Part shown: in pieces, positions 1-64,000 of the stretch | Layout of the letters: every line of letters starts with the position of its first letter | How positions within the stretch are numbered: position 1 is the first letter of the stretch | NCBI RefSeq assembly: GCF_024713975.1 | Contig: NC_091102.1 | Location: forward strand, 24,215,001-24,279,000 | Direction: 5' to 3' | DNA from: Paralichthys olivaceus | Taxonomy: Eukaryota; Chordata; Actinopteri; Pleuronectiformes; Paralichthyidae | DNA length: 64,000 bases | Position numbers and translations under genes: made by a program | Notes under the pieces: model-generated | Told to the model about the DNA's origin: nothing | The model's input: only the letters and a program-made list of their open reading frames with translations | Database searches by the model: none

Positions 1-66
1 ATTACATGTATATTAGTTCTAATGAATGTGTAGCTGGATTAAGTTTTAATTTGTGCTTGTCTTCAG

Positions 67-3000
67 ACTTGTTTGGACAAGTGTTTTGATCAGATGAAGC
101 AGATTGTAACGGTGAAGAGTACCAGCAACAGGATCTGCTTCATGTTGCAGGATGTGCTTGAACTTCGACTTGTAAGTTACAGAAGCAACACAAACCACAG
201 ATTTACACAAGGATATGCACTGGCAATCATGAGACAAATAAAGCAAAGTGCTTATGAATAGAACCAATCAGATCACAATGATTGATGCAAGTCCATCAGT
301 GCTGAGACCTGCTTTCAAAATTGTTATGCAAAGAAAATGAAAATGTCAGAACACATTCACTGATCCACTGTGTGGACCACTATCAGCAAAATCTGACAAA
401 GAATGTATTAGTTCAGCAGAATCAACAGAGCATTGCACCATATTACTTGGAAATATGATTCTATGTCACATTGTGCTGATCATCCAACACTATCCTGTTT
501 ACTGAAGGATCAGTGGGTTTAATCATTTCTTACATTATTTGTCCTATCTTGTTCTCATTTATGTATTTTGTGTTCATGACTATAGGTATTATGTTGAATA
601 TGTTATCAGTCCCTTATTAATTAACATTTTATTTACATTTCACATAACTCATTTTCTTATTTCCGCTCTTCTAAGAAAGTATATATTTTCTGACGTCTAA
701 TATTCCTTGTTTGGGTCGATCTTGTCAAAAGTGGAACTGTTAGTAAAATATTTATCATTTATCACCTGTGTCCTGCACTCTCCATCTCTCTCCCTTCCAC
801 CCATTACAGAACAAGTGGGTTCCCCGGCACAAGGACCAGGGCCCCAAGACCATTGGCGAGATCCGCAAAGAGGCTAATCTGGAGGGCCAGCGGTTCAACC
901 AGCAGCCCCACCGACGAGAGCACCGATGGTTCAACCAGCAGCCTGACCGACGGGACAATCAACGGTTCAACCAGCAGCCTGACCGACGGGACAATCAACG
1001 GTTCAACCAGCAGCCTGACCGACCGGACAATCAACGGTTCAACCAGCAGCCTGACCGACGGGACAATCAACGGTTCAACCAGCAGCCTGACCGACGGGAC
1101 AATCAACGGTTCAACCAGCAGCCTGACCGACGGGACAACAGAGAGTTCAATCAGCAGTCTGATGGACGGGACAACCGACAGTTAAACCAGCAGTCCGACC
1201 GACAGAGAGGCCAGCAGTTCAACCAGCAGCCTGACAGACAAGTCGGTCGATGGTATCAGCACCACAGCACCTTCAACTCCACCAAGCCCAGTTTGACGGA
1301 GGAACAGCTTGAAAAGAAGTCCAGCGCCATCATCAAGGAGTACCTGAACATCAATGACATGAAGGTACGCTGATGAGCAGTTGTTAGAAGAATGAAATGA
1401 TACCTTTAGCACCACTTTCCTTGACAGTTCCTTACCTCATTTCCTGTGGCTGCTTCACAATAAAAGTCGCTGTGTAGTTTGCTGGGTGAACAGTTTTAAT
1501 GTGAAGCGGTAGCAGCACTTTGACTTCTCGCAGTAATAGTTACAGTTATGACCGTTACACTGAAGTTTCTGTAAACATCATCATTTATCTCTGTCTGTGT
1601 TATGTCCCTCACTGTCCCAACAGGAGGCGCTGCAGTGTGTGCAAGAGTTGAAGAGCACTCAGCTGCTATTCCTTTTTGTGAGAAAAGGGCTGGAGTACAC
1701 GCTGGACCGCAACGCCACCACCAGGGAGCGCATGGGCCTGCTGCTGCACCAGCTCATAAAGAGTGGCATCCTCCCACCTGAGCAGTACTGTAAAGGGTCA
1801 GTGTTGAGTTCCACAGAGGTTTCACAAAAACAAAACCAGCCAAATGCTAATTCAGTTGGAAAATCTTCTTTTTGTCATCTTATTAAAAACCTTCAACTAG
1901 TTTTTTTTGTTTTGTTTTGTTAAATCTTCAAATACATATTGAGATGTGTGCTCTCTGTTTGTTCAGGCTTCAGGGAATCATCGAGGAAACTGAGGACCTG
2001 GCAATAGATATCCCCAAAATCTGGCTGTACCTGTCAGAGCTGCTCACTCCCATGCTCCTTGAAGGTGGGATCCCAATGGGAGTGCTTTTCAGGTAAGTAG
2101 CCAAAATAGAGAAGGAAAGTTTTTAATTTCTCATTCATTCACTGTTAATTTGTTCCTTGGTTTTGTCTCCAGGGAGATTTCAAAGCCTCTGATCCCTCTG
2201 GGAACAGCTGGAGTCCTGCTGGTTCACATCCTCAATGGACTGTGCAAAGCAATGGTGAGAACTGTCTCCATATGTGTCTCCTTATGTCCATTGTCTAGAT
2301 TCTATGTAATATAATGATCAGTGGATGTGTTTATGAATCAGTCAGTAACTATGTGTATCTTCTCATCAGAGCCGTGAGAAGGCAGGTATAATGTGGAAGG
2401 AGGCCGGCCTCCGGTGGAAAGACTTCCTGCCCGAGGATGAAGACGTCCACAAGTTTGTGACAGAAAAGGTGAGAGGTCACTCTCTAGCTTCATCACCAAC
2501 TGAAAGATGATCTGAAATTTCAACTATGCTTTTGAGATATTAACAGGTTTAGAAACTAGTACGAGTGAAAGTGGAATATTGGAGGAAACGTCAGTTCCTT
2601 TGAAACAAAAATAGAGAAGAAACTGAAGATGGGTCATGATTTAAACTCTGTGCCATCTTCTTTATGGTCAACTCAAAGTTGACAGTTAGGTTTTGTTAAA
2701 TATGGTGAATTACAAGTGGGGGGAGTGGAGGAACCAGGAGGTGCAAGACATGTTAAACATTATGCCTCTGTCTATAGAATGTGGAGTTCACTCTGGACAA
2801 GGAGACGAAGGAGAGTCAGAAGAAGAAGCTGAGCTCTGCAGAGCAGAAAAAGGAGCTGGACACACTGATTCAGGACAAGGCCGACAACCACACCATCGCT
2901 GATTGGATTGAGGTTTGTTCCTCCAGTTCAAATTCAATCTACAATCTGTTGTTGTTCTGGCTGAATGTTTCCTCTGCATGAGAGGACTGCAGCTGTTTTC

Positions 3001-3653
3001 TACATGTTTGTTAATAAACATGTTTGTGTGTAGAACAACCTGGATGAGCAGCAGACCTCCTCCAACACGTTCATCAGAACTCTGACGACCTGCATCTGCC
3101 AGTCAACAATCATCTGTAAGTCAAGTTCTTCACTTTCCTTATGAGAGAATATGGATAACAGACTAAATATGATGAGGTGATGGTCCTGTCAGTGTTTAAT
3201 GAAGCTTTCCTTTCTTTTACCTCAGCTGATGAAAACTACTACATTGTGGACCACGATCTGATGAGACAGCGAGCCACACTGCTGAAGAAATACCTGCATG
3301 ATGAGGAGAAGCAGCTGCAGGCTCTCTCTGCCCTGCAGGTCCTGATGGTGCAGATGGATCACCCTAGCCGTGAGTCTCATTACTCATATATATATTTTAC
3401 TTTCAGACACCATGAATCTGTTTCTGTGCACAATGATTCTAATTGTTTGAAATATCTTGTCGTCCTCCCTCCATCAGAGCTGCTGCGGATGTTCTTTGAC
3501 TGTCTTTATGACTTCGACGTGATCACGATCAGGACGTACTACAAGTGGGAGTTAAACAAGAACCCCGGCGAGCAGCAAGGCAAAGACGTGGCCCTCCAGT
3601 CTGTTACTAACTTCTTCGCGTGGCTCCATGACTTGAAGGCTGCCAATCGCTGA
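67..3653 (+). CDS. Short eIF4G-like translation factor, copy A (5' part outside window)
   Basis: Visible coding exons are 67-171, 810-1364, 1624-1796, 1967-2092, 2173-2254, 2370-2468, 2778-2912, 3034-3115, 3226-3369 and 3478-3653, stop TGA at 3651. All junctions are GT..AG and the phases join. The product contains the end of the MIF4G domain (LQDVLEL), a basic Gln/Asn/Arg repeat linker, an MA3 domain ([16 protein letters not shown] onward) and a C-terminal W2 domain ending FFAWLHDLK. Family knowledge: MIF4G binds eIF4A, MA3 gives a second eIF4A contact and W2 recruits kinase partners, so a cytoplasmic role in translation initiation is inferred. Copy A differs from B and C in the first visible exon (TCLDK against TRLDE) and has the longest linker. 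The first three exons lie upstream of base 1. Confidence 0.9.
891..1250 (+). repeat. 36-bp coding minisatellite, 10 units (copy A)
   Basis: Ten in-frame 12-residue units with core [12 protein letters not shown] lie in exon 810-1364, between the MIF4G and MA3 domains. The first and last three units are the most degenerate ([31 protein letters not shown]) and the central ones are nearly identical. This is the usual pattern when unit gain and loss happens in the middle of an array. Because the unit is a multiple of three, length changes never break the frame. Confidence 0.95.
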
Positions 3654-3657
3654 AACT

Positions 3658-4469
3658 TAGGACTGAACGATTAATAGAAATTTGACCATGATTTCGGCCT
3701 CTCACGCTCATAATCGAAGAAAAACGATTAATGTGCCGCCGCGCTGCCTGTATGCAAATTACTGCGCTGTAAAGCAGAGTGAAGGCACCCGCTGCAGCAG
3801 TGAGTTTGTGGATCGATTGTGGAAAGAGCGATTGACAACATGGCAGAAAAGCAGCCCGAGCCTTTAGTTGAAAAGAAAAGTAGGGCAAGCTCGGTCATTT
3901 GGAGACATTTTGGCTTCAAATCGTTGGACGTAGAGCAGAAGGAGATTGTTTGCAAAGTTTGTTACGCCGTCGTGTCTGCACCCCAGGGCAACACGACAAA
4001 TATGTTTAACCATTTAAAGTTCAGCTATAAAGTGGTCTATGACAAAGTACTGACAGAGCAAAAGACCCAAAAAAGTGCAAGAGCTTCAACTTCAGCCACC
4101 GCCACCGCAACACAGTCCTCCATTGAGGACACTCTTTCCAATGCCGCTCCATATCTCACCGGCTCCCGGCTGCAGCGAGAGATAACGGAGGCGGTGACGT
4201 TCATGCTAGCGAAGGACATGTGCCCCATCAGCACAGTTTGCAACCCAGGGTTCAAAACACTGGTGAAGACGATGGACAAGCGGTATGTGTTGCCATCCCG
4301 CAAACACTTCAGCAGAGTGGCACTGCCTGCTTTGTATGATAAATGTCGCGCTGAAGTTGAAAAAGATATCTCCACTGCCAATCAACAAATAATCGTGTTT
4401 ATTAATCGTGATTTCAATAGGAATCAAAATAATCGGGATTATTGTTTTTCCCATAATCGTCCAGCCCTA
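3658..4469 (+). mobile_element. Internally deleted hAT transposon (copy A)
   Basis: The 812-bp insert begins TAGGACTGAACGATTAAT and ends ATAATCGTCCAGCCCTA, imperfect terminal inverted repeats. It is flanked by an exact 8-bp direct duplication, CTGAAACT, at 3650-3657 and 4470-4477, the hAT signature. The left duplication contains the TGA stop of the eIF4G gene. An open frame from ATG 3840 runs on past the right end of the insert. Its first part resembles a BED zinc finger (WRHFGF, then CKVC and NHLK) followed by the start of a hAT transposase. The second zinc-binding histidine is not obvious, and the catalytic core and C-terminal dimerisation region are missing. It is therefore non-autonomous and now forms most of the host 3' UTR. 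Confidence 0.9.
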
Positions 4470-4604
4470 CTGAAACTGACATCAAATTCTTATTTCCATC
4501 TTTTTCATCCATTCCTTCTCTTTTTCCCTGTGAACTGTCAGCAGAGGGTTCACTATCTATCTATCTATCTATCTATTTTTTTTTTATGACAAATGGGAAA
4601 TAAG

Positions 4605-4610
4605 AATAAA
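4605..4610 (+). promoter_or_regulatory. Poly(A) signal of eIF4G copy A
   Basis: AATAAA lies 128 bases after the right hAT duplication, inside the original 3' UTR. The same signal is at 15004-15009 and 25392-25397 in the other copies. A transcript using it would contain the whole hAT insert between stop codon and poly(A) site. Confidence 0.6.
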
Positions 4611-5375
4611 AGATGATGAACACATGCCTGAGTTAGTGTTTGCCTCTGATCCAGTTTCCTTTATTCAAGATTCAAGATTCAAAGATTTTATTGTCAAATA
4701 CACAGAGAACACACGTTTCCCTATGAATTGAAATTCTTGTGCTGTCCTTTCTGGAATACCGACCAAATTTACATAAAAATTCAATAAGGCTATGAACATG
4801 TTAAAAATAAGGCAGAAACAAGGCGAATGAGGTGAATAAGGTGAGGATTGTGCAAAACACTTCTCTCTGTCCCTCTGCCCCCCCACATTCATTTATTTAT
4901 TTTAATACATGTCAATGACTATTTCACTTTGTCCTCCCATAGTCTCTCTCTCTCTCTCTTTTTCTCTATCTCATTTCAGATATCTCTCACCCCGGAACTT
5001 CAGGACAACAACTTTTACCATTATTACTATTTTTAATTACAATATTTCAGTAATTAATTATTATATAAATTGTGCCTGTTATCACTAATAAATAATAGTC
5101 TTTACACTGTTGTTTACATTTTAACTAGTCAGATCTGATCACATCTATCACTCTCTCTTCTCTCCCCACTTTTCCATCCATCTCTCCTCTCCTTTTTCTT
5201 TGCTACCGGTCGAGGCAGATAAGCGCCCACACTGAGTCTGGTTCTAGAGGTTTCTCCCTGTTGATGAGGGAGTTTTTCCCTTCACAGTCTCAGAGTGCTG
5301 CTCATTGTTGAACTGTTGGTTTCTCTATTTAACCATGTCAGGATGTAGATGTTTTAATAGTTGGCCAGACTTAAA
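4611..5375. repeat. Spacer with two teleost dispersed repeats
   Basis: No gene is seen. About 4660-4760 is a short dispersed repeat (ATTCAAGATTCAAAG ... TTTTATTGTCAAATAC). About 5205-5340 is another, with GAGGCAGATAAGCGCCCAC and TTTCTCCCTGTTGATG, of a type I recognise as common in fish genomes. (TCTA)n lies at about 4551-4575 and (CT)n at about 4940-4960. The same blocks occur about 10.4 and 20.8 kb further on. The third copy carries extra sequence at 25414-25690. Confidence 0.6.
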
Positions 5376-5380
5376 GGTGG

Positions 5381-5835
5381 TGTTACGGTTTTGTTGTGGC
5401 TGGACCCGGAAGCAGACACAGAGAGGAACAGTTTGTGAAATTAGTTTTTTTTTTTTTTAATGAAAAGCTTGTGGCAGGCAGGCAACAGGCTGAAGGCTGG
5501 CTGAGGGTGAGCAGGAGCGAGGGCATGCGGGTTGAGCTCTGGCGATCCTGAGGCAGGGGAAAAAACAAAGTGAGTCACATGTACAAAAAACAAGCGAGGA
5601 GGTTCTTTTTCTAAGAAACACTACGAGTGAAGCTGAGAGTGTGAACCACAGGAGTGACTGTAACAACCTGGCAAGGAGTGGAGGAGAGACCTGGGTATTT
5701 GTAGCGCTGGTGATGAGGATGATTGAAGCCAGGTGTAGAACTCATGCCAGGAGTAGAGACCACACCCACGCACACCCGAGGAGGAAAAGGAGGAGGGACA
5801 TGGAAAACACCATGGAAACGGCACAAGCCATGACA
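5381..5835 (-). mobile_element. Solo LTR with GGTGG target duplication (copy A unit)
   Basis: The block reads TGTTACGG ... CCATGACA on the plus strand and is bounded by GGTGG at 5376-5380 and 5836-5840. TG..CA ends plus a 5-bp duplication and no internal coding region indicate a solo LTR left by recombination between two LTRs. I place it on the minus strand because ATTAAA followed by an A-run lies near one end when read that way. No protein is encoded. Confidence 0.75.
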
Positions 5836-5840
5836 GGTGG

Positions 5841-7814
5841 AGTGAAAAGTCATCAGTTGTGGAGAGGAAGGGATGTGAGGAATAATGATGTATGGTTTTA
5901 TGTAGTATCTCCAGGAAGACATTCAATGTGTTACACTTAGTTATTTATACAAAAAGTATAACAACAAGTTGTATGACATTCAAAAAAGGGAGTGCTAGAA
6001 GGAGAACGTTGCCTGGATCCTTTCTCACCATCTCATAGCTGGCTACTGGAGGTCATGCCTGTTGGAATTAGTTTAAATCCCACTTCAGTGTGCCTGAGGA
6101 ACATTTTTGCGAAACTCTCTGCATCATTTTGTGTAAAGAGTACAGAGGCATTTGTGTTTTATAGAACTACCTGCAACATATATCCACTAAGAGCTCCTCT
6201 CTGAGTAGCATTCGTTAATAGGAGGGAAATGTTAATTTTCAAAGCTCGACTCCCACATGAAAAGGGATGATTTATTCTCTTTGCCTGCTCAGCCCGACAG
6301 TTACTGGGAGGGGACAGTATCTGCGAGTCTTCAAGGAAGAGAGATTCCTTTTGTGACTTTATCATAGATTTACCGAAATGTGTGATGCCATGCTCCGGAG
6401 GTAGCACATTTGTTCTGTTTGCTTTATCTGTATTTCAGATGTGGCATCTTTGTTCTATAGAGGAAGGGCAGGTGGATTGATCTGCCAAGAGGGAGAAAAG
6501 AGGGAATGCAAAGTCCCTCAGCTGTTAGAGAAACAGATCCTAGATGTGGGAAGGTTGTAGAGGAATGGGAATTTCTTTGATAGAAATGCTCGTACGCATT
6601 TTAGGACCTGGCACACATAATACTACAGTGGGTACACATTCAGACACACAGGAAGTTAGCATGCTTTGGATACAGGATTTTAAATCTTGTCCGGAGTATA
6701 GTACATTTTGGAATTCCATTTAAGTAACTGAATACCACCAATACATGCTGAAAACTTTAAGAAATCAATATTTGAAATCACTTTTTACACACAAGTATGA
6801 GTCCATCCTTACAAATTGGTTTATGATCTCTAAAGGATAACGTTATTCATTCTAAACACGTGTAGACATGTAGTGGAACCTGAAATTTCTGAGAGAGCTG
6901 CTAAAATGTAGCTTTGAGCTGCTAAAAAATGTTGATACACACATCTGAATCATCCTCAGTTAATACTACGTGTTTAAAGCTACAGTGCTACGAACTTCAG
7001 TGTTTCCCCTCTGATTTGTTTTAGCAACAGGGACCAACCCCTCCAACTTATGAATAAACAAATACATAAACAAATAAATAGATAAATAATAAAATAAATC
7101 GTAATGTAATTATTTTGACACTCTACATATCAATGCACCAAGGCTTGTGTGCTGAAACACTCAGTAAGGTGGCCTTGCTTCCAGTGCAACCAGGCTCATT
7201 AATGAGAGATTTAGCTCCTCTGCTCTTTTCTAATCACTCACACGTACAATATGTATGCTCCTGGATAAACGGGGCGTCAGATCTTCTGCAACAACAAAGT
7301 TAAACACTGTTTTATGTCATAATCTGCAGGAGGAATTTTTTTGGTGTGTGTGCGTGTCTGCCTGTCTGTCGCTCTTCACACACACAAAAGTTATTTAGTT
7401 CTTAATTGATGTTGAAGTGCATGCATGCAAAATGGTGGACTATCAAATTGTATAAATACTTCTCATAAACTCTGGAGCGAATCAAACAAACACAAAGTAG
7501 GGTTCACTACTGTTCAGATCCTAATTACATCTAATTAGTGTTTATTGTAAATGTGTAAAGTGAGCACAGGTCAGTGGGGGAGTGAGGAGGGAGGACATGC
7601 AGCACTGTGCAAGGATACAGGATTCATAAGGTGCGTCTGCTCTGATCCTGAAGCAGCAGCTGCAAGAATTTTGAGTGGAGGGGAAACCCTTGACTTGCTA
7701 TGTAAGTAGGATCTCAGAACCTAAAGTGCAGACACATGACAAAGGCAGATAATATAAACGTGAGCTACTATGGCACTCAGTAAAGTGCATACCTGCCAAG
7801 GCCCATCAGTCCCC
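5841..7814. other. Intergenic spacer, no gene recognised
   Basis: Nearly 2 kb of AT-rich spacer between gene copies A and B. Open frames are short, lack splice-linked partners and show no recognisable domain. There is an A/T-rich stretch of repeated ATAAA/AAATA near 7050-7100. The equivalent B-C spacer (16247-18243) is very similar but has about 37 extra bases near 17288-17324. Confidence 0.6.
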
Positions 7815-7818
7815 TTAA

Positions 7819-8184
7819 AGGTTCAGTGTGTACGATTTAGGTGAAAGGGATTTTTGGCAGAAATTGAATGTGAAATAATCCTTGTGATGTTTTCACTAGT
7901 GTGTTTCATCTAAATTGTATGAATTGTTGTTTTCTTTACCAGAGAATGAGCTCTTTATATTTAAATACTTTATATTTACATGGAGGGGGGTCCTCTCTGT
8001 GGAGGCAGCCGTGTTTTTTACTGTCGTCCAAACTGGACAAACTAAAACCTTTTGAGTTTTCATGACAACTGAAGTTCACCACAGGTTCTCTCTCATGTTT
8101 GGAAGGAGAGGGTGAGGTGAGGAGTATATAGCTGCAACATGACACTTCACCACCAGATGTCACTAAATTCTACACACTGAACCT
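7819..8184. mobile_element. TTAA-flanked MITE (A-B spacer)
   Basis: A 366-bp block begins AGGTTCAGTGTGTA and ends TACACACTGAACCT, perfect 14-bp inverted ends. TTAA lies directly outside on both sides (7815-7818 and 8185-8188). TTAA duplications are typical of piggyBac-like and some other cut-and-paste elements. The block has no transposase, so it is a non-autonomous MITE. It sits about 0.7 kb upstream of the copy B promoter. Confidence 0.85.
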
Positions 8185-8188
8185 TTAA

Positions 8189-8868
8189 ATGCAACCCATG
8201 TAGATTTCAATTTTAATGAATGATCACAAGCTTACAACAGCATCTCAACTGATTCTACAAAAACACAATATTCCATTCTTTCTTTTTTTGCAGTGTTCCC
8301 TATAAACATGAAATCAGGGCTTTATATCACTCCTATAAAAATGTTGGATTGGAAAAGCTCACTTTTCTGTGTTATGACCAGCAGAGGATGACTCCAACAG
8401 TAGTTTCTGTAGAAGTCTATGAGAAAATGATTCTCACTTGATTCATAATGTCAGTAAACATAAGGAGTTTATGAGTTTATAAGGAGTTATCTCTAGTTTC
8501 ATGTCTTCTTAAATACAATATGATGTTCATTGTATAAAATTGCGGTCCATCTACAGTCAACTGTGGCCGTGAGAGCTCAATGTGCTACAAATGTAGAAAA
8601 CCATGCAAATAGAGAAAACACAATTCATCCATTTGACGACACATATGCTGCAAAAGGTCACAACACAAGCAAATACAGAAACTCTTAATTTGCAAGTGTT
8701 TTCTTGATTTGCAGTACGTTGAGCCCTCAACCGCCATACAAATACATCATAAAGCACTACATTAAAGGAATTTTTAGGGTTTATTGCTTTATTTATAGTT
8801 TAGTATAGTTTATTGTAGTTTAACTGCCTATTGATCAAAGCATCCTGTCCTGCCTTTGATCTTGACCC
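8189..8868. other. Upstream region of eIF4G copy B
   Basis: About 680 bases of AT-rich DNA between the MITE and the TATA box. No coding exon is seen. It should contain proximal regulatory sequence for copy B. The matching region for copy C is 18619-19298. Confidence 0.5.
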
Positions 8869-8878
8869 TATATATATA
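8869..8878 (+). promoter_or_regulatory. TATA box of eIF4G copy B
   Basis: TATATATATA lies 80 bases upstream of the ATG at 8949, a suitable distance for a short 5' UTR. A promoter immediately before the truncated coding region supports the short protein being the full gene product rather than the tail of a longer gene. Confidence 0.6.
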
Positions 8879-8948
8879 GGCGGCAAGAAGCATCTGCATC
8901 ATATTTTCTGAAGGACCAACATAAAATATTCAACTTGAGACAGGAACC

Positions 8949-11900
8949 ATGTCAACTAGTACGAGATTAGATAGTGAACCACGTCCCTCTGAGCAGATCC
9001 AGAGGAAAGTCATCCCCTGGAAAGTGACAGCAGACTTGAAGCTGCACAAGGCTGAGAACCCCTGGGAGTCTTCAGTGAGGACAGGTGTTCACAGCTGCGC
9101 AAAGCCAGAGAACGATCCAGAGCAGGTCAAGACCCAAGTGGTGTTCAAACTGTTCCGCGGCATCCTTAACAGAGTGACCCCCGAAAAGTTAGATATCCTG
9201 GTGAATCAGGTGACTGAACTCGACATCGACACCAAGGAGAGGCTGAGCGGAGTCGTAGAGCTCACCTTCGAAAAGGCCATCTCAGAGCCAAGTTTTTCAA
9301 GGGTCTATGCCAAAATGTGCCAAAGCCTCAAGATGGTAAGTATGGCCTTTTGAATTCTTTGAAATTAAGCCTGTGAATGTTTGTGTGTTGATATTTTAGC
9401 TTAGATAGTGACAAAAAGCCTTCAAGTGTGAGGAATTGGTTCAGAGAAGGAGCACAATATGTGTCTGTGATCTACTAATAAGGACACAATCACTTTAATA
9501 TAATGATATGATAACCATGTCTGGTATATGTAACAGAAACGTGCTCCTGGATTGGTGTTTACCATTCAAGTCCTAGTTTACACATACCTCTACCAGGCTG
9601 ATGACATGAATTTAGTGCCATAGTTCTGGGCCAATGGTCAAAGTAATGGGATCGAGGAACTGAGAAGCCATTTGCACTACATAACCCGACCACACGTCCT
9701 CTCCTGTCCTGTTTTCTCTCTTTGCAGCTCACAGTCCACACCCCAGATGGACTGAAAGTCACTTTCAACAAGCTTCTGCTCCTACGTTGTCAAAAGGAGT
9801 TTGAGAAAGACAAAGATGACAATGAAATCCTGAAGAAGAAACAGGAGGAGCTGGAGGCTGCTTCAGGGGTACAGTAACGTATTAAGAACTACCAGTTGGG
9901 TTTTTCATTTATGCACAAAGGAAGTCATGGTGATTGAACTTGAGTGACTGATGGAGGGGATCCAAAGACAACCACATACTGTGAAAGCATTATGCAAAGA
10001 TGCTACAGAATCTTATCTATATTTGGAACTGTCATGTTAAACATCTGGGTTTTAGAGATATAAACTTAACTATCCCTCTGCTAAAGTTTCTTTTTCTTGA
10101 TCCATAATTTTTTCAACATCTTTCCCTGACAGGACCAGGAGAAGAAGCAGCTCACTGAAGAGTTAGAGGAGATTAAATACAAGGCCAAAAGGGAGTCTGT
10201 GAGTAACCTGAAGTTCCTCGGTGAGCTGTACAAACTTAAAATGCTCACAGATGGCATCGCGTGCGACTGCATTACCAAGCTGCTCAAGGACAATGATGAG
10301 GTGTCCCTGGAGTGCCTGTGCACCCTAGTGTCTGCCATCGGCAAGCAGCTAGAACTTGGGATAAGAAAGGTACAACACTCACAGTTACATATAGAGGAAG
10401 TGTGTGGTAGAGAGGAAATTAAGTTCACATGCATATTCATTACATGTATATTAGTTCTAATGAATGTGTAGCTGGATTAAGTTTTAATTTGTGCTTGTCT
10501 TCAGACTCGTTTGGACGAGTGTTTTGATCAGATGAAGCAGATTGTAACGGTGAAGAGTACCAGCAACAGGATCTGCTTCATGTTGCAGGATGTGCTTGAA
10601 CTTCGACTTGTAAGTTACAGAAGCAACACAAACCACAGATTTACACAAGGATATGCACTGGCAATCATGAGACAAATAAAGCAAAGTGCTTATGAATAGA
10701 ACCAATCAGATCACAATGATTGATGCAAGTCCATCAGTGCTGAGACCTGCTTTCAAAATTGTTATGCAAAGAAAATGAAAATGTCAGAACACATTCACTG
10801 ATCCACTGTGTGGACCACTATCAGCAAAATCTGACAAAGAATGTATTAGTTCAGCAGAATCAACAGAGCATTGCACCATATTACTTGGAAATATGATTCT
10901 ATGTCACATTGTGCTGATCATCCAACACTATCCTGTTTACTGAAGGATCAGTGGGTTTAATCATTTCTTACATTATTTGTCCTATCTTGTTCTCATTTAT
11001 GTATTTTGTGTTCATGACTATAGGTATTATGTTGAATATGTTATCAGTCCCTTATTAATTAACATTTTATTTACATTTCACATAACTCATTTTCTTATTT
11101 CGGCTCTTCTAAGAAAGTATATATTTTCTGACGTCTAATATTCCTTGTTTGGGTCGATCTTGTCAAAAGTGGAACTGTTAGTAAAATATTTATCATTAAT
11201 TACCTGTGTCCTGCACTCTCCATCTCTCTCCCTTCCACCCATTACAGAACAAGTGGGTTCCCCGGCACAAGGACCAGGGCCCCAAGACCATTGGCGAGAT
11301 CCGCAAAGAGGCTAATCTGGAGGGCCAGCGGTTCAACCAGCAGCCCCACCGACGAGACAACCGATGGTTCAACCAGCAGCCTGACCGACGGGACAATCAA
11401 CGGTTCAACCAGCAGCCTGACCGACGGGACAATCAACGGTTCAACCAGCAGCCTGACCGACGGGACAATCAACGGTTCAACCAGCAGCCTGACCGACGGG
11501 ACAATCAACGGTTCAACCAGCAGCCTGACCGACGGGACAACAGACAGTTCAATCAGCAGTCTGATGGACGGGACAACCGACAGTTAAACCAGCAGTCCGA
11601 CCGACAGAAAGGCCAGCAGTTCAACCAGCAGCCTGACAGACAAGTCGGTCGATGGTATCAGCACCACAGCACCTTCAACTCCACCAAGCCCAGTTTGACG
11701 GAGGAACAGCTTGAAAAGAAGTCCAGCGCCATCATCAAGGAGTACCTGAACATCAATGACATGAAGGTACGCTGATGAGCAGTTGTTAGAAGAATGAAAT
11801 GATACCTTTAGCACCACTTTCCTTTCCTTGACAGTTCCTTACCTCACTCATTTCCTGTGGCTTCTTCACAATAAAAGTCGCTGTGTAGTTTGCTGGGTGA

Positions 11901-14058
11901 ACAGTTTTAATGTGAAGTGGTAGCAGCACTTTGACTTCTCGCAGTAATAGTTACAGTTATGACCGTTACACTGAAGTTTCTGTAAACATCATCATTTATC
12001 TCTGTCTGTGTTATGTCCCTCACTGTCCCAACAGGAGGCGCTGCAGTGTGTGCAAGAGTTGAAGAGCACTCAGCTGCTATTCCTTTTCGTGAGAAAAGGG
12101 CTGGAGTACACGCTGGACCGCAACGCCACCACCAGGGAGCGCATGGGCCTGCTGCTGCACCAGCTCATAAAGAGTGGCATCCTCCCACCTGAGCAGTACT
12201 GTAAAGGGTCAGTGTTGAGTTCCAAAGAGGTTTCACAAAACCAGCCAAATGCTAATTCAGTTGGAAAATCTTCTTTTCGTCATCTTATTAAAAACCTTCA
12301 ACTAGTTTTTTTTGTTTTGTTTTGTTAAATCTTCAAATACATATTGAGATGTGTGCTCTCTGTTTGTTCAGGCTTCAGGGAATCATCGAGGAAACTGAGG
12401 ACCTGGCAATAGATATCCCCAAAATCTGGCTGTACCTGTCAGAGCTGCTCACTCCCATGCTCCTTGAAGGTGGGATCCCAATGGGAGTGCTTTTCAGGTA
12501 AGTAGCCAAAATAGAGAAGGAAAGTTTTTAATTTCTCATTCATTCACTGTTAATTTGTTCCTTGGTTTTGTCTCCAGGGAGATTTCAAAGCCTCTGATCC
12601 CTCTGGGAACAGCTGGAGTCCTGCTGGTTCACATCCTCAATGGACTGTGCAAAGCAATGGTGAGAACTGTCTCCATATGTGTCTCCTTATGTCCATTGTC
12701 TAGATTCTATGTAATATAATGATCAGTGGATGTGTTTATGAATCAGTCAGTAACTATGTGTATCTTCTCATCAGAGCCGTGAGAAGGCAGGTATAATGTG
12801 GAAGGAGGCCGGCCTCCGGTGGAAAGACTTCCTGCCCGAGGATGAAGACGTCCACAAGTTTGTGACAGAAAAGGTGAGAGGTCACTCTCTAGCTTCATCA
12901 CCAACTGAAAGATGATCTGAAATTTCAACTATGCTTTTGAGATATTAACAGGTTTAGAAACTAGTACGAGTGAAAGTGGAATATTGGAGGAAACGTCAGT
13001 TCCTTTGAAACAAAAATAGAGAAGAAACTGAAGATGGGTCATGATTTAAACTCTGTGCCATCTTCTTTATGGTCAACTCAAAGTTGACAGTTAGGTTTTG
13101 TTAAATATGGTGAATTACAAGTGGGGGGAGTGGAGGTACCAGGAGGTGCAAGACATGTTAAACATTATGCCTCTGTCTATAGAATGTGGAGTTCACTCTG
13201 GGCAAGGAGACGAAGGAAAGTCAGAAGAAGAAGCTGAGCTCTGCAGAGCAGAAAAAGGAGCTGGACACACTGATTCAGGACAAGGCCGACAACCACACCA
13301 TCTCTGACTGGATTGAGGTTTGTTCCTCCAGTTCAAATTCAATCTACAATCTGTTGTTGTTCTGGCTGAATGTTTCCTCTGCATGAGAGGACTGCAGCTG
13401 TTTTCTACATGTGCGTTAATAAACATGTTTGTGTGTAGAACAACCTGGATGAGCAGCAGACCTCCTCCAACACGTTCATCAGAACTCTGACGACCTGCAT
13501 CTGCCAGTCAACAATCATCTGTAAGTCAAGTTCTTCACTTTCCTTATGAGAGAATATGGATAACAGACTAAATATGATGAGGTGATGGTCCTGTCAGTGT
13601 TTAATGAAGCTTTCCTTTCTTTTACCTCAGCTGATGAAAACTACTACATTGTGGACCACGATCTGATGAGACAGCGAGCCACACTGCTGAAGAAATACCT
13701 GCATGATGAGGAGAAGCAGCTGCAGGCTCTCTCTGCCCTGCAGGTCCTGATGGTGCAGATGGATCACCCTAGCCGTGAGTCTCATTACTCATATATATAT
13801 TTTACTTTCAGACACCATGAATCTGTTTCTGTGCACAATGATTCTAATTGTTTGAAATATCTTGTCGTCCTCCCTTCATCAGAGCTGCTGCGGATGTTCT
13901 TTGACTGTCTTTATGACTTCGACGTGATCACGATCAGGACGTACTACAAGTGGGAGTTAAACAAGAACCCCGGCGAGCAGCAAGGCAAAGACGTGGCCCT
14001 CCAGTCTGTTACTAACTTCTTCGCGTGGCTCCATGACTTGAAGGCTGCCAATCGCTGA
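8949..14058 (+). CDS. Short eIF4G-like translation factor, copy B (complete)
   Basis: Thirteen exons give 801 codons plus stop: 8949-9335, 9728-9868, 10133-10369, 10505-10609, 11248-11766, 12035-12207, 12372-12497, 12578-12659, 12775-12873, 13183-13317, 13439-13520, 13631-13774 and 13883-14058. All introns are GT..AG and all phases join without a stop. Domains: a short N-terminus (1-55), MIF4G (about 56-290, with [15 protein letters not shown] and [14 protein letters not shown]), a repeat linker (about 318-425), MA3 (about 440-565) and W2 (about 600-801). The eIF4E-binding YxxxxL motif and PABP-binding region of eIF4G1/3 are absent, giving a DAP5-like layout. Domain sequence looks closer to eIF4G1/eIF4G3 than to eIF4G2. 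I chose the start because it follows a TATA box and 5' UTR with no upstream acceptor. Function in translation is inferred from family. Confidence 0.92.
11329..11652 (+). repeat. 36-bp coding minisatellite, 9 units (copy B)
   Basis: Nine 12-residue units, one fewer than copy A. The unit before the degenerate 3' end reads RDNRQFNQQ here but RDNREFNQQ in A and C, and the next has RQKGQ against RQRGQ, so B has private substitutions in this segment. Confidence 0.95.
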
Positions 14059-14062
14059 AACT

Positions 14063-14868
14063 TAGGACTGAACGATTAATAGAAATTTGACCACGATTTC
14101 GGCCTCTCACGCTCATAATCGAAGAAAAACGATTAATGTGCCGCCGCGCTGCCTGTATGCAAATTACTGCGCTGTAAAGCAGAGTGAAGGCACCAGCTGC
14201 AGCAGTGAGTTTGTGGATCGATTGTGGAAAGAGCGATTGACAACATGGCAGAAAAGCAGCCCGAGCCTTTAGTTGAAAAGAAAAGTAGGGCAAGCTCGGT
14301 CATTTGGAGACATTTTGGCTTCAAATCGTTGGACGTAGAGCAGAAGGAGATTGTTTGCAAAGTTTGTTACGCCGTCGTGTCTGCACCCCAGGGCAACACG
14401 ACAAATATGTTTAACCATTTAAAGTTCAGCTATAAAGTGGTCTATGACAAAGTACTGACAGAGCAAAAGACCCAAAAAAGTGCAAGAGCTTCAACTTCAG
14501 CCACCGCAACACAGTCCTCCATTGAGGACACTCTTTCCAATGCCGCTCCATATCTCACCGGCTCCCGGCTGCAGCGAGAGATAACGGAGGCGGTGACGTT
14601 CATGCTAGCGAAGGACATGTGCCCCATCAGCACAGTTTGCAACCCAGGGTTCAAAACACTGGTGAAGACGATGGACAAGCGGTATGTGTTGCCATCCCGC
14701 AAACACTTCAGCAGAGTGGCACTGCCTGCTTTGTATGATAAATGTCGCGCTGAAGTTGAAAAAGATATCTCCACTGCCAATCAACAAATAATCGTGTTTA
14801 TTAATCGTGATTTCAATAGGAATCAAAATAATCGGGATTATTGTTTTTCCCATAATCGTCCAGCCCTA
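14063..14868 (+). mobile_element. Internally deleted hAT transposon (copy B)
   Basis: Same insert as at 3658, 806 bp, with CTGAAACT at 14055-14062 and 14869-14876. It lacks one GCCACC repeat present in copy A within the Ala/Thr/Ser stretch after the BED-like region. Shared insertion point and duplications show it was in the ancestral unit before the tandem array formed. The open frame starts at ATG 14245. Confidence 0.9.
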
Positions 14869-14876
14869 CTGAAACT

Positions 14877-15774
14877 GACATCAAATTCTTATTTCCATCT
14901 TTTTCATCCATTCCTTCTATTTTTCCCTGTGAACTGTCAGCAGAGGGTTCACTATCTATCTATCTATCTATCTATTTTTTTTTTATGACAAATGGGAAAT
15001 AAGAATAAAAGATGATGAACACATGCCTGAGTTAGTGTTTGCCTCTGATCCAGTTTCCTTTATTCAAGATTCAAGATTCAAAGATTTTATTGTCAAATAC
15101 ACAGAGAACACACGTTTCCCTATGAATTGAAATTCTTGTGCTGTCCTTTCTGGAATACCGACCAAATTTACATAAAAATTCAATAAGGCTATGAACATGT
15201 TAAAAATAAGGCAGAAACAAGGCGAATGAGGTGAATAAGGTGAGGATTGTGCAAAACACTTCTCTCTGTCCCTCTGCCCCCCCACATTCATTTATTTATT
15301 TTAATACATGTCAATGACTATTTCACTTTGTCCTCCCATAGTCTCTCTCTCTCTCTCTTTTTCTCTATCTCATTTCAGATATCTCTCACCCCGGAACTTC
15401 AGGACAACAACTTTTACCATTATTACTATTTTTAATTACAATATTTCAGTAATTAATTATTATATAAATTGTGCCTGTTATCACTAATAAATAATAGTCT
15501 TTACACTGTTGTTTACATTTTAACTAGTCAGATCTGATCACATCTATCACTCTCTCTTCTCTCCCCACTTTTCCATCCATCTCTCCTCTCCTTTTTCTTT
15601 GCTACCGGTCGAGGCAGATAAGCGCCCACACTGAGTCTGGTTCTAGAGGTTTCTCCCTGTTGATGAGGGAGTTTTTCCCTTCACAGTCTCAGAGTGCTGC
15701 TCATTGTTGAACTGTTGGTTTCTCTATTTAACCATGTCAGGATGTAGATGTTTTAATAGTTGGCCAGACTTAAA
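14877..15774. repeat. 3' UTR and spacer repeats of unit B
   Basis: Equivalent of 4478-5375: poly(A) signal at 15004-15009, then the same two dispersed fish repeats. Almost identical to unit A, including the extended ATTCAAGATTCAAAG block that unit C lacks. Confidence 0.6.
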
Positions 15775-15779
15775 GGTGG

Positions 15780-16241
15780 TGTTACGGTTTTGTTGTGGCT
15801 GGACCCGGAAGCAGACAAAGAGAGGAACAGTTTGTGAAATGAGTTTTTTTTTAATGAAAAGCTTGTGGCAGGCAGGCAACAGGCTGAAGGCTGGCTGAGG
15901 GTGAGCAGGAGCGAGGGCATGCGGGTTGAGCTCTGGCGATCCTGAGGCAGGGGAAAAAACAAAGTGAGTCACATGTACAAAAAACAAGCGAGGAGGTTCT
16001 TTTTCTAAGAAACACTACGAGTGAAGCTGAGAGTGTGAACCACAGGAGTGACTGTAACAACCTGGCAAGGAGTGGAGGAGAGACCTGGGTATTTGTAGCG
16101 CTGGTGATGAGGATGATTGAAGCCAGGTGTAGAACTCATGCCAGGAGTAGAGACCACACCCACGCACACCCGAGGAGGAAAAGGAGGAGGAAAAGGAGGA
16201 GGGACATGGAAAACACCACGGAAACGGCACAAGCCATGACA
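15780..16241 (-). mobile_element. Solo LTR with GGTGG target duplication (copy B unit)
   Basis: Same solo LTR as at 5381, with GGTGG at 15775-15779 and 16242-16246. It is 7 bp longer than in unit A: it carries an extra GGAGGAAAA-type unit near 16180, partly offset by a shorter A/T homopolymer near 15845. Confidence 0.75.
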
Positions 16242-16246
16242 GGTGG

Positions 16247-18243
16247 AGTGAAAAGTCATCAGTTGTGGAGAGGAAGGGATGTGAGGAATAATGATGTATG
16301 GTTTTATGTAGTATCTCCAGGAAGACATTCAATGTGTAACACTTAGTTATTTATACAAAAAGTATAACAACAAGTTGTATGACATTCAAAAAAGGGAGTG
16401 CTAGAAGGAGAACGTTGCCTGGATCCTTTCTCACCATCTCATAGCTGGCTACTGGAGGTCATGCCTGTTGGAATTAGTTTAAATCCCACTTCAGTGTGCC
16501 TGAGGAACATTTTTGCGAAACTCTCTGCATCATTTTGTGTAAAGAGTACAGAGGCATTTGTGTTTTATAGAACTACCTGCAACATATATCCACTAAGAGC
16601 TCCTCTCTGAGTAGCATTCGTTAATAGGAGGGAAATGTTAATTTTCAAAGCTCGACTCCCACATGAAAAGGGATGATTTATTCTCTTTGCCTGCTCAGCC
16701 CGACAGATACTGGGAGGGGACAGTATCTGCGAGTCTTCAAGGAAGAGAGATTCCTTTTGTGACTTTATCATAGATTTACCGAAATGTGTGATGCCATGCT
16801 CCGGAGGTAGCACATTTGTTCTGTTTGCTTTATCTGTATTTCAGATGTGGCATCTTTGTTCTATAGAGGAAGGGCAGGTGGATTGATCTGCCAAGAGGGA
16901 GAAAAGAGGGAATGCAAAGTCCCTCAGCTGTTAGAGAAACAGATCCTAGATGTGGGAAGGTTGTAGAGGAATGGGAATTTCTTTGATAGAAATGCTTGTA
17001 CGCATTTTAGGACCTGGCACACATAATACTACAATGGGTACACATTCAGACACACAGGAAGTTAGCATGCTTTGGATACAGGATTTTACATCTTGGCCGG
17101 AGTATAGTACATTTTGGAATTCCATTTAAGTAACTGAATACCACCAATACATGCTGAAAACTTTAAGAAATCAATATTTGAAATCACTTTTTACACACAA
17201 GTATGAGTCCATCCTTACAAATTGGTTTATGATCTCTAAAGGATAACGTTATTCATTCTAAACATCTGTAGACATGTAGTGGAACCTATGATTTCTTGCA
17301 TTAAACTGAAAATGAAGTTTTAGTGAAATTTCTGAGAGAGCTGCTAAAATGTAGCTTTGAGCTGCTAAAAAATGTTGATGCACACATCTGAATCATCCTC
17401 AGTTAATACTACGTGTTTAAAGCTACAGTGCTACGAACTTCAGTGTTTCCCCTCTGATTTTTTTTAGCAACGGGGACCAACCCCTCCAACTTATGAATAA
17501 ACAAATACATAAACAAATAAATTGATAAATAATAAAATAAATCGTAATGTAATTATTTTGACACTCTACATATCAATGCACCAAGGCTTGTGTGCTGAAA
17601 CACTCAGTAAGGTGGCCTTGCTGCCAGTGCAACCAGGCTCATTAATGAGAGATTTAGCTCCTCTGCTCTTTTCTAATCACTCACACGTACAATATGTATG
17701 CTCCTGGATAAACGGGGCGTCAGATCTTCTGCAACAACAAAGTTAAACACTGTTTTATGTCATAATCTGCAGGAGGAATTTTTTTGGTGTGTGTGCGTGT
17801 CTGCCTGTCTGTCGCTCTTCACACAAACAAAAGTTATTTAGTTATTAATTGATGTTGAAGTGCATGCATGCAAAATGGTGGACTATCAAATTGTATAAAT
17901 ACTTCTCATAAACTCTGGAGCGAATCAAACAAACACAAAGTAGGGTTCACTACTGTTCAGATCCTAATTACATCTAATTAGTGTTTATTGTAAATGTGTA
18001 AAGTGAGCACAGGTCAGTGGGGGAGTGAGGAGGGAGGACATGCAGCACTGTGCAAGGATACAGGATTCATAAGGTGCGTCTGCTCTGATCCTGAAGCAGC
18101 AGCTGCAAGAATTTTGAGTGGAGGGGAAACCCTTGACTTGCTATGTAAGTAGGATCTCAGAACCTAAAGTGCAGACACATGACAAAGGCAGATAATATAA
18201 ACGTGAGCTACAATGGCACTCAGTAAAGTGCATATCAGTCCCC
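16247..18243. other. Intergenic spacer between copies B and C, no gene recognised
   Basis: Matches 5841-7814 closely. It contains about 37 bases (near 17288-17324) absent from the A-B spacer and lacks about 13 bases near 18233. Nothing else is recognised. Confidence 0.6.
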
Positions 18244-18247
18244 TTAA

Positions 18248-18614
18248 AGGTTCAGTGTGTACGATTTAGGTGAAAGGGATTTTTGGCAGAAATTGAATGT
18301 GAAATAATCCTTGTGATGTTTTCACGAGTGTGTTTCAACTAAATTGTATGAATTGTTGTTTTCTTTACCAGAGAATGAGCTCTTTATATTTAAATACTTT
18401 ATATTTACATGGAGGGGGGTCCTCTCTGTGGAGGCAGCCGTGTTTTTTACTGTCGTCCAAACTGGACAAACTAAACACCTTTTGAGTTTTCATGACAACT
18501 GAAGTTCACCATAGGTTCTCTCTCATGTTTGGAAGGAGAGGGTGAGGTGAGGAGTATATAGCTGCAACATGACACTTCACCACCAGATGTCACTAAATTC
18601 TACACACTGAACCT
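18248..18614. mobile_element. TTAA-flanked MITE (B-C spacer)
   Basis: Second copy of the MITE at 7819, with the same inverted ends and TTAA at 18244-18247 and 18615-18618. It duplicated with the unit rather than by a new insertion. Confidence 0.85.
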
Positions 18615-18618
18615 TTAA

Positions 18619-19298
18619 ATGCAACCCATGTAGATTTCAATTTTAATGAATGATCACAAGCTTACAACAGCGTCTCAACTGATTCTACAAAAACACAATA
18701 TTCCATTCTTTCTTTTTTTGCAGTGTTCCCTATAAACATGAAATCAGGGCTTTATATCACTCCTATAAAAATGTTGGATTGGAAAAGCTCACTTTTCTGT
18801 GTTATGACCAGCAGAGGATGACTCCAACAGTAGTTTCTGTAGAAGTCTATGAGAAAATGATTCTCACTTGATTCATAATGTCAGTAAACATAAGGAGTTT
18901 ATGAGTTTATAAGGAGTTATCTCTAGTTTCATGTCTTCTTAAATACAATATGATGTTCATTGTATAAAATTGCGGTCCATCTACAGTCAACTGTGGCCGT
19001 GAGAGCTCAATGTGCTACAAATGTAGAAAACCATGCAAATAGAGAAAACACAATTCATCCATTTGACGACACATATGCTGCAAAAGGTCACAACACAAGC
19101 AAATACAGAAACTCTTAATTTGCAAGTGTTTTCTTGATTTGCAGTACGTTGAGCCCTCAACCGCCATACAAATACATCATAAAGCACTACATTAAAGGAA
19201 TTTTTAGGGTTTATTGCTTTATTTATAGTTTAGTATAGTTTATTGTAGTTTAACTGCCTATTGATCAAAGCATCCTGTCCTGCCTTTGATCTTGACCC
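18619..19298. other. Upstream region of eIF4G copy C
   Basis: Near-identical to 8189-8868. No coding exon seen. Confidence 0.5.
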
Positions 19299-19306
19299 TA
19301 TATATG
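19299..19306 (+). promoter_or_regulatory. TATA box of eIF4G copy C
   Basis: TATATATG, 80 bases before the ATG at 19379. One A in the copy B TATA run is G here, so the core promoters of the two complete copies are not identical. Confidence 0.55.
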
Positions 19307-19378
19307 TAGGCGGCAAGAAGCATCTGCATCATATTTTCTGAAGGACCAACATAAAATATTCAACTTGAGACAGGAACC

Positions 19379-22300
19379 ATGTCAACTAGTGTGAGATTAG
19401 ATAGTGAACCACGTCCCTCTGAGCAGATCCAGAGGAAAGTCATCCCCTGGAAAGTGACAGCAGACTTGAAGCTGCACAAGGCTGAGAACCCCTGGGAGTC
19501 TTCAGTGAGGACAGGTGTTCACAGCTGCGCAAAGCCAGAGAACGATCCAGAGCAGGTCAAGACCCAAGTGGTGTTCAAACTGTTCCGCGGCATCCTTAAC
19601 AGAGTGACCCCCGAAAAGTTAGATATCCTGGTGAATCAGGTGACTGAACTCGACATCGACACCAAGGAGAGGCTGAGCGGAGTCGTAGAGCTCACCTTCG
19701 AAAAGGCCATCTCAGAGCCAAGTTTTTCAAGGGTCTATGCCAAAATGTGCCAAAGCCTCAAGATGGTAAGTATGGCCTTTTGAATTCTTTGAAATTAAGC
19801 CTGTGAATGTTTGTGTGTTGATATTTTAGCTTAGATAGTGACAAAAAGCCTTCAAGTGTGAGGAATTGGTTCAGAGAAGGAGCACAATATGTGTCTGTGA
19901 TCTACTAATAAGGACACAATCACTTTAATAAGAATGATATGATAACCATGTCTGGTATATGTAACAGAAACGTGCTCCTGGATTGGTGTTTACCATTCAA
20001 GTCCTAGTTTACACATACCTCTACCAGGCTGATGACATGAATTTAGTGCCATAGTTCTGGGCCAATGGTCAAAGTAATGGGATCGAGGAACTGAGAAGCC
20101 ATTTGCACTACATAACCCGACCACACGTCCTCTCCTGTCCTGTTTTCTCTCTTTGCAGCTCACAGTCCACACCCCAGATGGACTGAAAGTCACTTTCAAC
20201 AAGCTTCTGCTCCTACGTTGTCAAAAGGAGTTTGAGAAAGACAAAGATGACAATGAAATCCTGAAGAAGAAACAGGAGGAGCTGGAGGCTGCTTCAGGGG
20301 TACAGTAACGTATTAAGAACTACCAGTTGGGTTTTTCATTTATGCACAAAGGAAGTCATGGTGATTGAACTTGAGTGACTGATGGAGGGGATCCAAAGAC
20401 AACCACATACTGTGAAAGCATTATGCAAAGATGCTACAGAATCTTATCTATATTTGGAACTGTCATGTTAAACATCTGGGTTTTAGAGATATAAACTTAA
20501 CTATCCCTCTGCTAAAGTTTCTTTTTCTTGATCCATAATTTTTTCAACATCTTTCCCTGACAGGACCAGGAGAAGAAGCAGCTCACTGAAGAGTTAGAGG
20601 AGATTAAATACAAGGCCAAAAGGGAGTCTGTGAGTAACCTGAAGTTCCTCGGTGAGCTGTACAAACTTAAAATGCTCACAGATGGCATCGCGTGCGACTG
20701 CATTACCAAGCTGCTCAAGGACAATGATGAGGTGTCCCTGGAGTGCCTGTGCACCCTAGTGTCTGCCATCGGCAAGCAGCTAGAACTTGGGATAAGAAAG
20801 GTACAACACTCACAGTTACATATAGAGGAAGTGTGTGGTAGAGAGGAAATTAAGTTCACATGCATATTCATTACATGTATATTAGTTCTAATGAATGTGT
20901 AGCTGGATTAAGTTTTAATTTGTGCTTGTCTTCAGACTCGTTTGGACGAGTGTTTTGATCAGATGAAGCAGATTGTAACGGTGAAGAGTACCAGCAACAG
21001 GATCTGCTTCATGTTGCAGGATGTGCTTGAACTTCGACTTGTAAGTTACAGAAGCAACACAAACCACAGATTTACACAAGGATATGCACTGGCAATCATG
21101 AGACAAATAAAGCAAAGTGCTTATGAATAGAACCAATCAGATCACAATGATTGATGCAAGTCCATCAGAGCTGAGACCTGCTTTCAAAATTGTTATGCAA
21201 AGAAAATGAAAATGTCAGAACACATTCACTGATCCACTGTGTGGACCACTATCAGCAAAATCTGACAAAGAATGTATTAGTTCAGCAGAATCAACAGAGC
21301 ATTGCACCATATTACTTGGAAATATGATTCTATGTCACATTGTGCTGATCATCCAACACTATCCTGTTTACTGAAGGATCAGTGGGTTTAATCATTTCTT
21401 ACATTATTTGTCCTATATTGTTCTCATGTATGTATTTTGTGTTCATGACTATAGGTATTATGTTGAATATGTTATCAGTCCCTTATTAATTAACATTTTA
21501 TTTACATTTCACATAACTCATTTTCTTATTTCGGCTCTTCTAAGAAAGTATATATTTTCTGACGTCTAATATTCCTTGTTTGGGTCGATCTTGTCAAAAG
21601 TGGAACTGTTAGTAAAATATTTATCATTAATTACCTGTGTCCTGCACTCTCCATCTCTCTCCCTTCCACCCATTACAGAACAAGTGGGTTCCCCGGCACA
21701 AGGACCAGGGCCCCAAGACCATTGGCGAGATCCGCAAAGAGGCTAATCTGGAGGGCCAGCGGTTCAACCAGCAGCCCCACCGACGAGACAACCGATGGTT
21801 CAACCAGCAGCCTGACCGACGGGACAATCAACGGTTCAACCAGCAGCCTGACCGACGGGACAATCAACGGTTCAACCAGCAGCCTGACCGACGGGACAAT
21901 CAACGGTTCAACCAGCAGCCTGACCGACGGGACAACAGAGAGTTCAATCAGCAGTCTGATGGACGGGACAACCGACAGTTAAACCAGCAGTCCGACCGAC
22001 AGAGAGGCCAGCAGTTCAACCAGCAGCCTGACAGACAAGTCGGTCGATGGTATCAGCACCACAGCACCTTCAACTCCACCAAGCCCAGTTTGACGGAGGA
22101 ACAGCTTGAAAAGAAGTCCAGCGCCATCATCAAGGAGTACCTGAACATCAATGACATGAAGGTACGCTGATGAGCAGTTGTTAGAAGAATGAAATGATAC
22201 CTTTAGCACCACTTTCCTTGACAGTTCCTTACCTCACTCATTTCCTGTGGCTGCTTCACAATAAAAGTCGCTGTGTAGTTTGCTGGGTGAACAGTTTTAA

Positions 22301-24454
22301 TGTGAAGCGGTAGCAGCACTTTGACTTCTCGCAGTAATAGTTACAGTTATGACCGTTACACTGAAGTTTCTGTAAACATCATCATTTATCTCTGTCTGTG
22401 TTATGTCCCTCACTGTCCCAACAGGAGGCGCTGCAGTGTGTGCAAGAGTTGAAGAGCACTCAGCTGCTATTCCTTTTTGTGAGAAAAGGGCTGGAGTACA
22501 CGCTGGACCGCAACGCCACCACCAGGGAGCGCATGGGCCTGCTGCTGCACCAGCTCATAAAGAGTGGCATCCTCCCACCTGAGCAGTACTGTAAAGGGTC
22601 AGTGTTGAGTTCCACAGAGGTTTCACAAAAACAAAACCAGCCAAATGCTAATTCAGTTGGAAAATCTTCTTTTCGTCATCTTATTAAAAAAATTCAACTA
22701 GTTTTTTTTGTTTTGTTTTGTTAAATCTTCAAATACATATTGAGATGTGTGCTCTCTGTCTGTTCAGGCTTCAGGGAATCATCGAGGAAACTGAGGACCT
22801 GGCAATAGATATCCCCAAAATCTGGCTGTACCTGTCAGAGCTGCTCACTCCCATGCTCCTTGAAGGTGGGATCCCAATGGGAGTGCTTTTCAGGTAAGTA
22901 GCCAAAATAGAGAAGGAAAGTTTTTAATTTCTCATTCATTCACTGTTAATTTGTTCCTTGGTTTTGTCTCCAGGGAGATTTCAAAGCCTCTGATCCCTCT
23001 GGGAACAGCTGGAGTCCTGCTGGTTCACATCCTCAATGGACTGTGCAAAGCAATGGTGAGAACTGTCTCCATATGTGTCTCCTTATGTCCATTGTCTAGA
23101 TTCTATGTAATATAATGATCAGTGGATGTGTTTATGAATCAGTCAGTAACTATGTGTATCTTCTCATCAGAGCCGTGAGAAGGCAGGTATAATGTGGAAG
23201 GAGGCCGGCCTCCGGTGGAAAGACTTCCTGCCCGAGGATGAAGACGTCCACAAGTTTGTGACAGAAAAGGTGAGAGGTCACTCTCTAGCTTCATCACCAA
23301 CTGAAAGATGATCTGAAATTTCAACTATGCTTTTGAGATATTAACAGGTTTAGAAACTAGTACGAGTGAAAGTGGAATATTGGAGGAAACGTCAGTTCCT
23401 TTGAAACAAAAATAGAGAAGAAACTGAAGATGGGTCATGATTTAAACTCTGTGCCATCTTCTTTATGGTCAACTCAAAGTTGACAGTTAGGTTTTGTTAA
23501 ATATGGTGAATTACAAGTGGGGGGAGTGGAGGAACCAGGAGGTGCAAGACATGTTAAACATTATGCCTCTGTCTATAGAATGTGGAGTTCACTCTGGACA
23601 AGGAGACGAAGGAGAGTCAGAAGAAGAAGCTGAGCTCTGCAGAGCAGAAAAAGGAGCTGGACACACTGATTCAGGACAAGGCCGACAACCACACCATCGC
23701 TGATTGGATTGAGGTTTGTTCCTCCAGTTCAAATTCAATCTACAATCTGTTGTTGTTCTAGCTGAATGTTTCCTCTGCATGAGAGGACTGCAGCTGTTTT
23801 CTACATGTGTGTTAATAAACATGTTTGTGTGTAGAACAACCTGGATGAGCAGCAGACCTCCTCCAACACGTTCATCAGAACTCTGACGACCTGCATCTGC
23901 CAGTCAACAATCATCTGTAAGTCAAGTTCTTCACTTTCCTTATGAGAGAATATGGATAACAGACTAAATATGATGAGGTGATGGTCCTGTCAGTGTTTAA
24001 TGAAGCTTTCCTTTCTTTTACCTCAGCTGATGAAAACTACTACATTGTGGACCACGATCTGATGAGACAGCGAGCCACACTGCTGAAGAAATACCTGCAT
24101 GATGAGGAGAAGCAGCTGCAGGCTCTCTCTGCCCTGCAGGTCCTGATGGTGCAGATGGATCACCCTAGCCGTGAGTCTCATTACTCATATATATATTTTA
24201 CTTTCAGACACCATGAATCTGTTTCTGTGCACAATGATTCTAATTGTTTGAAATATCTTGTCGTCCTCCCTCCATCAGAGCTGCTGCGGATGTTCTTTGA
24301 CTGTCTTTATGACTTCGACGTGATCACGATCAGGACGTACTACAAGTGGGAGTTAAACAAGAACCCCGGCGAGCAGCAAGGCAAAGACGTGGCCCTCCAG
24401 TCTGTTACTAACTTCTTCGCGTGGCTCCATGACTTGAAGGCTGCCAATCGCTGA
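19379..24454 (+). CDS. Short eIF4G-like translation factor, copy C (complete)
   Basis: Thirteen exons give 789 codons plus stop: 19379-19765, 20159-20299, 20564-20800, 20936-21040, 21679-22161, 22425-22597, 22768-22893, 22974-23055, 23171-23269, 23579-23713, 23835-23916, 24027-24170 and 24279-24454. Splice sites and frame are intact. Domain order matches copy B: MIF4G, repeat linker, MA3, W2. The 12-residue difference from B is exactly one linker unit. Other coding differences are few, for example MSTSV against MSTST at the start and LDKETKES against LGKETKES in exon 10. Function is inferred from the family. Its 3' neighbour is the array break at 26715, so copy C has a different downstream environment from A and B. 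Confidence 0.92.
21760..22047 (+). repeat. 36-bp coding minisatellite, 8 units (copy C)
   Basis: Eight 12-residue units, the shortest of the three linkers. Edge units match A (REFNQQ, RQRGQ), while the first unit matches B (PHRRDNR). Confidence 0.95.
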
Positions 24455-24458
24455 AACT

Positions 24459-25264
24459 TAGGACTGAACGATTAATAGAAATTTGATCACGATTTCGGCC
24501 TCTCACGCTCATAATCGAAGAAAAACGATTAATGTGCCGCCGCGCTGCCTGTATGCAAATTACTGCGCTGTAAAGCAGAGTGAAGGCACCAGCTGCAGCA
24601 GTGAGTTTGTGGATCGATTGTGGAAAGAGCGATTGACAACATGGCAGAAAAGCAGCCCGAGCCTTTAGTTGAAAAGAAAAGTAGGGCAAGCTCGGTCATT
24701 TGGAGACATTTTGGCTTCAAATCGTTGGACGTAGAGCAGAAGGAGATTGTTTGCAAAGTTTGTTACGCCGTCGTGTCTGCACCCCAGGGCAACACGACAA
24801 ATATGTTTAACCATTTAAAGTTCAGCTATAAAGTGGTCTATGACAAAGTACTGACAGAGCAAAAGACCCAAAAAAGTGCAAGAGTGTCAACTTCAGCCAC
24901 CGCAACACAGTCCTCCATTGAGGACACTCTTTCCAATGCCGCTCCATATCTCACCGGCTCCCGGCTACAGCGAGAGATAACGGAGGCGGTGACGTTCATG
25001 CTAGCGAAGGACATGTGCCCCATCAGCACAGTTAGCAACCCAGGGTTCAAAACACTGGTGAAGACGATGGACAAGCGGTATGTGTTGCCATCCCGCAAAC
25101 ACTTCAGCAGAGTGGCACTGCCTGCTTTGTATGATAAATGTCGCGCTGAAGTTGAAAAAGATATCTCCACTGCCAATCAACAAATAATCGTGTTTATTAA
25201 TCGTGATTTCAATAGGAATCAAAATAATCGGGATTATTGTTTTTCCCATAATCGTCCAGCCCTA
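24459..25264 (+). mobile_element. Internally deleted hAT transposon (copy C)
   Basis: Same insert, 806 bp, with CTGAAACT at 24451-24458 and 25265-25272. It has private substitutions in the open frame (ARVSTS for ARASTS, TVSNPG for TVCNPG). The open frame starts at ATG 24641. Confidence 0.9.
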
Positions 25265-25272
25265 CTGAAACT

Positions 25273-26205
25273 GACATCAAATTCTTATTTCCATCTTTTT
25301 CATCCATTCCTTCTCTTTTTTCCTGTGAACTGTCAGCAGAGGGTTCACTATCTATCTATCTATTTTTTTTTTATGACAAATGGGAAATAAGAATAAAAGA
25401 TGATGAACACATGCTGCAGGGCCTGAGTTAGTGTTTGCCTCTGATCCAGTTTCCTTTATTCAAGATTCAAGATTCATTTTATTGTCAAATACACAGAGAA
25501 CAGAGATGAATTGAAATTCTTGTGCTGTCCTTTCTGGAATACCGACCAAATTTACATAAGAATACAATATTTACATAAAATAGAATAAGGCTATGAACAT
25601 GTTAAAAATAAGGCAGAAACAAGGCGAATGAGGTCAATAAGGTGAGGATTGTGCAAAACTGTCTCTGTGCAAACTGTGAAAAAACACTTCTCTCTGTCCC
25701 TCTGCCCCCCCACATTCATTTATTTATTTTAATACATGTCAATGACTATTTCACTTTGTCCTCCCATAGTCTCTCTCTCTCTCTCTTTTTCTCTCTCATT
25801 TCAGATATCTCTCACCCCGGAACTTCAGGACAACAACTTTTACCATTATTACTATTTTTAATTACAATATTTCAGTAATTAATTATTATATAAATTGTGC
25901 CTGTTATCACTAATAAATAATAGTCTTTACACTGTTGTTTACATTTTAACTAGTCAGATCTGATCACATCTATCACTCTCTCTTCTCTCCCCACTTTTCC
26001 ATCCATCTCTCCTCTCCTCTCCTTTTTCTTTGCTACCGGTCGAGGCAGATAAGCGCCCACACTGAGTCTGGTTCTAGAGGTTTCTCCCTGTTGATGAGGG
26101 AGTTTTTCCCTTCACAGTCTCAGAGTGCTGCTCATTGTTGAACTGTTGGTTTCTCTATTTAACCATGTCAGGATGTAGATGTTTTAATAGTTGGCCAGAC
26201 TTAAA
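25273..26205. repeat. 3' UTR and spacer repeats of unit C
   Basis: Poly(A) signal AATAAA at 25392-25397. The dispersed-repeat block is more divergent than between A and B: it has CTGCAGGG near 25414 and extra bases near 25560-25690, and lacks the CGTTTCCCTAT segment. Confidence 0.6.
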
Positions 26206-26210
26206 GGTGG

Positions 26211-26672
26211 TGTTACGGTTTTGTTGTGGCTGGACCCGGAAGCAGACAAAGAGAGGAACAGTTTGTGAAATGAGTTTTTTTTTAATGAAAAGCTTGTGGC
26301 AGGCAGGCAACAGGCTGAAGGCTGGCTGAGGGTGAGCAGGAGCGAGGGCATGCGGGTTGAGCTCTGGCGATCCTGAGGCAGGGGAAAAAACAAAGTGAGT
26401 CACATGTACAAAAAACAAGCGAGGAGGTTCTTTTTCTAAGAAACACTACGAGTGAAGCTGAGAGTGTGAACCACAGGAGTGACTGTAACAACCTGGCAAG
26501 GAGTGGAGGAGAGACCTGGGTATTTGTAGCGCTGGTGATGAGGATGATTGAAGCCAGGTGTAGAACTCATGCCAGGAGTAGAGACCACACCCACGCACAC
26601 CCGAGGAGGAAAAGGAGGAGGAAAAGGAGGAGGGACATGGAAAACACCACGGAAACGGCACAAGCCATGACA
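26211..26672 (-). mobile_element. Solo LTR with GGTGG target duplication (copy C unit)
   Basis: Third copy, with GGTGG at 26206-26210 and 26673-26677. The array ends 38 bases after the right duplication. Confidence 0.75.
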
Positions 26673-26715
26673 GGTGGAGTGAAAAGTCATCAGTTGTGGA
26701 GAGGAAGGGATGTGA

Positions 26716-27630
26716 GATTGGGATTGCTCCCAATCTGGAGCAAAGCCTACCCTTGAGAGGTGGATACCGGCAGCATTACTTTCTACTTCATGCATGCACC
26801 AGTTGGCCAATGATGCCATCCAGTGGATATAATCCAACATAGATCAATTTAGTTTTTAATGATAATCATCAAAAACAGTAGCATCAAGTTAGTTAATAAA
26901 TTAGGGTAAACAGGCGGTAGTAACCATTTTGATTTGAAATTTAAACAAGGGAAAATGTGGTCTTGATGTTGTGGCCTTGTGACCACTGACTACAATCTGA
27001 ACTATAAACTTTATAGACGAAAAATACACAACATTTCATAACGTTTCTGGAAAATGTATTATATTCATTATCATTATTTATGTTGTTCAACTTAATTTCA
27101 TTTTAAGAGCCAAACACATAATAACTTTAAGTTTATTTCAAGGTTCAAGTCACGGCTGAGGTTTTTGTTTGACTTTTTAAAAAGAGATTTAATAATTAAT
27201 TATTGAAACTTTATTGATCCCTCAAGGGGAAATTCTTTTTCCACTCATTTTCATTTTTTTATACAATCCCCCACACACACAAAGGGCTCAAAGACATGCA
27301 AATTTGGAAAGAGATGGTAGAGTGATTTACACGTTTCTGTTTACTGGTCCTCACATTGTTTGTATAAATCAGCAAGTTGATCATATAATAACAATCTAAG
27401 TGAAACTGAGAGCAGCATGGACACAGTCACTGAGTGGACTGAAAAACCTTTTCCATTTTCTTCTTCAAAGTTTTAGTCCAAACTTACTAAAAAGTTAATA
27501 AAAATACAGAAAATCCTGTTCTATCACTCAGACACGGTAAATCAGCCAGTACCTAGTCTCAGAATCCAGTGTGTGAGCTCCTGGTACACCCACAGTGATA
27601 AAAACTCTCTTCTTGTCGTCCTGATGTGAA
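26716..27630. other. Unique AT-rich region after the array, no gene
   Basis: It starts at the array break with a short inverted repeat (ATTGGGA ... TCCCAAT). About 27200-27240 has TTTATTGATCCCTCAAGGGG, a short motif found in many fish dispersed repeats. No coding exon is recognised. Confidence 0.5.
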
Positions 27631-27874
27631 TCACGCCGCATACAAGTTACTCCAGATCCAGATGGACACGATGGTGATGAAGCTGACAGAGATGAAGATG
27701 ATGTATAGGCCAAACAGCAGGCTGTCGATGACCTCCCCCATCATCTGCCATTCCTCTGATGTGTTGCTGCTCTGGAAGTGTTTGTCCACCTGCAGACGGA
27801 TGGCCATGAGGTCTCTGCTCAGCCTCATGGCTCCTCCAGGCCCGGCTCCACACAAGGTTTCTCTGGAGGATTGT
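27631..27874 (-). pseudogene. Orphan last exon of a 5-HT3-type receptor
   Basis: Read on the minus strand, an acceptor (CTTTAG at 27880-27875) precedes an open stretch ending in TGA at 27633-27631. It encodes RDLMAIRLQVDKHFQ, SEEWQMMGEVID, LLFGLYIIFISVSFITIVSIW and a short tail. This matches the end of the intracellular loop and fourth membrane segment of Cys-loop serotonin (HTR3-like) channel subunits. The hydrophobic stretch is well formed. No other exon of the gene is visible within several kb upstream on the minus strand, where LINE fragments begin. It may be the true terminal exon of a gene with a very long intron, or a relic; I favour a relic or split gene. Confidence 0.6.
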
Positions 27875-27880
27875 CTAAAG

Positions 27881-28185
27881 ATCTCTCACTGAGATGTGGC
27901 TCATGTTGTTGTTCATTGATGGGGCTGTTGGAAATGAAAAAGATAAAAATAGATTTATTCGTCTCATTTGTTTGCCTGTTATTTTGCAGGATTATGCAAA
28001 AACCATTGGACGGATTACCAGGAAACTTGAAAGATGTGGTCGGAATCCCAGATATCTTACAGATCAGTCTTTGTAAATACAGGGAACACAAACTTGTCAA
28101 TCTTAGGCCTCAATGGAAATTGCTTTCCATATCCTTAACAGAACAGCACCACTGTAATCTGGATGTGGTTGATGTGGACAGTAAG
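27881..28185. other. Short unassigned stretch
   Basis: Between the receptor exon and the tRNA fragment. A TTTTGCAG|GATTATGC acceptor-like site occurs near 27990, but the following open stretch resembles nothing I know. Confidence 0.4.
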
Positions 28186-28231
28186 TCCGCCTGTCACGCG
28201 GAAGACCGGGGTTCGATTCCCCGACGGGGAG
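28186..28231 (+). pseudogene. tRNA-Asp(GTC) 3' half
   Basis: The segment has the anticodon loop CTGTCAC (anticodon GTC at 28193-28195), a variable region, the T arm GGGGTTCGATTCCCC and the acceptor 3' strand GACGGGGAG of vertebrate tRNA-Asp. The D arm and 5' acceptor strand are not recognisable upstream. The outer anticodon-stem pair is T-A here instead of the usual C-G, with both partners changed. It is a truncated tRNA copy or the tRNA-like part of a repeat. Confidence 0.75.
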
Positions 28232-28277
28232 AGACATTTACATAAATATCTGTTAATTATGTTACTATGTTTCCCTG

Positions 28278-28800
28278 CAGACTCTCCACTTCCTGGCCCT
28301 TACTGAGACCTGGATCACTCCAGCTGCCCTCTCATCTGCCTGCTCCTTTTCACACCCCCTGAGACAAACAGATCGAGGAGGAGGAACTGGTCTCCTCCTC
28401 TCCCCCATGTGGTCCTACCAGGTCCTTCCCCTGGACCACCTTCCCAGATCTGCTTTTGAATTCCATGCTGTCTCAGTCACACTTCCTTTCAAACTCAACA
28501 TTGTGGTGATCTATCGCCCTCCTGGTCCTCTCTGTGACCTTTTGATGAGATGGATGCCCTCCTGAGATGCTCCCCTGACGATGGCACACCGCTCGTTGTC
28601 CTGGGTGATTTCAACATCCCCCCAGAGAAGCTGCGCTCCTCTGAATTAATTGACCCACCGGGCCGGGAATCAATTCGATCTTGTCTTCACAAGGTCCTGT
28701 AGTACCCCGGCACTCTCTGTTACCCCACTCACTGTGTCTGACCACCACGCTGTCACTTTCTCTCTCCCCTTAAAATTCACCACCTCCCTCGCCCCCAGAC
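28278..28800 (+). pseudogene. LINE endonuclease fragment (CR1/L2-type)
   Basis: Broken frames give LTETWITP, RGGGTGLL, VVIYRPPG, VLGDFN-like and LVFTRSC followed by VSDHHAV. This is the order of motifs in the apurinic-like endonuclease of CR1/L2/Rex-type non-LTR retrotransposons. Frameshifts (near 28550 and 28650) and loss of everything downstream show an old 5' fragment. No RT part is attached. Confidence 0.7.
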
Positions 28801-28806
28801 CTCACA

Positions 28807-29025
28807 TGTATGGAGGACGAGAAATGACTTAAGTATAAATAAATAAATGTAGAAATAAATGTGGAAATAAATGCATAAATAAATGTGGGAATAAATAAAT
28901 AAATGTGGAAATAAATAAATGTAGAAATAAATAAATGTGGAAATAAATAAATACATGTCTTAATTTTATTTCCACATTTATTTATTTATACATTTATTTA
29001 TTTCCACATTTATTTATTTCTGTAT
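28807..29025. repeat. AT-rich palindromic MITE-like repeat, left half
   Basis: Begins TGTATGGAGGACGAGAAATG, then many AAATAAATGTGG units that switch to the complementary CCACATTTATTT units near 28960, forming a large imperfect palindrome. The inverse of its first 22 bases occurs at 47172-47193. Confidence 0.7.
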
Positions 29026-29452
29026 TTCTGTGTCATATGCAAATGAGTAAGGGCGGTCCTAACCTCAGTCTTGAGCAGGATTGGTCACAGGAGTGTGATG
29101 ATCCAGTTCTACTACTTCTGCCTGTCAGTGCTGACTGTTGTGCAGTAGCTGCTGTTTGCAGTGTTGAGTCAGTTCACACTTAAAAACAAGTTCATAGTAC
29201 ACCTTTTATTGGATGATTTAGTAACAGATTTAAGATAATGTGTTAAGTTATTATTATAAATCCATGGTGTCTGATCATGTCTGCGTGTCGCTCCGGTCAT
29301 TTTATCACCTGGTCCTGACTGTGAGCGTCTCCTCTCATGTTGTACTGAGCACAACATGTTGACGAGTCATTTTTCATGATGTTTAAATGAGTTTAATAAA
29401 CTCTGGAATCAAACAAACACTAAGTAACTTCATGTACTGATCAGGTCCTGAT
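29026..29452. other. Unassigned stretch
   Basis: No gene or known repeat recognised. Confidence 0.4.
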
Positions 29453-29640
29453 AACTAGTGATGAGAGTTTATTAGTTACAGTGAGAGCAGCTCAGAGAGG
29501 AGGAGGAAACAGAATGAACTAGTGATGAGAGTTTATTAGTTACAGTGAGAGCAGCTCAGAGAGGAGGAGGAAACAGAATGAACTAGTGATGAGAGTTTAT
29601 TAGTTACAGTGAGAGCAGCTCAGAGAGGAGTAAGCAACAG
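29453..29640. repeat. 64-bp tandem repeat, three copies
   Basis: AACTAGTGATGAGAG recurs at 29453, 29517 and 29581. Units are almost identical and the third decays after GAGAGGAG. Non-coding. Confidence 0.9.
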
Positions 29641-29671
29641 CGCCCACTGCTCTTTGCAAAGAAAAGTCTAA

Positions 29672-29771
29672 AAAGCTTACAGCACCTGGTATTCCCAGGC
29701 GGTCTCCCATCCAAGTACTAACCAGGTCCAACCCTGCTTAGCTTCCGAGATCAGATGAGGTTGGGCGTGTT
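29672..29771 (-). pseudogene. 5'-truncated 5S rRNA copy
   Basis: On the minus strand the segment follows vertebrate 5S rRNA from about nucleotide 22 (AACACGCCC) to the 3' end (GGTGCTGTAAGCTTTT). It includes the internal promoter region (GCTTAGCTTCCGAGATC complement, TACTTGGATGGGAGACC). The first 21 nucleotides are missing and are replaced by an A-rich sequence. A few substitutions from the usual fish sequence are present. Confidence 0.9.
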
Positions 29772-30016
29772 TATTTGTATTTTTTTCCTTTTATTATCAA
29801 AAATACATAATTTTCATACATTTTATGTACAAATATTACATTTTATATACATATCACGTCTTTATCTCAAACTACTGTCTGAGATAAGACTCACACATCC
29901 AAAGAAAATAAATATTAAATCACAAAAAGACACCAAAATAACAACATCATCCAGTGGGTGTGACATTAGATTCACAAGTTTTAATGGGCCATGTTTGGCG
30001 CTATTGTAACCCTGCT
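29772..30016 (-). mobile_element. LINE-like 3' tail joined to 5S rRNA
   Basis: Read on the minus strand, this AT-rich segment ends AATAAAAGGAAAAAAATAC and runs straight into nucleotide 22 of the 5S copy. A poly(A) signal plus A-rich end upstream of the 3' target half is what a 5'-truncated LINE inserted in sense in 5S rDNA leaves behind. Tx1-clade Mutsu elements of fish are known to target 5S genes. No coding part is left, so the family is inferred from position. Confidence 0.45.
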
Positions 30017-30024
30017 AAGAAGGA

Positions 30025-33000
30025 AGGAATATTCATTTTTCTCTCATGTCCATCACACTTTCACCCGCATTGACTATTTTTTGGTTGATAATAGATTTCT
30101 CTCATAGGTATCTAATTGTAAATATGATGCTATTGTTATTTCCGTTCATGCCCCTATTTCTATGGATATTTGCATTAAGAGCTTTAATTCTACGTGTGCG
30201 CCATGGCGTCTTAATACACGCCTTCTTTAAAATGATGATTTTGTTAACTTTGTCTCACAACAAATTGACTTCTTTGTGAGCTTGAATAAAACACCCGATG
30301 TGTCTGCCTCAGTACTTTGGGAGGCCTTAAAGGTATACATCAGGGGGGAGATAATCTCCTTTGAAGGATATGAGAAGAAACTGAGGAGGGAGAAATTAAT
30401 TTAGCTGACGCAACGCATATCTGAACTTGACAGGTTGTACGCTACCTGAACTTCTATGTTCCCAGTTCTATGAGCATGGAGATAAGGCCAGTAAATTATT
30501 AGCACACTAATTACGTCAGGCATCTACATCTCACCATATCCCACAAATTCAGACTAATTTGCGTATCACCACTGAACCCATGGAAATTAATAATGTGTTT
30601 AAGGAATTTTATTCAATTCAATTCAATTTTATTTATATAGCGCTAATTCATAATTTACATTATCTCAAGGCACTTTACATTTAAAGGTCAAGACCTTAAA
30701 ACAATATTAACGTAGAGAAACCCAACAGTTCCCACAATGAGCAAGCACAGGTGACTGTGGAGAGGAAAAACTCCCCCTTTATGTCTCTCTATTAATCTGA
30801 TCAAGATACCACTCCTGATTTTGCCATTTTCTTTGAAAGTTTGGACATTCCCTCACTTGATCAACCAGCTGCGGAAGAGTTAGAGAGGCCAATTACTATC
30901 GCTGAACTTAATACAGCTGCATCATCTCTGCAAAATGGGAAAAGCCCTGTTAGCCTGCACCAATAAGCATATTAAATGTTGATTTTAAAATTTTATCCAA
31001 ACTATTAGCATTACGTCTGGAATCCATCCTCCCTTCCATCGTTTCCTTGGACCAAATGGGGTTCATTCGGAATAGGCACTCTTTCCTTAACCTTAGACGT
31101 TTGTTCAATGTACTTTACAATGTCTCCTCTTCTGACACCCACGAAACTGTGATATCATTAAATACCAAAGAGGCATTTGACAGAGTTGAGTGGGATTACA
31201 TATTCTATGTCTTGGAGAAATGTGGTTTTAAGAATAGTTTTATTTTATGGATAAAGTTGCTTTATTCAGCCCCACAAGCCTCAATCAGGACGAATAATTT
31301 CCATTCAGAATATTTTCGCCTTTTTCGCGCTCTACTAGACAGGGTTGCCCTTTGAGCCCTCTATTATTCGCAATCACTATTGAACCTCTCTCGATAGGCC
31401 TTTCGGTCCAACCACCTTATTACAGGCATATTTAGAAATTATATTCAGCTGAGAGTTTCCCTTTATGCTGATGACCTACTTTTATATGTTTCCAACCTGC
31501 CTGTCTCAGTTCCCGCTGCTCTTGCCACTCTTCATTCATTTGGTCAAATATCTGGACATAAATTAAATTTAACAAAAGTGAGATATTTCCCATTAAGCCC
31601 GCTGTTAGAAGTATCCCCTGGAAAACCTTCCCTTTAAAGTTGCTCAATAAAGTTTTGTATATCTTGGTATTCATGTTACGCACAAATCTGAAGACCTCTA
31701 CAAAGCTAACTTTGCCCCCCTATTGACCCGAATCCAGAAAGACTTTGAACGATGGTCTCTGCTTAATCTGTCTTTGATTGCACGTGTCAACTCTGTTAAA
31801 ATGAATGTACTCCCAAGACTCTCCTACCTGTTTCGGTGCATACCACTCTTCCTCCCTCAGTCTTTTTTCCGTAAACTAGATAGCCTGATCTCTGAATTTA
31901 TCTGGAATCAGAAGTTTCCTAGGCTGCAAACAATATTTGCAAAGGCCAAAGCCACTGGGAGGGCTGGCCCTGCCAAATTTTAGGTTCTATTATTGGGCCA
32001 CCAATATCAGGATTCTCAAGCACTGGCTTCAATATGAGGCTTTAGATCCTCCCCCAGCATGGCTGGTTATGGAGGCAAGTTCAGCAAAACCAGTGACCTT
32101 GAAAGCCCTAGTATACTTCCCTATCCACTCCTCCATTTTTCCCTACACCAAGAATGTGATTGTTAAGACCTCACTTAGGATTTGGGTCCAGTTTAAGCGC
32201 CACTTTGGCCTACAGACATACTCTATTTATGCACCACTAGCGGCTAATCATGCTTTTCCTCCTTCCCTTATAGACAGTGTTTTCTTAAGGTGGACGAATT
32301 TTGGTATTCATAACTTCAAAGACCTGTATATGTATATATATATATATATATAATGTTTTTGCATCTTGCAACTTTTAGTTAAATTCTCACTTCCTAAGCA
32401 GCACATATTAGCAGATATTTACAAGTCCGCAGTTTGGTTCAGGATACATTCCCTAGCTTTCCTAATTTACCCTCTGATTCTGCTTTGGATGGCTTCCTGA
32501 CGCCAATTCCTACTCTTAAAGGCTCTATCTCATATATCTATAATCAAATTAATATTTTATGTTCAGAGCCCCTAGGCTTAAAGTCACTCTGGGAGGAGGA
32601 CCTGGGTATGGTGATATCAGAGAAAGTCTGGACAGAGATTTTGAGACGGGTACATAAATCCTCTATTCGCGCTAGACACAGTATTATTCAGTGTAAAGTT
32701 GTACACTTTACCTATTACACTAAGGCTCAACTGGCTAACATTTATGATGGTGTAACTCCAACTTGTGATAGGTGTCAGCAGTCTCCTGCAAACCTTATAC
32801 ACCTGCTGGCATTGTCCATCTCTACATAATTTTTGGGTTGAGATTTTTAAGTAGTAGAAGTTGGGGAAAAAATAAAACCAAATTCTCTGAGTGCAGTGTT
32901 TGGGGTTGCCCCCCCTTCCCCTTCCCATTCTAAATCCAAAAAGGATGTACTTGCTTTTGCTACCTTGCTAGCCAGAAGATTAATTGTAATTAATTGGAAA

Positions 33001-33117
33001 TCTGCCCTATTATTATGATATTATTATTAATATTATTATTTTATAGTTGTTCGGGTATGCAATAATATTTCAATGACCACTTTCTTTTTTTTGTTGTCTA
33101 AAAAGAAAGAATGTATA
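30025..33117 (+). pseudogene. Decayed L1/Tx1-type LINE ORF2
   Basis: Broken frames give the end of the endonuclease (NCKYDAIVISVHAPIS), a linker with LNKTPDVSASVLWEALK, RT motifs (MDQMGFIRNRHSF, EAFDRVEWDYIFYVLEKCGF, LYADDLLLYVS near 31460) and a C-terminal region with CDRCQQSPA near 32766. Many stops and frameshifts. A dispersed repeat is inserted at 30611 and a (TA)n run interrupts near 32330. The 5' end, including ORF1 and most of the endonuclease, is missing. Its 3' UTR is split by the Ty3 element and resumes at 41617. Confidence 0.8.
30611..30778. repeat. Short dispersed fish repeat inside the LINE
   Basis: TTTATTTATATAGCGC, ATCTCAAGGCACTTTACA and GAAACCCAACAG in this order form a repeat I recognise as common in teleosts. 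It splits the LINE frame between a Lys-Glu-Phe-Tyr context and its continuation after 30779. Confidence 0.65.
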
Positions 33118-34035
33118 TGTAGCACCTTTGGTCCTGACTTTTAGGTTAAAGAGACATCACATCGCTCTAGGTCCGGTAGGAGTTGCACCAGGAATTTACT
33201 CACAAAAAGGAGTGGGTGTGGTTTGATTTGAACAGGTGACACTTTAATAACAATGCACAACAACAATAACATTGACAGCTTAGCTGTACTTTTATTTACC
33301 AAATGAGGCGTCACAAAAATAAAAAAGACACAAAATCAGAGTCCATTGAAGTTGAGCTCTCCAACTCAAGAAAGTTCAGTTCTGAAAAAGGGATCCAATT
33401 GTGTGGATGTTCTGTATCAATGTCCATTCAAGTATGTCATCCTAAATCTCTACTACCCGGGTAGGTGAAGAGTGTGTGTGTCTTATCTGTTCTCAGAATG
33501 TGTGATTCACATGATCTGGAGTCTCAAGGTAGGTTCTGTGGCTGGCCACACCACATCTCCAACTCTCTCTCTCTCTCAGAATCGCTGGGCTGGGCTCGCC
33601 ATCTTAATCGTCTCTCTCTCAGAATCGCTGGGCTGGGCTCGCCATCTTAATCGTCTCTCTATCTCTCTGATAGTTGATCAGACTAGCACGAAACAAAAAA
33701 AACCAACCAGAGGTTCATCAAGCATGAATTCTCATAAAGGGGGGTTTATCCTCCTCGGCTCACAGCTTATCCGGACGAGCCTGGATTTGCCTGTGACTAC
33801 CGTCTCTGCCTGCGGACGTCTGTTTTAATTTAGCCGTGGCTCTCTGCTACTGTTTGCTACAGTTTACTACTGTCTGCTTCGTGGTTTTAGAGGGAACTGC
33901 GTCACACACAGGTGCAGACTTCTTCATGCGATACCTGTCTTAGGCTCATGGAAAACACTGCCCCCTACAGGAGATGAACTGAGTGTCTAAATGACATATA
34001 AAGGGTTAGTGACCTGATTTTTTATGTGGGTTACA
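33118..34035 (-). repeat. 3' LTR of the Ty3/gypsy element
   Basis: Minus strand TGTAACCC ... GGTGCTACA. It carries the last codons and stop (33989-33987) of pol. It contains a duplicated CTCTCTCAGAATCGCTGGG segment (about 33575-33655 on plus). Confidence 0.95.
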
Positions 34036-37000
34036 CCCTCCCTTCTCAAATCAGCATGAGTCCCTTCATGCTTATTTCGCTGGACTACAAGGGAACTGTC
34101 ATCTCCCATAGTATCAAGGGCTCTATTAAAACTCTCCAAGAGGCTCTTGGCAAAGGAGATTAAAGGCTTCCCTAACTCGTCATAGTAAAAGCGTTTTGGG
34201 GGCCTTCTCAACCTTTCAGACCGACGTGTGGTCAAGTCTGGGTCATCAATGTCTGTGTCAATCAATTGTTCATCTTTCTCATTCTTGTCTTGGTCAACAA
34301 TATCTGTGTCAGTCAATTGTCCATCTTTCTCATTCTTGTCTTGGTCAACAATGTCTGTGTCAGTCAATTGTCCATCTTTCTCATTCTTGTCTTGGTCAAC
34401 AATGTCTCTGGTTGGTTTTGAGTTTAGCCATTGACTTTCACCAATGACTTCACCATGTTCGAGTTCTTCCTGACACACCAAACTGTTATCACTGTCAGCA
34501 GTAGCCATGTTTCCTCTGTTCAGGTCTGGTTCAGTGGTATCATTTTCCATAGGGGCTTGCTCAGTTGCAACCTCTGACTCCTCCAAAGCCGAGTCGGGAA
34601 GTATTTCACCCGTCTCTGCAAGCGATGTAGGAGAATTTCCAGCAACAAGTTCGCCCTGTGGTTGGAAATTTGTGGGGTTGGCTAATGAACAGTCACCCTC
34701 TGCAGCTAAATTTACAGGGGAATGCTGTCCCCTGGGAAGCTCACAGACCTGAATAAACCTTTTCTCAGGAATGACAGACAAACGAACAGGACAATCACAT
34801 GAGTCATCCTCAGACTCTGAGTAATCCTCTTGGGACTGAGACTGTCGACTCCTCGTTCTGGGGCGGCATACCTTTGGGTTGACCTGCTCAGGTTCCTCAT
34901 CATCTATCAGATTACCACAAGGCAGCAAGTGATCCCTGTGCAGCGTTCGAGTGGGACCATCTGCATTGATAGGCTGCACTGTATAAACTGGTAAGTCTCC
35001 CTTTCTCTTCAAGACTTTATATACAGTTGACTCCCACTTATCTGCAAGTTTGTGCTTGTTCCTTAACCGCAGGTTCCGTACAAGCACACGATCACCTTCT
35101 TGGAGTGTTGACTCCCTTACTACCTTGTCAAACCTACATTTGTTCCGTTCGGCGACCTTTGCAGAATTTTTGGTCACAATTTGGTAGCTCTCTTCAAGAC
35201 GGGCTTTCAGGTTCTTCACATATTGAGAGTGACTTTTGGGAGCTCCACCCTGAACAGGTAAACCAAACGCAATATCTACGGGTAGCCTGGGTCGGCGCCC
35301 AAACATCAACTCATAGGGACTAAAACCCGTCACATCACTCTTTGTACAGTTGTAAGCATGAGTCAGCGGCTTGACATAATCACGCCAGTGACTCTTCTCT
35401 TTTTCTTTCAAGGTTCCTAACATGCCTAAGAGGGTCCTGTTGAACCTTTCAACAGGATTCCCTCGGGGGTGGTACGGGCTTGTGCGTACTTTTTTGATAC
35501 CAGCAAGAGCACAGAGTTCGTGGATGAGCTGGGATTCGAAGTCCCTGCCTTGGTCACTCAAGAGTCGCTCTGGAAACCCATAATGTATCAAAAACTGCTC
35601 CCAAAGACACTTAGCCACTGTTGTTGCTTTCTGATCCTTCGTTGGAATGGCAACAGCGAATTTCGTGAAGTGATCAGTTATAACTAAGATATCTTTGGTG
35701 TTTTTACTGTCGGGTTCCAAGGACAAATAGTCTATACAGACTAGTTCCATGGGACGTGTTGTTTGAATATTTACAAGAGGTTCAGATTTCTCCGGTGGTG
35801 TTTTCCTCCTTACACAACGTCCACATGATTTGATCTTGTTCTCTACATCCTTAGCCATCTTTGGCCAATAAAACCTTGAACGTATAAGGTCAAGAGTCCT
35901 GTCTAGACCCAGGTGTCCCATATCTTCGTGGAGCCAAGAGAGAATGGAGGACCGAAGAGACATAGGAACTACAAACTGGTAGGTGATGTCACCATCTGAC
36001 CGACGGGCTCTGTAAAGGAGGTTATTTTTCAGTTCTAACCGCTTCCATTCTTTAAGCATCAGCTTAAGCTCCAATGAATCAGGGATAGGTTTGGGATTTG
36101 TCCCATTCCCAGATTCCAGCAGGTTAATAACCTTCCCAATGACTGGATCAGACCTCTGCTGATGTTGGAGATCTGCTTCACTAAATGTAGGTATGATGGA
36201 ACAACCTAGTGCTTCTACTTCTCCATAAGCATCTGGTACTGCATCGGCATGCAAAGCCAGTGACTCTACCAAAGTGACAGAAGGTGAGTTACCATCGACC
36301 TCGCCAAGGAGGTGACGACTGCACAAAGCAGTGATTACGTCAGGTGGTAAGTCAAGGTGATCAGGAGAAGGGGAGAGATGATGAGAAGCAAACTGTTTCA
36401 TTCGCTCTCTCTCCTCAAGGAATGCATCATCATCTGGCAGATCATCATGAGGTCGTCTGGAGAGACCGTCTGCATCTTGGTTGCTCTTCCCAGCCCTATA
36501 CTTGATGTCAAAGTCAAAAGTGGAAAGAGCAGCCAACCAGCGATAGCTAGCAGCATCAAGTTTAGCTGACTTCAAAATGTACGTCAACGGATTGTTATCT
36601 GTTACAACCGTGAACACATTCCCACAAAGATAGTCGTGACATTTTTCTACCACAGACCACTTCAGAGCCAAGAACTCTAATTTGTGGGCTGGGTAACGTT
36701 TCTCACTGGAAGAGAGCCCTCTACTGGCGTAAGCTATAACACGCAGTTCACCATCTTGCTCTTGGTAAAGAGCGGCACCTAGCCCAGAAGTACTTGCATC
36801 GGTGTGAAGAAAATAAGGAAGTTTCGGATTTGCAAATCCAAGGACTGGTGCGGAAGTGAGCTTGTCTATGATTGTTTGAAACGCTTCTTGACAAGCCGGT
36901 GTCCATCGTTCGGCAAAGGGCTCTTTGGTGTTCAAGTACCCAGGAGAGGAAGGAGTTGACTTTCTGCCCTTCCTACATGGTGGATAACCACTGGTAAGGT

Positions 37001-38875
37001 CGTTCAAGGGTTTTACTATCCTGGAATAGTCCTTGACAAACCGGCGGTAATATCCTGCGAAACCAAGGAATGACTTGAGCTCACTAAGTGTGTTGGGACA
37101 TGGCCAAGTGCGAAGGGCACTCACCTTGCCAGGGTCGGTCTCAACACCCTTGTTGGAGACAATGTGCCCTAAGTACCGCACAGAGTTCTGGAAAAAACGG
37201 CACTTTGATGGAGACAATTTCAAGCCATATTCCCGCAGTTGCTCAAGAACATGCAAAAGCCGTGTTTCATGTTCCTCTAGGGTGCTTGAAAACACGATGA
37301 CATCGTCCAAGAAAACCAGCACTTCTTTCAGGTTAAGGCTACCCATACACCGCTCCATTAAGCGCTGAAAGGTGCTGGGGGCATTAGTGATACCCTGGGG
37401 CATACGATTGAACTCATAAAAACCCAGAGGGCACACAAAAGCAGTTTTAGGTTTGTCACATTCTTTCATTTCTATCTGGTAATACCCAGATTTCAAGTCC
37501 ATTACCGAGAACCATTTAGATCCGGCAAGGGCTGAGAAAGACTCTTCAAGATGTGGAAGTGCATAAGCATCTCGGATCGTCAGGGAGTTCAACTTCCGAT
37601 AGTCGATGCAAAGTCGGACATCGCCGTTCTTTTTCCGAACCACAACGATTGGCGAAGAGTAGGGTGATTCTGATTCGCGAATCACTCCTGCTGCCAGAAG
37701 CGTTTGTAGATGTTTCCTTACAGCTTCGTAATCATTAGGGTGTATTGGTCTAGATCTCTGTTTGAAAGGTGTTTCATCTCTCAGGTGTATGTGATGTTTG
37801 ACCTTGGATGTGTGCCCGAAATCTAGATCATGCTGAGCGAAAACGTCAGCGTAAGTGTTCAAGCTTTGTGTCATCCTCTCCTTCCACTCTTGTGGAAGAG
37901 GGGATTCCCCAAAGTCAAAGACAAGACCTGATTCGGTGGATTCAGAAGCTGACTGAGGAGTAACAGCACAACACCGAACAATGTTAGTGTTCTCGTGGGA
38001 AGCAGGTAAGTTGTCATGAACTGACGCAGCAGCATGAAGTTCAGCAATAACACAACTACAAGGAAGTGTTACATCATGTTCATTTTCATTTCTTACCCAC
38101 ACAGGTAACTTGTAAGGATGTTCCTTGGGCATGCTAACAAGACAACACTCTACAAAGATACCACCCGGTAATGAGGAAGTACTAGGCTGTTCGACAATGA
38201 CACATTCATCTGTAGTGTTAATCTTAGCATAACCCTCTAGAAGCACTTTCCCTTGCGCAGGTATCACTCTCTGTTCTCTGCCTTTCAGGGTCATCAAGCC
38301 GACTCTCCCAGTGGAGCTTACTTCCTTCCTGAGCTTCAGAGTATGAAGGATTTGTCTAAAGCCATAAACAGACGATAGATCATTGGGATTTTTTTCATGA
38401 CAGTGCTCGTCATACATGACATCAAGTGTATTTGTCCCTATTAGTACAGGAAGTTCACAGTTGGAACGTATATCTGGAACAACCAACGCCAAAGTAGAGA
38501 CTTCAGGCTCAGTTTCGACAAATGTCTTTGAAAACTTGAGGACAAGGGGAATATAACCCAAGTAAGGAACTGTGGCACCACTAGCACCTTCAACATTAAG
38601 ACCATCAATTGGTTGAATAGGATGTTCTGAGAGATAGCTGTTGTAGAAAGAAGTGGACACTGTGGTCACCTGAGACCCAGTGTCAAGAAGACAACTACAC
38701 TCAACTCCTGCTACTGTGATGTAAGCAGTACATTTCTTCCCAACAAGTCCTCTTGGGAGCTTGATGTGATGTTCCAGGTTTTGAGAATGAATGGATGCTA
38801 GATCAGATGGATCAGCTTTGGGACATGCACGCTTGGTTTCAGTTCCTGTTAGTCCCTCAACAGGAACTGAAGTTA
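33987..38875 (-). CDS. pol: Ty3/gypsy Pol (PR-RT-RH-IN), made by frameshift from Gag
   Basis: Open without stops for more than 1,600 codons. In order on the minus strand: aspartic protease (LLDTGSQVTTV near 38680), reverse transcriptase (LCIDYRKLN, MDLKSGYYQI, PQGITNAPSTFQ, VFLDDVIVFS), RNase H (FLHTDASTSGLGA, YPAHKLEFLALKW, VTDNNPLTYIL), integrase H2C2 zinc module (HEDMGHLGLDRT ... CGRCVRRK) and DDE core (D in VCIDYL, D in LSDQGRDF, E in NPVERFNRT). A GPY/F-like region (DRVLVRNLRL, KWESTVYKVL) and an acidic repeat tail follow. Pol lies in the -1 frame relative to gag. The first ATG (38669) is inside the protease, after its catalytic DTG, so translation as a Gag-Pol fusion is inferred. Confidence 0.95.
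34036..34050 (-). other. Polypurine tract
   Basis: On the minus strand TTTGAGAAGGGAGGG directly abuts the TG of the 3' LTR, the expected plus-strand primer position. Confidence 0.8.
34250..34407 (-). repeat. 51-bp coding repeat near the end of pol
   Basis: Three 17-residue units (TDIVDQDKNEKDGQLTD, with small changes) lie in the acidic tail of Pol after the integrase and before the basic RRSERLRRPPKRF motif. Period 51 bp keeps the frame. Confidence 0.9.
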
Positions 38876-38882
38876 GTTTAAA
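38838..38882 (-). promoter_or_regulatory. -1 ribosomal frameshift signal between gag and pol
   Basis: On the minus strand the gag frame reads CAT CAT TTA AAC TAA. The heptamer T TTA AAC (38882-38876) fits the X XXY YYZ slippery rule, and the gag stop (38875-38873) follows at once. Four bases after the heptamer a perfect 13-bp stem (TTCAGTTCCTGTT / AACAGGAACTGAA) with an 8-base loop begins. Slipping back one base enters the pol frame. Confidence 0.85.
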
Positions 38883-40576
38883 TGATGTCTGTTTTGTTGT
38901 TCCCAGGCTTGCTGTTTCTGCCTGAACTCTTTCCGTTTTAGTTCAACCTGTTCAGGGTCTGGCTCATTACTGCAAGAAGGCGCAATATGCCCATCCTGCC
39001 CGCACTTGAAGCAATAGCCTGGTCGGGGTCTCTTTTCAGGTGCAGATTCACCTGGGGGTGGGGATTTTGGCTCAGCTGGGGTCTTTGGTTTGGGTCTTGT
39101 ATTCTTATTTGGTTTAGTGGAAGACTGAACGGGGTTGCTACTCAAATATGTTTTAAGAGACGCTATCTGAGCTTGTAACTTAGCAATTTGCTGTTCTAAT
39201 TTATTCGTGTCAACGGAAGGGGTCACAGAGGCTACAGTTGCCATGTCAGTATCATCAGGGGTACAATCATTAACAGAAAGGGGGTTTGACTGAACTTTGG
39301 TCTTAGAAAACCCTAAGTGTTGTTTCATTCGGTTTGACTTAGCAGCTTGACGGTCTTCGTCTGTGCGTAACAGAAGGAGCAGCTCTGAGAATGAGGGAGG
39401 GTTAGTTTTCTTTTGCTCCAACTGTAAACTCGTGATTAAACTGTTATTCCAACAACCCCTGCAAAACTGCTTGAGGAGCTGGCGTTCTGAGTCAACGGCC
39501 GCAATGCCACCTCGCTTAACCACTTTACTCAAGGCTGTCTGCAGTCGCTGTAGGTAGCTGGAAGGTTTCTCACCTGAGTTTTGATTTGTATTCAGAAACT
39601 GAGCAAAAAGCTCGTCTCCATCATCCACGGTGCCGTATGCTGAATCGAGCAGACTGAGATAGTCATGGGTTCTGGAGTTAGGCCCAAGATGTTTAACAAC
39701 ATTGGCAGCGGGTGGAAGGAGGCTCTCTACTATTTTTCTGACTGTGAGTTTGTCAGACATGGAAGGATCAGCAAGATAGAAATCAACATTATTACGCCAT
39801 GTATCATAGTCAGACTCTAGATTGGGACAGGGAGTCTTCCCAGAAAAACACCTAAGCTTTGTGTGGCCATGATATTGGGAAACCACGTCGCTACTCCTGA
39901 TGACATGTTCGACTACTACCTTTTGGACTTCAGTGGGGGTGAGTTGTTCAGAGGATAAGTATAAGGCTGGTTTCTTAGGTGAGGGTAATGCCTCTGCACC
40001 TACAATGAGTGAAATGGAGTCATGTTCATGGGAATGAGTTGAGTCAGTGACCACTTTAACAGGAGTTTGGGTCGGGTCAGTCACTACCTCTGCTGAGGTT
40101 ATATCACTGGTCAACTGAGGTCCATGATCAGTTTTAGACATATCTGGTTCGGCTGTTTGGGGTTTGGTAGACTCACGAATTCTGCTCAACTCTTCCATCA
40201 AAACCTTCTCAAAGTCAGCGCCACTTAGCTTAGCAACACCTTTCAGTTCAGCTAAGTAAGTGCGTGTCAAGGTTGAACCTTTATCAGCTGCATACAGGTC
40301 AGAGAGGCACTGAATGTGGTTAGTAACGTTTGGGTTACTAGTGGGTCGCCTGCAGGGCAAGGTGCTCTGCAGAAACTGTATGGTCTCACCTGACTTAAAC
40401 TCCACAATAGCAGTGTCTTTAAACTGAGCTTATGAACTGGTCACCTTAATTGTCCTTCCAATAGGACCGTACTGCCCTAAATATTCAATGACCTCATTGT
40501 CTATCGCTTCTCCAGTTAAACCGTCTACTAAGACAGAGTTAGGTATTTTCACATTTTCAGCCTCTATAACATCCAT
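38873..40576 (-). pseudogene. gag: Ty3/gypsy Gag with one early stop codon
   Basis: The frame opens at ATG 40576 (MDVIEAENVKIPN) and has a TAA at 40432-40430 (codon 49), then is open for over 510 codons. A downstream start (GTG at 40405 or a later ATG) would be needed to bypass it. The body has a capsid-like alpha-helical region (TWRNNVDFYLADPSM, LLPPAANVVKHLG, LNTNQNSGEKPSSYLQRLQ), a coiled stretch (EQQIAKLQAQIASLKTYL) and one CCHC knuckle (CFKCGQDGHIAPSC). Gag packages RNA into the particle. The early stop is the only clear lesion in the coding part of the element. Confidence 0.85.
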
Positions 40577-40669
40577 AATATCAACTACAACAAACACAAT
40601 TTTCTAAATATGCAGTTCACTTTTTGTCAGTAAAAGCAAAAGAAATGTCAACTGCTCAACCATCAACTC

Positions 40670-40687
40670 CTCCTGGCTGGCTCGCCA
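40670..40687 (-). other. Primer binding site for tRNA-Arg
   Basis: Plus-strand CTCCTGGCTGGCTCGCCA equals the 3' end, including CCA, of vertebrate tRNA-Arg(ACG) as I recall it. It sits 7 bases inside the 5' LTR (40695-41612), the normal minus-strand primer position. Confidence 0.75.
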
Positions 40688-40694
40688 AGTTTTG

Positions 40695-41612
40695 TGTAGC
40701 ACCTTTGGTCCTGACTTTTAGGTTAAAGAGACATCACATCGCTCTAGGTCCGGTATGAGTTGCACCAGGAATTTACTCACAAAAAGGAGTGGGTGTGGTT
40801 TGATTTGAACAGGTGACACTTTAATAACAATGCACAACAACAATAACATTGACAGCTTAGCTGTACTTTTATTTACCAAATGAGGCGTCACAAAAATAAA
40901 AAAGACACAAAATCAGAGTCCATTGAAGTTGAGCTCTCCAACTCAAGAAAGTTCAGTTCTGAAAAAGGGATCCAATTGTGTGGATGTTCTGTATCAATGT
41001 CCATTCAAGTATGTCATCCTAAATCTCTACTACCCGGATAGGTGAAGAGTGTGTGTGTCTTATCTGTTCTCAGAATGTGTGATTCACATGATCTGGAGTC
41101 TCAAGGTAGGTTCTGTGGCTGGCCACACCACATCTCCAACTCTCTCTCTCTCTCAGAATCGCTGGGCTGGGCTCGCCATCTTAATCGTCTCTCTCTCAGA
41201 ATCGCTGGGCTGGGCTCGCCATCTTAATCGTCTCTCTATCTCTCTGATAGTTGATCAGACTAGCACGAAACAAAAAAAACCAACCAGAGGTTCATCAAGC
41301 ATGAATTCTCATAAAGGGGGGTTTATCCTCCTCGGCTCACAGCTTATCCGGACGAGCCTGGATTTGCCTGTGACTACCGTCTCTGCCTGCGGACGTCTGT
41401 TTTAATTTAGTCGTGGCTCTCTGCTACTGTTTGCTACAGTTTGCTACTGTCTGCTTCGTGGTTTTAGAGGGAACTGCGTCACACACAGGTGCAGACTTCT
41501 TCACGCGATACCTGTCTTAGGCTCATGGAAAACACTGCCCCCTACAGGAGATGAACTGAGTGTCTAAATGACATATACAGGGTTAGTGACCTGATTTTTT
41601 ATGTGGGTTACA
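40695..41612 (-). repeat. 5' LTR of the Ty3/gypsy element
   Basis: 918 bp, same ends as the 3' LTR. Differences seen between the two are near 33194, 33459, 33830, 33867, 33928 and 34000 of the 3' LTR. Confidence 0.95.
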
Positions 41613-41693
41613 TATACTTAACTCCTGGTAAATGTTTTAATACAGTTGTATACATCTGCAAAAACCAATAAACAAAGTTTAAAAAAAAAAAGT
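41613..41693 (+). mobile_element. 3' UTR end of the split LINE
   Basis: After the TATA duplication (41613-41616) the LINE 3' UTR resumes (TACTTAACTCCTGGTAAATG), with ACCAATAAACAAAG and an A-run at about 41680-41691. It completes the LINE at 30025-33117. Confidence 0.75.
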
Positions 41694-42053
41694 TATGCAT
41701 GATAAACAAACTAAGGTCTGCAGAATGTGTTTGCAGCCAGGAAACATCCTAAGAGAGTGCCCTGAATTCCAGTGCCACAGATGCTGAGTTCAGGGGCACT
41801 ATGCGAGAGAATGCGAAATCAAAATGGACAGCATAAAAGAAAAAAACGGAATAAAGGATGGGAAAGACGAAACCATGGAACTCGAGGGAATGGGAGGAGA
41901 CGCGGAGGAGGAAAAGAGCAAGGGAGAAGTGGTGAGTGAGGACTCAGATGACAGCGACGGGGAGCACGGAGCAGCAGAGGAGACAGAGATGACAGCAGCG
42001 ATGATGGTGTCAGTGGTGGAGGTAGCAGAGGTGATGGAGACAGCAGCGGTGAC

Positions 42054-42736
42054 TGTTGAGCTGAATCTCAGATTAGGATCTCAAAGAACTACACTTCCCA
42101 GAGTGCAGCAGCAGCAGCAAACCAGCTGCTAGTCACATGATCAATCATTGTCACTGATTTGGAGCACCTGAGAAGGAATGGACTTCTCAGTCATTCAAAC
42201 AAAGAGAGAAGAAGCTCCAACTTCACTCATCGGTTCAGTCTAAAGACGCCAATGGTCGGTGAAATGTTTTATTTACTTTCATGATTTTTGCAATGCTGCT
42301 TGATATGTTCAAGTTTATGTTTAACTGCTGTGTAGATTAGTTAAGAAATGAATTGCAGCATTGAAGTCATTGATTTTGTGTTGAATGAGTTTGCACTAAG
42401 AAATATTTCATTTTGAGTTTGAAAATGTTAAAGTACAAGACACAAGAGGATAATACAAGGTTAAAGGTGTTAAAATTATGTTAAATGTTAAAACTTTACT
42501 AAAAATGGAAAATTCATGAAATTAGATTTTTCTTTATTCCATTTAAAAGCTTAAGTAGTAAATTATTTTAAAATGTTTAATGTTTAAAAATGTAAACTTT
42601 TGTTTCTCTCTTTTATAGGTTTACAACCTAATTCATGAACAGACCAGTCAACTGACAAAGAAAAATAAAGTGATTGAGTTGGAAATTTGAGTTGTCCTTG
42701 TGTCCTTTGGATGTTGAACAAGAGGAGGACTTGACA
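42054..42736. mobile_element. Solo LTR inside Tx1 copy I
   Basis: A 683-bp block TGTTGAGC ... ACTTGACA is bounded by GTGAC at 42049-42053 and 42737-42741. The uninterrupted copy II (61480-61520) lacks it. TG..CA ends plus a 5-bp duplication indicate a solo LTR. It is different from the solo LTR in the eIF4G array. No open frame of note. Confidence 0.85.
42087..42106 (+). promoter_or_regulatory. ZNF143/Staf-like motif in the solo LTR
   Basis: AACTACACTTCCCAGAGTGC fits the vertebrate Staf/ZNF143 site pattern (ACTACA..TCCCAG..TGC) closely. It lies 33 bases from the LTR edge. Function is inferred. Confidence 0.5.
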
Positions 42737-44900
42737 GTGACGGAGACAACAGCGGTGAAGGAGAAGGAAAAGGCAACGGTGACAGCAGCTGCGGCAACTG
42801 AAGACGGAACGAGCGGAGGAAGGAGAGCCCATACCAAAAAGAAAGAAGATGAAGCTGAGAGCCAGAAAACAAACGACTCAGACATGGACATGGACTTAGT
42901 ATCCAAAATCATGCAAATAAGGAAAAGACAGAATCCTCAGAGGTACCAGAGGCAAAATAAGAAAAGCAAAAACAAAAATAAATGAACATATCACTACTAA
43001 TGAAAACAATCCTAACACTAAATGCTAGAGGGCTCAACAACAAATGGAAAAGACAAGACATATATGGAATGAGTGAGTACGACATAATGTGAATTCAAGA
43101 GACGCACTGCAATGAAAGATGTGTGAATGAAGTAAAGAAAGAATGGTCAGGAGAAGTATACACTAACAATGGTGATGGGAAAGCAAGGGGAGTAGCAATA
43201 TTAATAAAAAAAAGGAGTGATAGAGAAAGTGAAGATGTGTGAGAATGATGGTGAAGGGAGGTTGATAGGGATCAAATTTAAATATATGAATGAAGAAATA
43301 AAACGTATAAATGTGCATGCAGCAAATACAGACAAGGAGAGAAAGGTGATGTTTGAACAAATGGGAGAAATGTGTGAAAGCAACAGTATAATAGTGGGTG
43401 ATTTCAATGTATGGTGTGGAAAATTAGATGTTTCCAGAAAAATGAAATATAAACATGACTCATCAAGAGGGGTATTAGAAAAGATAAAAAGTGAGAAAAG
43501 ATTGTGTGATGTGTGAAGAGACAGAAACCCAGAGGTGAAAGTATTCTCCAGAAAACAAGTGGTGAAGGGTGAATTAAAACAAAGCAGAATAGACTTAGTA
43601 TTAAGCACAAAGAAATTAGCAGAAACATTAGGTGAAATACAATACAAAATAACACTCAGCGATCACATGATGCTAAAATTCACGCTAGGGCAAGAAACAA
43701 AGACGAGAGGAGGAGGGGTGTGGTGCTTGAATGGAGAACTGCTCAAGGAAAAAAATATAAAGAAGGTGAGAGAATACATAAAATGGGAGATGGATGAGAG
43801 AATGTATGAGGACAAATTAAATATTGAAAAATCAGAAATCATGTACATAGGAGAGAGCAGAGTAGGGGAAGAAGTCTAAAAAACTAAAAGAAAACAATGA
43901 ATATATGAAGGTGTTAGGAGTGAACTTAGGGATTGAAGATAAAGAAGGGAGAGATAGGCAGTATGAAGGGATAGTAAACAACATAAAAAAGACATTAGGA
44001 ATGTGGGAACAGAGACGATTGAAATTGAAAGGGAAAGTGATAGTGGTAAACGTATTAATTATGAGCAAATTAAAATATATAATGAATGTGCTGGATGTGC
44101 CTGAGCGAGTGTTGAAGGAAGTGGAGAGAATGGTGAGTGACTTTTTGTGGGATGGGAGGGGAGTGAGGATAGCCAGAGAAGTAATGGAAAATGACTGAGG
44201 ATGGTGGGATGAAGCTAATTAATCTAGAAAGGAAAAAGAAAGCACTAAGGGTGAAAATGATGGTGAGGTTTAAAAAATAGGAGCGATCGTGTGTGGAAGG
44301 TTTTTCTGAGAGAGGCGATCAACAAGTGTGGAGGGTGTGGAGAGAGTGTAGTGTATATGGAACTGAAAAAAGGCATGCTGAATGGAGTGGGAGATTTCTA
44401 CAAAGAGCTGCTTGGAGCATGGGGTGAGTTTGTGAAATGTGTCAAGTATGAATGCAAAAATGTGAAACAAGTATGGGAACAACCAGTGTTTTTAAACCCA
44501 AAAATCACAGTTGACGGGGAAACAATATACAACAGGGTGATATGGAAAGCAGGGATTAGAAAGTTGAGGGATCTAGTTTATGAGTATGTGCCAGGGTTCA
44601 TGAGGGCTCAGATGGTGGTGGATGAGGTGAGAGAAAATGGTGATGAAATGTGGTTGGGTACAGCTTAGGGAGTGATAGAAAAAATTAAGAAGGCAATGCC
44701 GAAAGAATGGATGGATATGATCGAGAGAGAGACTGTGGTGAGGGAAGAAAGAGACACTGTTGCTGCTGTCCAGACACAGGAGGCTCCGGAAGAGATGGCA
44801 GCTGCCGCTGCAGTCGAGGCACAGGGGGCTCAGGAGAAGATGGCAATGGAATTGAATGCTGCAAGAAACAGCTCTCTGTCAGCTCTCCTGTTTTCTACTA

Positions 44901-45495
44901 TGGATTATCCAATGCAACTAGTTGAGGACAATTTTCTTCTCCAAAATTCAGTTAAAATTAAAAAAAAAAGGATTAAAATGGTACTTCAAGCTCCTGAAGT
45001 GTGTTACAGTCTCCTATGTGTTTTAACCTGTAATGGAAATTTTACATTTGTGTATGTTTAAATGCATGAGCAGACATGTATGTGGAGGACTGACCAAATG
45101 GTTAATCTAAAAAGGGTAACTTTAAGGTTTATGATGGTGGCTTAAGAGACTTGAGTTTTATGGCCTCGAGAAACCACAACTTTATGGTATCTTTTGGTAT
45201 CTCTTATTGGGATCAAACACCTGGCGTCTCACAGGGGGGTCATCCACAGAACATGTAAACAAAAGGACAAGATGTCTCCTCCACTGAGTGAAACTACAAG
45301 AGGGCAATAAAAACCTTTGCATGCTAAGTGGGAGCGGGCTGTGAGTTATAGGAACACTGATTTTCTTATGTTCTTTGCTCATTTGTGCATGTCATTCAGG
45401 TGATGTGTACTGATGAGTCCATCTGCAGATGCTGAATTAAACTTTCAGAAAGAAGTGTTTGACTTTGAGCTTGTTTCACAGAAATTGCCACCACA
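44901..45495. other. Unassigned stretch with LTR-like features
   Basis: No gene. It has AATAAAAACCTTTGC near 45306 and TTAAACTTTCAG near 45436, reminiscent of an LTR or processed 3' end, but I could not find matching ends or duplications. Confidence 0.35.
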
Positions 45496-45569
45496 ATATC
45501 CAACCAGATGATTTTTCATTTATCCGACCACCTCTCGTTTATCTGACCAGACGTCATTGCTCCGACCAT

Positions 45570-45690
45570 GTTTCTAATTTATCCAATCACATGTTGTATA
45601 TCCAACCAGATTTTTTTTCATTTATCCGACCACCTCTCGTTTAAAAAAATCTGGTTGAATATACAACATGTGATTGGATAAATGAGAAAC
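45570..45690. repeat. Near-perfect hairpin with 48-bp arms
   Basis: TTTATCCAATCACATGTTGT (left arm) pairs with ACAACATGTGATTGGATAAA (right arm), extended on both sides, around a loop that is itself a copy of CATTTATCCGACCACC. Arms are about 45570-45619 and 45643-45690. Confidence 0.85.
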
Positions 45691-46004
45691 CTTGGTGAGA
45701 CAAACAAGGGGTGTTTGGATAAATTTACGAAGTGGGATGATTCAGACCTTTATGGATATTTTAAGGTCCTCATCAGTGCATAAAAGCAGAAGAGATCATT
45801 CTGTGCTTTGTTTCTCCTCAGAAACAGATCTCTGTCTGCTCGCTAAGCCTTAAAATGATGGAGTACATGACAATGGTTGTCCGATGGTGCCTTGTGCCAC
45901 AGCCTCACATCAATTTCCCCCCATCAGGTCTTGGGTGGAACATGAGCAGGTGGAACTGTACAGAAAATGAGACCCAGCATTTGATAGTTATTTGCGCTCA
46001 GTCT

Positions 46005-46689
46005 GAGCGATGTGGTCAAGGCTGACGGTCGATTTGTTCCATCTTGTTTTGACACAGCAGAAAAAAGGAATTACGTTAGATACGTCGTAGAGGTGGAACA
46101 GAGCAACAACGTCATCCTCACAGGTAATGTGATTCTGCATACTTGTATTGCAAACGGTAATGTCAAAGACATCGGTGTAGAATTGTAAAAGTAATTTTGT
46201 TTTATAATGTTTTCTCATAGGTCCAACACGTGTCGAAGATGAGACGGACAATGAAACTGAGGAAGCTGTCACCCCTTCGCCTGTTTCTGCTGCTACCAGA
46301 TTTCTGACTGTTGCCTGTCGTGTGGACATTTGTGTTGTCTGTCTTGTGTGAACAGCCTGGAAGACGCAGGTTCAGTCATGTGCAGTGTTTGCAGAACCAA
46401 AACATTCAAGTGGTTTGACATCAAGGGGTCCCAAGAATTGAATCCTGAATGTCAGGCATGCGGCAAGGTAAAAATTTGGCTTATCAAGTGTGGACATGTA
46501 ACATGCACATGCAACAGCAGCAGATGTGTTGTCTGTGATAGCCTATCACAGAACTTCGAAAGCTGTTTCCATCAACATCAGCATGAAAAGTCAGAGGTGA
46601 AATCCTTGAGGTTGTGGAAGCGCTTTATTGTATTTCTTTGTACATTTTGTGAGAATAGCACATCCATTGTACATAACACAATGGTATAA
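46005..46689 (+). pseudogene. RING-like cysteine-rich gene remnant, two exons
   Basis: First segment: KADGRFVPSCFDTAEKRNY and VVEVEQSNNVILT, ending at donor 46123 (CAG|GTAATG). It continues after acceptor 46220 in the same frame as an acidic stretch (VEDETDNETEEAV). One frame away it reads CFCC, then CGHLCCLSC and CSVC, a RING-type C3HC4 arrangement, then a second cysteine cluster (CQACG, KCGHVTCTC, CVVCDS). A one-base slip between about 46285 and 46335 separates the two parts, so the gene is broken or an alternative splice exists. RING proteins are usually E3 ubiquitin ligases. Its place inside the motif-framed element suggests cargo or an accessory protein. I do not recognise the family. 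Confidence 0.45.
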
Positions 46690-47113
46690 ATGACCAGAAT
46701 AGATAAATAAACCGTTATAACAATGAGGAACTGTACATCTGTGAGAATAACACCATTCATTGTACATGACACAATAGTATAAATGACCTGTAATAAATAA
46801 ACCATTATAACAGTGAGACACGCGTGTTGGATTCTATGTCGTTGTATGTAATATGATGCCTCGGGGCCAGCCGAGTCATCCGCGGTCTGCAACTTCTCAA
46901 AAGAGCTCCCCTCAGGAACTTCTCAGCTTCTGTCTTGCTTTTGTGTAACAAAAAAATTGTATGGGAGATAAACTATCTTGGTTATTGGCAGAATGCCAGG
47001 TTTTCTTTTTGGTTGGATAAAGGGTGTGTGATTGGACAAAAGATGTGGTAGTAAAGAAAAGGAAGGATGAATGAAAAACTCTGGTCGGAGTAATGACGTC
47101 TGGTCGGATAAAG

Positions 47114-47193
47114 GAGTTTCTTTATTTATTTCCACATTTATTTATACAATTATTTACTTATTTATACTTAGGTCATTTCTCGTCCTCCATACA
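47114..47193. repeat. AT-rich MITE-like repeat, right half
   Basis: TTATTTCCACATTTATTTAT ... then GTCATTTCTCGTCCTCCATACA, the inverse of the start of the repeat at 28807. Confidence 0.7.
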
Positions 47194-47202
47194 CTGAAGG
47201 AA

Positions 47203-47930
47203 GAGAGTGAGCATTCAAAAGACCATATGTAGTCAAAACTCTACTTTATCCGTGTCATTTCATTATGGCACTCTCAAAATGTCATATTTAGAGAGAGCGG
47301 TGAGTTTACTCAGCATCAGGGGAAAAAACTGTACAACCCTGACATAATTAATGAAGGAAATGATTGAAAATTCAAATATTTTTTTTTTCTTGCAATACTA
47401 GGACAAAATGACACCTTCAGTTTATTTTCCCTGCACAATAAAACAGTTGAAGGAATTCCAGAGTGTCAATGGTCACAAAGCAACAAAACTGTGGATTATG
47501 GTGATGATTCTCTTTGCTGCCAGCAGATGGTGCTGTTGCTCCTGCTTCAGAGGAGACACATCTTGGAAAGAGCAGGAAAGACTGTTCATCAAAGAAAAAA
47601 AGAATATGGAACCCTCACATCATCACTGAAAGGTGAGAGTGAGCATTCATCAGATTTGTTTCTAATCAAAACACTACTTTATTCATGTTTTATTAACATA
47701 TCATTTTCAAATTGTCTTATTTGGAGAGAGCGATGAAAGAGCAGGGAGTTTACTCTGCATCAGGGAAACAACTGGAAATGAAACACTGACAATATTGCTG
47801 AAGGTCATTTTTGAAAATTGTAATGATTTTTTTCTTGCAACAATATGACAAAATTGCACCTTGAGCTTGTTTTTCATGAACAATTGCAAAGCAATAGAAC
47901 CATTGATGATGGTGATGATTCACATGTATA
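47203..47930. repeat. Degenerate direct repeat, period about 429 bp
   Basis: GAGAGTGAGCATTCA occurs at about 47203 and 47632. Each is followed by related sequence (ACTACTTTAT, GGAGAGAGCG.TGA, GAGTTTACTC.GCATCAGGG, TTTTTTTCTTGCAA, ATTATGGTGATGATTC). Clear but diverged. No coding pattern convinces me. Confidence 0.75.
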
Positions 47931-47957
47931 AAGGAGGTATTGTGGGTGGAGTCAATC

Positions 47958-47984
47958 GCTTACGGCCATACCACCCTGAACACG
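47958..47984 (+). pseudogene. 5S rRNA nucleotides 1-27
   Basis: GCTTACGGCCATACCACC followed by CTGAACACG is the start of vertebrate 5S rRNA. It then changes abruptly to GCGCATGCG. The end point AACACG (nt 22-27) is also where the 5S copy at 29771 begins. Confidence 0.85.
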
Positions 47985-48139
47985 GCGCATGCGTTACAGT
48001 CAGGTGACACTATTTTGAATTTCACGGACGTTGAGCACCGCGGGTGACTCAGCTCCGTTCTCTTCTTTTTCCTTTTTTTCCCCTCTCCTGGACTTTTCAA
48101 TGAGCAAACATATATAAATACAGCCAAGGACTGAGTGAT

Positions 48140-49620
48140 AACATCAAACAAAACCGAGTTTATACATGTCTGTCCGTGTCAACATCACATTAAACAACAA
48201 TTTAAATCATATGGGTAAAAAAATAAAGATAGTCCTAAAATCTTGGACGAGATTCGAAACGACGAGTTGAAGCAGTTTGAGCTTCTGGCCTGATGACGAT
48301 CTCATTACGCCATGGAGCCGCTGAAAAGTTCTGTGCGCTTCTCCTCAATCAAGCGCTTTTTACTCTATCAGGTGTATCACACCAGATGTGGTTTGAGGAA
48401 ACACCCATGTCATCTGGTGATAGTCCGAACACAGATTAAACACTGCATACTTATTAACAGGCTTCACAAACTGATGACCATCATTCATAGGAGAAACATG
48501 GAGTTATGGAGAATACACACGCGTGGCCAGCTCCACGCAAAGTGCCTTTGTATGACGCTGGTGATCATTTACAATGCGCACACACCAAACACCTGTCACA
48601 TGAAAACATGCCTCACATGAACAACAAGGTGGAAGCTCGCGCGGTGTTTGTGTGAGTAAAGTTGATGATCGTGCTTGTGTTGGATGTGTTTAGCTTCATG
48701 TGTCCTCCGACTCTCGCTGCTGGTTAAAGTCAGCAGACGTGATCTTAAAAGATGTGCTCGATGTTCTCGACCATGAGGTTCAGTCCTCGGAGAATGAAAA
48801 CAACCCAAACGCTCATCAGAACACGAGTGTGTTTGTTTTTCGTAGTTTCTGTATTGCCAGTGTTGTTTATCTGTGTGTGATCCACAGATGATCTGTCTGA
48901 ACTGAGTCGAGTGTGTTGTGAACGTGACACGTGTGACGAGGCAAATGTGGAAAACGAACTAAACGACTTCATGGTCGAACAACGTGTTGTGTATTTCTTC
49001 TCTTCTGTCAGATGACTACGTGCTTTGTTGGGGCTGTGTCACTCGAAGGAGTAAATAAAGTACCCTGTGTAACTATGACAACTCTGGCAAATTATAATTA
49101 TAATTATTATTATTATTGGGGCTAAATATAAATGTGAGTAAAATCCCACCACGGGAGTAGATACGCTGTGCTCCACATAAAAATGCCTCACGTAAACGTG
49201 GTGACGCTACCCACTATGCCACTGATCTGGCTGAGGAAGCATTATCACCTTTACGTTCTGATGACTGTTCTGATGACTGTGGAGTCTGCGAACCACTCAC
49301 CATGTGTTACTGTTTCAGCGAATACACCCAGGTTACCTTGTGACAGTCACAACTCAACTGTACACTCAGCATTATCGTTCATACGTCACACATTTGGACC
49401 CTGCTGCGCTTGTGTGTTTAAAACAGTACGACATCATGAAAAATTGCTATACAGAAAAGCCACCATTATTATGCGTCTTTACTATTAGTGCGCGTTTCGT
49501 GTGCTCGTTGATACCTTGGTTGGTGTGATGCAAGAATACAAACACAAATAGCGAGAGGCTTGTAACAGACACAACACAAATGCACACCTGCGCACGCATC
49601 TTCACCAGCAGGATTGTATT
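48140..49620 (+). repeat. Left inverted arm
   Basis: Matches the complement of 59288-60886 nearly base for base over long stretches, for example GTTGTGTATTTCTTCTCTTC and CACCTGCGCACGCATCTTC. An (ATT)n/(TTA)n run sits near 49090. The left arm retains about 115 bases (48300-48410) that the right arm has lost. Confidence 0.95.
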
Positions 49621-49724
49621 TGCCAATCACTTACTTGTCATTGTATTCAAACCATTCACACCTGGTGGTGGCAAAACCTATATATATTCCTTGTTCTGCT
49701 CTCTTAATGTGTAGAGAGTAAGGA
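49621..49724 (+). promoter_or_regulatory. Putative Ginger promoter region
   Basis: Between arm and microsatellite lies CCTATATATATTCC (about 49679), a TATA-like box, then CTCTCTTAATGTGTAGAGAG. Without the LINE insertion this would lie a short distance before the gene start at 55446. Confidence 0.4.
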
Positions 49725-49793
49725 GACAGAGAGAGACAGAGAGAGACAGAGAGAGACAGAGAGAGACACAGAGAGATAGAGAGAGAGAGAGAG
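49725..49793. repeat. (GA)n microsatellite, left of LINE
   Basis: GAGACAGAGAGAGACAGAG-type tract ending in pure GA just before the LINE tail. Its partner tract is at 55357-55400, so the LINE sits inside one original GA/TC tract. Confidence 0.9.
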
Positions 49794-49898
49794 TTAGATT
49801 TTTTTTTTTTTTTTACAAAAACACTTTATTTACATATTTTCATTTGTACAGGTTTTTAAAATAAAGTGTTCATGTAATTAGAATAATTTAAAAATACA

Positions 49899-52800
49899 TC
49901 AAACAGTTAAAAAGTGTGGAAAAGACAGCTCATCATCATTTACGGTGCAGATTATGTTTTTAAAACACCAGCATTTTTTAAAAGACTCGAGATCAGAGAT
50001 ATGTTTATAAAAGTTGAACTCGAGTCTGAGTCTTGCTCGGAGGTTTGTCACCCACACTGCCATTGCTTCCTGCCCTTCCCTGTTTTCCACCCTGTGTTTA
50101 CGGCTGATATAAATTGCCAGTTTGGCTTCACCTGAGAGGAAGTTAAGGAGCTGCCACTTCTCTTTATTAAAATTCTTGTAGCCAGCTCCCATGATAAAAA
50201 CCTTCTCAGTAAAAATAACGTTAAAAAGACTAAAAAACCATGGTTAAAAGAGAGAAGAGACTTGTGAGTCTCTTGCACTCTGTAAAAACGTGATAGACAG
50301 TCTCACGTTTATATAAAACGCCACTGTGGGCTGGGTCTATTTTCACCCCACCTCTGTGTCCACACAGTGGGGGGCCTGTTGCTCAGTCGGGACTGGTGGA
50401 TGCTCTTTACACAGTTCCTGTAGAGGGTTTTTTTGTCACCTCTGTGTATGGTTAGTTTTTGTTTATTTACTACAGTGAGTAGGGGGCCGGTCTTCTCCCC
50501 CAGCCCTGGGCTCAGGATGATATCAGGGTAGGGGTCTGCAGCATCAGGTTTGATTTCTTTGCTTTGGTGGCCCCTCAGGAGGCTCTTTTCTTCTTCGGAG
50601 AGCCTCTGGGTCCAGAGTTCAAGGATCCTCTGGGCCACCCGGAGAGACTGCAGCCCCAGCAGAGAGCCCAGGGCCTGGGTGTTGGTCAGTGTCGGCCCCA
50701 CTGCATCCACCAGCTGCTGTAGGGTCAGGGTTCCAGACCGGATCAGCGCCGCCATCAGGCCATGTGTTGTTTTGTTGCTGACGTCCAGTCTGGCTCCATT
50801 GACGAGGGGTTCTCTCAACAACCAGTGCAGAGAGTTGGCTTCTGGGAACCTTTTATGGTTAAAAAGGGCCCATGACTTAAAAACACCTTGATAAAAAGGA
50901 GGTAACATAGTTAGTTTTAAAAATTTAGGATCAGTTAAAAACAGAGCATCATCCAACCCCAGCTTATTGGCACGCCTCAGGATGCTGCTGGCCACATCTC
51001 TCCACACCAGATCTGCCAGACCTGTGAGGTACCTTTGTATGAATTGGAGTCTAAAAGTGGCAGTCCGGCTGGCCAGGTGGACAAGGCCCTGTCCCCCCTC
51101 CTCTCTGTCTAAAAACAGCACTCCCTGTGGCACCCAGTGCAGACCACACCAGAGGAAGTCAACCATCTTCCTCTGGATTTCTGCGAGTAAGCCTGGGGGG
51201 GGGGTCTACACAGGTTAGTCGGTGCCACAGCTGGGATGCTACTAAGTTGTTTAAAACCAGAACTCTACCTCTAAGAGACATCTGGGGGAGCAGCCATTTC
51301 CAATTGTTGAGTTTGTTTTGAATTTTTTCTGTGACGGTCTCCCAGTTCTTCTTCATTATGTGGTCTGCTCCTAAAAACACCCTGAGATATTTTAAACCTC
51401 CTTTCTTCCACTCCAGATTTTAGGGGAGAACCGGGAGACCACTGCGCCACTCACCGACAGCAAGGGCTTCGCTTTTTTTCCAGTTGACCCTCGCTGCCGA
51501 TGCCAAGCTAAAATCCTTGATAATGTCTACTAAAACGCCAACCTCCATTTGGTTCTTAATAAAAACTATAAGATCGTCTGCGTAGGCAGATAAAATCATG
51601 TTTCTACTAAAACCAGGATAAAAGAACCCTTGAAGGTTGGAACGTATTTTGTGGAGGAGAGGTTTCAGGGAGAGAGCGTAGAGCATCCCTGACAGAGCGC
51701 AGCCCTGCCTGACACCTCTACACACTCTAAAAGGAGCACTCAGACTGCCGTTGACCTTCAGCACACTCTCAACATCACTGTACAGCACCTTGATCTTAGC
51801 TATGAAGCCAGCGCTGAACCCAAACTTCTCCATCACTTTCCACAGGACGCTGTGTTCAACACGGTCAAAAGCCTTTTCTTGGTCTATGGAAATGAAACCA
51901 GTGTTTGCACCTAATGAACTAGAGACATCCAAAACATCTCGAATCAGGTGGACATTGTCCACCATGGACCTGCCGGGGACGCAGTAGGTCTGGTCCCGAT
52001 GGATGACCTGCTCCATAGCCTTTCCCAGCCTGGAGGCCAATACTTTGGACAGGAGTTTGTAATCCACACAGAGCAGTGACACAGGGCGCCAGTTTCTGAT
52101 GTCCTGCAGGTTCCCCTTTTTGGGCAGTAGTGTGAGGACTGCCCTCCTGCAGGACACTGGCATGGAACCAGAGGCCAGACACTCATTAAAAACCTCTGAG
52201 ACATCCTTTGCGAGGATGTCCCAGTAGGCCTTATAAAATGTTACTGTGAGGCCATCAATGCCAGGAGCTCGCCATCCCTGCATGCCCTGCAGGGCGGTCA
52301 GTAGCTCCTGCATCTGGAGGGGGCCCTCGAGCTGTGAGTTGGTCTCTGCAGAGACCTGGGGTAGTCCCCTGCAGTAACCTTCCAGGAGCGCCGGCTCCTC
52401 CTTGTACTCGGTGGAGTATAAAAGTTGATAAAAGCTCACAGCCCGCCCTCGTATCTGGCTTGGTTCCGTCAGTTCTTGCCCCGTGTCAGACAGCAGTGCG
52501 TGGATTACTTTCCCCTGCCCGTTCTTTTTCTCCAGGCTGAAGAAATAGCTAGAGGGAGCATCCATCTCTGTGATGTTCTGGAACCGGGACCTGACCAAGG
52601 CGCCCTGTACTTTACTGTCCAGCAGGTCGGCTAAAGCCATTTTTTTCTCTTTGAGGCTTTCAATATAACCTCGATTTCCGGTGGACTCACTTAAATGTTC
52701 TAGTTCCACTATGTCGGTCTCTAGATCCTTCATAGATCTGGTGCTATCTCGTGTGATGTTTAGTGTGTGCTGTTGACACAATAGTCTTATTTGTGTCTTA

Positions 52801-53747
52801 CCATGATCCCACCACTGCCTAAGATTGTTAAACTCGCCCTTCCTCTGTCTAAAAACACCCCAGAAATAAATAAAGACCTCTCTAAAACTCCTATCAAATG
52901 TTAAAACAGAATTAAAATGCCAATAAGCAATTTTGGGTAAAATGTTCCTGATAAAAACATGAGATAAAATGAGAGAATGATCAGTAAAACCAGCAGGCAT
53001 AATGACACAACTCTTAAAAATGTTAAAATTATGTTTAAAACAATAAATACAGTCTAGTCTGGCTAAGGAGACCCTGCTCTCTCTGAAGTGGGACCAGGTG
53101 TACTGTCTGGAGTCTGTGTGCATCCTCCTCCACACATCCACCAGGCCGTGAGAGCGGACCAGCTGCTTCAAGGCGTGCTGAGAGGCTGCATGAGGCTCTG
53201 TGTGGTTCCGATCTAAAATCGCATCTTCAGTGCAGTTACAATCCCCCACCAAGAATAAAAAATCCTCCGTAGAGCAACCATTTAAAACGTCATTTACTTT
53301 GACTAAAAACTGCTTCCTCTCTGCACCAGATGTTGGAGCATAAATGTTGATAAAAACAGCAGCAAAATGGTCGAACTGAGCTTTGACTAAAAGAAGCCTC
53401 CCCTCAATAAAATGTTGGACCTCCAGTGCCTTGGGTTTAAAAGCCCGTGAGAAGAGGAAGCCCACTCCTCCACTGAGGGAGGTGTTGTGACTTAAAATGG
53501 CTTCCCCTTCCCACTCCCTCCTCCAGTCAGACTCATTATTAAAATCACTATGTGTTTCTTGTAAAAAGAAGACATCTATTTTTTTCATTTTGGCTGATTC
53601 ATAAATAAAATGTCTTTTCTTTTGGTCTCTTGCACCGTTTACGTTTAAAACACCTATTTTAAAAACATCCATAGTGGTTGAGATGCTAAAGACTATAATA
53701 GAAAACAATAAGTTAATTAAAACACACATTGCTGCCTTTTCCATCAC
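49899..53747 (-). pseudogene. LINE ORF2: endonuclease and reverse transcriptase
   Basis: Starts at about 53747, overlapping the end of ORF1 by some 35 bases in another frame. Endonuclease motifs: LNVNGARD, FLQETHSDF, VFINIYAPTS, LVGDCNCTED, LDCIYCF, TDHSLILSH. RT motifs: LPKKGNLQDIRNWRPVSLL, FISIDQEKAFDRVEH, GVRQGCALSGMLYAL, LSAYADDLIVF. The frame stops at 51422-51420 after GLPVLP, then shifts at a G-run near 51194-51203 and again near 50300. Downstream pieces (MVDFLWCGLHWVPQGVLF, RILELWTQRLSEEEKSLL, ending near 49899) complete the usual C-terminus. It is a recent but inactive copy. Confidence 0.9.
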
Positions 53748-55150
53748 TGCTCAGTTGTTTTTTTGCTTTGAGCACAAGTTTCTTTAATCTAAAAACCTCC
53801 TGATCTGCAAGGCCAGACTCTTCCCTCTGGCTCATGTGGAGTCTGGCCGAGGAAATAAAAGGACCTAAGTCTGGGAAGTGTTCTTCCACCTTCACCCCGT
53901 GTTGGTTTTTGGTTTGATGTAGGAAATGTTTTAATTTTTCTCCAGTGAACATTTTCTTTTTTTGACTGCTGTTAAAACTTGGGACATCGCTGCTGTCAGA
54001 CACACACTCATTCTCACTTTCATCACTCTGATTTTCCTCCACTTTGCTGTTTTTTGCTTCGTTGGTTGCACCTCTGGTTGATCTCCTGCGTTTCATTGTT
54101 TGCTTTGGTTTTACTGCTTTTTCTGCCTCTTCCTCCATCTCAGCCTCCTCCACCTGTTCACTCCATGGTACACTACTCTCTCCAGTTTTATTTCCTTTAT
54201 TTACATTGATTTCTCCACCCTTCCCTTGCTGCTCACTCTTTTCTTCACCCCCTTTCCTTTCCTCCTCACCTGTCTTCTCCTCCACCTGTTTCACACACAC
54301 CCCACTCCCACCACTTTCTTCTTTTCCTCTACCTCACCCAAAACACCCTCCTCACCCAAAATACCGTCCACCCTCACACCCTGTGCATTAACAGAACTCA
54401 CCCTATGTGTCGGGTCGGCCACAGCGACGGGTCTCCGCGGAGCGACCGGCCCCCTGGGCGGAAGGTCCGCCGCCGCGGGAGCGGCGCCCCAGGTGGGAGC
54501 CCTCCGCCGCTCCGGTGCCGGTGGAGCGGCGGGGGCTCCAGCGTCTGCAGCCGCCCCCGGGCCGGGTGGAGCCGGGTCGCTCCGTCTCGGACAGGCTCTC
54601 ACCGTGTGTCCCTCCTCTCCACAACCGAAGCACTTCATCACCGATGAAGTGGCAAAAATCACGTAGTCGTAATCATCTACTTTAACGTGGAAGCAAAGGT
54701 TGAGCTCCTTGCTCCGGTTGTTAAGTATCATATACAGTTTTCTCCGGTGAGACACCACGTGTTTCAGTAATGGAGACTTACATCCAGACAACATCTTGCG
54801 GATCGGGGACGCCACCTTCCCGTGTCTGGACAGCTCTCTGCTGAGGAACTCATCGTTTATGAAGGGGGGGACGTTCGACAGGACTACCTTGGTGGCGGGT
54901 TGGGACAGAGGTAGCACCTTGTACGAAAACGCCGTTCACGGTGATTCCTGTCTCGACGACCGAGTTCACCTTCTACACTCGGTCTAGGAAAACAACCACG
55001 GCACTGTTCATTAGAGCGGCCGACACGACACCGCCGTGGCCGACCTTCTCCCCCACAGCGAGGCTGAGGTCCTCCACGCTGCAGGGGAAGGTGGCAGAGA
55101 TCTTAACACCGTGTTTGCGGGTGAGATGTTAAAAACTCCCGCTAGACATG
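53713..55150 (-). pseudogene. LINE ORF1: CCHC nucleic-acid-binding protein
   Basis: Pieces in order: VEDLSLAVGEKVGHGGVV and MNSAVVVFLDRV, a TAG, VETGITVNG; then, after a shift near 54915, KVVLSNVPPFINDEFLSREL, MLSGCKSPLLKHVVSHRR and a CCHC knuckle (CFGCGEEGHTVRAC). A Pro/Ala-rich GC-rich stretch (54406-54600) follows, then, after another shift near 54300, a Glu/Lys-rich tail ending at 53713. This is the usual ORF1 layout of fish Tx1-clade elements. At least one stop and two indels break it. Confidence 0.8.
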
Positions 55151-55356
55151 GCGCCTGCCACGTACCGGCAAGACGCAGGTGAGGGGAAACACACAAATAC
55201 ACCAAACACTAAACTGCAAACTACTGTGAGATAATGTGATTATTGAACTATGTGAGAAATATAACATTAAATAGTGAGAAAATAAGGCAAATGAAACGAT
55301 TTAACGCTAGACACCACCACCAGCTCTCAGCTCCAAACACACTCACTCCGCCATGA

Positions 55357-55400
55357 CAGAGAGAGAGAGAGAGACAGAGAGAGAGACAGATAGAGAGATA
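55357..55400. repeat. (GA)n microsatellite, right of LINE
   Basis: AGAGAGAGAGAGAGACAGAG continuing to GATAGAGAGATAG. It lies 46 bases before the Ginger start codon and is the right part of the tract split by the LINE. Confidence 0.9.
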
Positions 55401-55445
55401 GATAAATAGATATACATAGTATAGTAGTATTTAGATTTAATCAAA

Positions 55446-58400
55446 ATGGACCCTAAACTGGTCAGAGAAATTACAGACTTCCTGAAGCATAATGCCTTTC
55501 CGTTAGGTTTAACCTCTAAACAAAGATACATCATAAAGAGGAGTGAAAATGATACCTTTAAGGGTAAGTAAAAGGTGTTCCACACAATAAAGCAGTAATG
55601 TGGACTTACTAATATCATCATGGCCCTCAGATGGGCAGCTTCATTACACATGCCGTCGAAGGAGGCAGGGTGACTACCAGGCCAAAGTAGTTACCTCCCC
55701 AGACAAGGCAAATGGCATCTTTGTGGCCTTCCATGCAAGTGAGCATGGTGGCCACTGTGGAATGGAAAAAACTGTGGATGCCATTTCCTTGAGGTACTAC
55801 TGGCCTGGGATGGAAAAGGACATACGAAAATGGGTGAGCTTGATCTAATATTGTTAGTAATCTCTGTACATGGTAGTTTAAGGTAAACACACTCTTTCAT
55901 ATTCAATTTGTTTATCTTCTCATTTACTGATTTCTGAAATTTGTTTAGGTATTGGAGTGTCCGCAGTGCCAGGCCAAACGGAATGTCCTCAAGATAAAGA
56001 CGGCTTACGTCCCAATTGAGGTGACTGCACTGAAATAACTCCCTAACCCAGAATAAGATTTCATTTCCATATCATGCTTTGTTTTCCTCAGGTAACGGAG
56101 CCACTTGAGCTTGTGGGCATGGATCTGGTGGGAAAATTGGCACCAACCAGACAAGGGCACCAATATATCTGTGTGATGATTGATTATTTTACTAAATGGA
56201 CTGAGGCCTATCCTCTAAAGACTAAGTGTGCTGCTGAGGTCACAGAGTGCATCTTTAACTTCTTTTATAAGTTTGGTGCTCCAAAAAGGCTTCTAACAGA
56301 CCAAGGAAGAGAATTTGTTAATGAGGTAAGAACTCCTAATGCCATCTGAATCTTAAATTATATGGTGTCAATATGAATGTTTCCACCTTTCTTACAGCTC
56401 AACTACAATGTCTGTGAGAAGCTGGGGATAAAAAGAAGTCTATGCTCTCCCTACCATCCCCAGACCAACGGCTTAGTGGAAAAAATTAATGGGACTATTC
56501 AAAGGTATTGTAAATGTCTATTTCCGTCTTCATTAACACTGCAAAGTTAAGGTCACAGTGTTGGGTGTATGATCTTGCAGGACCTTGACTAAGTTGGTTC
56601 GGGCCTAACCTAATACTTGGGATGGGCACCTCCAAGCGACACTGTTTGCGCTAAGGACCAAGAAGCAGCTCACCACCAAATACTCCCCGTATTTCCTCAT
56701 GTTTGGCCGTGAGGCCATGTACCCTACTGAAGTTCCAGAAGAGTATCTGGTATGTAGTAAAGTACACATGTAATGTGTGTATTGGGGTAATAATGGAAAT
56801 TATGATTCTTAACTTCATGGTTGCTGTTACTCAACATTCTGAAGTGTTTCTTGACACAGGTGACCGATGAGGGTGTGGAGGCCCTCATTGGCCAGGAAAC
56901 ACAACCTCTGGGTACACAGAACCTCCCAGCACACTACACCATAGCTCAAGCCAACATGGGGAAGATGAGGGACAAGATCAAGAGAAAAAGAGAGGAGTTG
57001 GGACAAGATGACAGATTTGAAGTTGGAGACAAGGTGATGAGGGCAAATAAACGCCAGGAGCAAAAGAAGGGGGGGGGAATGGAGACCTCCATGCTTGGCC
57101 CCTTCACCATAATAAAATTGGAAGGGAAAAGTGCTGACCTGGTAACAGAGAAAAGCAAGATGATTCACAAGGTCAACATTGACCAACTCAATAGATATAT
57201 TGAGCCCACCCCACGCATCCCCCACAAATGGGTTACTGACTCACCCTCATCTCCTACCGTCTCACCCTCACCTCCTGCCATCTCACCCTCATCACCAGCC
57301 ATCTCACCCTCATCTCCAGCCGTCTCACCCTCACCTCATGCCATCTCTGTGTCATCTCCAGCCATGTCAGCAGTGTTTGTCCCTGCAAAACTTTGCAAAA
57401 AAGTCCATTTAGACACTTTAGAAGCAGGTAATAGCAAATAATGAGTACAATTATTTTGCTAATGTTTATTGCAAGTAATCTGTCAACTTTTTTCTGTATA
57501 GTAGTAGAGACAATCTGGGCCGAGCAAGCACCAGAGGTATTACGGAGCAAAATTGGCCCATACTTGCTTTTCACACACAACCTCCGGGAACACCTTTCTC
57601 CAGGGACACTTCTGGAAAGTGAGGTAAGCAAGAAAGGTTTCAGCATTTTATTTTGCATTCACATGTGGGTAAAAATTTGATTTCATTACAGATCATAAAT
57701 GCCTACCTCACACTTTGCCTGAGGAAATTCAGTAGAGGAGGCAAAGGCCAGTGCTTTTTAATTGATTCTTTTCAGATGACTGACATTTGGAAAGGGAAAA
57801 CCAAAGGGCTGAGGAAGGTAAGTTATAAATGTGATTACACTGAAAATTAGGGAGGATTGTCTTATTCCTTCACTCGTAAACCCATATGTTTGTTTTCTTT
57901 GTCCTATGTTTATTTATTCTGCATCTCAATATTAGAGCAGATTCCTCATGTGAAAAATGTTTTCTGTGTACTATATTGCATAAATGCAGGTGGATCCACT
58001 GGACTATGACATTATGGTTGGAGCTGTCTGTGAAAACCAGCACTGGACACTAACAGTAAGGGGCTGTGGCTATAATCACACTATACAGCTCCTGTTTGAA
58101 TAATTCCTTATTTGCTTTTATAATTTGTCCAGGTGATGTATCCAAAGGAGAAGCGCTCTGTCTATGTGGATCCTTTTGGGGCACAGAAAGAGGCATTACA
58201 AAAATGCAGTGCAGTGACCAGGTAGAGGGGGGGCAATGGTCCCGCTGGTCCTGTGAGACGGTTACTCCCGCTCATCAAGAGGATGCCACATCATGTGGTG
58301 TTATTGTGTGTAAAGTAAGTGAACGTGCTTTGAATCAATCATTCCAAAAATAAATGGTTGGACCGTTTCTGCATCTGTGTTTTCCACTTGTTTCTTGTTT

Positions 58401-58829
58401 CAGTTAGCAGACATGATTTTAAATGGAGAAGAGTTCAATGTCATTTTTAATAAGCCAACTATCCTGTATGAAAGAATGCAGATAAGTCAGCGGCTGATCA
58501 ACGCAACAGGTTGGTGTTTTATTTGTTTTTATTAGATATTGTAAAACAAGAGCTATTTATTTGAGAAAATAACATAACTATGTTTCATGAACAGATGATT
58601 TGTCTGGACTATGCCGAGTGTGTGGTGTGTATGACACAGATGTGCAATGGGTGAGGCAGACTTTAAGCACTTTCAGTTTATGCATGTCTTACTTATGGTA
58701 CTGCAATACATGTTAATGTTTTTTCTCTACTTCCAGATTGCTTGCACACTATGTTACAGCTGGTATCACTTAAGCTGTGTTGGGCAACCAGGAGTGGATG
58801 GTGACTTTTACTGTCCTATGTGCATCTAA
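55446..58829 (+). pseudogene. Ginger-type transposase: integrase, ULP1-like protease, PHD finger
   Basis: Fourteen exons of about 740 codons: 55446-55563, 55631-55833, 55949-56020, 56092-56325, 56398-56504, 56581-56749, 56860-57427, 57502-57623, 57692-57817, 57990-58055, 58133-58314, 58404-58509, 58595-58650 and 58737-58829. Domains: H2C2 zinc module (HASEHGGHCGMEKT ... CPQCQAK), integrase core with D (GMDLVG), D (LLTDQGREF) and E (NGLVEKINGT), a GPF-like region (RFEVGDKVMRA, LGPFTIIKLEG) and a Ser/Pro repeat linker. A ULP1-like protease with H (NQHWTLT), D (YVDPFG) and C (ATSCGVIV), and a PHD finger (CRVCG, CTLCYSWYHLSC, YCPMC) follow. A TAA in exon 6 (56606-56608) and a one-base slip at a G-run in exon 11 (58222-58233) break it. 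AATAAA follows the stop. Confidence 0.9.
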
Positions 58830-59287
58830 TAAATTATTTATGTACTAAAACTCCCTCCTGGCTGGTCTACCCGCTAGTGCTATCCAACTACTGCAGCAGC
58901 TGGACTTGTCTTTAATTTACCTAAATTCACTCACACCACTCTGCTCTTCATATTACATTGAATTCATATGTAGCTGGCTACGTACCACATGCTATTCAGG
59001 TAGCTTGATTGATTTATTGAAATGTCAAAAAAATAAAAGTGCCTTAATCCTCTTATACCTTTTTTGTGTAGTTATTCAGAGACTGTGTATTCTGTGTAGT
59101 GTGTGGGTGAAGGCATAGCTTTTGATATTTTCACACAAATAAATACCTTCACATTCAGACCAGGTTAGACCTTTCAAATGACATTGGAATCGAGAAAAAC
59201 CATCATGGGGTATATTAAGTTAAAGTTAAATGTAGTTGACATCTCACAAATTAAGGTAACTAACTATGCGGTTCAACAAACGCTAAC
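58830..59287. other. Ginger 3' region, no gene
   Basis: AATAAATTATTTATG directly after the stop may serve as poly(A) signal. A second AATAAAAG lies near 59033. Nothing else recognised before the right arm. Confidence 0.5.
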
Positions 59288-60886
59288 ACAATCCTGCTGG
59301 TGAAGATGCGTGCGCAGGTGTACATTTGTGTTGTGTCTGTTACAAGCCTCTCGCTACTTGTGTTTGTATTCTTGCTTCACACCAACCAAGGTATCAACGA
59401 GCACACGAAACGCACACTAATAGTAAAGACGCATAATAATGGTGGCTTTTCTGTATAGCAATTTTTCATGATGTCGTACTGTTTTAAACACACGGGCGCA
59501 GCAGGGTCCAAATGTGTGACGTATGAACGATAATGCTGAGTGTACAGTTAAGTTGTGACTGTCACAAGTTAACCTGGGCGTATTCACTTAAACAGTAACA
59601 CATGGTGAGTGGTTCGCAGACTCCACAGTCATCAGAACAGTCATCAGAACGTAAAGGTGATAATGCTTCCTCAGCCAGATCAGTGGCATAGTGGGTAGCG
59701 TCACCACGTTTACGTGAGGCGTTTTTATGTGGAGCACAGCGTATCTACTTCCGTGGTGGGATTTTACTCACATTTATATTTAGCCCCAATAATAATAATA
59801 ATTATTATTATTATAACTTGCCAGAGTTGTCATAGCTACACAGGGTACTTTATTTACTCCTTCGAGTGACACAGCCCCAACAAAGCACGTAGTCATCTGA
59901 CAGAAGAGAAGAAATACACAACACGTTGTTCGACCATGAAGTCGTTTAGTTCGTTTTCCACATTTGCCTCGTCACACGTGTCACGTTCACAACACACTCG
60001 ACTCAGTTCAGACAGATCATCTGTGGATCACACACAGATAAACAACACTGGCAATACAGAAACTACGAAAAACAAACACACCCGTGTTCTGATGAGCGTT
60101 TGGGTTGTTTTCATTCTCCGAGGACTGAACCTCATGGTCGAGAACATCGAGCACATCTTTTAAGATCACGTCTGCTGACTTTAACCAGCAGCGAGAGTCG
60201 GAGGACACATGAAGCTAAACACATCCAACACAAGCACGATCAACAACTTTACTCACACGTGAGCTTTCACCTTGTTGTTCATGTGAGGCATGTTTTCATG
60301 TGACAGGTGTTTGGTGTGTGCGCATTGTAAATGATCACCAGCGTCACACAAAGGCACTTTGCGTGGAGCTGGCCACGCGTGTGTATTCTTCATAACGCCA
60401 TGTTTCTCCCATGAACGATGGTCATCAGTTTGTGAAGCCTGTTAAGTATGCAGCGTTAAATCTGTGTTCGGACTATCACCAGATGACATGGTGGCTGTGG
60501 CTGAGGGGGTAGAGCGGTCGTCCTCCAACCAGAGGAGATCCCCAGTCTTCCCATCTGCATGCCAAAGTGTCCTTGGGCAAGATACTGAACCCCAAACTGC
60601 CCCAAAGTGCTATCTATAGAAGCACTCTGTGTGTGAATGGGTGAATGGAAAACTGTAGTGTAAAGCACTTTGAGTGGTCTTCAAGACTAGAAAAGCTATA
60701 TAAATACAAACCATTTACATATGAGATCGTCATCAGGCCAGAAGCTCAAACTGCTTCAACTCGTCGTTTTGAATCTTGTCCAAGATTTTTGGACTATCTT
60801 TATTTTTTTACCCATATGATTTATATTGTTGTTTAATGTGATGTTGACACGGACAGACATGTATAAACTCGGTTTTGTTTGATGTT
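59288..60886 (-). repeat. Right inverted arm
   Basis: Inverse of the left arm, with scattered substitutions. A short dispersed repeat (60486-60720) replaces part of it. Sequence outside (60887 onward) has no counterpart outside the left arm. Confidence 0.95.
60486..60720. repeat. Short dispersed fish repeat in right arm
   Basis: Contains GGCTGAGGGGGTAGAGCG, GTGTCCTTGGGCAAGATACTG, TGAATGGGTGAATGG and AAAGCACTTTGAGTGGTC in order, a repeat I recognise as frequent in teleosts with a tRNA-like head. The arm reads up to GATGACATGG and resumes at GAGATCGTCATC, so roughly 115 bases of arm were lost at the insertion. Confidence 0.75.
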
Positions 60887-60934
60887 TATTTCAACGAGAG
60901 CTTCAGTGTATCACCGCTTCACACACAGGCGCTC

Positions 60935-62333
60935 CGGGGAAAATGACGAATCTGCGACCGAGACGGCAACCGACCAACAACATCTGGAATAAAGACAACA
61001 AATCACCAGAAGCCATGATCCCCAGTTAACCTGGAACACCAGGAACACAAGTGGCAGACGGGACAAGATACTCGTCCCGTCTACCATACTCGACAAAATT
61101 CAACACCGCCCTCGGAACAGAATTCTTCAGACTCATTCACGACAAACAGACGAAGGTCTGCGGGATGTGCATGCAGCCAGGACACATCCTCAGAGAGTGC
61201 CCTGAATTCCAGTGCCACAGATGCGGACTTCAGGGGCACTACGCGAGAGAATGCGAAAGCAAAATGGACATAACAAAAGGAAAAAACGGACTTAAGGTTG
61301 GGGAAGACGAAACCATGGAGCTCGAGGGAATGGGAGGAGACACGGAGGAGGAAGGGCGCGACAGAGAAGAGGGGAGTGAGGACTCAGATGACAGCGACGG
61401 GGAGCACGGAGCAGCAGAGGAGACAGAGATGACAGAAGCGATGATGACGTCAGCGGCGGAGATGGAGGTAGCTGCGGTGACGGAGTTAGCAGCGGTGACG
61501 AAAGCAGCAGCGGTGAAGGAGATAGCGGCTGCAGCGATGAAAGACGGAGTGAGCGGAGGAAGGAGAGCACAAACCCAAATGGAAGAAGATAAAGCGGAGA
61601 ATAAGAAAACAAACGACTCAGACATGGACTTAATGACTAAAATCATGCAAAGGAAAAGACAGAATCCTCAGAGGCAACAGAGGCAAAATAAGAAAAGCAA
61701 AAAACAAAAATAAATGAACATAACACTACTAATGATAACAATCCTAACACTAAATGCAAGAGGGCTCAACAACAAATGGAAAAGACAACACATACGGACT
61801 GAGTGAATACGACATAATGTGTATTCAAGAGACACACTGCAATGAAAGATGTGTGAATGAAGTAAAGAAAGAATGGTCAGGAGAAGTATACACTAACAAT
61901 GGTGATGGGAAAGCAAGGGGAGTAGCAATATTAATAAAAAGAAGGAGTGATAGAGAAAGTGAAGATGTGTGAGAATGATGGTGAAGGGAGGTTGATAGGG
62001 ATCAAATTTAAATATATGAATGAAGAAATAAAACGTATAAATGTGCATGCAGCAAATACAGAGAAGGAGAGAAAGGTGATGTTTGAACAAATGGGAGAAA
62101 TGTGTGAAAGCAACAGTATAATAGTGGGTGATTTCAATGTATGGTGTGGAAAATTAGATGTTTCCGGAAAAATGATATATAAAAATGACTCATCGAGAGG
62201 AGCATTAGAAAAGATAAAAAGTGAGAAAAGATTGTGTGATGTGTGGAGAGACAGAAACCCAGAGGCGAAAGTATTCTTCAGAAAACAAGTGGTGAAGGGA
62301 GAATTAAAACAAAGCAGAATAGACTTAGTATTA
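60935..62333 (+). pseudogene. Tx1-like LINE, copy II (3' end lost)
   Basis: ORF1 is open from 61051 (GTG) to TAA at 61711-61713, 220 codons. It has LGTEFFRLIHDKQT, CCHC knuckles (CGMCMQPGHILREC and CHRCGLQGHYAREC), an acidic stretch (EDETMELEG, EDSDDSDGEHG), an Ala/Val/Thr-rich part and a basic end. Upstream codons (NLRPRRQPTNNIW) reach to about 60940 with one stop. ORF2 begins at ATG 61714 right after the stop and gives endonuclease pieces (TLNARGLNN, IQETHCNERC, IIVGDFNVWCG, SRIDLVL) with frameshifts. Homology to copy I ends abruptly at 62333. Copy II lacks the solo LTR found in copy I. Confidence 0.85.
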
Positions 62334-62575
62334 CAGTTTTTCACAATTGTTAAAACATGTTTTATGAATCCTCCGGTCCTTTTCTCAGAATTCTAAACAC
62401 ACAACTCTTTTCTCAAACTACATTCACAAAACCTTCTTTTTGCAAAACCATACCATCTCCTCAAAATAGTTTTACATGTGCTCAAAACCGAGCAATGTTG
62501 TCAGATCTTGCACGAATCGGTCAAAATAGAAAAACTGCTGAGCTGTCATTAAACACTACACCAAAAAATTGAAAA
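62334..62575. mobile_element. End of a DNA transposon (TA/CAG type)
   Basis: At TA|CAGTTTTTCACAATTG the LINE sequence is replaced by a non-coding AT-rich block resembling the end of a TA-inserting transposon. The other end is not recognisable before the LTR at 62588, so it is a fragment. Assignment is tentative. Confidence 0.35.
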
Positions 62576-62587
62576 CACAGTGGTCAA

Positions 62588-62901
62588 TGAGACAATCCTC
62601 AACTTGGCAGAGACTCAGTAGCAGAGAAAACGAGTGAGGCAGAAAAATAAAGTATTAAATCAAACTTTACTTAGATGTCCAAAGAAACAAGTCCATACAG
62701 GTAACAGGCAGAAAACGAATGATGGCAATCTGGCAGAGGGTGAGGGGAAACACAGGGTTTAAATAGGGGATGCTTAATGACAACAAGGTACAGGTGTGTG
62801 GGGGAAACCAACGGGAAGTAAAGCTAGACACAAGAACCCAGACACCAAAATAAAACAGGAAGTGAAATCAAAAACAGACACAGACTGAACAGATCGTTAC
62901 A
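62588..62901 (-). repeat. 3' LTR of a minus-strand LTR element
   Basis: On the minus strand the block runs TGTAACGATC ... ATTGTCTCA, with TATTTAAACCC as a possible TATA box. A purine run (TTGAGGGGGAGGTAC, 62902-62916) lies just upstream of its TG, as expected for a polypurine tract. Internal sequence therefore extends to higher coordinates and off the window. Confidence 0.6.
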
Positions 62902-62957
62902 GTACCTCCCCCTCAAGGGACGGCTCCAGACGTCCATAAATGAATCTAAACAAGGAC

Positions 62958-63979
62958 TCAACCTGAAACTGAGAGGGGTGGGAGGAGGGTGGGAATCTGG
63001 AACAGAGCACGGGGCTCGGGCGGTCGGCCCGGAGGCCGGTCAGAAACTGAGCCCGGGGGCTCGGGCGGGCGGCCCGGAGGCCGGTCAGAAACAGAGCCCA
63101 GGGGCTCGGGCGGGCGGCCCGGAGGCCGGTCAGAAACAGGAACTGAGGCGAAGCTTGGCGAGACCCGCAACCGTGGAACAGGAACAGGAACTGAAGCGGA
63201 GCCAGGCGAGACCCGCAACCGTGGAACAGGAACTGAAGCGGAGCCAGGCGAGACCCGCATCCGTGGGACAGGAACAGGAACTGAAGCGGAGCCAGGCGAG
63301 ACCCGCAACCGTGGAACAGGAACTGAAGTGGAGCCAGGCGAGACCCGCATCCGTGGGACAGGAACAGGAACTGAAGCGGAGCCAGGCGAGACCCGCAACC
63401 GTGGAACAGGAACTGAAGCGGAGCCAGGCGAGACCCGCATCCGTGGGACAGGAACAGGAACTGAAGCGCCGCTCGCCGTAACCCTCAGCCGAGGGACAGG
63501 AACTGGCGAGACGACTGCTTGAACCCCCGACCGTGGGGCAGGAACCGGAACTGGAGAGCCGCTCGCCGTAACCCTCAGCCGAGGGACAGGAACTGGCGAG
63601 ACGACTGCTTGAACCCCCGACCGTGGGGCAGGAACAGGAACTGGAGAGCCGCTCGCCGTAACCCTCAGCCGAGGGACAGGAACTGGCGAGACGACTGCTT
63701 GAACCACCGACCGTGGGGCAGGAACAGGAACGGCTACCTCCGAAACTGGAACGTGAGTAGCATCTGCGGGAATCCCCGACGCCGGAACATGAGTGACGTC
63801 AGCCAGGACCCCCGACGCTGGAACGTGGGTAGCATCGGCCGGGATCCCCGACGCCGGAACATGAGTGACGTCAGCCGGAACCCCCGACGCTGGAACGTGG
63901 GTAGCATCTGCCGGGATCCCCGACGCCGGAACGTGAGTGACGTCAGCCGGGACCCCCGACGCTGGAACGTGGGTAGCAT
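62958..63979 (-). repeat. Multi-tier GC-rich minisatellite, open on the minus strand
   Basis: Four repeat tiers follow each other: about 45 bp x3 (62995-63130, RPPGRPPEP), alternating 42/48 bp (63137-63470, VPRLRVSPGSASVPVP), 90 bp x3 (63480-63720, VTASGSPVPVP) and 72 bp (63734 to end, built from 36-bp halves). Minus-strand frames 63707-62958 and 63979-63734 are open and Pro/Val/Arg-rich. The position just upstream of a polypurine tract and LTR places it in the 3' internal part of a retroelement. I assign no function. Confidence 0.75.
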
Positions 63980-64000
63980 CGGCCGGGATCCCCGACGCCG

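Follow-up and report, generated by a model that had tools for sequence, protein, structure and literature searches.

A degraded Ginger1-like DNA transposon with kilobase-long inverted arms in Paralichthys olivaceus

The vertebrate genes GIN1 and GIN2 have been proposed to derive from Ginger1 transposons, which may also connect DNA transposons with LTR retrotransposons and which were themselves found in invertebrates only (Bao et al., 2010; PMC2836005). In that founding survey they have terminal inverted repeats (TIRs) of 40-270 bp, 0-4 introns and TGTNR ends, and the Hydra family Ginger1-9_HM is listed with both Ulp1 and PHD (Bao et al., 2010; PMC2836005). A Ginger1 element encodes a single transposase of ~500-800 aa with an H2C2 finger, a Gypsy-integrase-type DDE core and a C-terminal OTU or Ulp1 module, sometimes with a PHD finger, and its insertion duplicates a 4-bp CCGG or CCGT target. 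We analyzed a 64,000-nt stretch of the Paralichthys olivaceus genome (contig NC_091102.1, positions 24,215,001 to 24,279,000; hereafter the window) and found a degraded Ginger1-like DNA transposon whose right end lies at 61038 rather than at 60886, and whose size is ~7.2-7.4 kb once later insertions are subtracted. In the reading we favor, which is very likely correct, it is a member of a teleost Ginger1-like cut-and-paste lineage whose ~1.63-kb TIRs are its own.

The original prediction placed inverted arms of ~1.5 kb at the ends of the interval 48140-60886. The arms are real, and the complete repeat is longer, at ~1.63 kb. The left TIR (48140-49623, plus strand) lacks ~152 bp on its outer side, the part that corresponds to 60887-61038, whereas the right TIR (59282-61038, minus strand) is preserved as far as its tip, which reads TGTTCCAG when followed inward on that strand; within the right arm a 229-bp dispersed repeat (60492-60720) replaces 99 bp. 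The stretches 48140-49623 and 59282-60886 pair in four blocks that are 96-99% complementary (1222 alignment columns at 96.4% and 166 at 97.6%), and a match so long and so similar can hardly be put down to chance. The repeat is ~6 times as long as the longest TIR in the founding survey, so the earlier impression that the arms far exceed the TIRs of the group holds against the published range of 40-270 bp (Bao et al., 2010; PMC2836005). The Hydra Ulp1-type families with a listed value have TIRs of only 44-120 bp. A search for sub-terminal repeats gave just weak matches of 14-20 bases.

Between the arms, a short spacer (49624-49793, plus strand) with a GA-rich stretch at its end is followed by a LINE nested in GA-rich sequence (49794-55357, minus strand, boundaries approximate). 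The LINE separates the left arm from the transposase gene, accounts for ~5.56 kb of the inter-arm distance and has profile matches to reverse transcriptase (RT; E 1.2e-35) and endonuclease (E 1.7e-6), and its zinc-knuckle ORF falls slightly below the Pfam cut-off. The spliced transposase gene (55446-58829, plus strand) has 14 visible exons. Its H2C2 zinc-binding module lies in exons 2-3 (55631-56020; E 8.7e-18 against the Pfam profile) and its DDE integrase core in exons 4-5 (56092-56504; rve E 1.4e-17), where the alignment shows the D, D and E residues with, by eye, 35 residues between the last two. Exon 7 (56860-57427) encodes the motif MLGPFTI, which by eye lines up with LGPF of the fish relatives and represents the GPY/F motif, together with a Pro/Ser-rich linker that contains 21-bp tandem repeats. 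The Ulp1-like protease module (57692-58314) keeps its H-D-C triad (QHW, VDPFG and TSCG), and the last two exons (58595-58829) encode a PHD finger (E 2.3e-5; 24.8 bits, with the cut-off at 24) and the stop codon. Ginger1 proteins have a YPYY motif upstream of the zinc finger; in the alignment of our own sequences FPLGLTSKQRYI lines up with YP... stretches of the relatives and may correspond to it.

The four-module spliced gene described earlier is therefore found with H2C2, DDE, PHD and the H-D-C triad, with two qualifications: the Peptidase_C48 match of the damaged copy, at 19.8 bits, is just short of the cut-off of 20.7, and the gene is broken, with a stop in exon 6 and ~88 bp of the Ulp1-like part gone in comparison with the C23 and C5 copies. 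All four relatives scanned (P0002, P0007, P0142 and P0213) pass the Peptidase_C48 cut-off, and in P0007 the PHD finger is below its own. The read-through translation has 737 letters, four of them X, and the catalytic motifs are mostly kept. With its left tip gone, its gene disrupted and a LINE lying between gene and left arm, the window copy is very probably unable to move alone.

In module order the predicted protein resembles those of Ginger1-9_HM and the other Ulp1-type Ginger1 families of Hydra, in which H2C2, DDE, GPY/F and then Ulp1 (with PHD in Ginger1-9_HM) also occur in one protein (PMC2836005); the Hydra genes have 0-4 introns, whereas the window gene has 13. Unnamed teleost proteins with H2C2, rve and Ulp1 and/or PHD belong, by protein comparison rather than by their DNA ends, to the same family as the window protein; examples come from Brachyhypopomus (P0002), Triplophysa (P0005), Astyanax (P0006), Paramormyrops (P0007), Labeo (P0008) and Coilia (P0031), the last two being incomplete sequences. 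Protein relatives are present in many teleosts. The names listed for 320 proteins from the searches (three listings, each giving its best 120, many nameless) include no Hydra name. A sponge protein, P0142 from Ephydatia muelleri, also compared by protein alone, has all four modules, each above its Pfam cut-off, but its core is distant and branches separately from the fish clade. In a tree of integrase cores, 39 Ginger-like rows were split from 14 Gypsy rows (100/98), and the window core was grouped with the OTU/Ulp1 transposases inside a 12-row fish clade (100/100), as sister to P0031 and then to P0008 (100/92 and 100/99). This tree, which the original prediction had proposed as a check, separates the core from Gypsy and places it with the Ginger-like OTU/Ulp1 transposases among rows of which none is labelled Hydra Ginger1 and none can be named with certainty as GIN1 or GIN2. 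Within the same genome, integrases from long open frames, taken as Gypsy pol, are only 27-42% identical, compared with 70-96% for Ginger exons. Calling the element an undescribed system was too strong, since close protein relatives are common in teleosts and Ginger1-9_HM already combines Ulp1 with PHD (PMC2836005); the Ginger1 kind with these modules is known, and what makes the window lineage an unusual variant is its kilobase arms.

Gypsy LTR retrotransposons share a related integrase core but have an RT/RNase H polyprotein and direct LTRs, whereas the window gene has no RT, its ends are inverted and its core falls in a separate clade; the RT in the inter-arm interval belongs to the minus-strand LINE. 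Polinton/Maverick elements resemble the window element in their long TIRs and in having both an integrase-type transposase and a cysteine protease. They also carry a protein-primed DNA polymerase and capsid genes and make a 6-bp duplication, unlike the window element with its 4-bp CCGG-type target, H2C2 and GPF, and among the longest frames examined between the arms none of the size of a B-family polymerase was found besides the LINE frames. Ginger2/Tdd elements, with an AT-rich RTATAY target and no GPY/F, differ from the window element in target and in the GPF motif.

The ends were defined by aligning arms from several copies, all within this one genome, as had been suggested beforehand. A common tip was obtained, and 12 of 16 tips (15 insertion sites) adjoin CCGG (5) or its CpG-decay forms CTGG and CCAG (7), a result with a chance probability of ~2e-21, given how often these 4-mers occur in the window. 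At the right end of the window element the 4-mer is CCAG (61039-61042). The other four tips adjoin CCAT, TGGG, CCGA and CAGG, the first of these being a CpG-decay form of CCGT. The target is thus of the 4-bp Ginger1 type, and for the duplication itself the evidence comes from C23, the sole copy with both tips, whose flanks CTGG and CCGG are alike in 3 of 4 bases. The terminal bases are TGTTC at 12 tips, CGTTC at two, TTTTC at one and TGTTG at one (C11). A CCGG-type 4-bp target and a TGT start are also found in the Hydra Ulp1-type families; the fifth base, a purine in Ginger1, is C in 15 of the 16 tips, and only C11 fits TGTNR. A second pattern match at C13a (L020 2905) was judged to be chance, and a different C13a tip was counted.

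Gene, arms (whole or partial) and the same tip occur together at C6, C24, C23, C2 and C21, and gene and arms also at C5. The C6 copy is ~7.1 kb, lacks the LINE and keeps two long arms; among the fetched loci, both arms are otherwise long only in the window copy with its C4 duplicate. In C24 (three copies of one insertion), C23, C2 and C21 one arm is whole or largely kept and the other is partial, reduced to ~169 bp in C24. None of the fetched loci holds a complete copy that combines both tips with an intact gene, and no inverted arms were obtained at the older copies C16 and C15.

These copies weigh on what the arms are. The original prediction left a choice between a long-armed Ginger lineage and a Ginger with short TIRs carried as cargo in a larger, unrelated fold-back unit that moves or duplicates it. 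The second reading, which we consider improbable, could draw on arms far above the published range (PMC2836005) and on gene-less arm pieces. However, the arms accompany the gene at all six loci named above, the inner arm edge is the same in C21, which is 78% identical, and the outer tips bear the Ginger1-type CCGG target. Moreover, a search of the window copy directly inside 49623 and 59282 gave 7-base chance matches and no inner short TIR, nor did gene copies with short TIRs inside the arms turn up elsewhere in this genome. The gene-less pieces (C13a, C13b, C7, C9 and others) share the tip, mostly with a CCGG-type flank, and are for this reason best interpreted as derivatives that have decayed or suffered deletions, not as an unrelated inverted duplication. 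The long-armed lineage is the alternative that the data support.

It could also be argued that the arms are not transposon ends and that a local rearrangement or an assembly error copied one flank in inverted orientation at this locus; recent segmental duplications are abundant here, two of them breaking inside the left arm at 48400, and a 99.8% identical copy exists on C4. We regard this as very improbable because C6 and, in part, C23 have inverted arms ending at the same tip at other loci. Equally hard to credit is a GIN-type host gene domesticated from Ginger1 among accidental repeats: the many introns (GIN genes have six to eight) and the mostly kept catalytic motifs would suit it, but the gene is multicopy, accompanied by arms and target 4-mer, broken in the window copy and ~9-22% different in C6, C24 and C21.

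For the favored transposon with TIRs of its own, the gene between the arms would supply an integrase-type transposase with H2C2, DDE, GPY/F, Ulp1-like and PHD modules. Its H2C2/DDE part would pair the two TGTTCCAG tips and join them to cuts staggered by 4 bp at CCGG, which would yield the 4-bp duplications; chromatin targeting may be the role of the PHD finger, and SUMO removal that of the Ulp1 module. In an arm tree, left and right arm group as sisters both in the window element (100/99) and in C6 (100/98), and the pairs of C2 and C23 did not come out as sisters. The sister pairs suggest homogenization inside elements, perhaps by gene conversion. A bolder proposal is that the kilobase arms are functional and are re-made identical at each round of movement, for example through a panhandle or hairpin intermediate with repair or replication across the arms; the lineage would then move partly by copying and bridge cut-and-paste Ginger and self-synthesizing Polinton-type elements. 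We consider this improbable. In a structurally defined fish lineage with long and perhaps internally homogenized arms, one can ask how transposases of the integrase type locate such long ends and what keeps the arms similar. The lineage is also relevant to the many proteins of fish that carry the name 'gypsy retrotransposon integrase-like protein 1'; several fish rows here bear it, and to none of them do we assign GIN1 or GIN2 identity.

Outside the left arm, the flank at ~47965-48010, which we took to resemble 5S rRNA, gave no Rfam match at the gathering threshold or at E up to 1. In an alignment of the C11 LINE locus with the joined window flanks the joint is too diverged for a target duplication around the lost left tip to be demonstrated; the alignment points to a single LINE as the origin of both flanks.

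The original prediction placed a Ginger-like transposon with inverted arms of about 1.5 kb at 48140..60886. The arms were borne out: 48140-49623 pairs with 59282-60886 in four blocks of 96-99% complementarity, and the arm-against-arm alignment in the window comprises 1222 columns at 96.4% and 166 at 97.6%. The right end at 60886 did not hold. Right-flank matches of other copies in the same genome extend to about 61038-61040, and those copies start at a common tip, the outermost end of the arm, TGTTCCAG[G/T]TTAACTGG or a variant with a few substitutions. Because the other copies match to that point and begin there with the tip, we place the right end of the element at 61038. On the left side the match ceases at 48140; the left arm is therefore short of its outer ~152 bp. 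A dispersed repeat in the right arm (60492-60720) occupies the place of 99 bp present in the left arm, and the complete inverted repeat is ~1.63 kb in length (a 1528-base right-arm ruler with the insert excluded, to which the displaced 99 bp are added). The tip holds a near-palindrome (61019-61034, CCAGTTAACCTGG), and a similar 16-mer is found in the inner arm at 59562-59577.

Two readings had been offered for these arms, a long-armed Ginger lineage or a captured Ginger. The former was supported by the arms on other copies and by the window copy itself, in which no short TIR was found immediately inside the arms. Other genomic copies match the arm over most of its extent: C6 in both arms, C24c in the left arm, and C23, C2, and C21 in one arm apiece. 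Partial arms are kept in C13a, C13b, and C16. Two long arms are kept only in the window, with its C4 duplicate, and in C6; the second arm is shortened to ~169 bp in three C24 copies and is partial in C2, and a C21 gene copy (about 78% identical) retains the inner edge of the arm on both sides. An 11-arm tree joins the two window arms as sisters (100/99) and does likewise for the C6 arms (100/98); the C2 and C23 pairs, in each of which one row is under half filled and of which C2_R sits on a long branch, were not resolved as sisters. From this tree we read the sister arms as homogenisation within an element, probably caused by gene conversion. At the C7a and C10:25.70M tips the match is confined to the outer ~77 of 203 bases searched, a hint that recognition may depend on the outer tip, with the remaining arm perhaps dispensable.

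The 588-Mb assembly (25 contigs) contains at least 52 matches to the initial 861 bp of the left arm, at least 34 to the gene, and at least 29 to the tip. The tip was reached by position in 18 of these 29 matches and a second C23 end was recognised by pattern, making 19; the other 10 stop short of the tip. With the window and the C4 copy (99.8% identical) counted once, and likewise three C24 copies with one common flank, the sample is 16 tips at 15 insertion loci. Reading the bases outside the tip towards it, we observed CCGG at five of the 16 tips (C23 right, C21, C13a, C7a, and C9) and CTGG or CCAG at seven (window right, C6, C2, C23 left, C16, C7b, and C10:25.70M). The remaining tips adjoin CCAT (C24), TGGG (C13b), CCGA (C4:7.57M), and CAGG (C11), one each. 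A single CpG transition separates CTGG and CCAG from CCGG, and likewise CCAT from CCGT; Bao et al. (2010; PMC2836005) give the Ginger1 targets as CCGG (75%) or CCGT/ACGG (24%). Together, CCGG, CTGG, and CCAG account for 1.01% of window positions, a frequency at which 12 in 16 has a binomial chance of about 2e-21. Both flanks are visible in C23 only (CTGG and CCGG), and none of the retrieved copies has an intact gene together with both arms and both tips.

The transposase gene is spliced, with exons from 55446 to 58829 and GT-AG borders assigned by eye. The exons yield one protein that aligns with fish relatives over nearly its full length, and its conserved parts continue unbroken from exon to exon. 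Fourteen exons are visible, one of them a fusion through a deletion (about 88 bp vs C23 and C5, 60 bp vs C6) at which ~10 residues are missing relative to related proteins. A stop lies inside exon 6, and the window copy is dead. Its 13 introns differ from the 0-4 in the Ginger1 table in Bao et al. (PMC2836005). Of the four modules predicted for the transposase, H2C2, rve, and PHD pass Pfam; Peptidase_C48 falls narrowly short of its cut-off, and it passes in all four relatives scanned. Judged by eye, the alignment retains the D, D, E residues as well as the H-D-C triad.

There are 352 related proteins at E <= 0.001; among the best 120, 19 of the first 20 listed carry a fish name, and on this basis we take the host for a ray-finned fish. 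All four domains are found in the precomputed annotation of P0005 (Triplophysa) and P0010, both among the best 120 of 352, by direct scan in P0002 (Brachyhypopomus), and also in P0213 (Astyanax) and a sponge protein, P0142; P0007 (Paramormyrops) shows three by direct scan, and its PHD match stays below the cut-off. An integrase-core tree with 53 rows, in which the window is joined by 52 sequences hand-chosen from 320 proteins, splits 39 Ginger-like rows from 14 Gypsy rows (100/98). The window falls with the Ginger-like rows, in agreement with the original prediction, inside a 12-row fish clade (100/100) as sister to P0031 (Coilia), then P0008 (Labeo). Own-genome integrases outside the family, which we regard as Gypsy pol and most of which occupy long open frames, show 27-42% match vs 70-96% for the Ginger exons, among the matches listed. 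A further integrase, probably Gypsy, lies on the minus strand at about 35424-36032 within a 1651-residue open frame; equal-score matches among those listed occur at two further C10 places, at successive distances of 74 and 84 kb, and at a pair of C4 places separated by 63 kb.

A minus-strand LINE (49.8-55.36 kb; RT 1.2e-35, endonuclease 1.7e-6, and a zinc knuckle match narrowly below its cut-off) is inserted in GA-rich sequence; in C6 this place is taken by about 90 bp. Minus insertions and plus the lost tip, the window element comes to ~7.36 kb by subtraction; the C6 copy spans ~7.1 kb, with the left tip at position 1497 of its locus (L009) and a truncated right end at 8585.

The element represents a long-armed lineage of Ginger1-like transposons that apparently belongs to teleosts; we use "Ginger1-like", not plain membership, because it departs from the published description in two terminal features. 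Teleost repeat counts include Ginger (PMC4746887; PMC7915175), so Ginger in fish is not new at the repeat-annotation level. Frog, coelacanth, turtle, and alligator are reported to carry relics of Ginger1 (PMC9004415), and fish to carry GIN2 (PMC3424704). Our search of open literature found no paper on Ginger1 with long terminal inverted repeats; fish Ginger1 sequences may well be on record in Repbase. The transposase would carry out integrase-type strand transfer at CCGG, with PHD as a putative reader of chromatin and Ulp1 as a putative SUMO protease that may target host repair or the transposase itself. Bao et al. (PMC2836005) describe the excision step of Ginger1 as unknown.

Several observations concern the neighbourhood. 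Window 42755-48400 and 43605-48400 are 99.9% identical to parts of two C10 loci (L023, 24.10 Mb; L024, 24.19 Mb), both duplications ending within the left arm at 48400, and the C4 locus matches 45537-63546 at 99.8%; these are recent segmental duplications, either real or a matter of assembly. The element flanks (47880-48139 and 61039-62400) look like parts of one LINE, with a zinc-knuckle frame at 61030-61713 on the right. Related left and right flank pieces adjoin each other at the C11 locus (L025), and left-flank-related sequence lies about 300 bp outside the tip in C24b and C24c. GCTTACGGCCATACCACCCTGAACACG, at about 47965-48010, is similar to the beginning of vertebrate 5S rRNA; Rfam gave no match there. 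Arm fragments at about 95% identity occur at C5:23479070, 23489591, 23497206, and 23691259, three of them inside 20 kb; the pattern looks like amplification of an arm piece as part of a larger local repeat. The C21 arm is interrupted by a ~5.4-kb stretch (C21:18142495-18147980; L019 from ~4495) with a common short sequence near both ends, probably an LTR retroelement, and a ~346-bp repeat at two sites in C24 copies (L014 4793-5137 and L015 9610-9955; 97% alike) looks like solo LTRs. Arrays of a 36-bp tandem repeat at 891-1239, 11329-11641, and 21756-22036 recur about every 10.4 kb, which suggests a tandemly duplicated unit.
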